The position numbers were made by a program, and so were the translations under genes. A stretch of DNA of 64,000 nt, from positions 620,001 through 684,000 of the forward strand of contig OX485804.1 of the NCBI GenBank assembly GCA_950295325.1, read 5' to 3'. The notes below the pieces were generated by a model. It was not told the DNA's origin. It was given only the letters and a program-made list of their open reading frames with translations, and did not search any database. How positions within the stretch are numbered: the stretch's first letter is position 1; every line of letters begins with the position of its first letter. The DNA is from Polytrichum commune. Lineage: Eukaryota > Streptophyta > Polytrichopsida > Polytrichales > Polytrichaceae. Shown here piece by piece: positions 1 to 64,000 of this stretch.

Positions 1-39
1 AAATGATTTTTAATTTTTATAAAAATATTTTAATTTATG

Positions 40-997
40 TGTGTGTGTGTGTCCAAGATCCCAATCTTGAAGTTTGGGGACGAAGAAGTGTTGGTTCACA
101 AGGATGGCCAACACTAGGCCCACTTTATACAAGGCTTGGGGTTGTCCTAATTCATGTGCAATTAAGTCCTCAATTTGCTCCACCTTTATCAACTTTTGTG
201 GGCCCAACCTTGTCACATGTAAAGTGATGAGGCCCGATTTTAGGTCCAGATGTTCTTGAGGGGAAAGTGTAGTGAAGAGAATTAACCTTTAATGGATTGG
301 CGGTTAAGATGTTCATTATCTAACAAGTGAATCCAATCCGGGCCATGTTGAGAGTTCGGGCCAAGGAAAAGCTCATCCTGATGTCTTCAACTTGGCCCGA
401 AGTTTTGGCGCCAAAATTATGCTCCCTAGGATGCCCATGGGATGAGTGAGTGTTCATGCCCAACTCTAGCATAAAGCCCTTGGGCCAGATTTGATGAAAT
501 TGAGCGGTCTTATTATTGAACCAAAATTTTAGGCTTTGGGCCAGCCCTCAATCCAGCCCCAAGTGTAACTTGGCCCTAAGGGCCACTTCACACACAAGAC
601 TGAGAGCCCATGAGCAGTGTACTTCAAGCACTCTCATTGGTGGAAAAGGCAAAGCTGGTCCAAGTTCGCTTCAGACGACGCTTGAGGGACCAACAGAATA
701 TGTGAATGCAAGATGGCTGTAAAGTCTACATGGATTCCTACATGGCATCGAATGGATCATGTTAAAAGTCACTTGCATTATTTTCAAAATCACCTCTTGG
801 AAGAGGCCTAACACAAAACCGGAAGACCATGGCACTCCGAACGCTCACAACAATTGGTTTATTTTATTTGATCATGTGACCCACATGAAAAGAAATTTAT
901 TGAAATGACATTTGGTTGAGGGCCCGGTCACATATGACTTCACGCGGCACTTGAGGATCCGTTACCACACTACATGATTTTGGAGGTGGCTTAGGAC
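40..997. repeat. Upstream block of kinase loci, copy 1
   Basis: This stretch is nearly identical to 18925-19887, beginning at a (GT)n run and ending at the site where the second copy carries a hAT element. A short further match appears at the right edge of the window (63935-64000). No convincing coding sequence is seen in it. In both complete copies it lies about 3-6 kb upstream of a kinase start codon, so it travelled with the kinase locus as part of a segmental duplication. It could equally be the remains of an old mobile element that was duplicated along with the gene. Confidence 0.8.
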
Positions 998-1231
998 GAC
1001 CAGTGACACTTTCTTTTGGGCTCTCACAATTACATGGTCACGGCTCTTGGCTCGTGTGTGACATGGCCCTAACAACAGAGGCTGCCCCAAAGGTTCCCAA
1101 AAGGAGGAGAGTATCGAGGGGTGATTCTCGTTCCGCAAGAGACACAGGAGACACCCATCAATGCTCCTGCGTTGTTTGTCAATCTCATCAGATTCCAACT
1201 TCTCAAAGAACGCCACCACTCGAGGATCCAT
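962..1231 (-). other. Conserved short minus-strand open frame, function unknown
   Basis: A minus-strand frame opens with MDPRVVAFFEKLESD and is kept over about 40 codons in the paralogous copy at 23827-24018 (MDPRVVAFFEKLESDGIDKQ), after which the two copies diverge. The composition is protein-like, and sequence just upstream on the minus strand contains splice-like signals (TGCTGCAG, GTAAGT). It may be an exon of a gene otherwise lost. Because the two copies are recent duplicates, conservation of the frame is weak evidence. Confidence 0.15.
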
Positions 1232-1301
1232 TAAGTACTTACTGTCATCTGCAGCACGAAATCAATTTCATTTCATGCATCCCGTGGCGAGCCAGCCAGG
1301 G

Positions 1302-1855
1302 ATCCTAGCAGCAACCGCCGCTTTCAGCGGGTGCCACGCTTCTTCATACAACTTGTTTGTTCCTCCGTCCTTTGTGAATCCGGGTGAGTTCCTCCTTATG
1401 AGTTAACTCTATAAGCACTATTGAGGCAGACTCCCTCATGCGGAGGACACACACGTTTGAAAACACAACACTGGTTTTGAAACGGAGTGCAGTAAGCCAA
1501 GGCAAGGTAAGAGAATTTCGGTCCTGACATGGGCCTAACTTCGAGGAGCTTGGTTCCCAGGTTGGTCAGTACAAACGTCCGTTTTCAACTCTGATACTCT
1601 GATTCAAGACGGTGGCGTTTTCAACTTTGATACTCTTTTTCAAGACGGAGATTTTGCAAGGCTGGATACCCGATCGGAGTTGGAAACGGATGGTTTTGAC
1701 CAAAAATAATGTGCCTAAATTCTTTTACCTTGGCCTCCCAAAGCCGGTTCCCAAACCGGCGTTTTCGAACGCGTGTGTCACACTCTTGAGCATTAGCCCC
1801 ACGCCCTGCAATGTTTTGAAGTTTTTTTTGTTGTAAACAGCACAGCCAGTGTTTG
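1302..1855 (+). repeat. Extra 554-bp segment present only in upstream copy 1
   Basis: Copy 2 passes directly from the sequence matching position 1301 to that matching 1856 (around 24088), so these bases are inserted here or deleted there. The second half (about 1376-1840) resembles the leader just upstream of the kinase start at 3240-3360: both carry GTGAATCC followed by GTGAGTTCC, then CTCTTGAGCATT, and end in a TTTTGAAGTTT-like stretch. It is therefore probably a fragment of another kinase 5' region. A GTTTTCAACTYTGATACTCT motif occurs twice in tandem near 1580-1640. Confidence 0.5.
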
Positions 1856-2092
1856 GGGAGATACAAGTATGTGAGCGTTTCATGCGTAAAGCCACGGTTG
1901 TGCGTGCCCCTTGGCCCGCCCTGCACCAGATTAGTTGACGGCACCCAAGGGGGCTTCAGATGCAGATGCTACTTGAATCCACCCATCAACAGTGCACGAT
2001 CCGGTGTCTCCCTCACCGCTCATCAGTATGAGGTGACGATCGTTTCATATTGTGGAGATGTTATTGATGCATAGATTCATTTGATAGACCTG

Positions 2093-2420
2093 CTTGCGGC
2101 AGTAGTGTCATCCTCTCAATGTTTTCTCTCTTGCTGCCACTAGGTGAAACGTCGCGGGCAATGTTGATGACGTATTCGATACAGGTTGCATCTCGCAAGG
2201 GTTTGGAATTCTTGTCAGCTTCGCTCTATGGCCTCCTGGACAGGGCCAGGTATGTACTCTTATTTCTGCACAATAGTTGCAATCTATTTGAGTTCCGACG
2301 AGAACGTCATAGCAGATTATTAGTTTGATGAGGATACGTTATTGATATGGTGCTCCAGATGTTTCTAGAAGGTGGTCCCAGAGGATTTAAGAAGAAAGAG
2401 GCGGAACTAATGATATGCAC
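2093..2420 (+). promoter_or_regulatory. Conserved kinase-gene leader with splice donor (copy A1)
   Basis: This leader recurs upstream of the tandem-kinase gene (24320-24650) and of the single-kinase gene (55210-55545). It contains an exon-like stretch ending GGGCCAG followed by GTATGT at 2250, a good 5' splice site kept in all three copies. A 5'-UTR exon followed by an intron is the likely reading. The kinase frame it would serve here (3438-3737) is truncated. Confidence 0.45.
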
Positions 2421-3437
2421 TTCAAACTCCTTATGGTGGTCATGGTGTCACTGGATTCAATATCAAAATTTTGACAATGTATAAGTGGACCATCTAAAGA
2501 ATCCTCACTATGTTCAACCGGTAAACATGGCGCTGCTGCCTAATCAGTTTAGAACAGGTGCGGCCGACTTTGAGGGAAGGCAGTGACTCCTATCGATTCC
2601 AAGACGAACTTACCCTCCCAGATACAGCTTATAGCCATAGCCACATTTTACTTCTTGTAAAGCTCGCAGGTTGATGTTACATGAGGGTCATTGGTGAGCC
2701 TTTTGATATTTTGTCTAGATTCTGAGAATTTCATGGTGATTGTGGTTATTTGGATGCCAGAGGTGTCGGATGGGGTTGCTGAAAAGGCCTTGGAGGGATA
2801 ATCTGGACGTGCAAAAGGAATCAATTGTCTGGCTACTAGCATTCTAATTATATGTGGAAGACTGTGTGGTTGCCGAGCTGATGCTCTGAGCTATGACCCG
2901 ACTAGCAAATTCGGAAGGTATGCGCCTTAACTGTCATAGGTGTCAAAATCTCTAGCTACGAACAGAAACTTCAGATATATGAAGCTGGTTGTGCTGCTTT
3001 AACCATCCAACGGAGGCATGGCCTGTCCGTGATCCTCTCATCGTCCCAGTCTTTTCGTAGTTACTTCAAATTCACTCTTCCAAGTTCAAGAAAGTTTCAA
3101 ACGCAGTAGTGATTCTACAACACATAATTTGGTCATGACTGTCTCCTTGATCGATGGTGTTCTGTGCAGACAAGGGATCACTCCAAGAAATGATTTCCAC
3201 TTTCAATGTGTGACATGCTTCTTCACGATGTTATTACGTCCATGTGAATCCTGGTGAGTTCCTTCTGTAATTATAGTGCTGGAACAAATTGCCCGACACT
3301 CTTGAGAATTGACCCACACTCTGCAAGGTTTTGAAGGTTTGCTAGTGTAAATAACAAGCTTGACTTGGTGGTTATGTGGTGAAGATAGAAACAGGTATGC
3401 GGGAGATTGTGCATCTCCAAGGTTGTGTTGAAGGGGC

Positions 3438-3737
3438 ATGGCCATGGCTAGCGCCGTATTTGCGACAAGTGGTGTTGGTGAAACTTCCTCGCCCACAGGA
3501 ACAGATTACCTCACAACCTCGATCCAGTCATGTGTACAAGGTATCGAAGCCCAACTTGTAGGTCATAAATCCCTGCTAAACGGGAGGCAATGTCTGGATC
3601 TCTGTACAAAACTTGTCAAGACCGTCGAGAATGTTCAGAAACTAGTTTCACATTCTCAGGTAGCATCTGGAAGAAATGAAACCTTGCGACCAGCCTTGGA
3701 GAACTTGCAAAGAATCTTGGAAGGTCAAATTAGGTGA
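3438..3737 (+). pseudogene. Truncated kinase gene: N-terminal LNGRQC domain only
   Basis: The 99-codon frame is almost identical to the first 94 residues of the tandem-kinase protein at 25669, including the LNGRQC signature at residues 47-52 and the LRPALENL helix. Identity stops abruptly at about 3722, where the intact copy continues with EKARFLINGC and this copy runs into GQIR and a stop. No kinase domain follows. The break marks the end of the duplicated segment, so this is a gene cut off by the duplication or a later deletion. A short domain-only protein remains possible, because the leader and start codon are intact. Confidence 0.75.
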
Positions 3738-3979
3738 TGGACAATGATATTATATATGTGGAGAAGCTAGCTCTTAGGTTCGGCGACCTGAATTCCTGAT
3801 GGAGTAGTAGTGCAAATCAGGAGTGAGGTTGAGGTGTGTCATATGGGCCTCAAGTTTCTTAGTTTCATATCTTATCTCCTTTGTTTGTGTGATTTATTAC
3901 ATCTCGTTTCGAAAGCAAGTAGAGTGACAAGTTGGTAATGGCTTTTAGGTGAGTTTATCGAATGAGTGTTTAATATGTG

Positions 3980-4850
3980 GAGGGATATATAATTTAGAGC
4001 CATGTTTGCTGACTCACGAAAACATGCACAGCAGTTGTATAGTGTATTCGAGCTCTGTAGGTTGGGAGGACTTCAGAAGTGTCTGGTTGAATGATTTGGT
4101 TTCAAGTTAAATCGTCTAATGGGATGGTGCGCATGTGGATTGTTATGCCAAGGTTGGCTGAAACCGTTTTGGAGCGGTACTACGAGTTATTGGGGAAGTT
4201 GGTGATTGGGTGACCAACATAGTCTGAGTTCAAGGCGAAGGTAAGATATCAATATGCCACAAATATTCCAACTTACTTTCAAGGCGGACATGTAAAGGGT
4301 AGTAGAGGACTCTGTTGGTATTGGAAGGTTTGCTTACAACTCTTTCTGTTCTTGAAAAGGTCTAACGTACATGACAACGCCTCAGGTGTAGTATATAATA
4401 ACAACGATGAGATTTCTTTTAAGTCTTGAGGATCCCTTTTGTGAGTTGTTCTAGAGCTCTGGAATCCATGTACTTGTAGATTTTTGAGAACCAGTGCATA
4501 CTAACTTCAAAGGTCTTCTTTGTCTTATCTTTGTCCACCAGTAGAGGAAACATTTTGAGCGGCCTTCAAAACGAACAAGAACTATTTACACCCTACAACA
4601 CTCGTGAGTTATCCTTCAACTCAACTCGATGTTTGGTCGGGAGTTGGTTGTTTTGAATACAACACCTTCCATATTCGAGTAAGTTTCGGTGCACTCTTGG
4701 AGGTAGTGAGGAGGTTTAAAGGAATTGCTCTGCATCGGGTGTTTTTGAAGGTCATACTCATTCTGGCATGCCATCAGGAGGTGCTCGTCATTCACCTCCA
4801 AGGATGCATCACAGTTGGAAAGAAAGTGTAATTTGATATTGTATGCAAAT
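3980..4850 (+). repeat. Decayed intergenic repeat, copy 1 of 3
   Basis: Two sub-blocks recur at 6295-7330. One contains GGGATATATAA, TTAGAGCCATG and TTCGAGCTCTGTAGGTTGGG; the other contains CCATGTACTTGTAGA, TTTGTCCACCAGT and ATACAACACCTTCCATATT. Their order is swapped relative to copy 2, which fits a longer tandem unit of about 2.5-2.9 kb of which only parts remain. No coding frame is preserved between copies. I do not recognise a mobile-element family. Confidence 0.6.
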
Positions 4851-6294
4851 CAACCAGCGGTAAATCATCGGGAATCATCCCCCGACAAAAGGACCCTTCA
4901 AGTTAGAATTGCCGACCAAAAGTCAAGTTAGCATTTTCACGTTTTGTTGTTGCTAAAGTAACTTGAGTTCCATATTTTTATTTTCTGACAACGCTGTGAT
5001 TTCCACTGCAGCTTCCAGAGACATCAGCAGACTCTGCCATAGCGGACTCCACCATGGTTTTGCTTACGTTGACAGCTCACAGATCAGTGGGGAGGCCGTT
5101 TACGGGGTTGTAGGATTTGGGCGGCAACTAGGGTTAAGTGGTGGTGGTGGTGGTGGTGGTGTTCGGAGCTTTGCAGTTTGAAGGCTTTTTATGGTTTTTG
5201 GTGAATGGGGAGCTTTGGCAATATTGTTGCTGTAGATTTGAAGTGGTCATGTCATGTGGGCAGCAGTGAGATGATGACGACAATGCTGGAAGTGTAGTTT
5301 GTAAGTTAGTTCAGGTCGGAGGAAGGAGGCATGGAGGCGAATGGAGGTTTAGTGGCGGGGTTGCAATACTTCCGGAACTACGACCTGGTCGTCGTGATTG
5401 TTACATACTGATGGGGTAACTTACATTCTCTCATTTTCGCATTTCCCTCAATCCCACATGTTTATTTTGCATGCACTTGGTCAAAGCAAGGTCGTCGTCT
5501 GCACACGCAAACAAAGGATTGAAGGCAAGAAAATGTGAATGTGGGGCAAATGGTGAAGGAGAGAATTTAGGAGGAGATGGGTACCTCCTCTCCTCTCCTC
5601 CATTACCCTCTGTAATGTTTTGATTGCCAGACATAAACGTAGCGTTGGTCGAGGTGAAACCTAAGGTCGCAAGTTCGGTGGGCCAAGGTAAAGGACCTTC
5701 GCCCTTACATGTGCCTAAGATGGTGGAACTTTGTCTTTAAAGGTTGGTCTCCGCTTATTTTGGATTGAAACTCAAGTTCAAGCTTGTGTTCAAGTCAAGT
5801 CTGATAGTTACAAGTTCAAGTTTTGGTTGGACCTTGAAAATCCTTCCAAAATAAGAAGGAACAAAGCCACTCTGACCATGTTACACACAAATAAAACGTT
5901 CATATTCTTTCACCTGGGCACACTGAACTTGCAAGCTTGTCCACCTTGAGCTCAAGATCCAAGTATGTGGCTGGCCCTTAGCGCAAGTGACAATGACTGA
6001 TTGGTGAGGGGTATGGTGAGAGAGATGGTTCTTTTGGTGCAATTCATTGCACTTGCATACCTGACAGTATGTGCAGGCTGCAGAGTAGGACTTTTATGCA
6101 TGTATCTTGTAGTTATGTCAGAGAACCTCCTTGCAATGGAAATATGTATGTGGTAAAGCTTTGTCCGACCAGGTTTTAGAGCAAAGCAGGCAACAAGGGT
6201 AGAAACGACACACTTTATGTGTTCGATCTGCACACTAGTGTGTATTGTGCAAGCTTACGGCTAATATAAGCTGCTAGCACCAAATGAGAATATT
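4851..6294. other. No gene recognised; short (GGT)n run
   Basis: Between the two decayed repeat copies there is no frame that looks like a gene. A (GGT)n simple repeat lies at 5141-5160 and a CTCCTCTCCT-rich stretch near 5583-5600. The remainder is unremarkable AT-rich sequence. Confidence 0.5.
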
Positions 6295-7330
6295 ATACTC
6301 ACTTTCATGTTGCCTCTGCCACCTACAAGGCAGGAGGCTCAGCTGTAGTATGTAAGATACAACGACGAGATTTTTCAAGAGCTTCGACAATCCCTTGCAC
6401 GAGTTTTTCCGGAGCTCTTGAATCCATGTACTTGTAGACTTTTGAGAATCACACACTTAAATCGAAGGTCCTCTTTGTCTCATCTTTGTCCACCAGTGGA
6501 GGAAACGTTTTGAGTGCCCGTCAAAACGAACATGATTTACTTCCGCTGTGCAATGCACTTGAGTTATCCTTTTACTCAGGGAGACTTTTGGTTGGAAATT
6601 GGTTGTTTTGCATACAACACCTTCCATATTTTGTAAGTTTCAGTACATTCTTTGGAGGTAGTGAGGAGAACTGAACGGAAAACTTTCAATATTGGTTTAT
6701 TGAGGGACTTGGGTCGTTTGAATTGGGCGTATGTTTTTGTGGCTGGTGTTGGCTGCCTTGCATGTGTAATGTTGTTTGAGTCGTTTTCAATGCAAATACA
6801 ATGAATAGTTGGAAACAGTTTGCAAGTTAATTTATTAACTGAGTGTTTATATGCAGGGATATATAACTTAGAGCCATGCTTGCCGACTCTGGGAAACATG
6901 AACAATGGTAGTATACTTTATTCGAGCTCTGTAGGTTGGGAGGACTTCAGAGTTATCTGGTTAGATGATTTTGTATTAGGTTAAATTGTCTGATGGGAGG
7001 TTGGACTTGTGAATGGTGATGCCAGGGATTACAGAAAAATGATTTGGAGCCTACTATGATTTTGTGCAATCAAAGTTGTGAATAGTATGGCCAGCGTAGT
7101 AACTAGTCAGGCCAACATTAAGATACCGATATACCATAAGGATTCCAATTCACTTTGAAGGCGGACAAGGTAATGATGGTATTGATTTCCAAGTTGGCCA
7201 TGGTTGGTGAAATTTCTTGTGTAATTATGTTAGAAGAATGGCCATTGGGAGCATTGTTTGAGCAGGTGATTTGCAACATCTGGTCAGACCTCTGACCTTG
7301 AGTAGGAGCCATATAGTAAAGTGGACCAAT
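6295..7330 (+). repeat. Decayed intergenic repeat, copy 2 of 3
   Basis: The first part (6295-6680) matches 4380-4710 and the second (6855-7150) matches 3980-4290. The end (7185-7330, with GTTGGCCATGGTTGGTG and AATGGCCAT) matches 8345-8500 in copy 3. It is the most complete copy and links the other two. No open frame is shared. Confidence 0.6.
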
Positions 7331-7984
7331 ATAATAACCTCAAAACTTTTGGCACCTGCAAGCAGTAATAACTGTAAAGTTTAGGAGCCTTTCCTGACAA
7401 CGTGTGATTGCTTGGAGCTACTCTGTTTATCGTATTAAGTAACACCTTCTGAACAATATCACTTCACCTAACTTACATTGAAGCCTATGTACATTTTTAT
7501 ATGTTTTGGCAAGATGGTTACAATTAGTGTCAAAACGAAGGTTAAAGTAATACCCAAGGTGAGTTTACAAGTTGAGAAGATTCGATGTGCTTGGCAAATG
7601 CACCAAAGGTAGATGTGTTGTATTTGGATACTTTTATCTCTGCACCCACATCTTGTAGGATAGGAGACACGTGCAAAAATTAGTGCAAGATGATTAGTAC
7701 ATCCGGATCGTGCCCGTATCCAATTTCTTTCAGAGCTCATAATAATATTTTGTTCTTTATCAAAGTGAAGATTATCGGTTAAATAGGCCCTCCCCCCCAA
7801 TTATGTTGACTATTGAATCTAGAATTGGTAGCATATTTTGAGCACGTAGTCCAACCTTTTCTTAACACATGTATGTTTGGTGTTTGTTCTAAAATTCACA
7901 CCTAATTACACACCAGTTGCATATAGGTGTTCACATATTTGTTATGGTGGATCAATGTTGGTCTACCTTACTCTCCTCTAGAGG

Positions 7985-8545
7985 ACATGACCTACAATAC
8001 AGAAGGCTCAATTGTAGTTCATATGAAACATGAACTATGAAACATGAGACATGAAACTATGAAACTATGAAATATGAAACATGAGAAATTCAAAAGCTAT
8101 GATCATCCTTTTGTGAGTTGTGATGTAGCTATTGGAACAATATATGGATTTTTGACAATCAGGCACTCACTTCAAAGACTTTGTCTTATGTTATCCTTAT
8201 CTACAGTTCTATCCGTGTAGCAAACATTTTTAGTGACCTTGAGTACGATCAACAACTGCACTGTGCAACACACTTTCATGTTCATTTTTTGTTGATGTTA
8301 TCATTTGTCAAACTCTCGGTTCATTTTTTGACAACAGTGTTGATCTCCAGGTTGGCCATGGTTGGTGTGTAAGTTGAAGATTGATGTTGAAGAATATTGG
8401 AAGGGGAATGGCCATCGCGAGGTTCGTTTGGGCCGGTGAATCGCAACTCTTGGTCACATGTATACATGTAAGTTTGAATAGGAGCGACATAGTAATGTGG
8501 AATGAAAAATTGACCTCCAAACCTTTTGGCAACTACACGAAGTAA
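7985..8545 (+). repeat. Decayed intergenic repeat, copy 3 of 3
   Basis: The stretch around 8105-8280 matches the ATCCCTTTTGTGAGTTGT-type block of copy 1, and 8340-8545 matches the end of copy 2. A short GAAACATGAAACTATGA simple repeat lies at 8020-8085. Divergence is higher than between copies 1 and 2. Confidence 0.5.
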
Positions 8546-9628
8546 TTTCATCACTTAAAATCCCTTCTTGACATGGTTAAAACCGTGAAAGGTGATTCTT
8601 GGAGGTACATTGTTTATGATATTAAGTGTCACCGACTGAATAATATCACTTAACTTACATGGAAAAGTATGCATGTTTAGGGGTATTGGATACATATTTT
8701 CAATTAGTGTTGAAACAAAAATGAAAGTGGAAGATGAAAATGAAAGATGAAAGTGTGTACATAAGAATTTGGATCCAACTGTGTATCTTGTGTGTTAATT
8801 TTTGTGACTTAATAATTAATCATTTTATACAAATATGAAGACCTCTCCCACTTGTGAGTGATCATTTTAAGCCTTTGATTTCAAGATCTTCAATTGATAT
8901 TTAATAGAATATGATTAATGGTTTTGGATGTGGCATTTTGAGGGATATAGACAACTTATTTTAATTGTTGGCGAATAGTTCACACAATGATTATAATTAC
9001 TATATGAAACAATGTAGTGCTTTGAAATGTTTATCTTATAGTCGAAGATTATCCTTAATGAATGTGATGCTTAGGAATTTGCAAGGTTGATGAATAAGAG
9101 AGGCTAACTTTGAGCTTAGTTTGATTGGTGTTGACAGCAAGAGTTGTTAGTCGAAGTTTGGACTGGAGTTAAGTCTTAGTACATCTTTGGATTTACACAA
9201 AAAAATAAAAGGTACACATCTTCAACCACATACCTCTACATTTGCATGTGACATAGGAATATCAATGTGATTGCAATTAGTTTGGCATGCGATATGGCTC
9301 ACTTGAGGTGCTCAATATTGATTAGAACCAAGATCAAATTTGATTATGGTACTTATTGTGCACTTGTAAACATGTTTCTACAATATATTAAACCAACACC
9401 AGTGATTGTATGACAACAACAAAAAGGATAAAAGAAAGTCAACGGTGTGTTCATTGACATGGAAAAGGACGTTGGCTTAAATTGAGAAACAAGATCTGGA
9501 TGACCTTTAAATTGAGTTTTTTCTACACCTTCGGAAGTTATGTTATGTTCCTTGACATTAGACTTTTGAAAACTTGTGAAATTTGTGATATAGGGTTTTG
9601 AAGATTTCTAATTGACAATCATTGCGTC
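8546..9628. other. AT-rich upstream region of the NLR gene
   Basis: No gene or repeat is recognised here. The segment is strongly AT-rich and must hold the promoter and any 5' UTR of the gene starting at 9629. I cannot pick out a convincing TATA box or transcription start. Confidence 0.4.
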
Positions 9629-12600
9629 ATGGACGAAAACTTCATGCTACTATTGGTCCAATGCTCAACACAAATGAAGAAGTTGGTGCGAGGATCAAAT
9701 TTGTTGAATGGAAACCAATGTTTGCACATGACAAACATATCATCTCTTCTTGTGGAGGGTATCCAAAGCATGGTGAAAACTTTGCATGGAAAGGTCAACC
9801 TTGGATCAAGTATGGAGGATTTGTATCGAGTTATGAAGAGAGTTGAGGTAATAATCCAAGATTGTGGTAAGGTTGATTGGGTTCGTGCATCACTATGGCA
9901 AATGGACAATGAAGAAGAGTTTCGAGAGGTACTTGAAGAGTTGAGATGCAATTTTGACACAATGTGTGGCCAATTTCAATCAATGGGTGTAAATGTACAT
10001 GGCCTTGAAGAATCCATTAACTTTAGTCCAATCAAATTTTTGGAGGTGGAGAAAGACCGAAAGGCGTTGGAGTCCCGTTTGTTGGCACATATTCAAGCGA
10101 CAAAAGAATCTCCTGAAGAGCAAGAGATTGTGAAGCATGCCCATAAGCGGCTGATTTGTCGAATGGATGGAGAAGGCGGGGAGTTGGATGCTGCTAATTT
10201 TCCCACATATCATTGGAGTCCCAAATCGACAACTGCATTGGGCAATAATGGTGTTGGACAAGTATACATGACAAAATGTTTTGGCCTAGACGTTGCAATG
10301 AAGGTTTTTGAAAAGGTTGATGAAGAAAACATCACTATATCAAATGCAAATTTTAAGAAGGAAGTGGGTGTTTTAGCAGGGTTGAGCCATCCCAATATTA
10401 TTAAGTTTATTTGTTGTGGCGAAATCTTGGACAACCAAAAGTTTGGGATTTACATGGTGATGGAGAAAATGGACAAGAACCTCGCAGATCATTTGGACAA
10501 CAAGACTTTGAGAAAATCTTATCTTGTTACCATTGATATTATAATGCAGATTGCAAGAGGTATGTTTTACCTTCACGACATGAATGTTGCTCATCGTGAT
10601 TTGAAACCTGAAAATGTCCTTGTCAACTCTTGGGGGGACTCTAAGTTGGATGGGATGGGTTATGTGAAAGTGAAGTTGGCGGACTTCGGAATTGCAAAAA
10701 TCAAAGCCAAGGATGTGTATGAGGAGCCAACTTTGGGAAAATTAGGAACGACTGGGTATAGAGCTCCAGAGACTTTTGTCAAAGGTGGCAAGGCAAATGC
10801 TTTCAAAAGCGATGTATTTTGTTTTGCCATGTTGTGTTCATATGTTCTCACCACAACCACACCATTTCAAGGAAGGACTCCATCATCTATAAAGAAAAGT
10901 ATGGAGGATGGAGAACGACCAAAGTTGCCCCTTGATTGCCCTAAGTCCTTGGCAGCTTTGATTGAACAATGTTGGTGTCTACAACCGTCAGAAAGGCCAA
11001 CGTTTGAACATATTTGTATGAGGCTTGGCAAAGTAAAAGGGGAGCTTTTGGAGAATACTCAAAAGATCTCGAATGGTTGGATCAATCTTAACACCTTTGG
11101 GCAAAATCGGTTTCATTTGCTTCAAGCTCTTGTATCTTGTTTTTGGTTGTGGTTCCAAGTGATGGTAAGTTGGATGAGGGCATGCGTTTGGTTTATATCG
11201 GGAAAGATGAACGGTGTGGATCATGTGAACATTCCGGCTAGTACATATGCAAACAAAGGAGAATGCGATGTGTTAGTCGGATCCATACATTGCATGGAAC
11301 TCACGAGGACAAAGGCTCAACACAATGGTGCACAAGAGCTTGTTGGTATGGACAAAAGAAAGTTAAAGGTGATGACGGAATTGGTTAAGCACTCGATGGT
11401 GGTCATCATCGGGATGGGTGGAATGGGGAAAACCACTTTGGCAAAGTATATGATGGAGCATATGTGCCAAGAATTTGATGTATCGTGCTTCACGTTCATG
11501 AAAGCCCAAGGATGTGGTATTTTAGAAATATTGAAAGACATTTTGAGCAACCTAGGAGTGAATCATGAGAATGTGATTGACATTGCAGAAGGGAGAAGAT
11601 TGCTGGAGGAAAAATTCACTAAGCAAAGGACTCTCATGGTTCTAGATGACATTGGTAGTGTAGACCAAATCCATGAATTAATGGATCTTGAGATCTTCAA
11701 AGTGGCCCCTGTGAAGAACAAAATGATCATCACAACTCGTGATTGGGGCCTTGTCGAAAGCCTTGAAGGTGCTCAACGAGTGGATATGAATGAGTTGAAT
11801 TTGGATGAAGCTATGAATTTGTTTACTTTACATGTTTGTGACAATCAAAGGGTCTTTGAAATACCACCTCATGTGGAAGACATAGCGAAGAGAATTGTGG
11901 AAACTTGTAGGGGACTTCCTTTAAGCTTGAAGGTTGTGGGTTCCACATTACATGGAATTGATCGCGTGCGCATATGGATGAGGACTTTGCAAAGGCTACG
12001 AAGGGCAAGATCGTTAGGTTCAGAAAACAATATGGAACTTTGGCAGTGCTTACAAGTAAGCTTTGACGACCTCAAGAATGAAGAAGACAAGAACATATTT
12101 TTGGACATGTGTTGTTTTCTTAGCAAAGATTTGTTTGCGGAAGGTATGTTAAGAGTTGAAACTGCTTTGCAAATATGGAGCAACATCAACGAAAACCCTA
12201 CAAAATCCTTGAAACGTTTGGAAGAAAACTCTTTGGTCAAGATTGGCAAAGACGGAGGCTTGGAAATGCATGACCAATTACGAGACATGGGCCGCATGAT
12301 TGTGGAAACACAGTCCGACTATATGGGAACTCGTTTGTGGAACATACATGCTACAAAATGGAATGAGGAAATTGGAAAAGATATGAGGCACATGGAAAGT
12401 CTTTCCTACAATGAACCAACAAAGGAGGTCAGATTCATGGACATGAAGGAACCATTGCCTTCTCTTCGATTGTTCAATTATCAAGGGTGTGAGAGTCTGA
12501 TATCAATAGGACCTATTGTGAACCACTCTAAGCATCTTAGTTGTTTGTTGGTGAATTGCAAACAAAAAATCTTCATGTCTAGTGGTGAAGTAATGCAAAA

Positions 12601-14095
12601 TCCAATCTCCTTTGTGAAATGGGAAAATCTTCTGCATTTGAAGGTTTTGGTGATTACGGGTGTATCCAACTTAAAAGCACTACCTGAAAGTATTTATGGG
12701 TTGGTATCATTGAATGAAATGACAATACAAAAATGCTATAAATTTCAACACGTACCACAGAGCATAGGATCTCTACCCTCTTTGAGAGAACTAAATTTAT
12801 GTGGATGTAGAATTTTGGAGTACGTTCCTATACAAGTTGGCAACTTGACCTCCTTGACCACCTTGAATTTAAGGGGTTGTAAGGGCTTGAAGGAGATTCC
12901 GGAGGCGTTGGGTAATTTGACCTCCTTGACCACCTTGGATTTAAGGCGTTGTAAGGGCTTGAAGGAGATACCGGAGGCGTTGGGTAATTTGACCTCCTTG
13001 ACCACCTTGGATTTATGGGGTTGTACGGGCTTGAAGGAGATACCGGAGGCGTTGGGTAATTTGACCTCCTTGACCACCTTGTATTTAAACAATTGTGAGG
13101 GCTTGAAGGAGATACCGGAGGCGTTGGGTAATTTGACCTCCTTGACCACCTTGGATTTAAACAATTGTGAGGGCTTGACGGAGATACCGGAGGCGTTGGG
13201 TTATTTGACCTCCTTGACCACCTTGGATTTAAGTGGTTGTACGGGCTTGAAGGAGATACCGGAGGCGTTGGGTAATTTGACCTCCTTGACCACCTTATAT
13301 TTAATCAATTGTAAGGGCTTGGAGGAGCTACCGGAGGCGTTGGGTAATTTGACCTCCTTGACCACCTTGCATTTAAGTTGTTGTACGGGCTTGAAGGAGA
13401 TACCGGAGGCGTTGGGTAATTTGACCTCCTTGACCACCTTGGATTTATGGGGTTGTACGGGCTTGAAAGAGATACCGGAGGCGTTGGGTAATTTGACCTC
13501 CTTGACCTCCTTATATTTAATCAATTGTGAGGGCTTGAAGGAAATACCGGAGGCGTTGGGTAATTTGACCTCCTTGACCACCTTGTATTTAAGTGGTTGT
13601 ACGGGCTTGAAGGAGATACCGGATGCGTTGGGTAATTTGACCTCCTTGACCTCCTTATATTTAATCAATTGTGAGGGCTTGAAGGAGATACCGGAGGCGT
13701 TGGGTAATTTGACCTCCTTGACCACCTTGCATTTAAGTGGTTGTACGGGCTTGAAGGAGATACCGGAGGCGTTAGGTAATTTGACCTCATTGACCTCCTT
13801 GTATTTAAACAATTGTGAGGGCTTGAAGGAGATACCGGAGGCGTTGGGTAATTTGACCTCCTTGACCATCTTGAAATTATGGGGTTGTACAGGCTTGAAG
13901 GAGATACCGGAGGCGTTGGGTAATTTGACCTCCTTGACCACCTTGCATTTAAGTGGTTGTACGGGCTTGCAAGAGATACCGGAGGCGTTGGGTAATTTGA
14001 CCTCCTTGACCACCTTGAATTTATGGGGTTGTACGGGCTTGAAGGAGAAACCGGACGCATTGGGTAATTTGACCTCCTTGACCATCTTCCATTGA
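9629..14095 (+). CDS. Kinase-NB-ARC-LRR immune receptor (PNL-class NLR)
   Basis: This uninterrupted 1488-codon frame encodes a four-part protein. Residues 1-130 are a helical domain with the LNGNQC signature (26-31) shared with the other kinases of the window. Residues 195-470 are a TKL-type kinase that looks active: glycine loop GNNGVGQV, K225, E245, HRD D324, DFG D352, APE. Residues 495-524 are strongly hydrophobic. Residues 570-900 are NB-ARC, with P-loop GMGGMGKTT (595-603), Walker B LVLDD-like D673/D674, TTRD, GLPL and MHD (880-882). From about 1020 there are LRRs, of which 17 full copies are near-identical 24-residue units. This order is the PNL class described from mosses; such proteins are cytosolic, nucleotide-switched immune receptors by family. 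The start is supported because the shared helical domain begins within a few residues of M1. The frame ends inside an LRR without a C-terminal cap, and about 12 more units follow the stop, so the present protein may be shortened. Confidence 0.9.
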   Translation: MDENFMLLLVQCSTQMKKLVRGSNLLNGNQCLHMTNISSLLVEGIQSMVKTLHGKVNLGSSMEDLYRVMKRVEVIIQDCGKVDWVRASLWQMDNEEEFREVLEELRCNFDTMCGQFQSMGVNVHGLEESINFSPIKFLEVEKDRKALESRLLAHIQATKESPEEQEIVKHAHKRLICRMDGEGGELDAANFPTYHWSPKSTTALGNNGVGQVYMTKCFGLDVAMKVFEKVDEENITISNANFKKEVGVLAGLSHPNIIKFICCGEILDNQKFGIYMVMEKMDKNLADHLDNKTLRKSYLVTIDIIMQIARGMFYLHDMNVAHRDLKPENVLVNSWGDSKLDGMGYVKVKLADFGIAKIKAKDVYEEPTLGKLGTTGYRAPETFVKGGKANAFKSDVFCFAMLCSYVLTTTTPFQGRTPSSIKKSMEDGERPKLPLDCPKSLAALIEQCWCLQPSERPTFEHICMRLGKVKGELLENTQKISNGWINLNTFGQNRFHLLQALVSCFWLWFQVMVSWMRACVWFISGKMNGVDHVNIPASTYANKGECDVLVGSIHCMELTRTKAQHNGAQELVGMDKRKLKVMTELVKHSMVVIIGMGGMGKTTLAKYMMEHMCQEFDVSCFTFMKAQGCGILEILKDILSNLGVNHENVIDIAEGRRLLEEKFTKQRTLMVLDDIGSVDQIHELMDLEIFKVAPVKNKMIITTRDWGLVESLEGAQRVDMNELNLDEAMNLFTLHVCDNQRVFEIPPHVEDIAKRIVETCRGLPLSLKVVGSTLHGIDRVRIWMRTLQRLRRARSLGSENNMELWQCLQVSFDDLKNEEDKNIFLDMCCFLSKDLFAEGMLRVETALQIWSNINENPTKSLKRLEENSLVKIGKDGGLEMHDQLRDMGRMIVETQSDYMGTRLWNIHATKWNEEIGKDMRHMESLSYNEPTKEVRFMDMKEPLPSLRLFNYQGCESLISIGPIVNHSKHLSCLLVNCKQKIFMSSGEVMQNPISFVKWENLLHLKVLVITGVSNLKALPESIYGLVSLNEMTIQKCYKFQHVPQSIGSLPSLRELNLCGCRILEYVPIQVGNLTSLTTLNLRGCKGLKEIPEALGNLTSLTTLDLRRCKGLKEIPEALGNLTSLTTLDLWGCTGLKEIPEALGNLTSLTTLYLNNCEGLKEIPEALGNLTSLTTLDLNNCEGLTEIPEALGYLTSLTTLDLSGCTGLKEIPEALGNLTSLTTLYLINCKGLEELPEALGNLTSLTTLHLSCCTGLKEIPEALGNLTSLTTLDLWGCTGLKEIPEALGNLTSLTSLYLINCEGLKEIPEALGNLTSLTTLYLSGCTGLKEIPDALGNLTSLTSLYLINCEGLKEIPEALGNLTSLTTLHLSGCTGLKEIPEALGNLTSLTSLYLNNCEGLKEIPEALGNLTSLTILKLWGCTGLKEIPEALGNLTSLTTLHLSGCTGLQEIPEALGNLTSLTTLNLWGCTGLKEKPDALGNLTSLTIFH

Positions 14096-14953
14096 TGACC
14101 TTATAATGGCTTGAAGGAGATACCGGAGGCGTTGGGTAATTTGACCTCCTTGACCACCTTGGATTTAAGTGGTTGTACGGGCTTGAAGGAGATACCGGAT
14201 GCGTTGGGTAATTTGACCTCCTTGACCACCTTGGATTTAAAAAATTATGTGGGCTTGAAGGAGATACCGGAGGCGTTGGGTAATTTGACCTCCTTGACCA
14301 CCTTGAATTTAAGAAATTGTAAGGGCTTGAAGGAGATATCGGAGGCGTTGGGTAATTTGCACTCCTTCACCACCTTGGATTTAAGTTATTGTACGGGCTT
14401 CAAGGAGATATCCGAGGCGTTGGGTAATTTGCACTCCTTCACCACCTTGGATTTAAGTGGTTGTACAGGCTTGAAGGAGATACCGGAGGCGTTGGGTAAT
14501 TTAAACTCCTTGACCACCTTGAATTAAAGAAATTGTAAGGGCTTGAAGGAGATACCGGAGGCGTTGGGTAATTTGACCTCCTTGACCACCTTGGATTTAA
14601 GTATTTGTTAGGGCTTGAAGCAAATACCGGAGGCGTTGGGTAATTAGACCTCCTTGACCATCTTGAAATTATGGGGTTGTACGGGCTTAAAGGAGATACC
14701 GGACGCATTGGGTAATTTGACCTCCTAGACCATCTTCCATTGATGAGCTTATAATGGCTTGAAGGAGATACCGGAGGCGTTGGGTAATTTGACCTCCTTG
14801 ACCACCTGGAATTTAAGAAATTGTAAGGGCTTGAAGGAGATACCTGGGGCGGTGGGTAATTTGCACTCCTTGACCACCTTGGATTTAAGTGGTTGTACAG
14901 GCTTGAAGGAATTACCACAGGCGTTGGGTAATTTGACCTCCTTGACCACCTTG
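12834..14953 (+). repeat. 72-bp tandem array encoding 24-residue LRRs (about 29 units)
   Basis: Each unit encodes a repeat of the form LGNLTSLTTLxLxxCxGLKEIPEA. Seventeen full units and a partial one lie within the gene up to the stop at 14093-14095. About twelve more continue in the same frame to 14953, broken by stops near 14096, 14525, 14609 and 14645. DNA of the framework is almost invariant, while changes cluster at the codons around LxLxxCx. A distinctive mutated unit (CCATTGATGA...TTATAATGGC) occurs at about 14089 and again at about 14737, 648 bp or nine units apart, showing a block duplication within the array. The array produces long spurious frames on the opposite strand. Confidence 0.95.
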
Positions 14954-16199
14954 CGACGAGCAAGCGAAAGCTATAAGAATGCTTGGCCAATTGAAAGAGC
15001 AGAATCGAGTCAAAGATCTCGGTCTGTCTTCAACAATTTCACCCGCATCGGAGACAAATGACCTGGTTCTAGAAGATCGACATACATTGAAGGAGAGACT
15101 TCAAGACATGGCCAAAAGCAGTACCTCATCAGATAAGCATAAAGAGTACCTTGTGAGATTCATGTTGAGAAAACTAGAAGTTTGGTCTGGAGAGCAAAGT
15201 ATTGAGAATTTGGACCCATCTGATCCAATAAGTTTGGGTACCATTTCAGAAGTGCAAGATACAGAGGACAATGCATTGTCGGGTGAACAGGAACTGGCGT
15301 CTAAAGTGCAAAGAATTGAGAATGTGGGCATGTCTGATGCAATAGATTTGGGTTGAGATTCGGAATTGCAACATGGATGGGAGAATGCCAATTTAAAAAT
15401 CATTGGAAGCGGAGCACATGGAGTTGTTTTGTCCACCAAATGGCATGGCATCCCCTGCGCCAAGAAGGTATTTGATGTGAAGACCAGTCACATTTTTCAG
15501 AGGGAAGCAGCTGTGCTGAGATGCCTGAACCACCCGAACATTGCCAAGTTCTTCTTTTGTGGCACTGAAAACCAGCAATGTTTCATTGCGATGGAGCTAA
15601 TGCATATGAGTCTGCATGAATTGATCAAGGAACGTAAAGGAAGGCCATTTTCGACTAATGTAGCAATAAACATCATTTTGCAAATCGGGAATGCAATGTA
15701 CTATCTACATAAACAGGGGATTGCACATCGTGACCTCAAATCACTTAACGTGGTGATCAACAAAGTGTCAACCACTCCACACCCTGGTGACAAATTTCAG
15801 GTGAAGTTGGTTGATTTTGGGTTGTCAAAGACAAAGGTGGAAGCTTCCAAGACCAACCCAGTGTCTATAAGAAATTGTGGCACCACAACATATAGAGCAC
15901 CAGAGGTATTTTCCAATGGAGATGATCCTGAAAAGGTGGTTTGGTTCAAGGCGGATGTATATAGTTTTTCTTTGATCTGCTCAGCAATTTTGTCCTTGAA
16001 GGAGCCCTTTGAAGGTGTATATGCAAAGACCTTGATCTGCCAGTTGCGCAACGGTCTGAGGCCACGTCTCCCACAAGATTGCCCCAAAGAGTTGGCTGCA
16101 CTCGTGGAAGAATGTTGGAATGAAGAACCTAAGTTACGACCCAGTTTTCTAGCCATTCGCACAAGGCTGGAGAAACTTGTTTTCTCGAGTGAGAATTGA
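14954..16199 (+). pseudogene. 5'-truncated kinase pseudogene fused to the LRR array
   Basis: From CGACGAGCAAGC onward the sequence matches 56641-57886, the middle and end of the intact single-kinase gene, at high identity. The N-terminal domain and leader are missing, replaced by the LRR array, and the two reading frames do not match across the junction. The kinase frame carries one nonsense codon, TGA at 15354-15356, where the intact paralogue has TCA (57041-57043). Downstream, the 277-codon frame 15366-16199 retains all catalytic motifs (GSGAHGVV, CAKK, HRDLKS, DFG, APE). It is therefore young and was inactivated by the truncation plus this single change. Use of an internal start after the stop cannot be excluded but would lack a promoter of its own. 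Confidence 0.85.
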
Positions 16200-16495
16200 T
16201 CCTATGTGCAACTAGACTAATTACTCCTAACTGCAAATGCTCCAGAGAAGACAACAGTAGTCGAGGTAACCATCATTGATTAGTTTCTTTATTATGATTG
16301 TTTTCCCACTAGGTCAATTCCATGTAAAATTGGTGGGATTGGTTCAAAGTTAGATATTTATTATCAGTGATATGTTGTGCTCTGCCAAAACTTCTGTTGG
16401 TTATTGTTAACTCAATGAATGCTACCTTAATGTTTGTCGATTAATACAATATTTACATTTCACAATCGTCCAATGTAATGAGATTAAATCATTCC
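16200..16495 (+). other. 3' flank of kinase pseudogene (duplicated)
   Basis: This is the 3' untranslated and downstream sequence, matching 57887-58185 beyond the intact kinase gene almost base for base. There is no separate gene. Confidence 0.7.
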
Positions 16496-16508
16496 TTGAT
16501 TATTTACA

Positions 16509-16884
16509 TAGATAGATAGATAGATAGAAACTCCGGTCCCTTTTTAGCAAGGGGCCGGCGTGAATGAAGTGTCCGTTCGTAATGTCAAATGACCCGATGC
16601 CCACTGGACAAGGGGAAATTGGGACAATACTACTCTCCCCTTTCGAGGATGGGCACTATAGTGACACTATACTAGTTCCTAGCTAGTCACTAGTGCCTTG
16701 AAGATACCGGACATGGTATCCCCCCAAAGGGCTTTGAGGTACCCATACAACAAGGTCCAAGGACCCCCCACCATAGTTGGGTGGACTAAGGTGGTGAGCA
16801 CCACACCGGCATGGGGAATAGAACCCACAACCTCCTCATTGGGGGCCATGAGCCCTAACCACCAAGCCAAGGCCCGTGGTGCCT
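16509..16884 (-). mobile_element. tRNA-derived SINE with 13-bp target duplication
   Basis: The element is absent from the otherwise matching paralogue at about 58185-58200. It is bounded by the direct repeat TTGATTATTTACA (16496-16508 and 16885-16897). Read on the minus strand it starts with a tRNA-like head: an A-box-like TGGCTTGGTGG near 16857-16867, then a B-box-like GGTTCTATTCC at 16815-16825. These are RNA polymerase III internal promoter motifs. It ends in a (TATC)n tail (16509-16531). Head, simple-repeat tail, about 376 bp length and target duplication together define a SINE. It would depend on a LINE partner for movement. Confidence 0.9.
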
Positions 16885-16897
16885 TTGATTATTTACA

Positions 16898-18440
16898 CCT
16901 AGTACTTGGGACCACTTTACACTATGGCCAAGTGTCATGACCATGAAATTGTGAGAGACCAGGGTCCTTGAAACTCATTTGAAGGCCGTACCATGGAAAC
17001 TGAAATTGGATTTGGTGTGGTCACGGGCCTTCCAGTGTAATGTAAAGACATAGTATGCGACCGGGCTCTCCACCGAACGTCATTCCATTACCATCTTTTT
17101 CATGTAGGCCCTTCTACACAATGAGGTATAATAGATCAAGAGTTGCAAGATCTTGAATAGTCATGGTCTTCCGGTTCCGTGGTTTGAGGTAGGCTTCATG
17201 CAAAAGTGGGTAGATCATGTAAAATTATCCCGTTAATGCCATGTAGGCTTCCAATGTAGGCTTCCAATGTAGGTTCAATCATTCAAACTCCCTTGGCCCC
17301 TTAGGCCCTCGAGCTGTAGTAGTAATGTGCACAGGCTCATACTAACAGTAAAGAACTGCAGAAAATAATCTAGACTTGGATATGAGTGGGTGGCCTTTCT
17401 AAACATAAATTGCTCATACAAGGAGATGTTCACCTCTACTTGTTTGGCTCATACTTTCCCCACTATTTGTTTTAGCTAACAAAGCTTATGAGGGATATGT
17501 AGGAGATGTTTGGATGGAATTAGAATTTGGATCAGATTCTCCACGTGTAATTTTGGTCTGAAGAATTTATACTGAAACAAAACCTCCAGCCCTTGAGACA
17601 AGAAAACTTTACGAAGACTTCTCACCTGCACATTCAAAAAACATAGATGTATTAGGCCCGGCAGGTTTTTCACAATTCCGCATGTGCAACAATTTCCGAG
17701 CATCAAGGCAATCTACTCTGTAACGGTTCCCAAAGATTATCCCACAATCAGTTCAACCTGCGTTGGTGATAGATCCTTGATGATATATTCTTGCAAACCA
17801 ATTGAGCACCTTGCAGTCTTACCTGCTTATTTGTACGAAGCTTCAAAACAATGCAAGTTTGCCCAAAGTATGGCAAACTAAGCTCTAGAGAACATGAAAT
17901 TGCTTATATGTGGAAGGGTTGCGACACACAACTTGCAAGTTTGATGGCCCAAGGTAAATGAATTTGGACCCTTACATGCGCATAAAATGGTGGAGCACAG
18001 GTTCCTTCTTTTTTGGAGTGATTTGAGACCATTAAACATGAAAACTCTACAAGTATGAGTTCAAAACATGACCTTGAATACCAATCGAAACAAAAGCAAG
18101 GACCAATCTTGAGACAAAGCTCCACCACGAAAGACACATGTAAGGATGCATAATCATTTGCCTTGGCCCACCAAATTTGCAAGCTTGAGCTTGAGCTCAA
18201 AGTTTGTACATGGCAAGGGTATTAACAATTAATTGGTCAAGTACATAATTTCCACTTCACCATTTGTTGCCTTCCATCATTGACCATGCGTGTGTTGATC
18301 CAATGCGCCATGAAGACCCTCCTCTTGTTCTTTCATGCCAACATGTCCTTCAATTCCAATATGGTAGATACTTGGGAACCTACCAAAAAAACATGTTCTC
18401 AATAATGACATCTCACAACTTCTCACAGCTTGCAAATCTC
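16898..18440 (+). other. Duplicated downstream region, no gene recognised
   Basis: The stretch matches 58200-59720 closely, so the duplicated unit reaches about 2.2 kb past the kinase stop. Similarity fades near 18410-18440. Open frames in it are short and not convincingly coding. A small tandem duplication of AGGCTTCCAATGT near 17245-17275 distinguishes this copy. Confidence 0.6.
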
Positions 18441-18924
18441 ATTTTATAATTGACCTTGAAAATACATAAAGTTTTAAAAGATAATGTGGGTTGAACCTAT
18501 CATAGGATTACTAAGCGGCTAGATGATGGTCTCTTTTTAAAGAAAGAGGTTGCAATTTAAAATCTATGATAAATCTTAGCTACTTGTTGATACATAACTC
18601 TACAATACACAACATGAGTGCTCCCCATAAATGGATGAATTCCGAAATTGAAGGAGAGTTATGCTCGCTCGATGCCTGGTCCCACGGAATGCACCCAAGG
18701 AGTTGAACTTAATAAATGGCAAAATACTACTCAATATGTTTTGGTAGAACTTCCCTTGACAATGGTAAATTCAGTCAATTTTGGGAAAAGAATGAAATCG
18801 CAATTTTTTAGATATATAAGGGCCCGGGCCCGGGTACGGGTGAGGGGGGGCCCATAAGGTGTTATTATTATTATTATTATTATTTTAAATAAAATAAAAT
18901 ACAATTTTTAATAAAAATAGTTTA
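18441..18924. other. Junction region with simple repeats
   Basis: No gene is seen. A GGGCCCGGGCCCGGG palindromic stretch lies at 18821-18836 and a (TTA)n microsatellite at 18862-18884, just before the second upstream block begins. These may mark the seam between two duplicated segments. Confidence 0.5.
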
Positions 18925-19887
18925 ATGTGTGTGTGTATGTGTGTCCAAGATCCCAATCTTGAAGTTTGGGGACGAAGAAGTGATGGTCCACAAGGATGGC
19001 CAACACTAGGCTCACTTTATACAAGGCTTGGGGTTGTCCTAATTCATGTGCAATTAAGCCCTGAATTTGGTCCACCTTTATCAATTTTTGTGGGCCCAAC
19101 CTTGTCACATGTAAAGTGATGAGGCATGATTTTAGATCCAAATGTTCTTGAGGGGAAAGTGTAGTGAAGAGAATTAACTTTTAATGAACTGGCGATTAAG
19201 ATCATTATCCAACAAGTGAATCCAATCCGGTCCATGTTGACAGTTCGGGCCAAGGAAAAGCTCGTCCTGATATCTTCAACTTGACCCGCAGTCTTGGTGC
19301 CAAAATTATGCTACCTAGGACGCCACATGGGATGAGTGAGTGTTCATGCCCAACTCTAGCATAAAGCCCTTGGGCCGGATTTGATGAAATTGAGCGGTCC
19401 TATTATTGAACCAAATTTTTAGGCTTTGGGCTAGCTCTCAATCCAGCCCCAAGTGTAACTTGGCCCTAAGGGCCACTTCACACACGAGACTGAGAGCCCG
19501 TGACCAATGCACTTCATGCACTCTCATTGGTGGAAAAGGCAAAGCTGGTCCAAGTTCGCTTCATACGACGCTTGAGGGACCAACAAAGTATGTGAATCCA
19601 AGATGGTTGTAAAGTCTACATGCATTCCTACATGGTATCGAATGGATCATGTTAAAGGTCACTTGGATTATTTTCAAAACCACCTTTTGGAGGAGGCCTA
19701 ACACAAAACCGGAAGATTATGGCACTCCAAACGCTCACAACCGTTGGTTTATTTTATTTTATCACATGACCTGCATGAATAGAAATTCATTGACATGGCA
19801 CTTGGTTCAGGGCGCGGTCACATATGACTTCACACGGCACTTTAGGATCCGTTATTACACTACATGATTTTGGAGGTGTCTTGGGAC
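18925..19887. repeat. Upstream block of kinase loci, copy 2 (left part)
   Basis: It is nearly identical to 40-997. The copy is interrupted at CTTGGGAC (19880-19887) by the hAT element and resumes at 23778, matching positions 990 onward. No coding sequence is supported. Confidence 0.85.
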
Positions 19888-20306
19888 CAGAGTCCGGGGA
19901 GTTTTTTACCAAAATCGGTAGATTTCCGATCTTTTATGAAAGGATTCGGATTTTTATTTTTTTGATCGGAAGCTACCTAAATCCAATTTTTTTTGTCAGT
20001 TAAATTCCGATATTTAACTTTCTCATTCGGTAATTTTCCGATTTTGTGAATTTCAATTCGGTATGTTTCCGAAGATTTGTATTGTATGTCGGATTTGTTT
20101 TTTTTAATATTATTAAAAAATTGGTATTATGTTTTTAAATGGGTGAATTTGTGTTGATATAAAATCCAAGTATCCTTGGAAGGATTTGAACCTTGCCAAG
20201 CCCCCACCAACTTGGGGCCAAGGATTTAGCCTTGAAAAAATGTATAAATCCAAAAAGGGTTCGTACATTATTAAGAGGCTAGTTAGTACAACAATACATG
20301 CATCTC

Positions 20307-22548
20307 TTAGATATCCGTATCCTCAGAATTAGGAAACATAGTTGAACTTACTGAACAAGATGCATCACTTCCCGAAGACACATAAAGTGAAGGATTAGCA
20401 TATAAAAACCGGTATTTAGTTCCATTTTTCCACAAAGGAATTGCCTCTTCAATAATATTATCAAAGTTCTCATTGGGTCCTTCTAAAGCAATTCTAAGCA
20501 TAGCTTCCAAATTTTTATTTCCAAGTCTATTTCTCACTCGTGTTTTAATTAAATTTTGGATACTAAACGCCCTTTCACAAGTGGAGGTCGATACACATTG
20601 TACTCTAGCCAAATCAGCAAGGACAAGCAAATTAGGATATCGGGTTTGCAAAGAATGATTCCATGTGATCATGCCCCATAAATCTCTACAAGTCTTATCT
20701 CCCCATTCAGTGGTGGCTTACAATTTGAAAGCTAGAAATTCACGCTTGCAAGCCATCACATCAACGAAGGGGGGAAATTTTGAACCTTCTTGGGAGCGAT
20801 CATGCCCATAGTGTGCTAGTAATTTCTCCAATTCAACCACCCCCCAATTTTGGAGGCCTATTTGCTTTGAAGGCATATTAGTAGGATTAAAGATTTTAAA
20901 ACATGAAATAAGATCATTGTCTACAAATCTGGCATCCAAGCCTGCACAAACAGCTTCTGCAAAGGCACGTTGGAATTTAAGTGCTTTCTCAAGGTCATCT
21001 CCTAATCTAGACCGGTCCATTTCAAAACCGTGATACATTTTTCCATGAATTTCACTTGAGAGCTTTCGAAGATGACCCCCAAGAGGGTCATATTCGGAAA
21101 TAACATGATAGCCAATGTTTTCGTTAAATGTAGAAGCATTCAAATCAATTTGCTCAACAATAAACAACATTCTAATTTGTGCTATCTCGGTTCTAACAAT
21201 ACTACCAATAGTTGTGACATCCACAAATTTGTTTTGAAAAATCTTTGATAACAATGCATAAGGAATGTAAGATATCAGCTAGAAAATACAAAATATATAT
21301 GTATTTAAATTGTTTTAATTTGGCAAAAAGAACCTTCATTTGACCAAGGTCTTTTTTGTCTTTCACATCACGAAAAAAAACACAAAACAGACTCTAATGA
21401 ATCACATAAGGTAGTCACAACTTGCCACCTACTAAGCCATCGTATCTTATGATACCGTTTCATAGTTTTTTTAGCATAAAAAAATATTGTTTGCAAGGTT
21501 GTGAGTGCATGTTTACGCTTATTTGACATATTAAAGTATGAAGCAATTGTATTCAAAATATTATCAACCTCATCGGATATTACCTTGCAATCTGATGTTT
21601 TAGATGCATCAAGTGCCGCTAGATTAGTCCTATGAGCAACACAATGACAAGACAAAATGAATGGGTTTAGGTTGTTTTTCAATCTTATTGCTACTCCACC
21701 ATGAGATCCCACCATGGTGCTTGCACCATCATTGCCAAATACCACACACTTGCATAAATCAAGTTCCCAAATCTTTAAGTGATTGACTAAACATTCAAAA
21801 ATAATACTAGCATTTTTTTTTCCACCCTCAATCTCTAACAAACCTAAAAAGACAGTCAAAGGCACACCTTCCTCTATAATTGTGGCAAATACAACAAGAT
21901 GACCGGTAACACTTATGTCCGTAGTTTCATCAATCATGATACCATAGAAAGGAGAATTTCGAACCATACATATGATTTTTTTTTATGACATTAGACATAC
22001 ATGCAATTAAATCAGCACATGATTTTTCATCATGTTACAAAGATGCAATGATAGGAGCCTTTACACTAGCAAGCAGTGAACACAAAGAAGGAAATTTTGC
22101 ATAAGGGAGGGATTGCTTTCCTATAAAGTAGGCAGCACGAAACAATGATGACAATGATTCATCACATGCACGTTGCCCTTGTTTGATCGCCTTCTTCAAC
22201 ACTTTGCCACCACTTTGTAAAGCCCAACAAAGTTTTTTATGTTCACTAGAACATGCATGATCATGAAATGCACTTACCTTCAGATTTTTGAATCCCTCCT
22301 TGGCATATACCGAACGTCCACCCTTCTCCTTGCAGATTTTACAACATACTCTTCCCGAATTGGGAGAAAAATCTAGCCAATCAAATTGGCTATACCATTG
22401 GTCTTTCCATATACCTTATGCATTTGAAACTTCAAAAGATAGTAAATCATCCAATGCACATGTTTCAGATGCTAAATCATTTATATCAATATTTCGAGGA
22501 ATGGTCAAAAAATGTTCCTTTAAGGACCTTTGTCGTTTTGCCATTCCT
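20307..22548 (-). pseudogene. hAT transposase remnant (TTF zinc finger, DUF4371-like, hAT C-terminal)
   Basis: In order on the minus strand there is a zinc-finger-like region (about 22400-22270, DWLDFSPNSGRVCCKICK). It is followed by the catalytic core with IDETTDIS and GNDGASTMVG and CHCVAHRTNLAAL (21967-21368). A middle part follows (21254-20718), then the hAT dimerisation segment with STCERAFSIQNLIKTRVRNRL (20672-20307). This is the ZNF862-like hAT lineage. The frame is broken: a TAA interrupts the stretch before the core near 22040, a frame shift occurs in an A-run near 21970-21982, and the core and middle part are in different frames around 21255-21367. Some of these gaps could be introns, but the early stop is a real lesion. 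Confidence 0.85.
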
Positions 22549-22679
22549 AATTCCAAGCCCACATTTCATATAAGAAAATTATACACAATTTCAGTAACCA
22601 AAGCACATTATAGTAACCAAAAAAGTAGAACAAACAGATTCCAGTAAGCTGAGTGAAGGATTAATTCTGATTTCAAACA

Positions 22680-23340
22680 GACAGACAACATTTCGATGGG
22701 TAAGCTCTGAATAAAGACAGCTGCAGACATAAGCATTTCGATGGGTAAGCTCTGAATTAAGACAACTGCAGAAATAAGCATTTCGATGGGTAAGCTTTGA
22801 TCAAGACAGTTGCAGAAATAAACATTACAGACTGCAGAAATAAGCATTTCGATGGGTAAGCTCTGAATCAAGACAAACTGCAAAAATAAGCATTACAGAC
22901 TGCAGAAATAAACATTTCGATGGGTAAGCTCTGAATCAAGACAGCCTGCAGAAATAAGCATTTCGATGGGTACCTCTGAATCAAAACAGACTGCAGAAAT
23001 AAGCATTTCGATCTACAGAAATAAGCATTTCGATGGGTACCTCTGAATCAAAACAGACTGCAGAAATAAACATTTCGATGGGTAAGGGCTGAATCAAGAC
23101 AGACTGCAGAAATAAGCATTTCGATGGGTATCTTTGAATCAAAACAGACTGCAGAAATAAGCATTTCAATGGGTACCTCTGAATAAAAACAAACTGCAAA
23201 AATAAGCATTTCGATGGGTAAGGGCTGAATCAAGACAAACTAAAGAAATAAGCATTTCGATGGGTAAGCTCTGAATCAAGACAAACTAAAGAAATAAGCA
23301 TTTCGATGGGTAAGCTCTGAATCAAGACAAAATTAAGGTC
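22680..23340. repeat. Minisatellite inside the hAT element
   Basis: About 13-14 imperfect units of roughly 45-60 bp are anchored on GCATTTCGATGGGTA, followed by CTCTGAATCAAGACA or a variant and CTGCAGAAATAA. Unit length varies because some units lack part of the sequence. It lies between the transposase 5' end and the right terminus. Confidence 0.9.
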
Positions 23341-23777
23341 GCAAAGGCTAGCACAAACTCCTCTTCGCAGTGTCGCACCCAAATGAAGATGAATCTAGCA
23401 GAAGCGGAAGAGCAGTACAGAGAGCACTCAACACGGACGCATACACCTCAAGCTTGCCAAACATGGAAGGTTTTCTAAGAAACTCCCTACCAAACTCATT
23501 TGAATTAAAGGATAACTCTATTACCCTAGTAAAAATTTCCGCCCTATCCCTAATCCCTTCGGCTACTTGCCTAAAATTTAAAAATTGGCTCGGTAAATAT
23601 CCTAAAATATGATGCCTCAACCGGCTATATTGCCGATATTTTCTCATTTCAACCGGTCAATTTCCGATCTTTCTAATTTTAAGTCGGTACCTCGTCCGAA
23701 TCATTGCAAACTCATTCGGAAATCTTCAAAAAATTTCGGCTAGCTCGTAACTAAAGTTCGGTACTCCCCGTTCATTG

Positions 23778-24319
23778 CTTGGGACGACCAGTGGACACTT
23801 TCTTTTGGGCTCTCACAATTTCATAGTCACGGCTCTTGGCTCGTGTGTGAGGTGGCCCTAACAACAGAGGCTGCCCCAAAAGGATCCCAAAAGGAGAGTA
23901 TCGAGGGGTGATTCTCGTTCCGCAAGAGACACAGGAGACACCCATCAATGCTCATGCGTTGTTTGTCAATCCCATCAGATTCCAACTTCTCAAAGAACGC
24001 CACCACTCGAGGATCCATTAAGTACGTACTGTCATCTGCAGCACGAAATCAATTTCATTTCATGCATCCCGTGGGCAGCCAGCCAGGGGAGATACAAGTA
24101 TGTCAGCGTTTCATGCGTAAAGCCAAGGTTGTGCGTGCCCCTTGGCCCGCCCTGCACCAGATTAGTTGACGGCACCCAAGGGGGCTTCAGATGCAGATGC
24201 TACTTGAATCCACCCATCAACAGTGCACGATCCGGTGTCTCCCTCACCGCTCATTAGTTGGAGGTGACGATCGTTTCATATTGCGGAGATGTAATTGATG
24301 CATCGATTCATTTGATACA
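23778..24319. repeat. Upstream block of kinase loci, copy 2 (right part)
   Basis: Sequence resumes the match to the first copy at 990-1301 and, after skipping the 554-bp segment, 1856-2092. It leads directly into the conserved leader of the tandem-kinase gene. Confidence 0.8.
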
Positions 24320-24650
24320 CCTGCTTGCGGCGGTAGCGTTATCCTCTCAATGTTTTCTCTCTTGCTGCCACTAGGTGAAACGTCGCGGGCAATGTTGATG
24401 ACGTATTCGATACAGGTTGCAACTCGCAAGGGTTTGGAATTCTAGTCAGCTTCGTTCTATGGCCTCCTGGACAGGGCCAGGTATGTACTCTTATTTCTGC
24501 ACAATAGTTGCAATCTATTTGAGTTTCCGACGAGAACGTCATAGCAGATTATTAGTTTGATGAGGATACGTTATTGATATGGTGCTCCAGATGTTTCTAG
24601 AAGGTGGTCCCATAGGATTTAAGAAGAAAGAGGCGGAACTAATGATATGC
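24320..24650 (+). promoter_or_regulatory. Conserved kinase-gene leader with splice donor (copy A2)
   Basis: It is the same leader as at 2093 and 55210, with GGGCCAG followed by GTATGT at 24481. Further downstream an acceptor-like TTCTGTGCAG ends at 25400 and a donor-like GTGAGTTCC starts at 25484, so a second small leader exon (25401-25483) is plausible before the start codon at 25669. The transcription start is not identified. Confidence 0.45.
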
Positions 24651-25668
24651 ACTTCAAACTCCTTATGGTGGTCATGGTGTCACTGGATTCAATATCAAAA
24701 TTTTGACAATGTATAAGTGGACCATCTAAAGAATCCTCACTATGTTCAACCGGTAAACATGGCGCCGCTGCCTAATCAGTTTAGAACAGGTGCGGCCGAC
24801 TTTGAGGGAAGGCAGTGACTCCTATCGATTCCAAGACGAACTTACCCTCCCAGATACAGCTTATAGCCATAGCCACATTTTGCTTCTTGTAAAGCTCGCA
24901 GGTTGATGTTACATGAGGGTCATTGGTGAGCCTTTTGATATTTTGTCTAGATTCTGAGAATTTCATGGTGATTGTGGTTATTTGGATGCCAGAGGTGTCG
25001 GATGGGGTTGTTGAAAAGGCCTTGGAGGGATAATCTGGACGTGCAAAAGGAATCAATTGTCTGGCTACTAGGATTCTAATTATATGTGGAAGACTGTGTG
25101 GTTGCCGAGCTGATGCTCTGAGCTGTGACCCGACTAGCAAATTCGAAAGGTATGCGCCTTAACTGTCATAGGTGTCAAAATCTCTAGCTACGAACAGAAA
25201 CTTCAGATATATGAAGCTGGTTGTGCTGCTTTAACCATCCAACGGAGGCATGGCCTGTCCGTGATCCTCTCATCGTCCCAGTCTTTCGTAGTTACTTCAA
25301 ATTCACTCTTCCAAGTTCAAGAAAGTTTCAAACGCAGAAGTGATTCTACAACACATAATTTGGTCATGACTGACTCCTTGATCGATGCTGTTCTGTGCAG
25401 ACAAGGGATCACTCCAAGAAATGATTTCCACTTTCAATGTGTGACATGCTTCTTCATGATGTTATTACGTCCATGTGAATCCTGGTGAGTTCCTTCTGTA
25501 ATTATAGTGCTGGAACAAATTGCCCGACACTCTTGAGCATTGACCCACACTCTGCAAGGTTTTGAAGGTTTGCTAGTGTAAATAACAAGCTTGACTTGGT
25601 GGTTATGTGGTGAAGATAGAAACAGGTATGCGGGAGATTGTGCATCTCCAAGGTTGTGTTGAAGGGGC

Positions 25669-28600
25669 ATGGCCATGGCTAGCGCCGTATTTGCGACAAG
25701 TGGTGTTGGTGAAACCTCCTCGCCCACAGAAACAGATTACCTCACAACCTCGATCCAGTCATGTGTGCAAGGTATCGAAGCCCAACTTGTAGGTCATAAA
25801 TCTCTGCTAAACGGGAGGCAATGTCTGGATCTCTGTACAAAACTTGTCAAGACCGTCGAGAATGTTCAGAAACTAGTTTCACATTCTCAGGTAGCATCTG
25901 GAAGAAATGAAACCTTGCGACCAGCCTTGGAGAACTTGCATAGAATCTTGGAGAAGGCGAGGTTTCTTATCAACGGGTGCTCTGAAGTAGATTGTAAAGC
26001 GTTGATATTTCAGATGCAAAATGAAGAGGCCTTTCGAGAGATTTTGTATGAGGTAGGCTTGTGTTACAATGCCATCTACGAGCAAGCCAAACATATGGTA
26101 CAATCGGAAGGGAGGATTCTTGGAGTGGAAGATCTCCGTGAGTCGAGTTCTACATTTGTGCCGGCACTGGAAAGAGAGGTTCTCGAAGATCAACACACAC
26201 TGCAGACAATACTTGAGAATCTTGTCAGGAGTCCATCAAATGACACAAAGATTCAATGCCTTGCAAAGTACTTGTTGGACAATCTGAAATTCATATGCGA
26301 ATATAGCGGGGGGAACAGAGTGGCCCGCTCGATGATGTCTAATGCGGTGATGTGGGTGACCGAAACAGAAACGCAAGGTACTTGGAATACCAAAGGCTTC
26401 GTTGGAAATGGAGCAGGGGCTAAAGGTGTTTTGGACACTGAATGGCTTGGAATCCCCTGTGCCAAGAAGATTTTCAAAGCTCACAACTCAGAGTATGCCG
26501 ATTTTTTGGGACTCCAAGGGACTCTTGGCTATTTGGCAAATATCCCAAATTTGTTTGGCTTCCAATCTATAAAGAAGGAGCTTCGCAGCCAATTGGAGGA
26601 TTTTACTTTTCGGAAGGAAGTGGCACTCCTGGCACGCCTCAATCATCCGAATGTTGTCAAGTTCTTCTGTTGTGGTAGTGATTCAAAAGATGAATGTTTC
26701 ATTGGGATGGAGCTTATGGAGATGGACCTGTCTTCCTTGATTAGAAGGCGTGAAGGAAAGCTGTTTGCGATTGAAGTGGCACTGGACATCATTTTGCAAA
26801 TTGCGTGTGGGATGCTCTATCTTCATGATCGAGGGATTGCACATCGAGACCTTAAACCTTTGAACGTGGTAATCAGCAAAGTTCCTAACTCTCCACATGT
26901 TGTTGAAAATTTCTGTGTGAAGTTAATTGACTTTGGTTTGTCAAAGGCTAAGGTACAAGCCTCCATGTCCAGTACAGTATCAATCCCGAACTGTGGCACC
27001 GTAACATATAGAGCTCCAGAGGTGTTTTCCAAGGCACATGAGCACGTTCCGCGTGGAGGTGAACAGAAGGTGAATTGGTTCAAGGCGGATGTATACAGTT
27101 TTGCTTTGACATGCTCAGTGATTCTGTCCTTGAAGAAACCCTTTGAAGGGCGGTACCTTGAAGACGGGGAGGAGGATGGGCGGTACCTGGAGTTAATAAA
27201 TGGTACTCGGCCAGAGATTCCCTCAAGCTGCCCTAAAGAGTTGGATGCACTTTTGAAGGAATGTTGGGAGACAAATCCTGAAAGAAGACCCCATTTCTCA
27301 ACCATTTGCATGAGGCTTGAGAAGTACAAGCATGGTCTTTTAAGAAGCCTATCTACTTCTATGGATGAAGGTTTGGAGGAGGTGAAATATGATGCAAGAA
27401 GTGATTGCACCGCATGCATTGAGAGGCTCCTTGAGGAGCGTTCTCGACATCGGAGTTCTATTAAGGATCTTGCCACAAATTCATCTGCTGTCGAAGCTGA
27501 GGTAATCATAAAGGCAATCATGATGATACCCTACTATGTGGGTCGTGGAATCCTGTTGAATGGATGGCAATTGTCCTCAAACCTGCCAAGCTGGTTTAGA
27601 CGGTGGTACAAATCTGTTGGAGCTGCTGCTCATCGTTCTTCTCTTGAAGCAGAGTACTCAAGTCTTGAACATGATTACTTGTTACTCTCCGTGCAATGTG
27701 CGAAAGATATTGCACAGGTTCAACGTGTTGGTTACGAAACTCTGCTAAACGGAAAGCAATGTCAGCATTTATCTTCGGTGATTGTGAAATGCGTTGAGAA
27801 CATTCATAGACTAGTGTCAGATTTTGGAGCATCGAGAGCGGAATCCTTTCGACCAGGATTGTGGAACTTCTACATAATCTCGGAGAAGTTGAGAAGGCTC
27901 GTGAATCAGTGCTGTGAAGCAGATTGGTGTAGAGCAGCCGTTTTCCAGATTCGGAATGAAGTGGCCTTGCGAGAGATCTTGGTGGACATAGAATTCGGTT
28001 ACAATGCGATTTTCGACGAAGCCAAGAGTATGAGTGATCAGGAAGGGAAGACTTCTGAAGTAGAAGTGCTTCGCCGGTCTTCAACATTTTCCCTCGTATC
28101 GGAGGGTGAGATTTTTGAAGATCGTTGTAGCGTGAAGAAGAGACTCGAGAACATGGTGGAAAGTGCCGGCTCTTCAGATGAGCATAAGCAATGCCTTGCA
28201 AGATACTTGTTGGGCAGATTGGGATTCATATATGAAGAGCATCATTTAGAAATATTTGCATCTATAAAGGAACTTGAGGACTTGGTTAATAGTACCGCGT
28301 CATCAAAAAACCTGGACCAGTTGGATCTTTGTGTATCTGCATTGCCTTATTTAGAACATCGGTCAAAACTGTGGAATAAAATTTACGATTTGTCCAAAGG
28401 CATCGGCTATTTAGAAGTGGGAAAACCACACTTTGCAAGTTCCTTGTTGCAGGGATTACAAGAAGAGCTTGTCACGCATCTGAGTGAAGCAACATTTTGG
28501 GTGACTAAGAAGGAACCGCCAGGGACGTGGACACACGAAGGTAGAATTATTTCACAATCTTCTGCTGGAATTGTAATGTCTACCAAATGGCTTGGAATCC

Positions 28601-29355
28601 CCTGTGCCAAGAAATTTGTGTCTTCGGAGAATGCACATTATCAGTTTTGGAAACCTGCAAAAGTAATGGCACGTCTGCACCATCCGAATATTATTAAAGT
28701 CTTCTGTTGTGGCAAAGACGAACGAGAAGGGCATTATTTCATTGGGATGGAACTTATGGAGACGGACTTGTCTGATTGTATCAGAAGTCGCGAAGGGAGG
28801 CCATTTCCAATCGTTGTAGCACTTGACATTATTGTGCAAATAGCGCGTGGGATGCGGTATCTGCATAGTCAGGGCATTGCACATCGGGATCTCAAGCCAG
28901 GAAATGTGCTCATCAGCAGAGCACTTAACACCACAGAGCTTGGCGACACTTTCTGTGTGAAGGTCTCTGGTTTTGTCATTTGCAAGGCAAACGTGGAAGC
29001 CTCTAAGGCCGAAGTACCAACAGGCAAGGCCGTTAATGGCACCGCCGGTTATCTGGCTCCAGAGGTGTACGCTAGAAGAGCTTTACCATTGAAACCGTTC
29101 AAGGCGGACATTTTCAGCTTCGCGATGACTTCCTCAGATATATTATCCTTCAAACGACCCCCTGCTTTGGTGTCCGGGAAACTCCTCAGAGACTATGTAG
29201 GAGCGATAGATGCGGGTGTGAGGCCCGAGATCGCATCAAGGTGCCCCAAAGAGTTGGTTGCTCTTCTGAAAGAGTGTTGGGATGCAAACCCCGAGTTACG
29301 CCCCGACTTTGATGCCGTTTGTACAAGGTTACAGAAGATTGTTCTGTGTCACTGA
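25669..29355 (+). CDS. Tandem kinase-pseudokinase protein with duplicated LNGxQC domains
   Basis: The single 1228-codon frame is an internal duplication of one unit, helical domain then TKL-type kinase. Unit 1: LNGRQC at 47-52; kinase with loop GNGAGAKGV, K267, E317, HRD D394, DFG D421, APE, all present. Unit 2: LNGKQC at 693-698; kinase with K982 and HRD D1074 kept, but the glycine loop reads ISQSSAGIV, the helix-C Glu is P996 and DFG is replaced by GFV (1101-1103). Kinase 2 is thus a predicted pseudokinase. Kinase 1 also has an insertion of about 33 residues between its Lys and Glu. An active kinase followed by a pseudokinase is the layout of plant tandem kinase proteins, several of which are cereal rust- and mildew-resistance proteins. 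The helical domain resembles the DUF1221/MLKL-like bundle N-terminal to plant TKL kinases. Start ATG at 25669 is shared with the truncated copy at 3438. Likely cytosolic or membrane-peripheral; no signal peptide seen. Confidence 0.9.
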   Translation: MAMASAVFATSGVGETSSPTETDYLTTSIQSCVQGIEAQLVGHKSLLNGRQCLDLCTKLVKTVENVQKLVSHSQVASGRNETLRPALENLHRILEKARFLINGCSEVDCKALIFQMQNEEAFREILYEVGLCYNAIYEQAKHMVQSEGRILGVEDLRESSSTFVPALEREVLEDQHTLQTILENLVRSPSNDTKIQCLAKYLLDNLKFICEYSGGNRVARSMMSNAVMWVTETETQGTWNTKGFVGNGAGAKGVLDTEWLGIPCAKKIFKAHNSEYADFLGLQGTLGYLANIPNLFGFQSIKKELRSQLEDFTFRKEVALLARLNHPNVVKFFCCGSDSKDECFIGMELMEMDLSSLIRRREGKLFAIEVALDIILQIACGMLYLHDRGIAHRDLKPLNVVISKVPNSPHVVENFCVKLIDFGLSKAKVQASMSSTVSIPNCGTVTYRAPEVFSKAHEHVPRGGEQKVNWFKADVYSFALTCSVILSLKKPFEGRYLEDGEEDGRYLELINGTRPEIPSSCPKELDALLKECWETNPERRPHFSTICMRLEKYKHGLLRSLSTSMDEGLEEVKYDARSDCTACIERLLEERSRHRSSIKDLATNSSAVEAEVIIKAIMMIPYYVGRGILLNGWQLSSNLPSWFRRWYKSVGAAAHRSSLEAEYSSLEHDYLLLSVQCAKDIAQVQRVGYETLLNGKQCQHLSSVIVKCVENIHRLVSDFGASRAESFRPGLWNFYIISEKLRRLVNQCCEADWCRAAVFQIRNEVALREILVDIEFGYNAIFDEAKSMSDQEGKTSEVEVLRRSSTFSLVSEGEIFEDRCSVKKRLENMVESAGSSDEHKQCLARYLLGRLGFIYEEHHLEIFASIKELEDLVNSTASSKNLDQLDLCVSALPYLEHRSKLWNKIYDLSKGIGYLEVGKPHFASSLLQGLQEELVTHLSEATFWVTKKEPPGTWTHEGRIISQSSAGIVMSTKWLGIPCAKKFVSSENAHYQFWKPAKVMARLHHPNIIKVFCCGKDEREGHYFIGMELMETDLSDCIRSREGRPFPIVVALDIIVQIARGMRYLHSQGIAHRDLKPGNVLISRALNTTELGDTFCVKVSGFVICKANVEASKAEVPTGKAVNGTAGYLAPEVYARRALPLKPFKADIFSFAMTSSDILSFKRPPALVSGKLLRDYVGAIDAGVRPEIASRCPKELVALLKECWDANPELRPDFDAVCTRLQKIVLCH

Positions 29356-30760
29356 AGGTTCACGGCATGTGAATTTTGATCAATGTGCAATGAAACTCAC
29401 AGGCGCATGGGCACCATCGCACTCACCAATGCAGCAATCAGGTATATCATTATTGTACTTATTCGTGTGCCATAACTAGGATCTTGAAGGATTTTACCTG
29501 AATTTGCTTGGACTCCTGTTCAATGTCGAAGTTAATATTAGAATATGTTGTGATTATTGCACGAGTGTAGTATCGTTGTGAGAGCTCAAACCCTAGAGAG
29601 AGCTCAAAATGTATCCAGTACAATTACTTTGGGATAGTGTAACCTTGGAGTTACAGTGCAAATGCTGCACGAAATACTGTAGTTAGTGTCATATGGTAAT
29701 TTATGTCACTGTGGTAACTTTCCTAATGACACTCCTCTCGAATAAGTTTTATAAGTATGGACTGTCATCCCAACTTACCTTTAGTTCATCCACAATTAGT
29801 GAAACATTTTCATGAAATGAAATGAAATTGAATTTGAAGTCCGGGAAGTTGAAAAGGCTAATGGGATTAAAAGTACATCATGATGGGTTCCAACCAGCTA
29901 ATTCTGTAGAAGGGCGGAGTGCAGTAGCCTCCGTGAAGCTAATGTTAACTTGTTGGTCTAATTGAAAGGAAGACTTGAGGCTCCTTGAAAATATGTTCTC
30001 AAATATGTTATGGAAACTTATCTCTAATGGGGTTGTGTAGGGGACATTCCAACATGGAATGTGCCATGTTTTCAACTGCATTATAGGAGAAAAAGTGGCA
30101 TAGTCTAGCATCTCTAGAGATAGGGATAATTGTCCATCGTCTGTTTTCAATGACAAGTCTAGGGAATATTCCCCACATTCAGACCGAATGTGGAAAATAC
30201 AGGGAATATTCCTTAGAATACAGTCAGTCCTTGCAGAACACTATTATTGATCTGAATAATGTTATGAAGAACTTTCTAAACTCAGAGACTAATTAAATTT
30301 TCTTTCAGAGTGATCACTAAAAAATAAAAATGTAAACTCATTTTAAATAGTATTGATGAGAGTGTTCAATATGATTGACTAAAATCATATCTGTGCCAAC
30401 AGAGTGATGGAAAATTGAAAGCATTAGAATAGGATCTTGAAGTAGACAAACTATCGAAATCTTTCTTTAGGTGTAAGCAAAAAAATCATCGATTGGGAAC
30501 ATCTAGTCCGTTTATGAATTTTTATGATCATGAAGTTTTTTTTTGTAAGTGATAGACAATTTTAGAAGTTACTCTAATTATCATTACCATGAAACTTGTT
30601 GTGATTATAAAGTTAGAAATAATTTATCCCAATGTAAAAAAGGAATCAAATGGGAGTAAAAATCTATCTAAAATTTGACATAACTTCATCAAAGCAGTAT
30701 AACATTCAAATTGGTTATTGCTATAATTCTCATCATTTTGACAGTTAGTAAAACCTTAGT
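29356..30760. other. Intergenic region downstream of the tandem kinase
   Basis: No gene is recognised. The segment includes the 3' flank of the tandem-kinase gene, a partial MITE-like piece (29665-29810) and a small hairpin flanked by a direct repeat at 30161-30212. The rest is AT-rich. Confidence 0.5.
29665..29810. mobile_element. Partial or decayed copy of the TTTAGTGTCA MITE family
   Basis: TTAGTGTCATATGGTAATTT, the following CACTGTGGTAAC, and GAATAAGTTTTATAAGTAT match the left half of the element at 32130 and the element at 61774. The right end was not found, so this may be a truncated copy. Confidence 0.4.
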
Positions 30761-31029
30761 GTTCACAATTCTAGCCATTCTACTCCCAAAGTCAAGGAGG
30801 TGGGCCCACAAAGCACAAAGGGGATCAGTTCTAGGCATGAAGGGGGTCGGTACCCGGGATGCAAGGTGACGGTTTTGCAACTGAACCGGGTGGGATCATG
30901 GAGGTGGCTTTGTGCAGGATTCCTAGTTGGGCTTTGATCTAGCTTGGGTCTAGTACCCAACTATGTTGTGTTGGTTCTAGGCAACGAAAGTGGGGGTCCT
31001 CATCATATGATGGCTCTTGATTCTTGAAG

Positions 31030-31975
31030 TAACAGATCTTCGCGTGTTTCCAACATTTTTTCCCTCCATTAAACAAGTACCGTTCTTGAAGATCAACAAA
31101 CACTTCAGGGGAAACTCAAGGAATTGGACAGAAGCGTAGGCTCTTCAGGGAAACAGTTTCCTTGCAAGATGGTACTTGCTGTGCGAGCTAAAATGCATAT
31201 TCAAGAGTTGCACATGTGAAGGCCTGGGCATGTGTGGTGCTATAGTGTTGGCCCGGAGTTGGCGAATGAAGCAGGTCAGCTGCATTGGAATTTTAAAGCT
31301 TTCATCAGCTATGGATCAGGTGGAACCAGTGTTATGAGAAAGAAAATGGCAAGGGGAACCCCTGTGCAGTTAAATAGAAAGAAATGCACATACCTTGACG
31401 ACAATGACAATTTCCCTGTGATCAGAACCACTTCTGGCACCCGGATTCTATTGCAATATTCTTCTGTTGTCACAAGGACTTAGAGAAGCAGCAGCATTCT
31501 TTCATTGCGATGGAGGTTGGTGATCATGGAGATGAGCTTGCATTGATCAATCATGAAAAGGAGATCTGTAGATTTTCCTGAGATACCAGGGGGCCTCATT
31601 CTGCAACGTAGAGCTTGACATGGAATGGGGTTACATATGCATGACCTAGGGATTGTACGTACATTGCAACCTGGAGATGCTGAATGTGGTAACTGGTAAC
31701 CAACGAAGCTCTCTGTCCCATAACTCTCAGGCGAATTTGATTGATTTCTGGTTTGTCAGAAGTTTGATCAGCTCTTTTGGGCATTTTTCTGTTCCTCAAT
31801 CCACTTGATGAATGACTTGCTTATCCTACGGCAAGTTTTTGGTCCGCTAATTTTAGGGCGAATTTATCCTCTGGAAAATTTGGGCCTCGATTGTGGAGCA
31901 ACATTCAAACCCTTAATAGAGGCCCATGATTGCAGCCAATTTGGACGAGGCTTGAGAAATACAAATATGTGAGTC
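31030..31975 (+). pseudogene. Decayed kinase pseudogene, duplicated copy 1
   Basis: Recognisable pieces follow the order of the intact kinases. TVLEDQQTLQ corresponds to VLEDQHTLQ in the 25669 protein. TCTTTCATTGCGATGGAG encodes SFIAMEV, matching FIGMEL. A TTGATTGATTTCTGG stretch resembles LIDFG, and AGGCTTGAGAAATACAAATATG matches the 3' end of unit 1 (RLEKYK). Frames shift repeatedly, stops are frequent, and the HRD region is degraded. It is much older than the pseudogene at 14954. Confidence 0.7.
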
Positions 31976-32129
31976 CAGAGCCCCATGCAATGTTTGCAAT
32001 TGTTACCATTAGTTATCTGCTTGGGAATTGGAATTTGCAGGGGAAAGCTAATAATTTGTGAAGTACATAGTTGAATCGTTCAGGACTTGAATATGTAGAT
32101 TGATATTCTTGGAGGGTCTTGGCACAAGT

Positions 32130-32499
32130 ACTCCACTAAATATGACATTTAGTGTCACATGGTATTTAATGCCACTATGGCAACATTTTGGATGACACCT
32201 CCTATGAATAAGTTCACAAATATTGTCATGGATGATGGATGAGTTCATCCATTGGCCAATGCCCTACCTTCTCTTGTCACCAACTTGTGATGAAGTACTG
32301 TCATGGATGATTGTAACTTGGATGAAATAAGTGACAGAAATTGCAATAGTATAAATCTATAATCCCCCAAAACATTTACAAGGGATGACAAATAATGTGG
32401 GTTTAGCATTTAGTGTTGGTGACACTATACGTTGGTTTACAATTAGTATTGAGCAAGACAATTAGAATGGATGACCCTAAACATCATATTTAGCGTAGT
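32130..32499. mobile_element. MITE, TTTAGTGTCA family, copy 1 (370 bp)
   Basis: The ends form an inverted repeat: ACTCCACTAAATATGACATT on the left and, read inward from the right, ACTACGCTAAATATGATGTT. It lacks coding capacity. Related elements sit at 38714-39084, 42320-42625 and 61774-62170. The copy at 38714 results from the surrounding segmental duplication and is not an independent insertion. The superfamily is not clear because a clean target duplication could not be read. Confidence 0.65.
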
Positions 32500-33375
32500 T
32501 CATACACGTTAACAAGAGAGTCACTGCAACAGCCCCACCTTGAGTATTTATTGTGTAAGTGGACCAATGAAGAGGGAGAATCAGCTGCTAGTTGCAGATG
32601 AACCAGTTGAGTTTAAGAAATAACTGGGTGAAGTTCGAGACTTCAAGAATTTACCGATCGTTTTGAAGTAATCTATGGAATATACTTCAAAATAATAAAG
32701 AATAACCAAACAAATCACAACATGTAACCTGTTTCGACAAGTTGGAAAACGTAGGAATTTGACCGGTTATGCCCAATAGTCCCCCTGGACACTGAAGTGG
32801 ACACCTGGTGAGCAAGCCCATCGCTCCCTTGAATTTCACTGGGTGCTCTATGTGGTCTAGTAAATCAATTGAATAGTTGCAGGCAACTTCATTACCTGGA
32901 AATGACTGAGATATGTAGGCAACCCCATGAACAATATGCCTGCCTTCCATCCCCTGTCTGTAAGGTGGATGGGTCTTCAGTGGCTTGTTTTCTTAATTGG
33001 ACTTCTATATTTGATTGGTATGTGGTTCGGTGAGAATCAAAGAGCAAACATCATAGAGACACATTTTTAATGTAGAGTGAACTATGTCTTCAAATATGAG
33101 TAAGTGTTCTACATGCAATAATGAACGTAATTAAGTGGGAGGATCTATGTATCCAATTGAGAAATTTACAAACATGCATTTCCGATAACCATAACTAAAT
33201 CAGGGGAGGTCCAATTTCCATTTTGGTTTTTGTAGATGTTCAATCGTAGATTTGCTAATGCAACATGAGTTTTGTTGTGTAAATCTGAGCGGTAGAAGTT
33301 GGAGAACATGAAAAGTGAGCCAAATACCACCCACATACCTTACCCCCTTTGTACGAGAGTTGTCTTTAAGCTAAT

Positions 33376-33939
33376 GTAGCAAGACCTGCTTTTGAAACCT
33401 AAAACAAGAGGCCACACAAGTTTAAAAAAGTTGGTTTCTAAAATGGAGATCATGGGCCAGCCCTAGTCACTAACAGCTCCTCAAAATAGGGCCAATGCCT
33501 TTGCCAACCCCGCCTGAGATGGCTACTTACCTTGCCCCACAAAAGCATTTTTGAAGGCCGCTTGACCACAAAACCCATATTGAGTGCACCTCACCTTAAA
33601 GTTCAATTTATATATCTTCACTTCCTTCACAAATCAAGTAATTGGCTGAAATTTCATCTATCAATAAAACATGTGATGGGTTTGGAAGTAAGAATATCAT
33701 TAACATTCCTAATTAGTAATAATGAGGTCATAACTTTTGTTTCTTACCATTTGAAATGGCCTTTGTTGTTTCTAATTGAACTTCAACTCTTCGGCTAAAT
33801 CACTTTTCGTTTGTGAATTGAGTAGTTCTTTTGAATGTACATGAATAAGTGTGGGAATTTCGACTAATTTGTTTTATAATAATGTAATCAATGCCTTCTC
33901 CTTTCACAAGTATTCATACACATTTAAAGCATCTAAGTG
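33376..33939. other. No gene recognised
   Basis: An 88-codon frame at 33532-33798 starts within AT-rich sequence and shows no recognisable domain. I regard it as chance. Confidence 0.4.
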
Positions 33940-34110
33940 CGATGAAAACCGTAAACCCTAAACTAAATCGTAAACCATAAACCTTTAACCTCCTTAATTA
34001 AGAGCCATAAACCTTAAACTAGACCATACACCATGAACTGTAAACCCTTAACCCTTAATTAAGGGCCCTAGACCCATAACCAAATCCTAAACCCTTAAAC
34101 CCAAAACGCT
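33940..34110. repeat. Degenerate telomere-like repeat (CCCTAAA-type)
   Basis: Many variants of the plant telomere motif occur together: AAACCCTAAACT, CCATAAACCTTTAACC, GTAAACCCTTAACCC and CCTAAACCCTTAAACCC. The register is loose, so it is either a decayed interstitial telomeric tract or a simple AT-rich repeat that drifted towards the same pattern. Confidence 0.5.
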
Positions 34111-35769
34111 TGATTAGTTTGAATTAGCTTAATTGAGCATTAATTGCAATATTATAAAATGAATTAGTACGAGTTTCCACAAGTATTTATACACTCAAAA
34201 GAATCAGGCAAAGGCAATTCACAAACGACAAGTGAATCAATCTACGTTCAATTTTAAAATGACAATGGCCCTTTCAAATGGCAAAAGTCACAAAAAATAG
34301 AAGATAATTGCTAATGAAAATTTCTATTCATTTTCATGCTTTCCAAGCTCATTACATGCCTCACTAATGTGTGCCATTTTGGGAATGAAATCCCATCAAT
34401 TGCTTGTATGCTAAGTGAAAGTGAATGCATGTATATATTTGGTCTTGAAGAGTGATGCATTTGAAATGGAATTCTACCTAATGAAATCTACATTGTCACT
34501 AGAATTTGGTGAGGGAACTTCCTACATGGAAACTAACCTTTAGTATGGCAAAGTGAAGGTACATTCATACTTGTGTGTAAGTTAGTGCGGGTAAGTTATA
34601 CCATGTCAATAGAATTATCATGATTAGGCAGTTGCCAGAATTTCATGTTCAAGCGCAATGACATACTTGATATTATTCCTTCACTGGCTCAATTGCTTAT
34701 AGATTGAACATCTTAATTTTTTTCTTCTAAATGTGATTTTTCCTACATCTGCTGCACATATAAATTCAACTTATGAACATATATATATATAGTTCAATTC
34801 CTCAAAAAATCATTCTTGGAGAAATAGCTTCAGACTCATGAAATGATCCTTCAATCTTACATAATCTCATATAATGGTTAAAACTTTAAACACATGTACA
34901 GATGACGATTTGAAATTTCATACCACTTGCAGGCTTTCATAAATAGTGTCACTCCTATACAATGTAACCTCCCTAATATCATGCCCGTGGCAACCAAAGT
35001 GCACTGATATTAAAAAGGTTTGTAGTGTTAATATGGATGCATGATAATAGAGAATTAGTGTAGCGTGTGACATATGGAATAACGCAAATTCAACATTGCA
35101 ATAATGACAATGATGACAATGTGATGTGTGTGAGGGTGTAATTTGAATTCTTTGGTGGACAATTTTAATGTCAAAACCCATGATATATGGGAGGGAAATG
35201 TGACAACAATGAGGGAGATGTAAACTGAGCACATCCGTTCCCTAGGGTTTCGGGATTTAAGAGAGGAAGTAACATCACAAAGGGTGACATTATGGTGGTT
35301 AGGGTGTACTTACCCATTGACTTGCCAAAAGGAGGAAAGCTAATAGAAGCCTACAGACCCCCGACGAAGATTGTACACATGAACCGAATTTTGTTGACCA
35401 TTGTTGGACTATTAGAACTATCCATAAAGTTTCTCAAAGGGGGACAAAACCATGGATCTGATCCTTCTGTGAGGAATCTTTCTATTAAGAGCTCGTTAGT
35501 TCATAGTACATTGGAGCCTATTTTGAAAGTTGGGTGACACTTTTGGGACATCTTTTTTCCACCCCTCAAACTTTGAGAGAATTTTAGGATCTAAAATAAG
35601 GTATGTACATACCTTGTCTCGATTTGCCTTATCGTTCCAAAGTTAATACAGATATGTTGCTCCTTAGAATGTCCAAAAGGCTCATTTCATCTTTCAACAC
35701 ATATTTCCACAATGCTTCAAAACACTATCTAAAACTGTTGATCATTCATCAATGTACAAAGATAATTTT
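34111..35769. other. No gene recognised
   Basis: AT-rich intergenic DNA. The frame 35292-35537 (81 codons) has no recognised domain and no duplicated counterpart. An (AT)n run is seen at 34781-34792. Confidence 0.4.
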
Positions 35770-37000
35770 AGTTTCAATGACATCTACCTCACCACCATAG
35801 ATATACAACTATCACCTCTTACTACATACCAAGAATTGTCCCATGGATGATCACCCCTTGGGGACATCTTCCACATCCTCGCCGGCATAATACATGTTCG
35901 TATAATATAAGTTCTACACTATCTTCAACCAATTCATCTCAAGTATGTTGAACTTAGTTTATTACTAAAAGAAAAAAGAAAAGTCTTATTACCTAGAACC
36001 AGAAAGCTTTAACATTTTATGTTTCAAATTTTTACACACTACCATTAGAATACACTTCTCACTCCACATACAACGTAAGATGTAAATACTCCCATACTTG
36101 TACAAAGTTATTATTGTGTAGGAAGACCAAATAGAAAAACTCAAGTGGTGGTGAAGTAGATGTCATTCAAATTGGAATTTACTATGTCAAGTGTTTTCCA
36201 ATGTCAATGACATCTCCTTAAATCAAATGGTGTACACCTCTCACCTCCCACTACATAGTAATAATATATTTAGGGGTGACCACTAGTGGTAGGCATCAAT
36301 CACATTTTAGCAAAATTTATATATGCCCATGGAATAAAAACTCTACACTTTACTTCACCTAACTATATTCAAGTATGTCAAATCCAACATATCACCATAG
36401 GGAGTACAATTCTCATTACCTAGTTCAAAAAAGCTCCAACATCAAATAAGCCTAAAATCCTTGTACCCAACTTAACCCAAATTAATTTTCAAATTCCATG
36501 ATATCTCTAGCACTCCCAAGTGAATTCAAGCGATGGTGAAGTAAACATAGTTCGTGCCAAGAATGAAGTTGGGCCTTGGAGAGCCACAATAATTAAAAAA
36601 ACAATCGTTATTGGAAAATTCTCTCATTTTGAATCAAATTGGAATTTAGTATGTCACGTAAAATCCAATTTACCTGACATCGTTGTCACTATCATTGCTA
36701 TACATGTTGCAACCCCCACTACATAGTGATAAGTCTTCCATGGGTGATCGCCCGTGAGACATATCTCATACTTCTTTGCAAGTGATAGAGTTTGAACATA
36801 AGAGAAAACCTTTACATATCTCTTCACTTGGTTCACCTTGAGAAGGTCAAAAAAAATTTCACTCAACTTTATACAAAATAAACTAAAACTGCCATGTAGC
36901 TACATAATGTTATTAATATATAATAATCACCATAGACATGTGAGTGCGATGACAATACATATGGATGAATAACCTACACATATGGGTGAATAACCTAAGT
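35770..37000. repeat. Degenerate tandem repeat, about 430-bp period, three units
   Basis: Blocks starting near 35770, 36200 and 36665 share, in order, TGACATC, a CACTACATA motif, CATGG with GATGATCACC or a variant, TCTACACT, TTCAAGTATGT and TTACCTAG. Unit 3 is the most diverged. No open frame is conserved. Confidence 0.5.
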
Positions 37001-37212
37001 TAAATTACAATATCATATATAACATGATATTCAATATTTTGAGAGAGTGGGATTCTCTCAAAATAATATTGGTCATTTGGACACATATGGATGAATAACC
37101 TACACATATGGGTGAATAACCTAAGTTAAATTACAATATCATATATAACATGATATTCAATATTTTGAGAGAGTGGGATTCTTTCAAAATAATATTGGTC
37201 ATTTGGACACTT
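36961..37212. repeat. Two nearly perfect 126-bp tandem copies
   Basis: The segment from ATGGATGAATAACC to ACACAT repeats at 37087 with almost no differences (for example TTCTCTCA versus TTCTTTCA). Each unit also has two internal GGATGAATAACC/GGGTGAATAACC copies and a TCATATATAACATGATA quasi-palindrome. It is a recent duplication. Confidence 0.9.
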
Positions 37213-37624
37213 AAAAGTCATGTTAGGTTGATAAATACTAGATTATACTTTACACGTGTAGTTTCCATTAAAATGAGAGTATGTTAAGCTTGGAAATCGA
37301 CTCATTTAGGTTGAGTCGACCTAAATGAGGACAATATTTTGTCAACAATTCTAACCATTCTACTCAAAAAGTCAAGGAGGTGGGCCCACAAGCACAAAGG
37401 GGGGGTCAGTTCTAGGCATGAAGGGGGTCGGTACCCGGGATGCAAGGTGACGGTTTTGCAACTGAACCTGGTGGGATCATGGAGGTGGCTTTGTGCAGGG
37501 TTCCTAGTTGGGCTTTGATTTAGCTTGGGTCTAGTACCCAACTATGTTGTGTTGGTTCTAGGCAACGAAAGTGGGGGTCCTCATCATACGATGGCTCTTG
37601 ATTCTTGAAGTAACAGATCTTTGC

Positions 37625-38560
37625 GAGTTTCCAACATTTTTTCCCTCCATTAAACAAGTACCGTTCTTGAAGATCAACAAACACTTCAGGGAAAACTCAA
37701 GGAATTGGACAGAAGCGTAGGCTCTTCAGGGAAACAGTTTCCTTGCAAGATGGTACTTGCTGTGCGAGCTAAAATGCATATTCAAGAGTTGCACACTTGA
37801 AGGCCTGGGCATGTGTGGTGCTATAGTGTTGGCCCGGAGTTGGCGAATGAAGCAGGTCAGCTGCAATGGATTTTAAAGCTTTCATCAGCTATGAATCAGG
37901 TGGAACCAGTGTTATGAGAAAGAAAATGACAAGGGCACCCCCTGTGGAGTTAAATAGAAAGAAATGCACATACCTTGACGACAATGACAATTTCCCTGTG
38001 ATCAGAACCACTTCTGGCACCCGGCCTCTGTTGCAATATTCTCCTGTTGTCACAGGGACTTAGAGAAGGAGCAGCAGTCTTTCATTGCGATGGAGGTTGG
38101 CGATCATGGAGATGAGCTTGCATTGATCAATCATGAAAAGGAGATCTGTAGATTTTCCTGAGATACCAGGGGGCCTCATTCTGCAACGTAGAGCTTGACA
38201 TGGACTGGGGTTACATATGCATGACCTAGGGATTGTACGTACATTGCAACCTGGAGATGCTGAATGTGGTAACTGGTAACGAATGAAGCTCTATGTCCCA
38301 TAACTCTCAGGCGAATTTGATTGATTTCTGGGTTGTCAGAAGTTTGATCAGCTCTTTTGGGCATTTTTCTGTTCCTTAATCCACTTGATGAATGACTTGC
38401 TTATCCTACGGCAAGTTTTTGGTCCGCTAATTTTTGGGCGAATTTATCCTCTGGAAAATTTGGGCCTCAATTGTGGAGCAACATTCAAACCCTTCATAGA
38501 GGCCCATGATTGCGTCCAATTTGGACGAGGCTTGAGATTTACGAATATGTGAGTCCAGAG
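37625..38560 (+). pseudogene. Decayed kinase pseudogene, duplicated copy 2
   Basis: It matches the pseudogene at 31030-31975 piece by piece and shares its stops and frame shifts, so the gene was already dead when the segment was duplicated. Small private differences, such as CCGGCCTCTG versus CCGGATTCTA around 38025, arose afterwards. Confidence 0.7.
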
Positions 38561-38713
38561 CCCCGTGCAATGTTTGCAATTGTTACCATTAGTTAATTAT
38601 CTGCTTGGGAACTGGAATTTGCAGGGTGAAGCTAATCATTTGTGAAGTAGAAAGTTGAATTGTCCAGTACTTGAATATGTAGATTGATATTCTTGGAGGC
38701 TTTTGGCACAAGT

Positions 38714-39084
38714 ACTCCACTTAATATGACATTTAGTGTCACATGGTATTCAATGCCACTATGGCAACATTTTGGATGACACCTCCTATGAATAAGTTCA
38801 CAAATATTGTCATGGATGATGGATGAGCTCATCCATTGGCCAATACCCTACCTTCTCTTGTCACGAACTTGTGATGAAGTACTGTCATGGATTATTGTAA
38901 CTTGGATGAAATGAGTGACAAAAATTGCAACAGTGTAAATCTAATATCCCCCAAAACATTTACAAGGGATGACAAATAATGTGGGGTTAGCATTTAGTGT
39001 TGGTGATACTATAAGGTGGTTTACAATTAGATTTTGAGCAAGACAATTAGAATGGATGACCCTAAACATCATATTTAGTGTAGT
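38714..39084. mobile_element. MITE, TTTAGTGTCA family, copy 2
   Basis: Same ends and interior as 32130-32499, carried along by the segmental duplication. The left end has a small change (CTCCACTTAATATGACATT). Confidence 0.65.
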
Positions 39085-39955
39085 TCATACACGTTAACAA
39101 GAGAGTCAGTGCAACAGCCCCACCTTGAGTATTTAATGTGTAAGTGGACCAATGAAGAGGGAGAATCAGCTGCTAGTTGCAAATGAACCAGTCGAGTTTA
39201 AGAAATAACTGGGTGAAGTTCGAGACTTCAAGAATTTACCAATCGTTTTCAAGTAATCTATGGAATATACTTCAAAATAATAAAGAGTAACCAAACAAAT
39301 CACAACATGTAACCTGTTTCGACAAGTTGGAAAACGTAGGAATTTGACCGGTTATGCCCAAAAGTCCCCCGGGACACTGAAGTGGACACCTGGTGAGCAA
39401 GCCCATCGCTCCCTTAAATTTCACTGGGTGCTCTGTGTGGTCTAGTAAATCAATTGAATAGTTGCAGGCAACTTCATTACCTGGAAATCACTGAGATATG
39501 TAGGCAGCCCCATGAACAATATGCCTGCCTTCCATCCCATGTCTGTAAGGTAGATGGGTCTTCAGTGGCTTGTTTTCTTAATTGGACTTCTATATTTGAT
39601 TGGGATGTGGTTCGGTGAGGATCAAAGAGCAAACATCATAAAGACACATGTTTAATGTAGAGTGAACTATGTCTTCCAATATGAGTAAGTGTTCTACATG
39701 CAATAGTGAACGTAAGTGGGAGGATCTATGTATCCAATTGAGAAATTTACAAACATGCATTTTTTATAACCATAACTAAATCAGGGGAGGTCCAATTTCC
39801 ATTTTGGTTTTTGTAGATGTTCAATCGTGGATTTGCTAATGCAACACGAGTTTTGTTGTGTAAATTTGAGTGGTAGAAGTTGGAGAACATGAAAAGTGAG
39901 CCAAATACCACCCACATACCTTACCCCCTTTGTACGAAACTTGCCTTTAAGACAC

Positions 39956-41430
39956 TTCTTCGTGGTTATAACTAATTCAAATGTGAAGGTTGAAGGTTTA
40001 TTGGTAGATCCAAGGCAAGTGTGCACAAATTGATGGGTTACTACTAACAGGGAAGCCGAGTTGAGGTTGATGAATGTTTTTTTATTAATCGTTTACATCC
40101 AAAGGTTTGTCAACTTAATAGAGTTCTTCTTTTAGTTAGACTTGTGACAATGACAAGAGAAATTCGAGACATATGATGGTTTTGTGACACATATGATGTG
40201 CTATGCATATGTATATCACGTCTTATATTATTCCTTGGGGAATAGTATAACTGATAAGTATGGTCAAGATGTCAAACTTGGTTGCCAAATAACTTATATG
40301 TTAGTGTGATTAACTTATGGACAAGTTGGCAATTGTAGTGATGGTTTAACAACTGATGTTCTTTTGGTATTGTTTCATCCAACTAATTATGTGCCCATAA
40401 TAGTTTCAAGAGCAAATTTCCTAACCACTTTGTGTTCACACTTGGATGTTACTTGTTCTTGTTATTTTTGGTCCACTATATTTAATGTGGATGTTATCTA
40501 GAGTTGATATATATATATATATACAAGTGCTCTTTAGAATGCATTGAAAGAAATCTAGTTAACTATAGTTATTTTGGCACTTCTTGATTATTTATTTGAA
40601 AGATTTTGGGTGATAAATGAGTAGCTTCAATCCTTGACCCGTATTTGAGAAGAAGGTGCACAAAATCCAAGAAAGGTTTGGTATAGTGAATAGCTATGGA
40701 TTAGCATGAGCAAAGTAATTAGCTACAATTGTAGTCTTTAATAGCAAAGGACAGAGCCTCACGGTTGTACCGTTTTCTTGTTACTTTATGTTGTTTAAAA
40801 CTGTTCTAAATGTCAAATATGAGGAAAACAAGGTTTTTGTGATGGCTTCACATTCCATGCTTAAATCAAGGCTTACAAAATTTATAATGGTCATAGATTT
40901 GTGTTTTTAACCCCCCCCCCCCGGCCCCACCCCATTCAAGAAAATTACCAATCGTTTCAGAGAATTTTAGAGAATATTTTATGATCTAATAAAGAAAAAT
41001 CAAAAGATGTCAACATGCAACTGCTTACAACATGTCCAAATGGTTAGACTTGGAAACACTAAGATCTTGACCAATTATGCCAAAAATCTCCCCAACATTG
41101 TAGAAATACATACATTGATATTGGAACTTCTAACAAACCTCTCGCGTGTTTGTCACCAACTTCCACACTAACACGTATCACTCAAAACATTTCTAGACCA
41201 AGTAGATTTTTGGTTCAAGCTCAACCACCCGACCATAGGAGAGAGACAAAAAGATCCTCTCTCCTCCCCCGAGCTTCTTTTTATGCCCAAGCATTACTTT
41301 TACCTTTCATCTTTACATATAGTAAAAGTATTCTTTTCATAGCTCTATCCTTTAGTTCTACTATGAATCTTCTATCTTTGGTTCTTCTAGAACCTTCTTC
41401 CATCTCTTCATCTCAATCCCATTCCTCCAA
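39956..41430. other. AT-rich intergenic region, no gene recognised
   Basis: Contains an (AT)n run near 40507-40522 and a C-rich homopolymer at 40909-40930. The frame at 41150-41434 is serine- and leucine-rich and lies beside the palindrome array; I see no domain in it. Confidence 0.4.
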
Positions 41431-41790
41431 TTGAAATTGTCTAATTCCAATTAGATTCATTCATCCTTCTTTCTAGTTGGAAGGTCTAATTCCAACTAAA
41501 TTCACCCATCCCTCCTTCTAGTTGGAACTATCTAATTCCAATTAGATCTAACTATTCATTAAGAGTTGTCTAACTCTTATGAATAACATTCATCTTTCCA
41601 ATTATAGAGTGGTCGAACTCCAATGCACCTCATCGAGAGTTGTCTAACTCTAGTGCACATGTTCTCAATATGGAATGGTCTAATTCCAATGCACTATATG
41701 CGGAGTTGTCTGACCCCAGTGCACATGTTGTCAATCTGGAGTTGTCTAACTCCAATCCATCCATCTTCAACTAGGAGTTGTCTAGCTCCC
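41431..41790. repeat. Array of ten short palindromes with a GTCT centre
   Basis: Ten quasi-palindromes follow one another about every 30-45 bp, each a stem around a GTCT or GGTCTAA-like centre. Examples are 41475-41497 (AGTTGGAA...TTCCAACT), 41560-41579 (TAAGAGTT-GTCT-AACTCTTA), 41636-41651 (AGAGTT-GTCT-AACTCT), 41671-41688 (TGGAAT...ATTCCA) and 41737-41754 (TGGAGTT-GTCT-AACTCCA). Several stems differ from each other in sequence yet stay complementary; three (41607, 41702, 41774) are imperfect. The later units also share TGCACATGTT between palindromes. Function unknown. Confidence 0.85.
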
Positions 41791-42235
41791 ATTATCCTCT
41801 GCTTACACACTGGCACATGTGGTTAGAATTTCATTCATCCATCAATATTAATGACACTACCGTCGATGACTAGATGTCCATAAACTTAGCCTCGTCGTTG
41901 AGGACGCCTTGTCGTTGAGGACGCCTCATCATCGTAGGATGACAACTAGGTATAGTTACCTTATAGAACTTTATCATTTTTAATCTTATTAGAGATTAAA
42001 AATGACCTACTTGCATTTGTGCACACCAATTGCCATGCAAATGTTTTTGAGTAAGAATCACATGACACAAAACTCAAAAAAATTGCACGTCACATGACAC
42101 CCCTTAAAAACAAACATTGTGCCTACTAAAAAAGAAGGAGAATCAAGTAATAATCACATGATTAAGATGATCCACTTCAAGGTCTATGTTCTAGTGAGGG
42201 ATATTTTAATTTAGGCTTCATGTGCACCAGTGTCA

Positions 42236-42850
42236 TCTATGAGCAACCAGCAAGCCAAACATATTATATTACAATTTGAAGAGAGGATTCTTGGAGCAAG
42301 AGATTTTTTTGAGACAAGGACACCAAATATGATATTTAGTGTTTGATTATATTTAATTTTGTTATTACTCTACCCTGCTCAACACTACTTTTCAATTCCT
42401 TGATAATTAGTGTGAGAAGATATGCTATAAGATATGCTCGAATTCTCCTTTTATCAATGCTATTTTTTTCTTTCGTATCCTTACTAACACTAGATTCAAA
42501 CATGTAACTTCCACATATTACCATAGTTGATATTTAGTATTTGTTACTTACTTTCATAGGGTTATTGACATTTAGTGTATGCATTTGTATTAAGTATATC
42601 CAACACTAAATGTCAAATTTAGTGTAGTTCTACATCTTTGCCTACATAATTTTGGAAGCGAGGTTCTCAAAGGTCAACAAACACTTCAAAAAAATACTCG
42701 ACAAACTTGCAGTGAACAACAACCCAACTATTGTAGCCGATACAATGATCAAATGCCTTGCAAATTACCAGTCATGGACAATATAAAATTCACATGTGCA
42801 AGTGGGAGGACTGAATGGGCATACTTGGGCATGTCTACTATATTGATGTG
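42236..42850 (+). pseudogene. Kinase pseudogene fragment split by a MITE
   Basis: The left piece (42236-42310) matches the DNA encoding EQAKHMVQSEGRILG of the tandem-kinase gene (26076 onward), for example GAGAGGATTCTTGGAG. After the inserted element, the right piece (42645-42850) matches GAGGTTCTCGAAGATCAACA, the LANYLLDN-like stretch and the GGGTG of MWVTE. Only the linker between helical domain and kinase is preserved; no kinase core was found. Confidence 0.7.
42320..42625. mobile_element. MITE, TTTAGTGT family, inserted in kinase pseudogene (306 bp)
   Basis: The ends are an inverted repeat: ACACCAAATATGATATTTAG on the left and, read inward from the right, ACACTAAATTTGACATTTAG. Compared with the intact kinase DNA, where GAGTCGAG is followed directly by TTCTACATTTG, the element plus a base or two at each end is extra. 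This makes insertion into the gene remnant clear. It has no coding capacity. Confidence 0.7.
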
Positions 42851-43179
42851 GGTGTTGGAAATGTAAGGAACTTTCCTTTGGCAATTTAGCAACACTCTGG
42901 CAATCAAGGGGTTGGCATTATTGAAAATAGAGCATGTTCATGGGCACATTGAAATTAAAGCATGTCATGGTGCAAAGTGCCCACAAGTTTGTACTTAGGT
43001 GTCGTTCACCAACATCTAACGGTGGGTTTATGTGATCATCCTAGGTCAAAGAAACTCCAAAATCAAGCAATCCTATCGGTTGAGAGTAAAATTTTGCACC
43101 TAAAGAGTTTACAATGAGACACGAGTCCAAAGCATGAGAAACCATAGTTGTGCTAATGCAACACCAATAATATCATGTC

Positions 43180-43360
43180 AACAGTAGCAGTACTAGTAGT
43201 TGCAGTAGCAGTATTAGTAGTTGCAGCAGTTAGCAGTAGTTGCAGCAGTAGCAGTAGCAGTAGTAGCAGCAATAGTAGCAGTAGTAGCAGTAGCAGTAGC
43301 AGTAGAAGCAGTAGCAGCAGTAGTAGCAGTAGCAGTTGCAAACGCAAACGCAAACGCAGT
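43180..43360. repeat. (AGC/AGT)n trinucleotide repeat
   Basis: A long interrupted tract of GCAGTA/GCAGCA triplets, followed by CAAACG repeats at 43338-43355. Open frames through it are homopolymeric artefacts (poly-Ser, poly-Leu). A short echo (TTAGCAGTTAGCAGTAGCAG) follows near 43375-43395. Confidence 0.95.
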
Positions 43361-43461
43361 AGCAGTAGTGTATGTTAGCAGTTAGCAGTAGCAGTAGTTT
43401 CATGTATTCAACAAGTAGTTTGAACATCAATGATATAAACTAAAGAGATTTTTCCATGCAG

Positions 43462-43761
43462 GTTTTGCAGGATGCCATGACAGTTTTGGGGAATGTTGCA
43501 GCAACAGCAGCAAATATTGCGTCGTTGGATTCCAGCAGTGGTCCTAGCCCAACTAATAGTGGGATTGAAGTACCTTCAAAAACCAAGGTAGATCGGGCCA
43601 CACAAAACAAACCAGGAGGTAGTAAAGTAGGAGATAGTCGGACATCTCCAAGAAAGAAAGGTTCACAACCTGCTCAAAGTACAGCAATTGTGAAGGAAGT
43701 GAGAGAGAATGATTCCTCAGCACAACCTATGATGACAACACGGTTAGCTAAACCCAATTGA
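43462..43761 (+). other. Possible terminal exon, protein unknown
   Basis: A frame of about 100 codons follows an acceptor-like TTTTTCCATGCAG (ending 43461) and ends at a stop at 43761. The product would be Ser/Thr/Lys-rich and look disordered (for example SSGPSPTNSGIEVPSKTK, TSPRKKGSQPAQS). No upstream exon could be linked. It may be the last exon of a gene, a gene fragment or chance. Confidence 0.25.
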
Positions 43762-44339
43762 AACTAATATGTGATTTGGGTGGAACATGCAGTGGAAGAG
43801 GTGTGCAAGTGTGGATGTAATGGATCCGAATTTTTGGGTTGGTTGCTCAAGGAAGAATTGCAGGTTGTCCAGGTGATATATGCAATGAAGAAGAGATTCT
43901 AGAGGGGTGTTTTAGTATCTTGATACACAAAGTGTGGGTACAAGATGTTAGGCTATAGTATTCACAGCGTTGGGGGGATCCTCCACAAGTACGCATGAAG
44001 GATGCTAAGTAAGCACCAATTTTATGGAGAAAAGAAAATTTGAATCTTCATAGTGAAATTGCCAAATTTTTGTAAAAGAGCGGGAAACTCATTTTAGAAT
44101 ACAGTTTCTATGTTTTGACTCTATTTGTATTAAAATATTATCCATATACATGTTTTCTATCTACATTGACTCAAATAATTCTATGCACATAGAGTCCACA
44201 TTCACTGTTTTTGTACCATATGTGATTTATGTGTATGCATATCTATGATCTCAGTAGTCTTAAAGTCCTCCTTATAATATGTTTTTATTACCTTTAGTCC
44301 AAAAAATCACTTAAATGTAGGTCTTTTTTATTTTATTAA

Positions 44340-44805
44340 TTATAAATTGACTATAATCAGTCAATTAATGGTGTTATACTAGTCAATAAATACAATGACA
44401 TTATGATTAAAACCCTAATGAACTAACTGGTTTATTTTACTAAACAAAATTCATGTGAAGATGATTGTAATCAATAAGTATATATTATGTAGTCAATAAC
44501 ACCATCAAAATTCATGATTATTAGACTAGCACTAGTCTAGTATGTCAAAATTCTTCAAGTTAAGATGCATCATCTTGGATGTTCTTATGACTATCCAAAG
44601 TCAAATAGACATGTGTCGTTTTGACTCAAGATAGTCTAATGTACATATGCTTTATTGACTAGTGAAAGTCTATTATGCATGTTGGAGGTACAATCAAATA
44701 TACAAACGTCCATTTAGTCAAATGAACACTATGATATATTGACTAAGACATATTTGACTAGTGACTATTTGACCGCTCCACATTGACTAGGCAGTCAAAA
44801 AATAC
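44340..44805. promoter_or_regulatory. Dense cluster of TTGAC/GTCAA motifs
   Basis: At least 13 TTGAC or GTCAA cores occur within about 470 bp on both strands, for example AAATTGACT, TTTGACTAGTGACTATTTGACC and CATTGACTAGGCAGTCAA. TTGAC followed by C or T is the W-box bound by plant WRKY factors. No adjacent gene is recognised, so the regulatory label is a possibility only; repeated motifs near the end of an unrecognised transposon would look the same. Confidence 0.25.
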
Positions 44806-47257
44806 TTGGATGATTTTTATATTTAAGGAAGTCCAATATCTAGTCCAAAGGACCTTAATTTGTCCTAGTGACATGTTGGTCTCAACTCAAGAAAATACTC
44901 GACCCAATTTTATTAACCAAATTTCAAACTTGAAGGAAGATCCAATAAGGGGAGTTCCAGACTGCATATTTCTTGGAGCCAAACCCTGACCTAAGTTTGA
45001 TTTCACATTGGATCCAATGTAATTTGTTGTGGACTATAAGTGAGCAAAATAAAACCATCTCCAGCATAGTGGGAATGGTTGTAAATGTAAACAAGTGTAA
45101 CCTAGCATACACCTCAAAATGGCCGAGCATTCGTGGCACTCAAGTAATGTCATCCGGTAACAAAAATTGGATGAGTCCATCAAGAAGTTGGGATAGAGCT
45201 TATTTTAGTGAAACGCCTCCAAGTTGGCATGTAAGACCAGTTTCTTCCTCATAGCTATTGCTCGCAGGGGGGAGGGCAGTGTGTTCAAAAATTAAGGATA
45301 TAGGTGCAAACAACCACTATTTTATAGGGGGTATTACTTCCAATTCTTTCTTTTTTTCACATGCTATCATTATGTAAATTTCTACTTGAGGTTAATAGAA
45401 AAATGGCTTGCATTACTTATAATTCCAAATTACCTATTATTTCATACCCTATGATATTACTTTAAAGATGTCCAATGCCATTTTTGATACCCTATATTAC
45501 TCTTAAGTCCAATTATAATTTTTTGCCCCCATGTTTTTAAAATACCCTATCATTTGTTCGCACGTATATTGCTACTCCAACCAATGACTACCCCCCCCCC
45601 TCCCCGAGAGCTATTGTGAACTATTAGCTATATTGTAAATATTAATTAGTTGGCAAGGGGCAATGATGTCGCCTTGGATGCTCTAAGCTTAGTTTCTAAC
45701 CTCCCATGAGTCGTTTCCAAGGCCATGATATGGCTTTGAATTCCACATGATTATTTTGATAAATATCACAAGATATCAACGTGTGCAACATATAATTATG
45801 ACGTGTTGTTATAGACACTTTTGTTTGTTCATAATTCATTTATTTTTCACGGGTGTGATTGCTCAAATTTTGTAATATGTCAAAATAATATAGATCACCT
45901 TATGGTAAATTGGTGAACTCAAAAGATCAATTCAATATTATTATTATTATAATGATGATGATGTAATGAAATTTATTTGAAAATAATTAATATACATCAT
46001 GCAATTTTAAAGATAATACAATATATGATGAGGATAAAATATTACAATAATTCAAATAGGTTATAGTTAGAAGCTTATGATCTTTTGAGTATACCCCATC
46101 CATAACGTTGTCCCACAAGTCTAATTCCAAATAACATACAATCTATTTATACCTCATATTATATTACCTAAAAAACAAATTTGATTCTTATATAATATTT
46201 TTGTTATATGTTTTATATTCTATCGTCATTGTTTCATTTTTGTCATCTTATGAACACTTGCACTAATCTATCATTAGGATAACAAAGATAACACATGTAA
46301 ATGGTAGGTCACAAAATAATAACCTCAATTTTAATGAGGATTTTGTAATGTTTAAGACCTCCAAATTAATTATGTGCTTCATTGATGGTTTCAGTTTTGG
46401 AACGAAATCCCAATTAATTGTTTGTTTACTAATTGGGAGTGCACATATATATTGGATTTTAGACATTGAAGGTGAAGTGCACTCAATATGGGATTTGTAG
46501 TTAAGCAACCTTCAAGAATGCAAGGGCAATGTTTTTTTTGAAGTTGGACGGGATGGGCAACAATTTTTGGTTGGGTTCAAAAATTTCTATTAAAAATAAC
46601 TAGACTAGTAGTGATCTCTCCATCTTTCGCATTCTCCATACTCTCTTCAACATTGCCGAATTCTCTCTTTACCCTAATGCTGGTCTAATTTGTTGCAAAC
46701 TTAAGACATATGTTAGGCCAATTAGGCTTAATTTACATTCACATTGCAACAAGTTCAATTTTCTCGCAACCCTAAACCCATTTTCTCTCAAAATGAGCTC
46801 TCCATATTGAACATAGAGTATATACCTGTCACAATTTCTTTGTCTTTACCAGTCAGTCGCGCTCTACGATTCCTCCAATTCGCCTTCAACACTTTCTCCA
46901 GCCCTCTCTCACACTCACTATGATACAACGACTACAGTTCAAATAACTTCAAACACGGCGCTTCCTTTGCGACTGTACCCCAGCACCTCCTCCAATAGCC
47001 AACTGCCTAATGTGAATGTTGTATCCGCCTTCAAACAGTCTGTAGTCCCTGGCCTTCACTCACTCTCCCTCTCTGCCGTTCACGAGTGACTATGGCCATC
47101 AGCAGGCGACTTCCTGGACTATGGCTCAACCGTTTTAGTATGAAGTGACATTCTCCTACTTGGCGGTTGTACTTTCAAGACTGCACTGATTACCAGTTTT
47201 TGTTGCCACACCTACTCTTATCAATACTTGTCCATTCTTTCAATTCTTTGGGTGACT
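44806..47257. other. AT-rich intergenic region, no gene recognised
   Basis: Contains a C-rich run at 45591-45604 and an ATT/GAT microsatellite near 45938-45964. Short frames such as 44973-45254 have no recognised domain. The last 600 bp before the pogo element are less AT-rich and CTCT-rich. Confidence 0.4.
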
Positions 47258-47394
47258 TAGGTCACTACCCTACCTCAACGGCAGGTCCGGCACACCAGTG
47301 CCGGATAATTAAAGAAAATAGTGCCCAACCAGGTTCGGCAAGTGCCACTGGAAATTTCTAACTCCGGCACTTGCCGTTGATGACATTTCCGGCA

Positions 47395-47665
47395 CTGCCG
47401 GAGTCTGCTGCCGGATCTGCTGCCGGAGTTTGTTGGACTGTTGAAGCAGTTAGGAGTTGAAGTTGTGAGTGGGGTGGAGTGCAGGAGGTTTAGTTAGGGG
47501 AAGAGGAAGAGAACAGACTACCGCTGCCGCCGGAGTCTGCTGCCGGATCTGCTGCCGGAGTCGGAGTTTGCTGGATCTGCTGCCGGAGTCGAAGTCTGCT
47601 GCCGGGGGGAGTCGGAGTTTGCTGGATCTGCTGCCGGAGTCGGAGTCTGCTGCCGGAGTCTGATG
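47395..47665. repeat. GC-rich minisatellite in the pogo-element leader
   Basis: Variants of CTGCTGCCGGAGTC and GGAGTTTGCTGGATC alternate about eight times, in units of roughly 35-45 bp. It lies within the 5' part of the transposon, before the transposase, and stands out against the AT-rich surroundings. Confidence 0.85.
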
Positions 47666-48307
47666 GACCGTCGAAGCGTTGTGAATTACCGGTACCGGTA
47701 TATGTTTCTGTAACTAGCAGCTGGATCTCCCTGTTCGTTGAGCACCAACCTTGATCGCTGAACAAGTGCTGTACGCGGGCATAGTGGGAAGCTGTGTATG
47801 ATTTCAATCTTATCACACGTTTCGGAGTCCAAATGCTCAAATCTACATACTTGCAGTTGTCTGTAACTTGAGGCTCCTGCTGATTCTTCGACTCACAGCC
47901 GCTTGGTGGTGTTGGTGGTGGTGGGTTTCTTCCACTTATAACTTGCATTCCGCATTCCGTCCTTGCTCTTGCTTGTACCGTATTTATGTTGAAATCAGCA
48001 AACGCTCACACGCAGTGTTTTTCCTGCCCTTCTTTCTTGTTTGTATGGGTAGTCCGTGTACCCATAGTATGTGTAGATTATAGTAGAACAACCCGGCCAC
48101 AATACTAACTTTGTGTGCTTGATGCTTGGTTGTATGTGTTGATTTATATTTGCGCTTTATTTACCCAAACTAATTTTCCTGGTTGCATGCTTAGAAATAT
48201 CCCTGTGTGCAACTTATGTCAGTTTTGTGCAAATTGAATCGCAACTCCACCTTTGAACGAAGAGTTTTCTAAGCCTAATTTCTTTTTGTTTTCATACAGC
48301 TTTCAAA

Positions 48308-50149
48308 ATGAGCCAACTTTTGTTATCATCGATGTTCGGTCGTATAAGTAAAGAGGAGAATCAATCTTATATTGAGAAGGCTGCTGAGGTTGACCGGTTG
48401 GAGCACAAAGATAAGAGGAAACCTTGTGAAATTATCAAGAAACCGGTTGGTAGACCTAAAAAAATTAGAAGATTGGAGATGAGTTTGGTTTCCAACATAT
48501 CTCCAATATTGCAACCTTCATCTTCTGGTACTAATGCTAGGGTGAGGGGGCCTTACACCAATTGGTTTACGCATGAGCTTTGGCCTCCAATTGAAGCAGC
48601 TATGAAACAACACAAAAATCATACTGCTGCATTGAAATATTTGAGGATCACTCATCGCACCAAGGGTACATCTACAGGGCCTTACGATAAATTGTCACGA
48701 GGAAGTTTAAATGAGTGGTTCACAACCAGTGGAGAGATTCGAGGTCATGTTTTTGCATGTGTTGCAAGAGAACACGCATTTGTACCTCAAGGGCAACACA
48801 TGCCACCACTTCAATCGCATATGGAGGTTACCACAGAACTTGTGGAATTACTCTTAAGTATGAGGGAAGCAGGTGTTTCTTTGCATGCTGGAATTGTTCA
48901 ACCAATCATTATTGGTTTTCTCCAAGAAAAAGCCCCCGAAGTACTTCAAAAATTGAAGGTGTCATTGAATTGGACTAGGAGATTTATGCGATCTAGGCTC
49001 AATTGGCGATTTCGGAAGCCCACAACGGTTAAGGGTAAACTTCCAACTGATTGGGTAAATCAAGGTCACATGATGACCTTGAGAATTGCATACTTGGTTA
49101 AACTATACAACATACCTCTTAGTCTTGTGGTGAATACTGATCAAACAAGCATACATTTGGTACCATTAGCTGGAGATAGGACTTGGGAAAAGAAAGGATC
49201 CAATGATGTTGGCGTTATTGGAGGTGATGACAAAAGGGCTATCACTGCTTGTGTATCTTCAGCAGCAAATGGTTCTTTACTTCCGCTTCAACTCATATTT
49301 TCAGGGACTACAAAGAGAGTCTTACCCAAAACTCAGCGAGGACGGCAAGGCCTTGATTATGGTTTTCATTTCACTATGAGTGGGAATCATTGGTCGAATT
49401 TGGAATCTATGAAACAATTTGTGAATTTCATAATTGTTCCATATCTTCACCGTGAGAGTGACAGGTTAAATCTTTCTAGTTCGCAAAATATGGTGTGGCT
49501 TATTGATTGTTGGAGCGTACATACCAGTTCAGAATTTCGACTTTGGATGAAAACAACTCATCCCCGCATTTTGTTGCTTTATGTGCCGGCCAATTGTACA
49601 TCTAAATTTCAACCAGCAGATGTTGTCTTACAAAGGCCTTTAAAATGTGCTTTTGCAAATTTTTTTAAGTTATGGTCTGCAAGTGAAATTCAAAGGATGG
49701 TGGCTAGTAAAGTGCCAGTTGGTGCAATGAAGGTTGATAGTTCAATGGAGACAGTCCGTGAAAATGCTGCTGAGTGGATGTTTATGGCTTGGGATAAGCT
49801 TCGAGTTCATAAAGAGATGATTGCATCCGGTTGGGCGCGATGTGGGATTCTAAAAGCGTGGGACTTTCAAATTCAGAATGAAGCAATGAGAGTGAATTTT
49901 GAGAAATCTCTTTTTGGAGAATTAGGCAATCTTGTTGAAGACCAAAATTCGGAATTAGATGTTCCTGATTATTATTTAGACATGGATGTTTTAGATTGTT
50001 TAGCTCGTTGTGTGTCTAACTTGAGCATATCTGATGAGATAGACTTACCTGATTTGAATGAAAGTCTTGACTTGGAGAATGACATACTAGATTTTGCACA
50101 TTTTGATTCTACTGGGACTGAAGAATGCCCACCAACAAGTGAGAATTAG
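48308..50149 (+). CDS. Pogo/Tigger-like transposase
   Basis: The 613-residue protein has an AT-hook-like segment KKPVGRPKK at residues 44-52 and a CENP-B/Tc5-type helix-turn-helix region around 185-240 (ending NWTRRFMRSRLNWRFRKP). A DDE_1 catalytic domain follows, with D278 (NTDQTS), D400 (LIDCWSVH) and D438 (QPADVVLQRP), the expected three acidic residues. It cuts and reinserts the surrounding element at TA sites. The frame is open throughout. The ATG follows a pyrimidine-rich stretch ending CATACAG at 48300, which may be the 3' end of a 5'-UTR intron. The tail after about 560 is acidic (DLPDLNESLDLEND) and may be a regulatory extension. Confidence 0.92.
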   Translation: MSQLLLSSMFGRISKEENQSYIEKAAEVDRLEHKDKRKPCEIIKKPVGRPKKIRRLEMSLVSNISPILQPSSSGTNARVRGPYTNWFTHELWPPIEAAMKQHKNHTAALKYLRITHRTKGTSTGPYDKLSRGSLNEWFTTSGEIRGHVFACVAREHAFVPQGQHMPPLQSHMEVTTELVELLLSMREAGVSLHAGIVQPIIIGFLQEKAPEVLQKLKVSLNWTRRFMRSRLNWRFRKPTTVKGKLPTDWVNQGHMMTLRIAYLVKLYNIPLSLVVNTDQTSIHLVPLAGDRTWEKKGSNDVGVIGGDDKRAITACVSSAANGSLLPLQLIFSGTTKRVLPKTQRGRQGLDYGFHFTMSGNHWSNLESMKQFVNFIIVPYLHRESDRLNLSSSQNMVWLIDCWSVHTSSEFRLWMKTTHPRILLLYVPANCTSKFQPADVVLQRPLKCAFANFFKLWSASEIQRMVASKVPVGAMKVDSSMETVRENAAEWMFMAWDKLRVHKEMIASGWARCGILKAWDFQIQNEAMRVNFEKSLFGELGNLVEDQNSELDVPDYYLDMDVLDCLARCVSNLSISDEIDLPDLNESLDLENDILDFAHFDSTGTEECPPTSEN

Positions 50150-50419
50150 AAGTACGATATTACTTATTATATACCAAATAGGTTAAATGTGATTTTATCA
50201 CATTAAGTTTGCATATTAGTGTTGTTTTTTTATTTCTACGGAAATCACATATGTATTTTTCAGTTTATAATGAAATTTGTTTTACAAAAATTTGGCACTT
50301 TTATGATAGATTTTCCAACATTTTAGGCATTTTTGGGTTGCTGAAAAATAATTATTAGGCACTAGCAAAATCAATTAATTATGGCCGAACCTGCCGTTGA
50401 AGTAGGGTAGTGCAACCTA

Positions 50420-51147
50420 CACTATGGTCATCCCAGTTTGACACTTGGCAACTTCATAGTCCAAAACTATAATATTATAACAATATTTATATGTACAAGG
50501 GCAAAGGAGGTCCAAAAATAACTAAAATTTTGCAAAATCACACCTTATATGGCCTCCCTGCTTCTTTGCTTGGTAATTGTCCTTAATTATCGACGATACA
50601 CTTTGAGTCGATTTCCATCTAAGCGACCAGGAAGAACATTCCCCTCAAAATCTTCCAAATCAAAAGACCCATTTCCATGCAATCTTATGGCATTCTTATG
50701 ACATTCTTGAAGGACATGACTTGTTTAGCATTTTCAAGAGTTAATTGTCTTAAAGTGGATGAATGGGATGACACTCAATGCAGTACATGCAACAGGGCAG
50801 TCTCTTTTACCACATCCCAGCCCAAGTAATTCTAGTATGCACAATATAAAATCACAACACATGCATAGAGTCTCGGCTCAACCAATGTATTTTGTGAGCC
50901 AAGTATCAAGTACCAGAACCAAAGTCAAAACCATAGGTTAGCATGAACTACCACATCACATATCCATTCATGTTCAAAACGATAAGTTAACACTCAGTTT
51001 CTTATATGAGATTGCAAAAAACATCCTTTAAATAATTATACTTGTGTTTATTTAAGATTTATGGCCTCTTGCTGACCACCAGGTTCCTTTCTTGAATACA
51101 TGCAAATTGTGATACTGGCATCCGAGGCCTAGCTATGCCTTGTGCAG
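50420..51147. other. No gene recognised
   Basis: Sequence between the pogo element and the RED/SMU2 fragment. A 60-codon frame at 50759-50941 ends at a donor-like site but has no recognised similarity, and I did not find earlier RED exons here. Confidence 0.35.
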
Positions 51148-51771
51148 GAGGGGAATGGACAGAGCACTCCCAACCTCCCCCGAAACAATATTTAGGGCCA
51201 TGGCCTCCTGGGCAGTATCACACATACTCGCAGCAATATACCAATGTTGTTGTGAGTACACTATGTTCTCTGTGCACATAAATTGTTGTGGTTTTACCAC
51301 ATCTTAGTGTGGTGGTTATTTTATTTTGGTATGTAGAATTTGTTCGGTGGCATTGATGGTTCCTTGCAAAATTTTAACCTTTTTATCTTCTCATCACCAG
51401 GTATTGTGGCTTTTCCATCATTTATGATTGCTATATTTTGGCTACAGACAATATTGCCTTCATCTTAGTGTGCCAAAAGCACATTTTTCTGGAGGATTGC
51501 AGATCGCAGGTGAGTTTGTCAATCCAGAGCTGCAAGAGCAAGCACACTTGATGACTGAAGAGGAGGAAGACAGGGGCTTGGGATATGTCTTCAAGCGTGA
51601 TGACCAGCGGCTGCAGCAACGCAAGGAACGAGATGATCGTGAGAAGGATACCGATGTCATCTCAGAGAGTCACTTTGAGTGCTATCCAGGGCACACACAT
51701 TACAACCGTGAGATTGTGGACAACGATGAAGATGAAGACTTGACAAAGATGGATATGGGTGGCCGGGTTAG
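51148..51771 (+). pseudogene. SMU2: Partial RED/SMU2 (IK) splicing-factor gene, two exons
   Basis: Exon-like piece 51148-51251, bounded by TTGTGCAG and GTGAGT, encodes GEWTEHSQPPPKQYLGPW and continues with a Gln/Tyr-rich stretch. Exon-like piece 51510-51771 encodes RGLGYVFKRDDQRLQQRKE, then ECYPGHTHYNREIVDNDED and DLTKMDMGGR. This matches the C-terminal third of plant RED (RDRGLGSVFKRDDQRLQQ, ECYPGYQEYN, DLSKMDMGG). RED is a nuclear, spliceosome-associated protein that partners SMU1. The match stops after MDMGGR: the strongly conserved LHRWDFETEEEW segment is missing, and no upstream two-thirds were found. Because an intron is retained, it is a genomic fragment and not a retrocopy. Confidence 0.7.
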
Positions 51772-52129
51772 ATTCACTCCCTTTTTTTTTGCTGTAGATA
51801 CTTGCGTGAATTGCAACTAGAAGATGGAGCCTCTAGTGGATGCTTTGATGCTATTCTAGTTGTTAAGGTGCATGGTTGTTTGGATAGCATTTAGTAAGTC
51901 TGAGATTGCTTCTTCCAACAAGCCAAAGGAAGGAAGTGCGAACAACATGCATGTAAGGAGTGGCCTGTACTCCAAACGAGCGTGAAACATATACATGTAC
52001 TTGTGCGGATATCTGCAATGAACTCATATAAACCACTCGCATCCCAAAGGAGAATGGCATGGCAATCCATATATAAAAGATGACGCACACACAAATGGTC
52101 AACATAGAAAGCACATTACAAATGCGATG
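51772..52129. other. No gene recognised
   Basis: Sequence after the break in the RED/SMU2 fragment. No further RED exon or other gene is visible. Confidence 0.35.
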
Positions 52130-54430
52130 GTCACCGAACAGTCCATTTACATCAAGAAGTGGTGGTGTGTGATGCCTCGCAGACCAAAAATTTGGGAAGG
52201 CCTGTTCCATCACCGTCAGGGTCATTACCAAAAAAAATGTGCAAAAGTGTTTCCAAGACCAGAAGGGGTTATTCTATGTCGCACATCAATTCACAGTCAC
52301 CGACAAGAACGGTTTGATGGCCATATGAATCCCCAAATTCCGCATCATAGAGGTCTCTCCCAGACGACAAACAAGTGTAGTTTTCTAAAACATGTCCGAC
52401 CACCCATGTTTGCGCACATGTGGCTAGCACAGTCTGGTTCACACCCACAAGTTTCTTGGAGGGTATTCTGATTGCCACTAATTCTCCGCTCGCAGATCCG
52501 TAGAACTCCCCCCACATAGGGTATATTGCATTGTTGTCGCCACCCCATGGGCGTGTCCCATGTGCATGGCTGAGCATAGGTGCACAACAACCATCAGGCG
52601 CAACAAATTCAGGGGATGGGCAACCACTCCCCTGCAACCCTGGCGATGGTGCGTGTACAACAACTAGTTGTTTTACGAAGCAAGTAGGTGGTAGCGATCC
52701 CAACATTTGTAGGGATCCGAAGGAATCCACTCCCTTGTTGTATTCATTCCCCCCCTCGACATCCAACACAAGAGATAGAGCAACGGCTTGCACACCCGGA
52801 ATTGTTGCACATGCCGGCTGCAGCAAGGGGGCCTCCAATATTTGTTGAACTGACTTGTTGACACGTGCCAACAAGCCTTGGGTGGGCTGCACATCACTTT
52901 GGGCACACCCGCTCCCCTCACCCAATAGCAATGGACGTCCTTGCCGAGGGAGTTCCAAGCATCCAGACCTGACATCCGTGGATATGCTGGGTGGGAAGCC
53001 TCCAATGTGTGCCTCCATTGTGTGCCCATCACATTGCAGTGGCCGCGGGCCGCAATGCACAACACGTGCAACATGTGTATTTGTCTTGGTGCAATTGGTA
53101 TCCCCTACAATGGCGTGCCGAACACCAAGGCTGGAATTGTGTGTTGATATTCCTGCACGAGTGCATCGCAGGGAATTGGCTGTCCATCCCACATATGTCA
53201 CCTTTGAAGACACATTGGCCCAGTTGAAACGTCGTTGTTTGCAAGGAATTTTTTGTGCCAAGGGCACGACGAGCGGCGATGGATTTGACCGACCGGAAGG
53301 TTGTGCGAGGATGGGAGGAGCTGGATGACAGATGATTTGCCGCAAATTATTAATCCGACAACGGTGTACAGACGGATGTGCCGTGTAACAATGAGTGACA
53401 ACCAGGAAAACCACCTATTATGATGGTGTAAAGATGCCAAAGTTGTTTCATGGAAGTGAATGTGGGTATGGAACATGTGCAAATTCACACGTACCTAAAC
53501 TGCCGAACAACATGAAAGTACATGACCCACACGGCAAACAAGAAAATCCCACGGTTCAATTCTGAAGTGAGGTTGCAGAGTGCCCACATGAATAGCACTA
53601 AACACAAGAAACCCCACCTGTATTGGCCGCACTTGCAGCAATCGCACGCCCAGGTGGCTCGATTCCACACATGCCGCGAAGGGAAGCAATTGTGCGTGCG
53701 ACCTCTATGTTTGCAGGGAACGCACCCAAACCGCGGACACGCACATGCACCTTGGCTCTCAATGTTGAGAAGGTAGATTGCGGATGTGAGTCCACCGCAT
53801 GTTCATGGCGTTTGCAGTTACCAGGAGGGTTGCGGTCGTCAGCTCCCATTGTGGCAGGTCTGGACCAACAAATTTGAGGCAAATATGGTCACAAATAAAG
53901 CTTCTACGTGTGAATTAAGGCAAATGTTGTTGCCTCCCACCCTAGGGTTTCGTTTGGAACAATACTTCCTGTCTGTGCAGAAGCCCGTTCATCTGGGACA
54001 ATCGGGTTGCTGTTGGGTAGCAAAAGTACAAACCCATGAAAGGAAAAGACAGGAAATGACCAAAACAAGAGTGGCCCAAGGGGCGCCATTGACACCCAAC
54101 ATGGGTGCCAAGCCAACCAATACGGGTGACAACCACCCACATACGGTAGCCACCCTCTGAAGTGCATTGTGCAACCCATGAACGCCAACCCGTTTGCAAC
54201 CCTTTGCCCAAAACCTAAAACCGAACCCCAAAAACCGCTACCCTAGGGCTACCCAAAGGGTGGCGGTCACCCAATTGGGTAGACATGGTAACCGTCACCC
54301 ATGTCAACCGGGTCACACCCAACATTTACCGACCTGTACCCAAACCGCAGTCGCGGCGGTAGTCAGAGTGCGGGTTACAGTTAGAATGGCAGTGGCCACA
54401 GACCCTACCATCACCGCAGAGGAGGGTTGA
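52130..54430. other. GC-rich block of unknown nature
   Basis: The base composition is clearly richer in G+C than the AT-rich flanks, and stop codons are scarce on both strands. Direct repetition of ACCC/GGGTGAC-type motifs is frequent at 54080-54330. I found no terminal repeats or recognised protein. It could be a foreign insertion, a mobile element of an unrecognised type or a gene on the minus strand. Confidence 0.5.
52269..53414 (-). CDS. Hypothetical 381-codon open frame, unrecognised
   Basis: The frame is long for random sequence but the surrounding block is poor in stops on both strands, and overlapping frames of 100-157 codons exist. The predicted protein is Cys-, His- and Pro-rich with no motif that I recognise, no signal peptide and no transmembrane segment. 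If real, it may be one exon of a larger minus-strand gene with upstream pieces near 53598-53882 (starting MGADDRNPPGNCKRHEH) and a TATA-like box at 54486-54494. I consider it unproven. Confidence 0.25.
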   Translation of the reverse strand: MVFLVVTHCYTAHPSVHRCRINNLRQIICHPAPPILAQPSGRSNPSPLVVPLAQKIPCKQRRFNWANVSSKVTYVGWTANSLRCTRAGISTHNSSLGVRHAIVGDTNCTKTNTHVARVVHCGPRPLQCDGHTMEAHIGGFPPSISTDVRSGCLELPRQGRPLLLGEGSGCAQSDVQPTQGLLARVNKSVQQILEAPLLQPACATIPGVQAVALSLVLDVEGGNEYNKGVDSFGSLQMLGSLPPTCFVKQLVVVHAPSPGLQGSGCPSPEFVAPDGCCAPMLSHAHGTRPWGGDNNAIYPMWGEFYGSASGELVAIRIPSKKLVGVNQTVLATCAQTWVVGHVLENYTCLSSGRDLYDAEFGDSYGHQTVLVGDCELMCDIE

Positions 54431-54485
54431 TTTGGACACGATTCCTTCTAGTGTGATAGGTTGGCAACGCATGATGCACCCACTT

Positions 54486-54494
54486 GCTTTTATA
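54486..54494 (-). promoter_or_regulatory. TATA-box-like motif facing the GC-rich block
   Basis: On the minus strand the sequence reads TATAAAAGC, a strong match to a plant TATA box, and is followed within about 60-120 bp by the start of the GC-rich block. It is the best candidate for a promoter of the hypothetical minus-strand gene, but such motifs also arise by chance in AT-rich DNA. Confidence 0.25.
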
Positions 54495-54785
54495 CGAGGC
54501 GATTTTTTATTTTTATGTCTAACCCCCTTTGTATTATTGCCTTAAGGATTAGATTAGACTAGCATTATTTAGAACTACTAAAACTTGGTATTTTTGAAAC
54601 CCTTGAGACAAGAAGCGGATGATGTAAGGTAGTGTCTAAAGTGGTTCATCTCATCCGCAAAGATGAATGAACTCTCACTAATGAAAATACATGAGTGCCA
54701 CGAATCCCCGGCCCCTCAAAATAGGGTGTGTGACACTATTATGCATCGGACACTAAATACCATAAATACCATAGATTGTGTACTA

Positions 54786-55073
54786 CTATTGCAAAAGTAA
54801 TAAACACTCCCACTTGATTATGTAGAAGATGGTGAAGTTAACTCTTATGTGTTCGAGAGGTGGACCACATTGGACCTCTCCATGCATAAAAACATGCTGT
54901 ATTAAAACTATACACTTTACTTCTAACCGATTCTGTAAAAAAATGACCTTGTCTAATGCACTTTTTGAATCAGTTGAATACATTGATGTAATTGAAGATT
55001 TAAGTTCAAATTTTGCAACTTGGGTGCCCTTGGATGCAAATACATACGTTGTATTTTGATCATCAGTGAACAT
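54786..55073 (-). mobile_element. Remnant of a Ty1/copia retrotransposon (RNase H end)
   Basis: The minus-strand frame resembles the end of copia polyproteins in order: a TYVF...KGTQVA stretch for the GYVF...G..ISW region, SSITSMYSTDS for the ALSSTEAE region, FLQNRLEVK for the FL..LG.K helix, and EHIRVNFTIFYII for the KHI.V.YHFIR motif. The acidic residues of RNase H are largely lost. No LTR or other retrotransposon domain is seen nearby, so only a small piece remains. Confidence 0.5.
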
Positions 55074-55209
55074 GTGGGTTTATTTCGTGCTTAACATAAG
55101 GTGGGAGGAAGGCGGGGCGGGCAGGAATGAGCCTCCGCCTGGACGCGACACAGTGCCGAGGCCGGCCGGACGACTTCCGACACTCCCTTCACAACATGAT
55201 TTTGATGCA

Positions 55210-55545
55210 TGGCTTCTTGCTTGCGGTGGTAGCGTCATCCTCTCACTGTTTTCTCTCTTGCTGCCACTTAGGTGCAACGTCGGCATAGTGACCACGTAAT
55301 CGATGCAGTTTGCAACTCACAAGGGTTTGGAATTCTAGTCAGCTTCGCTCTACGGCCTCCTGGGAAGGACCGGGTATGTACTCTTCCTTCTGCACAATAG
55401 TTCCGATCTAATTTAAGTTGCCCACCAGAGCGTCATAGCAGATTATTGGTTTGATGAGGTTACGTTATTGATATGGTGCTCCAGTTGTTTCTGGAAGGTG
55501 GTCCCATAGGATTTAAGAAGACAAGAGGTCGACCCAATCAATGTG
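55210..55545 (+). promoter_or_regulatory. Conserved kinase-gene leader with splice donor (copy B)
   Basis: Matches the leaders at 2093 and 24320 with more differences. An exon-like end at GGACCGG is followed by GTATGT at 55374. A pyrimidine-rich acceptor (TTGCCTCTTCTTTTTATTC, then GAGCAG) ends at 56229, 20 bp before the start codon at 56249. A 5'-UTR intron of about 855 bp is therefore likely for the gene downstream. Confidence 0.5.
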
Positions 55546-56248
55546 CACATTCAACTCCTTATGGTGGTTATGGTATAACTGGATTCGATATCAAAATTTG
55601 ACAATGTGTAAGTGGATCATGTAAAGAATCTTCACTATGTTCAAATTGTAGACATGGTTACAGCTTATAGCCACAGTTTTCTTCTTGCAAAGATTGCAGT
55701 TTGGTGTTGAATGACGCTCATAGGCGAAGTGAGCTGTAGCCCCAAGTTGAAGTGCATACAAGTCTGCATTCTGAGAGTTTCAACGTGATTGTGCTGTAGA
55801 GTGCTGTAGAGGGGACCCCATCTCTCTCTCTCCCTCCCCTTAAGTTTTGTGGAAAAATAGGTTGTTTGTGAACTACTATGCAAAACCCTACGGATCGGAG
55901 CAAGAAGTGTTTGCCGAGGTCGAATGTCCGTGCAGGCCGACTTATTTTAAGGTTTTGTGGGGATATAAAGTTGTGACCCCACTTGTTAGGGATTCTTGTA
56001 GGGAATAGTGAACAGGTAGAAGGGGACGAGCACGCGTATCGCGAAATTAGACGCTTGCCGGATGGAAAGGCAACCCAAGGAATCGGCGGGCAGAGAGGGA
56101 AGGGGTGCCCTTTGAAGCGCTTCTGTTGTCGACAGGATATCTTCAAAATTCGCGGTGTTTATGGAATAGTGGAACTGAAGGCTGGAGTTTCATCGCTGTT
56201 ATTGCCTCTTCTTTTTATTCAACGAGCAGGTCTCCATTGGGCCCAAAA

Positions 56249-57886
56249 ATGTCAACCTGGGTGAGGTGGTTGTTTCATGCCATTGAACTTTGTTCCGGTT
56301 CTTCTCTTGAACCAGATTACTTGAAACTCTCTGTTGACTGTGTGCAAGATATCAAGAATGTGTTATGTACTGGTCATGAATTGCAATTAAACGGGAGGCA
56401 GTGTCAGGATCTTGCTTCGAAGCTTGAAATTTTCGTGGAGAAGATGCAAAACCTAGTCTTAAATGTTGAAGCATCAGGTTTGAGATCCTTTTATCCAGCT
56501 TTGAGGAACATGTACAGAGTCTCGGAGAAAGCGAAGTTGCTTGTCAATGACTGCTCCAAAGAAGATTGGTGTAGAGAATCCATGTTTCAGATCCAGAATG
56601 AAGAAGCATTTGTAGGGATTTTGCGGGAGATAGGGTTATGCGACGAGCAAGCTAAAGCTATAATAATGCTTGGCCAATTGAAAGAGCAGAATCGAGTCAA
56701 AGATCTCGGTCTGCCTTCAACAATTTCACCCGCATCGGAGACAAATGACCTGGTTCTAGAAGATCGACGTACATTGAAGGAGAGACTTCAAGACATGGCC
56801 AAAAGCAGTACCTCATCAGATAAGCATGAAGAGTACCTTGTGAGATTCATGTTGAGAAAACTAGAAGATTGGTCTGCAGAGCAAAGGATTGAGAATTTGG
56901 ACCCATCTGATCCAATAAGTTTGGGTACCATTTCAGAAGTGCAAGATGCAGAGGACAATGCATTGTCGGGCGAACAGGAACTGGCATCTGAAGTGCAAAG
57001 AATTGAGAATGTGGGCCTGTCTGATGCAATAGATTTGGGTTCAGATTCAGAATTGCAACATGGATGGGAGAATGCCAATTTAAAAATCATTGGAAGCGGA
57101 GCACATGGAGTTGTTTTGTGCACCGAATGGCATGGCATCCCCTGCGCCAAGAAGGAATTTGATGTGAAGACCAGTCACATTTTTCAGAGGGAAGCAGCTG
57201 TGCTGAGATGCCTCAACCACCCGAACATTGCCAAGTTCTTCTTTTGTGGCACTGAAAACCAGAAATGTTTCATTGCGATGGAGTTAATGCATATGAGTCT
57301 GCATGAATTGATCAAGGAACGTAAAGGAAGGCCATTTTCGACTGATGTAGCAACAAACATCATTTTGCAAATTGCAAATGGGATGTGCTATCTACATAGC
57401 CAGAAGATTGCACATCGTGACCTCAAATCACTTAATGTGGTGATCAACAAAGTGTCAACCACTCCACACCCTGGTGAAATATTTCAGGTGAAGTTGGTTG
57501 ATTTTGGTTTGTCAAAGACGAAGGTGGAAGCTTCCAGGTCCAACCCAGTATCAATAAGAAATTGTGGCACCACAACATATAGAGCACCAGAGGTATTTTC
57601 CAAGGGAGATGATCCAGGAAAGGTGGTTTGGTTCAAGGCGGATGTATATAGTTTTTCTTTAATCTGCTCAGCAATTTTGTCCTTGAAGGAGCCCTTTGAA
57701 GGTGTATACGCCAAGACCTTGATCTGCCAGCTGCGCAACGGTGTGAGGCCACCTCTCCCACAAGATTGCCCCAAAGAGTTGGCTGCACTCGTGGAAGAAT
57801 GTTGGAATGCAGAACCTAAGTCACGACCCAGTTTTCTAGCCATTCGCACAAGGCTGGAGAAACTTGTTTTCTCGAGTGAGAATTGA
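56249..57886 (+). CDS. TKL-type protein kinase with N-terminal LNGRQC helical domain
   Basis: The 545-residue protein is the single-unit form of the module found doubled in the 25669 protein. Residues 20-145 are the helical domain (LNGRQC at 47-52; a PALRNMYRVSEKAKLLVNDC helix pair). Residues 275-540 are a kinase with loop GSGAHGVV, K302, E315, HRD D391 followed by LKSLN, DFG D418 and APE, all intact, so it should phosphorylate Ser/Thr. An acidic linker with two similar SDPISLG/SDAIDLG motifs joins them. I chose ATG 56249 over the upstream in-frame ATG at 56105 because homology with the other family members begins at MSTWVRW and a strong splice acceptor lies just upstream. Family members of this form precede or resemble plant MLKL-like and DUF1221 kinases. 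It is the intact donor or sister of the pseudogene at 14954. Confidence 0.9.
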   Translation: MSTWVRWLFHAIELCSGSSLEPDYLKLSVDCVQDIKNVLCTGHELQLNGRQCQDLASKLEIFVEKMQNLVLNVEASGLRSFYPALRNMYRVSEKAKLLVNDCSKEDWCRESMFQIQNEEAFVGILREIGLCDEQAKAIIMLGQLKEQNRVKDLGLPSTISPASETNDLVLEDRRTLKERLQDMAKSSTSSDKHEEYLVRFMLRKLEDWSAEQRIENLDPSDPISLGTISEVQDAEDNALSGEQELASEVQRIENVGLSDAIDLGSDSELQHGWENANLKIIGSGAHGVVLCTEWHGIPCAKKEFDVKTSHIFQREAAVLRCLNHPNIAKFFFCGTENQKCFIAMELMHMSLHELIKERKGRPFSTDVATNIILQIANGMCYLHSQKIAHRDLKSLNVVINKVSTTPHPGEIFQVKLVDFGLSKTKVEASRSNPVSIRNCGTTTYRAPEVFSKGDDPGKVVWFKADVYSFSLICSAILSLKEPFEGVYAKTLICQLRNGVRPPLPQDCPKELAALVEECWNAEPKSRPSFLAIRTRLEKLVFSSEN

Positions 57887-59720
57887 TCCTATGTGCAACC
57901 AGACTAATTACTCCTAACTGCAAATGCTCCAGAGAAGACAACAGTAGTCGAGGTAACCATCATTGATTAATTTCTTTATTATGATTGTTTTCCCACTAGG
58001 TCAATTTTATGTAAAATTGGTTGGATTGGTTCAAAGTTAGATATTTATTATCAGTGATATGTTGTCCTCTGCCAAAACTTCTGCTGGTTATTGTTAACTC
58101 AGTGAATGCTACCTTAATGTTTGTTGATTAATACAATATTTACATTTCACAATCGTCCAATGTAATGAGATTATAAATCATACCCTGATTATTTATACCT
58201 AGTATTTAGGGCCACTTTACACTATGGCGAAGTGTCATGACCATGAAATTGTGAGGGACCAGGGTCCTTGAAACTCATTTGAAGGCCGTACCATGGAAAC
58301 TGAAACTGGATTTGGTGTGGTCACGGGCCTTCAAGTGTAATGTAAAGACATAGTATGCGACCGGGCTCTCCACCGTATGTCATTCCATTACCATCCGTTT
58401 CATGTAGGCCCTTCTACAAAATGAGGTATAATAGATCAAGAGTTGCAAGATCTTGAATAGTCATGGTCTTCCGGTTCTGTGGTTTGAGGTAGACTTTACG
58501 CAAAAGTCGGTAGGTCATGTAAAATTATCCTGGTAATGTCATGTAGGCTTCCAATGTAGGTTCAATCATTCAAACTCCCTTGGCCCCTTAGGCCCTCGAG
58601 CTCTAGAAGTAATGTGCGCAGGCTCATACTAACAGTAAAGAACTGCAGAAAATAATCTAGACTTGGATATGAGTGGGCGGCCTTCCTAAACATAAATTGC
58701 TCATACAAGGAGATGTTCACCTCTACTTGTTTGGCTCGTACTTTCCCCACTATTTGTTTAAGCTTACAAAGCTTATGAGGGATATGGAGGAGATGTTTCG
58801 ATGGAATCAGAATTTGGATCAGATTCTCCACTTGTAATTTTGGTCTGAATAATTTATACTGAAACAAAACCTCCAGCCCTTGAGACCAGAAAACTTTATG
58901 AAGACTTCTCACCTGCACATTCAGAAAACATAGATGTATTAGGCCTGGCAGGTTTTTCACAATTCCGTATGTGCAACAATTTCCTAGCATCAAGGCAATC
59001 TACTCTGTAACGGTTCCCAAAAATTATCGCACAATCAGTTCAACATGTGTTGGTGATAGATCCTTGATGATATATTCTTGCAAACCAATTGAGCACCTTA
59101 CAGTCTTACCTGCTTATTTGCATGAAGCTTCAAAAGAATGCAAGTTTGCCCAAAGTATGGCACACTAAGCTATAGAGAACATGAAATTGCTTATATGTGG
59201 AAGGGTTGCGACACACAACTTGCAAGTTTGATGGCCCAAGGTAAATGAATTTGGACCCTTACATGCGCATAAAATGGTGGAGCACATGTTCCTCCTTTTT
59301 TGGAGTGATTTGAGGCCATTAAACATGAAAAGTCTACAAGTTCAAGTTCAAAACATGACCTTGAATACCAATCGAAACAAAAGCAAGGACCAATCTTGAG
59401 ACAAAGCTCCACCACGAAAGACACATGTAAGGATGCATAATCATTTACCTTGGCCCACCAAATTTGCAAGCTTGAGCTTGAGCTTGAGCTCAAAGTTTGT
59501 GCATGGCAAGGGTATTAACAATTAATTGGTGAAGTACATAATTTCCACTTCACCATTTGTTCCCTTCCATCATTGATCATGCGTGTGTTGATCCAATGCG
59601 CCATGAAGACCCTCCTCTAGTTCTTTCATGCCAACATGTCCTTCAATTCCAATATGGTAGATACTTGGGAACCTACCAAAAAAACATGTTCTCAAAAATG
59701 ACATCTGACAACTTTGTAAT
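57887..59720 (+). other. Downstream region of the kinase gene (duplicated)
   Basis: It matches 16200-18440 except that the SINE is absent here, providing its empty site at about 58185-58200. No gene is seen; the minus-strand frame at 58562-58993 is broken in the paralogue and shows no domain. Confidence 0.65.
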
Positions 59721-59755
59721 TTTTGCCCACTCAAATAAATTGACAATTCCTTCCA

Positions 59756-60731
59756 TGTTGCGGACCTCTCCATGAGGAGTGCCCAAAACACCATGGGCAC
59801 GAGGGGGACCCCGGAGTGACACCCGGGACTTGTGGCGCCGTTGGTGAGAGGGCCCAAGTGATCCTAATGTGGGCGAGGGCCCCGGGCGTTGGGAACGCCT
59901 CCTACCCACGGAGATTAGGAGGCACGAGGGTAAGGCCATTAGCTATGCGTAGATTATGGCGTGTTAATACTTTAATGCTGAAGGAAAACCTTTATCGGAG
60001 GTGTGAGCTACGAGTTATGGCAATTTGAGTGGGGCGTTGTCCCGGGACAGTGCCCTAGTACAAACAGTGGCCTGGGAGTGGCTCCCGGGACTGCCAAGGT
60101 TTGAACAGGCATAACTTCCTTGATACTTACCCGAATGCGGCAAGTGAGGAGTCCATCGACATCTATGTAAAGTGTGGATAACGATGCTGTGGTTGTTTGT
60201 TCGTATCAGATATCACATAAGGAAGTTATGATGGTCTGAAGCTGCTGGGAGCTTCTAGGCCCAGCTGCTAAAAGAAAATGTCCACTTGGACCCAACTCTT
60301 CGTAGAGAGACAAGAGGTTTCTTCACGGAGGGGTAGGGGCCCCACCTAGAGTTCTAGAGGCTTATATGGGTGAGGTGGTGTGGCCTCATCCACCCGACGC
60401 CGAACGGCACGGTCTCCATGAGCTTTGGCCCATTGTGAGGCCATAGTTGCCTAATATGGTTTGGGTTGTTGTAGTGTTGCTCTAGCAATGCGATGATCAA
60501 CATAAGATTGGACCTCCATGGATGTAAGTCCACATCTAAGGATTGGTTACCAATTAAGGGGTGAGTCCCGAAAGGAAAGTAGGAGGGTTGATTCCCCTCT
60601 TATGAATTACAAGGTCCGGGGTGGGAGGAGCTAACCATTAGCATGGCGGAATGCAAAGGGTTAGCGCTAATAACCTTTGCTTGAAATGAAAATGGGCAAG
60701 ATTGTAAAGGGGGCTAGCAAGGGTTGCGACA
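59756..60731 (-). mobile_element. Solo LTR (976 bp) of an LTR retrotransposon
   Basis: This G+C-rich segment begins TGTTGCGGACC and ends GGGTTGCGACA on the plus strand, giving the TG...CA ends of an LTR (TGTCGCAACCC... on the minus strand). It is flanked by TTCCA (59751-59755) and CTCCA (60732-60736), a 5-bp target duplication with one change. On the minus strand a TATA-like CCCATATAAG lies at 60361-60370, about 365 bp into the LTR, as expected for its promoter. No internal retrotransposon genes are present, so it is what remains after recombination between two LTRs. The orientation rests on the TATA motif. Confidence 0.65.
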
Positions 60732-60736
60732 CTCCA

Positions 60737-61773
60737 CCTCCTTTCATGTTGCAGAAACAAACACTTGTTAGACAACCTCCACACCAATTGTCATAATGAA
60801 GAAATACATGCACTAGCTAAGAACCTATCGGCGCATCCCACCACAAGTTGTTGCACACTCATAAGTGCTGGCAAATTCAAAAATTATGTACCTAGTGTTT
60901 CAAAAGTGGCATTTGGATACATTTATGTGAGTCCACTAGGACTGATTTGCGGCTGATGGCATGGCAAATGGTGCATACTCCTGTGGGCGGGGATGGAGGT
61001 TTCATGTTGTCAATTTCGAATCGCATCCTTGGGCTTATCCTTTGCCCCCCACCTGCCGTAGTTTCCCACTCCTTTGCATGTAATGACCCCTCATATGACT
61101 CGACTCTAACACCTTCCAATGCCTGATATTTGTTAGTGGGAGGTGGCCCCACCATTCCATCTCAGTTCTCCAGTTTGCACACATAAGAAGTGTGACGATT
61201 TGTTTTCCTCTATGTACACATTGTTGTAGCAACATGTATACTTTGGTTTTATGATTGCAAGATATCAATGCTGCAAGGTAGTATGGGATGTGTAGATGGT
61301 AAGGTGTGAATAAAGGTAGAGGGTGTTGTGAATCCTTATGTTGATCCTTTGTGTGGTGAAGTCCTTAAGATTACATTCGATAGAAAATATGTTGTTTCTA
61401 ATCAAACATTTGCATGGACATATGGACTGTGCAACACTAGTCTTCACAACACCTAAAGGCTATTCAAATGGGTCTTCATTGCACAAAAAAAGAGGTCACA
61501 ACTTCTTTTTTTTGTCCCTCTTATAAATAAAAATGGCTATAGGTATACTCACTCAAAGGAAGAGGAACTCATTGCTAGAGTGGAAAGAAATAGATAATTA
61601 CACATCAAAAGACAAGTGGAAAAGGTTTGGATGGCACAACCCCGTACTACCTGCCATACATGTGACAACCAAGCATTTTGCCTAGGTTAGTGTTTTGTGA
61701 CATGTCATGCAAAATAGGTATAAGATGTATGTACATGTTTACTAACTCAAGAGGGGGGGGGGATAAGGTGGGA
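60737..61773. other. No gene recognised
   Basis: Short frames at 60765-60956 and 61338-61526 show no domains. A G-rich run is present at 61751-61762. Confidence 0.4.
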
Positions 61774-62170
61774 TCTACACTAACTCTTGTATTTAATGTC
61801 ATATGGTATTTTAGGTCATTGTGGAAACTTTTCTAGTGACACATTTTATGAATAAGTTTACAAGTATTGTCATCCCAACTTTCTCTTTGTTTATTCAAAC
61901 ACCAATCATTCAGAGTATTTTTTTATATATATTGCAACATCACATTTATGTGATGAGATAGTGTCATGTATGATTGAATTTTGGATGAAAAATCACTTTG
62001 TAATATTTGCAAATGACATTTTTTTTTGCAAATATTGTAATTGTGTAATGCCCAATTTTTTTTTCACAAGGAATGACAAATGATGTTAGGTTTACAATTA
62101 GTGTTGGTGACACTACATGGGCAGCAAGACAATAGAATTGGTGACTCTAAATTTAATACTTAAGTGTACA
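61774..62170. mobile_element. MITE, TTTAGTGTCA family, diverged copy
   Basis: The left end TCTACACTAACTCTTGTATT and the right end, read inward as TGTACACTTAAGTATTAAAT, are an imperfect inverted repeat. The interior matches 32130-32499 in order (CATATGGTATTT, GAATAAGTTTACAAGTATTG, TTAGTGTTGGTGACACTA, AGCAAGACAAT). It is the most diverged of the four recognisable copies and is an insertion independent of the 31-39 kb duplication. Confidence 0.55.
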
Positions 62171-62609
62171 GAGGTTGAAAAGTTTCAATTCCTCTCACTA
62201 GTCGTTTTTAATGTACTCATTTTACATGAAATAAAAGTGAATATCCGTAATACCTTATATCGGATGTAATATGTAAAAGCAATGATATGACCTGTCCATT
62301 TGAAACATTATTCAACAGGAATTGGAGGTAGAAATAAGTTTTTGGGTGAGGAGTATAATTTAATAATAATAAAAGGACAGTAAACCATGACATGGAGCGG
62401 GTAACGAGGAAGAGACCTGGAGGAATTTCTTTTGGAGCTGCCCAAAGTCCAGTCTCAAAAATTTGTTTCACAACTCCAACAGTAGGGGACATTTCCTGCA
62501 TGAGGTCCAAGTGGCCAATGGACTTTAACTAAGCATAACTTTATAACATTATCAAACAATGTGCATTCATTCATGCGGACACCGAGAATATCACCATGGA
62601 CAGACAATC
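62171..62609. other. No gene recognised
   Basis: AT-rich spacer between two MITEs with no coding signal or repeat that I can identify. Confidence 0.4.
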
Positions 62610-62612
62610 TTA

Positions 62613-63139
62613 GGGCGGGTTTAGACTTGGAGTCGGGGCTAAAAAATGGGTTGGGGTGTAAGAAATCCACTCCTCTCATTGGTAGAGAGGTTGGGACTCG
62701 CCTCTTGAAGTTTACACCATGAGTTGGGGCCAATTAACAAATAAATTATTTTATTCATCAAGACAACGGCCTCAAGCCTTGGAAAAGAGAGCTCCCAACC
62801 TTGTGGGCTCTTTCCCTCAAGTTGAGGCCATTGTAAGAGCTTTTATTTGCTTGTAGTAGTTTATTCTTTGAGCATTGAATAGGAGGGGAGAACTTCTAAA
62901 TTTATTATACTTTAATCATTATCCATAGAATAGTTCATGAGTACGTTGGAACGGAGTTCATAGTCTCATGATTGCAACCTCCAAATGGCCCCAACCCCAC
63001 CTAAATAGGTTTACACATGTAATCAATGAATGGAGTTGAGTTACTTTCTTATTAATGGCCTTGGGGGCCCATTTGCATGCCACATGGGACATGTTGGCCT
63101 TCGTTCACAATGGCCTTGACCCCAAGTCTAAACAGGCCC
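62613..63139. mobile_element. Tourist-like (PIF/Harbinger) MITE, 527 bp
   Basis: The element is flanked by TTA on both sides (62610-62612 and 63140-63142). Its inverted ends share GGGC, GTTTAGACTTGG and GTC over about 22 bp. TTA target duplications and GGGC-starting ends are the marks of the PIF/Harbinger Tourist group. There is no transposase; a related autonomous element would be needed for movement. Confidence 0.85.
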
Positions 63140-63142
63140 TTA

Positions 63143-63934
63143 ATATGCACTACATTAGTTGCGGCATTCATAATTATATTTTTAGGGCCCGCATGAACGA
63201 ACCCACACTATATAATAATTCTATGTTGATCATAGAGAGTCCAAACCAATATTTTAGAGATGGAGTAGCACTCTATATGTGATGAAGCAAATGAACATCA
63301 ACATTTTTTGAGGGTCCAAGGTCAAATTGTCATCCATATATAGAAAACACCACTATTTTTTTGGTTGCCCCTACTTAATTGACATTTGGATATATTTGGA
63401 CAAACCACTTGTCCAAAAAACCTAAAAAATAACATATGACAACTACAAAAACAACACAATAATCAAAACTTTGAATGTTTGTATTCCATTTTCGCAAACC
63501 ACCATATTTGTGTGGTGTTGCGATCTAGTGTACGTCATGTTGGCGGTTGGAATTGTCCAAAATTCATGCAAAAATCCAAATTTACTTGAGTCTTATCTTT
63601 GGATAATTAAACGTTGACACCATTGATTTTTGTGAGATTTCAATGGATTTTGGATTTTCTTGGAACAAAAGATGTGTGTTAATTCTAGGTAACATAAATA
63701 AAGGCCTGATCATAAAAACAAATAAAAAATTTGATTTAAAAGGGTTGAAGGCTCCACAACAATGTGTTTCATATGAAATTCAAGTAACCCAAGTAACATT
63801 GGACCATGGGGCAAGAAAGCATTAAGCCTTAATATTTGTCGAGATCACCATCTGATTATGAGATCGTTCCTCTAACCCATGTAGCACTCTAAAGTTGGAG
63901 GTCCTTTTTGATAAGGGAATATATTTTGGGGGAG
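63143..63934. other. No gene recognised
   Basis: AT-rich sequence. The small frame at 63643-63825 shows no domain. Confidence 0.4.
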
Positions 63935-64000
63935 TGTTCAAGGATTAGGTTTAGGTTCAAAGTGTAGTGAAGAGAATTTACTTTTAGTGTATTGGCTGTA
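63935..64000. repeat. Start of a third upstream block, cut by the window edge
   Basis: AAAGTGTAGTGAAGAGAATT and the following ACTTTTAGTG-ATTGGC stretch match 257-300 and 19157-19195. If it continues beyond the window, another kinase locus could lie to the right. Confidence 0.5.

Follow-up and report, generated by a model that had tools for sequence, protein, structure and literature searches.

What kind of protein carries leucine-rich repeat (LRR) units that are almost the same in DNA yet differ at a few codons of one face, and what keeps the framework uniform and the face varied? A locus within a 64,000-nucleotide stretch of Polytrichum commune DNA (contig OX485804.1, positions 620,001 to 684,000; hereafter the window) raises this question through the following features, given in window coordinates.

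9629..14095, + strand: kinase-NB-ARC-winged helix-LRR receptor (PNL-type NLR), predicted as a single ORF of 1488 aa (ORF list; Pfam)
10232..11026, + strand: protein kinase domain, residues 202-466 (Pfam PF07714, 1.6e-42; PF00069, 4.2e-41; coordinates converted from residues)
11366..12067, + strand: NB-ARC domain, residues 580-813 (Pfam PF00931, 1.6e-28; coordinates converted from residues)
12701..12844, + strand: two divergent LRR units directly 5' of the homogeneous array (translated 72-bp steps; unit finder on P0121)
12845..14068, + strand: homogeneous LRR units 1-17, translated, 24 aa each
14069..14140, + strand: unit 18, holding the ORF stop, with TGA TGA at codons 9-10 (14093-14098; translation); its nearest unit is unit 27
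14141..14932, + strand: units 19-29, a tail that is not translated; further stops lie in units 24-27, and indels are absent (translation; unit alignment)
14933..14953, + strand: partial unit 30, a 21-bp stub cut by the joint (TRF; translation; duplication edge)
14952..16506, + strand: kinase-gene copy, 95.8% identical to 56639-58195, that abuts the array in a different frame and includes a kinase ORF at 15366-16199

The predicted product carries its kinase N-terminally, the NB-ARC domain in the middle and the LRRs C-terminally in one ORF, with WHD_ROQ1 at residues 815-896 and several LRR models (Pfam). By this domain order the putative receptor is of the moss PNL-type class (PK-NBS-LRR, Pkn-NLR), for which the available text of PMC3352924 and PMC11218826 gives the same succession of kinase, NB-ARC and LRR, and the array is, as read from the sequence, the LRR domain of this kinase-NB-ARC-LRR receptor. 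Among the best 120 of 841 matches, the named full-length relatives are kinase-NB-ARC-LRR proteins of Sphagnum, Ceratodon and Physcomitrium (28-30% identity), and the top match (P0001) and nearest fragment (P0182) are metagenome proteins, the moss kinship being one of match lists and not of a tree. As opposed to the PNL class, which has conserved phase-0 introns at the PK/NBS and NBS/LRR borders according to the available part of PMC3352924, the receptor requires no intron at either border because its frame is open across both in the genomic sequence (an in-frame intron is possible); near-identical LRR units are also unmentioned for the class in the portions of PMC3352924 and PMC11218826 at hand. 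A fold search returned SHOC2 and other LRR solenoids, which resemble the receptor LRR at the fold level only. Matches of the LRR to NCBIfam models of type III effectors (XopAE, XopAC and XopL; 351/600, 267/450 and 258/500 bits) fell far under the cut-offs, so that an effector identity was rejected and the matches are read as generic LRR similarity. The closest solved structures by sequence for the full ORF, LRR included, were PDB 7jlu/7jlv (ROQ1) and 7crb, which we take to be RPP1. These TNL receptors have a TIR domain where the moss receptor has a kinase, and effector binding in them involves the LRR together with a C-terminal domain next to it; to our knowledge, their LRRs are not built of near-identical units. 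No C-terminal jelly-roll domain was found in the moss ORF by Pfam.

The array itself is strikingly regular. TRF reported a period of 72 with 29.3 copies, 87% matches and 0% indels over 12845-14953, corresponding to 29 full units of exactly 72 bp (12845-14932), and a 33-bp framework pattern (at most 3 mismatches) matched 28 times in the window compared to 0.00 expected (100 shuffles). Units 1-17 have a mean pairwise DNA identity of 0.900 (0.874 when all 29 units are compared) and a mean pairwise protein identity of 0.826; each of the 29 units has a DNA sequence of its own.

Variation among units 1-17 is confined largely to the residues that the initial annotation had named, i.e. position 8 (N, D, Y, H or K), 10 (R, W, N, S or I), 11 (G, N or C, to which we add one R) and 13 (K, T or E), and its description of a near-invariant framework is borne out by a framework pN of 0.014. 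Mean protein identity was 0.34 at positions 6, 8, 10 and 11, whereas the remaining 20 positions averaged 0.92 (P 0.0003 by permutation of positions). As the units are not independent samples, the P values from permutation are approximate throughout. In an AlphaFold2 single-sequence model (mean pLDDT 84.5) a strand begins at position 6 in every unit, so that Leu 7 and Leu 9, which are buried, are interleaved with positions 6, 8 and 10; the modelled strand ends at position 10 in units 8-17, at 9 in unit 7 and at 8 in units 1-6. These positions support the earlier placement of the variation on the beta-strand face. The tally of nonsynonymous and synonymous changes that had been proposed as a check gave a pN/pS of 2.75 for core codons and 0.20 for the framework (units 1-17; codon sets 8, 10, 11, 13 or 6, 8, 10, 11, 13, 16), and equal change at the two kinds of codon, which had been named as speaking against the idea, was thus not what we found.

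For counts of alleles and events the core was defined before counting as codons 8-13 (18 bp), which cover the beta-strand face and the turn that follows. Twelve of the 15 alleles common to more than one of units 1-17 fell within it (P 1.2e-5), and the ratio of core-nonsynonymous to framework-synonymous shared alleles was 12:2 at near-equal opportunity (P 0.013), or 15:7 if singletons were counted too (P 0.14). A single site, unit site 22 in codon 8, accounted for 6 of the 39 parsimony changes (P 0.001), and codons 10-13 behaved as a linked, mutually compatible block that comes in 8 types among the 17 units. Core events (N:S 15:1) were not above expectation (P 0.22), and framework events in units 1-17 alone did not reject neutrality (P 0.15). 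Diversifying selection on the face is, on these sequence comparisons, supported but not proven, and we read the pattern as concerted evolution of the framework with retention of a few face types, rather than as hypermutation.

The same pattern could arise, with a probability that is appreciable but well short of even, from ordinary LRR constraint and recent tandem expansion, in which the framework is conserved and of recent origin, nothing constrains the exposed positions, and neither diversifying selection nor special exchange is needed. Variable exposed residues on the strand are a general trait of LRR families, the event-level tests of selection are mostly non-significant, and framework pS (0.07-0.10) is close to the pS between the two kinase-segment copies (0.083), implying that the units may be of a similar, modest age. 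Relaxation alone, however, should neither lift core-nonsynonymous above framework-synonymous alleles nor yield six changes at one nonsynonymous site, and a recent tandem expansion should leave like neighbours or identical units, neither of which was found.

A point overlooked in the initial annotation is that the ORF ends within unit 18, whose ninth codon is a TGA (14093-14095). The frame takes in units 1-17 in full and no others, and 12 of the 29 units are untranslated; five of these 12 (units 18, 24, 25, 26 and 27) contain in-frame stops, eight stop codons in total. Framework pN rises from 0.014 in units 1-17 to 0.106 in units 18-29 (0 of 5000 label permutations gave as large a difference), and framework pN/pS from 0.20 to 1.03 (label permutation of the ratio, P 0.034), while framework N:S events in the two array halves did not differ (10:7 vs 17:7, Fisher P 0.51). 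The 7-fold lower framework pN before the stop implies a constraint that ended there. The array past the stop thus appears to be free of protein-level constraint, and the gene seems to function with the 17 units that precede it. Core pN/pS is also high in the tail (2.50), presumably by inheritance. The decaying tail provides a built-in control, as the same units can be compared side by side with and without constraint on the protein.

Whether the whole locus is instead a pseudogene, its original 3' end destroyed by the unit 18 stop and the kinase-segment joint, has to be weighed, and we consider this doubtful. The array is indeed fused out of frame to the kinase-gene copy, units 18-27 hold eight in-frame stops, and the Physcomitrium PpC24 transcripts all have a stop before the LRR, according to the available text of PMC3991678. 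Yet the 1488-aa ORF is unbroken and encodes the kinase, NB-ARC and winged-helix domains, and framework constraint, to judge from pN, ended at the stop. The joint had likewise escaped earlier notice: the edge of the duplicated kinase segment cuts the array at 14952, and comparison with the copy at 56639-58195 shows this one to have a TGA in frame at 15354-15356. The array appears to have been cut when the kinase-gene copy joined it.

That the array end coincides exactly with the edge of a segmental duplication could also betray an assembly artefact, with the number or order of units wrong especially in the tail, and such repeats are unreliably recovered from short-read assemblies (PMC12222747, in the part available). 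We deem this unlikely: the 29 units include no identical pair and no indels, and misassembly would not arrange for the framework contrast to switch at the ORF stop.

The alternation of LINCEG and LSGCTG types described earlier is present in units 10-13, where INCE and SGCT strictly alternate (xN- and xG-types in units 9-15), but over units 1-17 similarity at offset 2, with 6.2 mismatches, falls short of significance (P 0.09). A duplicated 9-unit block, also described earlier, was not found when offsets 1-19 were compared: at offset 9, 18 of 20 pairs differ by 5-14 bases and only pair 18/27 stands out (2 mismatches), so that at most units 17-18 recur, as units 26-27 (pair 17/26 has 5 mismatches, with unit sites 60C and 63A found solely in these two units). 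Unit 26 bears marks of unit 15 as well as of unit 17, and unit 19 is one base apart from each of units 6 and 11. Within units 1-17 similarity did not decay with distance (Mantel r -0.007, P 0.48), and within-unit recombination was not significant (PHI-like test, P 0.07-0.17). The proposal of a modular surface reshuffled by unequal exchange thus retains its varied face, but lacks a recombination signal, distance decay and the 9-unit duplication and has to accommodate 12 untranslated units and mixed event-level tests of selection; we infer reshuffling only from the homogeneity of the array, pair 18/27 and the mosaic look of unit 26, which do not demonstrate it.

Two explanations were rejected. 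Targeted hypermutation of face codons (akin to diversity-generating retroelements or deaminases) could account for six changes at one site and for the occurrence of all four bases where codon 8 begins, but codons 8-13 hold no excess of singletons (units 1-17, 4 of 18, P 1.0; units 18-29, 10 of 27, P 0.18), none of the nine alleles of units 1-17 that are private among all 29 units lies in the core, the third positions of codons 11 and 12 are invariant in units 1-17, changes are not confined to one base, and no reverse transcriptase or deaminase was noticed when the ORFs of at least 150 aa were looked over, leaving this reading very improbable. Lamprey VLRs, to which the array had been likened, are secreted or membrane proteins that are somatically assembled from flanking cassettes and whose LRR face varies on a constant framework; the likeness holds in this last and loosest sense only, as the moss gene is of intracellular type and its kinase-NB-ARC-LRR ORF is already complete in the genomic sequence. 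For that reason the idea that single cells assemble the array somatically is the most improbable of all, even though the near-identical framework would permit exchange between units and the tail carries unit types absent from the coding part. Tomato Cf-2/Cf-5, with alternating LRRs, and PRDM9 zinc-finger arrays may be further analogues of the moss array.

We therefore favour, as the probable account, an array that forms the sensor of an immune receptor of the moss kinase-NB-ARC-LRR type, its framework homogenised by unit exchange and its face types kept apart by selection. Exchange between units (unequal crossing-over, conversion or both) would keep the framework uniform and redistribute a few face types, and selection for ligand-face diversity would keep these types apart and repeatedly alter codon 8. 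On the arched solenoid the varied residues would meet a protein that comes from a pathogen or is a modified one of the host, and its binding would then release the NB-ARC switch and the N-terminal kinase, by analogy with other plant NLRs. A more adventurous extension, which we regard as improbable, is that the tail is a living archive: face types KNYV, RNCK and SYCT, which occur in the tail and not in the coding part, would drift behind the stop and enter the receptor by exchange in the germline or in long-lived clonal tissue, giving individuals different ligand faces. The near-identity of unit 19 to units 6 and 11 and the double marks of unit 26 are compatible with such traffic.

Close parallels are the fungal NLRs with high internal conservation (HIC), comprising the WD40 proteins HET-D/HET-E and the ANK and TPR NLRs (available text of PMC1805685, PMC4986451 and PMC12222747); the HIC threshold in PMC4986451 is an identity above 85% across 100 aa or more. 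The moss array shows a best 100-aa self-identity of 0.87-0.94 at offsets of 1-8 units, its mean pairwise unit identity being lower. Akin to these proteins, as far as the available text describes them, it uses near-identical repeats as an NLR sensor with few variable positions on a presumed binding surface and with unit exchange proposed; unlike them, it consists of LRR rather than WD40, ANK or TPR units, belongs to a plant NLR and has an untranslated tail. In Podospora the arrays are shown to be polymorphic in repeat number and to evolve in concert from locus to locus, whereas the moss array is known from one sequence. Such repeats are rare in green plants (0.4%), a figure that in the available part of PMC4986451 counts ANK, TPR and WD repeats only. 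Brown-algal LRR-ROCO proteins (PMC11378527, in part) also have a 72-bp LRR unit, with positively selected sites 14, 16, 18 and 19 on the concave strand face, a spacing equal to that of moss positions 6, 8, 10 and 11; their units are separate phase-2 exons that are shuffled and alternatively spliced, whereas moss units 1-17 abut in one uninterrupted frame without intervening sequence. Among the papers listed, all from outside subscription literature, none described near-identical LRR units in a plant NLR. The moss array suggests that plant NLRs too, in mosses and with LRRs as the sensor, have evolved the repeat-homogenising receptor design of fungal NLRs, and if the units vary between individuals, mosses would be a tractable plant system in which to watch receptor faces recombine.

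Related proteins were scored for the same bias. Units were hand-picked from chains and divergent ones dropped (17 of 19 kept for the window, 11/17 for P0122, 9/11 for P0135, 5/7 for P0152, 8/9 for P0123 and 4/8 for P0001; all for P0125, P0002 and P0003), and P0004, P0006, P0007, P0138 and P0182 were chained into units but left out of the scoring. Six of the ten sets scored besides the window gave P < 0.05; P0123, P0001 and both Ceratodon sets did not, the face bias being absent from both Ceratodon unit classes and opposite in one. Physcomitrium and the two Sphagnum unit classes did show face-biased variation, on units of different sequence. The unit consensus differs among Physcomitrium, Ceratodon, Sphagnum and the window; the genes compared are distant relatives and not orthologues.

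The tandem LRR array belongs to a moss-type kinase NLR, in which it serves as a homogenised sensor with variation biased to the face of its units and a decaying tail. Judged by its relatives, the window is plant DNA of a moss-like kind. The receptor is laid out as follows.

9629-14095, + strand: receptor ORF, 1488 aa (ORF listing)
Residues 202-466 of the receptor ORF, + strand: kinase domain (Pfam)
Residues 580-813 of the receptor ORF, + strand: NB-ARC domain (Pfam)
Residues 815-896 of the receptor ORF, + strand: ROQ1-type winged helix (Pfam)
After the winged helix in the receptor ORF, + strand: LRRs (Pfam)

This architecture is that of the PNL class, as described from Physcomitrella (PMC3352924). 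Among the best 120 of 841 matches, the best for receptor residues 1-1100 was a metagenome protein (P0001; 32% identity over 98%), and full-length named relatives with kinase, NB-ARC and LRR came from Sphagnum, Ceratodon and Physcomitrium (28-30% identity). A metagenome fragment, P0182, is closer, matching 61% of a 460-aa query at 80% identity, and carries two array units with the framework of the window array and different face residues. The solved structures matching the full ORF best by sequence were 7crb and ROQ1.

The array is a real, non-chance feature. TRF reported a period of 72 with 29.3 copies and 0 indels at 12845-14953, and each of the 29 full units is 72 bp long, in a single register (consensus LTSLTTLxLxxCxGLKEIPEALGN). 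Units 1-17 average 0.900 in pairwise DNA identity, and the whole set of 29 averages 0.874. No two of the 29 are identical in DNA, and the 17 translated units encode 15 distinct proteins. When the array is compared with itself at offsets of 1-8 units, identity within 100-aa stretches rises to 0.87-0.94, above the 85% over 100 aa by which fungal NLRs of high internal conservation are recognised (PMC4986451).

The initial annotation had described a near-fixed framework with variable face codons, and codon comparison in units 1-17 bears this out: pN/pS was 2.75 at codons 8, 10, 11 and 13 vs 0.20 in the framework (codons 6, 8, 10, 11, 13 and 16 left out). A single-sequence AlphaFold2 model (mean pLDDT 84.5) forms an LRR solenoid, and a fold search returned LRR solenoids such as SHOC2 as the closest solved folds. 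In the model each unit's strand opens at position 6 and, for units 8-17, closes at position 10. Positions 8 and 10, both varied, are therefore predicted to point outward, alternating with the buried leucines 7 and 9; the varied positions 11 and 13 come next, in the modelled turn after the strand.

The face types appear to be old and the framework changes young. In units 1-17, 12 of the 15 alleles common to at least two units fall in codons 8-13 (P 1.2e-5). A mutation hotspot at this core is unlikely, as it would place singletons there: the core holds only 4 of 18 singletons (P 1.0) and 0 of the 9 alleles that stay private when all 29 units are considered. The corresponding core counts for units 18-29 are 12 of 19 shared alleles (P 0.0005), 10 of 27 singletons (P 0.18) and 4 of 18 private alleles. 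With shared synonymous framework alleles as neutral yardstick, shared core nonsynonymous alleles outnumber them 12:2 at near-equal opportunity (P 0.013); the ratio is 15:7 (P 0.14) with singletons included and 3:5 for singletons alone. Codons 10-13 act as linked types (8 types in 17 units), mutually compatible at every informative site. Unit site 22 (codon 8, first base) conflicts with 8 of the other 10 informative sites, and 6 parsimony changes out of 39 fall on it (P 0.001), all nonsynonymous alternatives. We read this as exchange homogenising the framework while a few face types persist and codon 8 changes repeatedly. Exchange is only inferred, as a test for within-unit recombination did not detect it (P 0.07-0.17) and neighbouring units are no more alike than distant ones. 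Germline exchange with diversifying selection is the best explanation, though a provisional one; a somatic reading akin to lamprey VLRs finds no support here.

The receptor frame stops at 14093-14095, inside unit 18, so only 17 units are translated, and 8 in-frame stops are spread over units 18, 24, 25, 26 and 27. Framework pN and pS are 0.014 and 0.069 before the stop (units 1-17) vs 0.106 and 0.104 after it (units 18-29): protein-level constraint on the framework is lost. Permuting unit labels, with slightly different averaging (framework pN 0.013 and 0.098), gave so large a pN difference in 0 of 5000 runs (ratio P 0.034). Distinct framework events do not differ (N:S 10:7 before vs 17:7 after; Fisher P 0.51), and neutrality is not rejected in units 1-17 (P 0.15) or in units 18-29 (P 0.64) taken separately, so the contrast depends on frequency-weighted differences. 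All these P values are approximate because the units are related. LRR sequence behind a stop has a precedent in Physcomitrella PpC24, all of whose transcripts are described as stopping before the LRR (PMC3991678).

The 9-unit block duplication proposed from first inspection is absent: at offset 9 only pair 18/27 stands out (2 mismatches). Units 17 and 26 share two marks that no other unit carries, and unit 26 looks pieced together from units 15 and 17, with 5 mismatches to each and different marks in common. Alternation of INCE and SGCT units, also proposed, is strict in units 10-13 but not significant across units 1-17 (P 0.09). Units 18 (14069-14140) and 27 (14717-14788) share heavily altered codons 7-13 (TTC CAT TGA TGA ... 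TAT AAT) with hardly any framework change elsewhere; protein selection cannot explain this, which may have arisen in one complex event or been brought in from another repeat.

Homogeneous LRR units of other sequence recur among moss relatives, as three proteins illustrate. Physcomitrium P0125, an NB-ARC-LRR protein, has the consensus LTSLTTLxxxxCSSLTSLPNELGN with three recurring face types and unit identity of 0.48 at positions 6, 8, 10 and 11 vs 0.87 elsewhere (P 0.008). The 28 units of Sphagnum P0002 alternate between two classes (0.58 vs 0.93, P 0.0008; 0.33 vs 0.88, P 0.0001). In Ceratodon P0003 the units form two classes, both homogeneous and neither with the face bias (0.94 vs 0.78, the opposite direction, P 0.93; 0.67 vs 0.84, P 0.10). 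With units hand-picked from unit chains, P was below 0.05 in 6 of the 10 sets scored besides the window; from these sequences, face bias appears common, not universal, in moss relatives. P0003 (KC19_6G093000) also matches DUF676, a putative serine esterase, at residues 592-694 between kinase and NB-ARC (22.3 bits, cut-off 20.3), possibly making it a kinase-hydrolase-NB-ARC-LRR protein that unites traits of the PNL class of mosses with those of the liverwort HNL class. By eye, P0002 (Sphagnum troendelagicum) has a second NB-ARC-like stretch after its array, either a fused gene model or a genuine double receptor.

Podospora NWD genes are described as combining high repeat identity, concerted evolution and positive selection at a few codons, the combination proposed for this array, and as polymorphic in repeat number (PMC1805685). 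Brown algae are reported to have 72-bp LRR exons with positively selected sites 14, 16, 18 and 19, spaced identically to unit positions 6, 8, 10 and 11 (PMC11378527). One account names ankyrin, TPR and HEAT repeats and one sea-urchin LRR case (PMC12222747). Among the matches listed in a search confined to non-subscription papers, there was no plant NLR with near-identical LRR units.

The array ends where a duplicated segment begins (14952-16506 vs 56639-58195, 95.8% identical), followed by a second (16886-18421 vs 58186-59714, 94.6%). The joint, with 1-3 bases of overlap by eye, lies inside a kinase gene, out of frame with the array. Between the two kinase copies pS is 0.083 and pN is 0.035, so framework divergence between units is of similar size. 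The copy joined to the array has an in-frame TGA (15354-15356) where the other (ORF 56105-57886) is open. Further duplications show that the window is a cluster that has undergone repeated duplication:

1855-3721 / 24086-25952: segmental duplication, 98.2% identity
30765-33370 / 37345-39951: segmental duplication, 95.6% identity
12-997 / 18903-19887: segmental duplication, 91.8% identity

An ORF of 1228 aa at 25669-29355 carries two protein kinase domains (a tandem kinase) and is related at the DNA level to the 15-kb and 57-kb kinase genes. A 613-aa ORF at 48308-50149 with a DDE_1 endonuclease domain (Pfam) is likely a transposase, two adjoining ORFs at 20718-21967 (- strand) resemble hAT-type transposase pieces by eye, with no Pfam match at E 0.001, and 22689-23331 is a minisatellite of mixed periods (45-136 bp).

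Follow-up and report, generated by a model that had tools for sequence, protein, structure and literature searches.

Features of the tandem gene and its array

The window, a stretch of 64,000 nucleotides of Polytrichum commune contig OX485804.1, carries a single open frame whose product is built from two bundle-plus-kinase units, in exact agreement with the coordinates and length given by an earlier sequence-only reading (Table 1). A Pfam scan of the 1228-residue protein returned two kinase stretches (PF07714, E 9.4e-68) and no NB-ARC; HRD lies at residues 392 and 1072, and LNGxQC motifs at 47 and 693. Kinase 1 has every catalytic residue, as had been proposed (GAGAKGVL, CAKK, FRKEV, HRDLKPLN, IDFG), and kinase 2 lacks the helix-C Glu and the DFG while retaining Lys (CAKK) and HRDLKPGN; these motifs confirm the kinase-pseudokinase architecture. 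The glycine loop of kinase 2, previously taken as lost, reads SQSSAGIV and retains its third Gly. Divergence between the two units is old (dS 0.85 for the bundles and 1.1 for the kinases). In the AF2 model of unit 2, long helices span residues 16-33, 41-65, 67-94, and 110-138, whereas the model of residues 29-1228 (pTM 0.50) places the two units unreliably relative to each other. A fold search with the unit-2 model gave kinase domains alone, because the kinase fills the match list, and the viral structure library contributed nothing.

Table 1. Positions of the tandem gene, its parts, and related features in the window
Feature	Positions	Strand	Basis or remark
Fragment of another tandem-type copy	3501..3722	+	Covers 74 aa of bundle 1 at 98.6% identity
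NLR, moss class (PNL type)	9629..14095	+	Bundle+kinase unit as in the tandem protein, then NB-ARC, LRR; 1488 aa, one frame
5'-truncated single-unit copy, MLKL type	15009..16199	+	Kinase open in 15366-16199
Putative tandem MLKL gene	25669..29355	+	Uninterrupted frame, ATG 25669, stop 29353-29355, 1228 aa + stop; four more complete paralogues in genome
Helical (HeLo/MLKL-type) bundle 1, residues 28-150, LLNGRQC	25750..26118	+	Bundle profile, best PDB match 6lba
Brace 1, residues 151-232	26119..26364	+	Homology to 6lba; borders approximate
Kinase 1, residues 233-560, catalytic motifs intact	26365..27348	+	Pfam match and motifs
Extended beta3 (CAKKIF)-helix C stretch, kinase 1	26476..26607	+	44 residues vs 7-8 in three other units measured
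Linker, residues 561-672	27349..27684	+	End is a leader matching the N-terminal leader of neighbouring single-unit genes
Helical bundle 2, residues 673-800, LLNGKQC	27685..28068	+	Bundle profile; AF2 helices, block pLDDT 72-92
Long brace 2, residues 801-945	28069..28503	+	AF2 model residues 204-216 and 225-287 under pLDDT 50
Pseudokinase 2, residues 946-1228	28504..29352	+	Pfam match, motifs, AF2 model
P996 at helix-C Glu position	28654..28656	+	Pro in 6/6 kinase-2 copies
GFV (1101-1103) at DFG position	28969..28977	+	Other five copies: GFV, NFL, DFR, GFG, GFG
Single-unit gene, MLKL type	56105..57886	+	593 aa when counted from a GTG; MLKL_N match in Pfam (E 0.014) below cut-off

The array holding the gene comprises eight tandem-type copies, five complete and three without kinase 2, together with eight single-unit copies. 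The five complete copies, counting that of the window, are 87-100% identical, and the complete tandem architecture is therefore beyond chance. Two of the three copies without kinase 2 lost it by a shared 1.94 kb deletion; copies L005 and L006, which lack kinase 2, keep bundle 2 open and are identical to each other there. In L004, one of the complete copies, the kinase-2 Lys is gone as well, and a lone kinase-2 copy on contig C3 is open at dS 0.2. All eight tandem-type copies have an open linker frame. Upstream of the tandem gene, the NLR noticed in the sequence-only reading was recovered with kinase, NB-ARC, and LRR, and it opens with a bundle-plus-kinase unit of the type found in the tandem protein. 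Kinase-NBS-LRR NLRs are abundant in the genome by NB-ARC match search; contigs C1-C6 measure 45-78 Mb, and C7 carries a match at 33.1 Mb. This abundance and the presence of chlL, a gene not known from angiosperms, on C8, a contig other than the seven long ones, support a bryophyte source. Of the 118 matches listed for this NLR's NB-ARC (453 candidates, 118 of them scored), no other lay in the C2 interval 0.41-0.75 Mb. Proximity to an NLR was thus dropped as a cluster-wide trait, since the NLR adjoins one array copy among those matches. By its sequence, the array appears to be diversifying and resistance-gene-like, and we infer that it encodes an intracellular immune or cell-death protein.

Relationship of the repeated unit to plant MLKLs

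A profile built from 36 units aligned continuously, over positions 34-507, to residues 20-518 of PDB 6lba, passing from bundle through brace to kinase (E 6e-72). This structure we take to be AtMLKL3, and 6ka4 presumably AtMLKL2. With a profile of the bundle only, 6lba was again the top PDB match (E 7.8e-6), and the other 13 rows, mostly designed proteins, had E values of 0.0042 or worse. Pfam support among the 36 units was weak at E up to 1 (MLKL_N in 11, RPW8 in nine, and DUF1221 in three) and, for the MLKL bundle, lay below the cut-off where one was given; DUF7792 matched five of 16 bundles, and no Pfam family matched the unit 2 bundle alone. The PDB rows listed comprised MLKL, RIPK1, roco4, CTR1, RAF, MLK, TAK1, EGFR, Src-family, and similar kinases, and plant RLK structures were absent among the 60 rows listed in each of two profile searches. 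By its motifs the unit 2 kinase is a pseudokinase, as in the AtMLKLs, and the unit 1 kinase has its catalytic residues present. Judged by these alignments, each half is a HeLo-type bundle, brace, and TKL-like kinase homologous end to end with Arabidopsis MLKL3; since the repeated unit is of the plant MLKL type, the whole is almost certainly a double, or tandem, plant MLKL.

Origin of and selection on the tandem copies

A second tandem family, on contig C1, has an open linker and two intact-looking kinases, and the pseudokinase is confined to one of the tandem lineages in this genome. The C1 family was separate from the C2 tandem with tree support of 100/99 and AU p of 0.024 and 0.009, for groups named after an initial tree in which sister support for the C1 units was lower (89/78 for kinases and 86/88 for bundles). 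On this phylogenetic evidence the C1 family arose independently of the C2 tandem, which upholds the earlier suggestion that the architecture has arisen more than once. The alternative suggestion, an early origin, goes beyond the evidence of this single plant genome. Units 1 and 2 of the C2 tandem grouped with support of 65/56; p-AU was 0.48 for unit 2 with the cluster singles, 0.48 for unit 1 with the cluster singles, and 0.29 for unit 1 with the C5 singles. The leader of unit 2 matched those of cluster singles best (scores of 66 and 82 vs a shuffle mean of 24); unit 1's own leader scored 40, reached by none of 500 shuffles, and three other leaders scored 32-34, also above shuffles. The unit-1 tail, the first part of the linker, matched C5-type tails weakly (28-35, the two best being reached by 11 to 36 of 500 shuffles). 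Together, the leader and tail matches favour, without proving, a fusion of neighbouring genes over internal duplication for the C2 tandem. The first glycine of the loop and the helix-C Glu are lost in all six kinase-2 copies found, and these losses therefore predate the spread of the copies.

Across the five complete copies, which bias a test for stops toward intact frames, 353 changes would have introduced 15.4 stops under neutrality and none was observed (P 2e-7); for kinase 2 alone, 5.0 were expected and none observed (P 0.007), and for the linker alone 1.8 were expected (P 0.16). All ten internal gaps in the nucleotide alignment are multiples of three. The frame of the complete copies has thus been kept open against neutral expectation, and to this extent the claim of selection rather than random decay stands, but it was overstated: dN/dS averages about 1 in both kinases (0.99 in kinase 1; M0 1.08 for kinase 2 and 1.5 for unit 1), kinase 2 has been lost from three of eight copies, and L004 lacks the Lys. 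No region departed from 1 in a binomial test of dN>dS (activation segment p 0.20). Bundle 2 had the lowest ratio of the regions tested (0.59), kinase 2 of C3 compared with C2 gave 0.70-0.90 at dS 0.20-0.26, and about 30% of kinase-2 sites were fitted at w near 0 in the site model.

The fastest-changing parts of kinase 2 are the glycine loop, helix-C start, DFG flank, and activation segment, that is, the cleft rim and activation segment; amino acids vary at 18 of the 39 columns of the activation segment vs 55 of 240 in the remainder of kinase 2 (Fisher p 0.005). In the M1a/M2a comparison 2dlnL was 74 for kinase 2, 13 for unit 1, and 2, 15, 18, and 23 for four control sets from the array, and the largest of five parametric bootstrap replicates was 8.7. 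Dropping columns with two- to three-nucleotide steps (45 of 143 variable) brought the kinase-2 value to 21, within the control range, and much of the positive-selection signal hence depends on multi-nucleotide steps. The first and second halves of kinase 2 gave differing trees, making recombination likely, and synonymous change was higher in kinase 2 than in the 3' flank. In favour of fast change, no closer donor was found in this genome for two diverged stretches chosen by eye.

Possible working of the protein and comparison with known systems

The best reading of these features is an MLKL-derived immune or cell-death protein in which the pseudokinase would serve as sensor or regulator, and plant MLKLs (PMC9950082) and Pm13 (PMC10951266) have both been implicated in immunity. 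Pseudokinase 2 could offer a variable bait or sensing surface, where binding would alter how it is held on the remainder of the chain. By phosphorylating, kinase 1 might then pass the change on, and either bundle, or the two together, might bring about cell death through action at membranes or contact with an NLR. This division of labour, with the pseudokinase sensing, kinase 1 relaying, and the bundles executing, is put forward tentatively, whereas the account as a whole, a tandem plant MLKL of a resistance-gene-like array working in this manner, seems to us evenly poised between right and wrong. A wider scheme is more doubtful: one bundle-plus-kinase death module may be common to three kinds of receptor, namely the single MLKL, the double MLKL, and the PNL NLR, and may have been doubled independently in at least two lineages. 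In one of these the second kinase would have become a hypervariable pseudokinase that senses pathogens and has its executioner in the same chain, so that a single protein would parallel both the RIPK3-MLKL pair and the cereal pairs of tandem kinase and NLR.

Other arrangements would account for some of the same features. Kinase 1 might act as the RIPK3 part of a one-chain, necroptosis-like relay, phosphorylating the unit-2 pseudokinase as the MLKL part and freeing bundle 2 for the membrane. An intact kinase in unit 1 and a bundle and pseudokinase in unit 2 of one chain would suit such a relay, as would the low dN/dS of bundle 2 and the lead of RIPK1 among listed PDB rows whose best stretch falls in kinase 2; we nevertheless think it unlikely, the would-be phosphorylation target, the activation segment, being among the most variable parts. 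That L005 and L006 keep bundle 2 open without kinase 2 also speaks against it but tells little, because the two are identical there. A JAK-like allostery, in which pseudokinase 2 keeps kinase 1 off (or on) without pathogen contact and the bundles are dimer or docking handles, draws on the presence of kinase and pseudokinase in one chain and on the likening of plant kinase-pseudokinases to JAKs (PMC6170490); rapid change at the surface of the pseudokinase is not what it would lead one to expect, some copies have no kinase 2, and we rate it as quite improbable.

Kinase 2 might instead be a leftover of fusion or duplication, tolerant of change and being lost, as the ratio near 1, its absence from three copies, and the further loss in L004 would suggest. 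Against such relaxed constraint stand the lack of stops in kinase 2 (in a sample biased toward intact frames), gaps in multiples of three throughout, the open C3 copy, and the clustered, uneven change in kinase 2, and we hold this explanation, too, to be improbable. Finally, two genes could have been read as one, with separate transcripts or an intron hidden in the linker; the leader at the linker's end resembles those of neighbouring single genes and the linker by itself gave no sign of constraint in the five copies, yet it is open in every tandem-type copy of the array and in the separately arisen C1 family, which makes this very improbable.

As a tandem MLKL, the protein resembles plant MLKLs (6lba and 6ka4) in its LNxxQC-type bundle motif (INQRQC in 6lba), brace, and C-terminal kinase fold, and 6lba has GFG in place of DFG, as do two kinase-2 copies; it differs in having two units per chain and a catalytic-looking kinase in unit 1. 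The plant MLKL family is conserved across seed plants according to one review, which describes it from these plants (PMC9950082), whereas the tandem MLKL is from a moss. Wheat Pm13 likewise joins an MLKL-type N-terminal domain to a kinase with catalytic residues, but its unit is single and its kinase belongs to the RLK type (DLSV / LRR_8B; PMC10951266). Kinase-NBS-LRR NLRs have been reported as a moss class (PMC3352924), with kinase-type NLRs also in PMC11218826; the window's PNL shares the N-terminal bundle-plus-kinase unit, but PNLs run on into NB-ARC-LRR, and the tandem protein has no NB-ARC. Kinase fusion immune receptors have been called cereal-specific in one paper (PMC12830362), although proteins with tandem kinases occur in many plants (PMC6170490). 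A literature search at title and abstract level, with most subscription papers outside its coverage, found no paper on a tandem MLKL, and the moss protein may already figure in the tandem kinase atlas published by Reveguk et al. in 2025.

Rpg1, Yr15/WTK1, and Sr62 share the two kinase domains per protein, with the pseudokinase second in WTK1 and an origin by duplication or fusion (PMC6170490, PMC8956640). In a 2018 survey of plant tandem kinase-pseudokinases (TKPs), 112 of 184 domains were of the WAK or LRR_8B type and some MAP3K, and the 92 proteins were described as having no other conserved domain (PMC6170490). The moss protein pairs a kinase with key residues and one without them, as TKPs do, and departs from the survey in its further conserved domains; later TKP definitions may be wider. 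The sequence-only reading was right about the two-kinase design shared with cereal resistance proteins but missed that the repeated unit is a plant MLKL: cereal-type TKPs are largely RLK-derived, whereas the moss protein has MLKL-type kinases, each preceded by its own bundle. On this homology two MLKL-type modules are joined in it, and its kinase-pseudokinase plan, though it resembles the one seen in cereal resistance proteins, was probably built from another parent family. It would join two plant immune stories, those of MLKL-type cell-death proteins and of kinase-pseudokinase resistance proteins, in a non-flowering plant where both bundles and both kinases lie in one chain, and where naturally occurring copies that lack kinase 2, together with a separate C1 family with two intact-looking kinases, offer ready domain comparisons for the pseudokinase's contribution.

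Architecture and identity of the repeated unit

The sequence-only reading had proposed one uninterrupted frame carrying two helical-domain-plus-kinase units, and both points held: the frame is intact and encodes a pair of kinase domains together with a pair of helical domains, each of the latter with an LNGxQC motif. As also claimed, with correct residue numbers, kinase 1 has every catalytic residue (GAGAKGVL, CAKK, helix-C Glu, HRDLKPLN, DFG, and APE), and kinase 2 has lost most of the glycine loop (SQSSAGIV), the helix-C Glu (P996), and the DFG (GFV at 1101-1103) while retaining the Lys and HRD (CAKK and HRDLKPGN); kinase 2 also carries APE.

Coordinates of features in the window
Feature	Position	Strand	Description
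Tandem MLKL gene	25669-29355	+	Single intact frame, ATG to stop, 1228 aa
Kinase 1, beta3 to helix C	26476-26607		44 residues versus 7-8 in other units measured; extension in 8/8 unit-1 copies and 0 other rows of the unit alignment
NLR of the PNL class	9629-14095		Kinase, NB-ARC, and LRR
72-bp tandem repeat	12845-14953		Forms the LRR part of the PNL; 29.3 copies, 87% matches; extends ~860 bp beyond the PNL stop at 14095
Single-unit place	15366		5′-truncated
Dispersed repeat	29812-30164		~350 bp, 3′ of the tandem gene; each of the seven long contigs carries copies at 81-86% identity
Transposase open frame	48308-50149		613 codons, DDE_1 domain, within the immune-gene array

Among the best 60 of 2302 rows from a whole-protein query of the PDB, the top two matches were the plant MLKL chains 6lba and 6ka4 (AtMLKL3 and AtMLKL2), both onto kinase 1. 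A profile of 36 units from the genome matched 6lba in one alignment running from bundle through brace to kinase end (E 6.1e-72), and 6lba likewise has the LNxxQC-type motif, as INQRQC. The bundle-only profile (16 sequences) also had 6lba as its top PDB match (E 7.8e-6), the remaining 13 rows being at E 0.0042 or worse and mostly labelled designed proteins. Pfam matches were weak, both among units (E up to 1; MLKL_N 11/36, RPW8 9/36, DUF1221 3/36) and among bundles (RPW8 7/16, MLKL_N 6/16, DUF7792 5/16, DUF1221 1/16); the bundle of unit 2 matched no Pfam family. An AlphaFold2 model of unit 2 (36 sequences; mean pLDDT 76, pTM 0.80) placed long helices at 16-33, 41-65, 67-94, and 110-138, followed by a kinase fold. 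We conclude that the repeated unit is a plant MLKL.

The C2 array and the origins of two tandem families

The window (C2:620001-684000 of a 408-Mb, 64-contig assembly) lies in an array on contig C2 with at least eight tandem-type places at 443-739 kb (38 scored of 732 candidates), five complete (87-100% identity) and three ending before kinase 2. The array also has eight places with one unit each between 413 and 720 kb (87-100% identity), one of which contains an internal stop. Five of these eight singles have a same-strand tandem copy ~7-10.5 kb downstream. In two truncated copies, one common deletion, equivalent to window 28295-30235, took out kinase 2, and the third (L007) is a fragment with the same end point. 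Kinase 2 proper was found at 6 of 138 kinase places scored (766 candidates), including a lone copy without a bundle on contig C3 (L008).

Two further genes on contig C1, L009 (11.03 Mb) and L010 (10.90 Mb), have two units each and stay open for 1137 and 1167 codons, respectively, with catalytic motifs in both kinases; both have a hydrophobic C-terminal tail, as judged by eye. In the whole-unit tree (32 rows), C1 units 1 and 2 were sisters (100/99), and each C2 unit formed one clade (100/100). Constraints joining the C1 and C2 first units (p-AU 0.024) or second units (p-AU 0.009) were rejected, the groups having been picked after a first tree that supported C1 sisterhood less strongly (89/78, 86/88). 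With that caveat, these results indicate that the two tandem families arose separately. For the C2 tandem, the leader of unit 2 best matched the leaders of neighbouring single genes (scores 66 and 82; shuffles averaged 24, and 0/500 reached these scores), the next-best match being unit 1's own leader (40), and unit 2 stops just past the kinase, as do most neighbouring singles; the leader match and common end point therefore favor a putative fusion of neighbours over duplication.

Frame maintenance and selection

Across the five complete copies, 353 changes would be expected to yield 15.4 stops if neutral and none was observed, 10/10 internal gaps were multiples of three, and no compensated frame shifts were found in the nucleotide alignment; these tests exclude the three truncated copies and are thus biased toward an open-frame result. 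NG86 dN/dS values over the same five were 1.18 (bundle 1), 1.05 (brace 1), 0.99 (kinase 1), 1.26 (linker), 0.59 (bundle 2), 1.11 (brace 2), 1.21 (kinase 2), and 1.97 (kinase-2 activation segment), with no region departing from 1 in a binomial test. Amino-acid-variable columns were concentrated in the kinase-2 activation segment (18/39, versus 55/240 elsewhere in that kinase; p 0.005).

Site models (M1a/M2a, our own implementation) for six kinase-2 copies gave a 2dlnL of 74, with ~11% of sites at w ~10: 939, 963, 965 (glycine loop), 986, 990, 992 (helix-C start), and 1017; 1100 and 1103 at the DFG flank; 1119-1121, 1123, and 1126 in the activation segment; and 1138, 1169, 1170, and 1173. The value stayed within 46-97 after dropping L008 or any of three complete copies (L002, L003, L004), dropping L004 and L008 jointly, removing gap neighbourhoods, or using a star tree, and the halves analysed singly gave 21 and 56. 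Controls ranged from 2 to 23 (array singles: kinase of seven, 15, and bundle plus brace of six, 18; tandem copies: bundle 2, 2; kinase 1, 23) and unit 1 gave 13, so the background in the array is raised; removing columns with 2-3-nucleotide steps (45/143 variable) lowered the kinase-2 value to 21. The closest other genomic sequences to the diverged stretches of L002 and L004 (one each, chosen by eye) were other kinase-2 copies, at 84% and 77% at best, which speaks against these stretches having been converted recently by some different copy within the assembly. Between C3 and the window, the non-coding 3′ flank is 90-91% identical, and kinase 2 has a dS of 0.20 and a dN of 0.15; synonymous and nonsynonymous change are thus both elevated in this domain, a pattern that protein-level selection does not account for by itself.

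The window NLR and comparison with known systems

The neighbouring NLR anticipated from sequence is present; it begins with the same bundle and kinase as the tandem gene, and fits the moss PNL class (kinase-NBS-LRR) described in PMC3352924. That paper reports a conserved phase-0 intron separating kinase from NBS in Physcomitrella PNLs, whereas the window PNL has all three parts in one uninterrupted frame. Elsewhere, units lie near an NB-ARC frame (e.g., C2:56246744 and 56247852; C3:1506698 and 1507800; C5:18482058 and 18480755), as would be expected of PNLs interrupted by an intron between kinase and NB-ARC. The window copy may be truncated, given the repeat past its stop and the longer open frames of related genes (2140 codons in L040, up to 3674). 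One PNL-type kinase (L021, C1:22.1 Mb) has an odd glycine loop, GNCDGGGV, with DFG and HRD kept.

Known kinds of protein already include plant MLKLs, tandem kinases, and kinase NLRs. In the portions of the literature available outside the main tandem-kinase atlas, we found no tandem MLKL with kinase and pseudokinase, no second, separate tandem MLKL family, and no interpretation of a PNL's N-terminal part as a complete MLKL unit. To the observed architecture, loss pattern, array setting, and open frames of the tandem MLKL, we would add an inferred immune role, by analogy with plant MLKLs and Pm13, which PMC9950082 and PMC10951266 place in immunity, and from resistance-gene-like clustering and fast kinase-2 change. 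An effector or partner would engage kinase 2, kinase 1 would then relay the signal, and the bundles, or an NLR, would act last, an order of events patterned on the decoy and helper-NLR models of cereal tandem kinases, as outlined in PMC6170490, PMC8956640, and PMC12830362.
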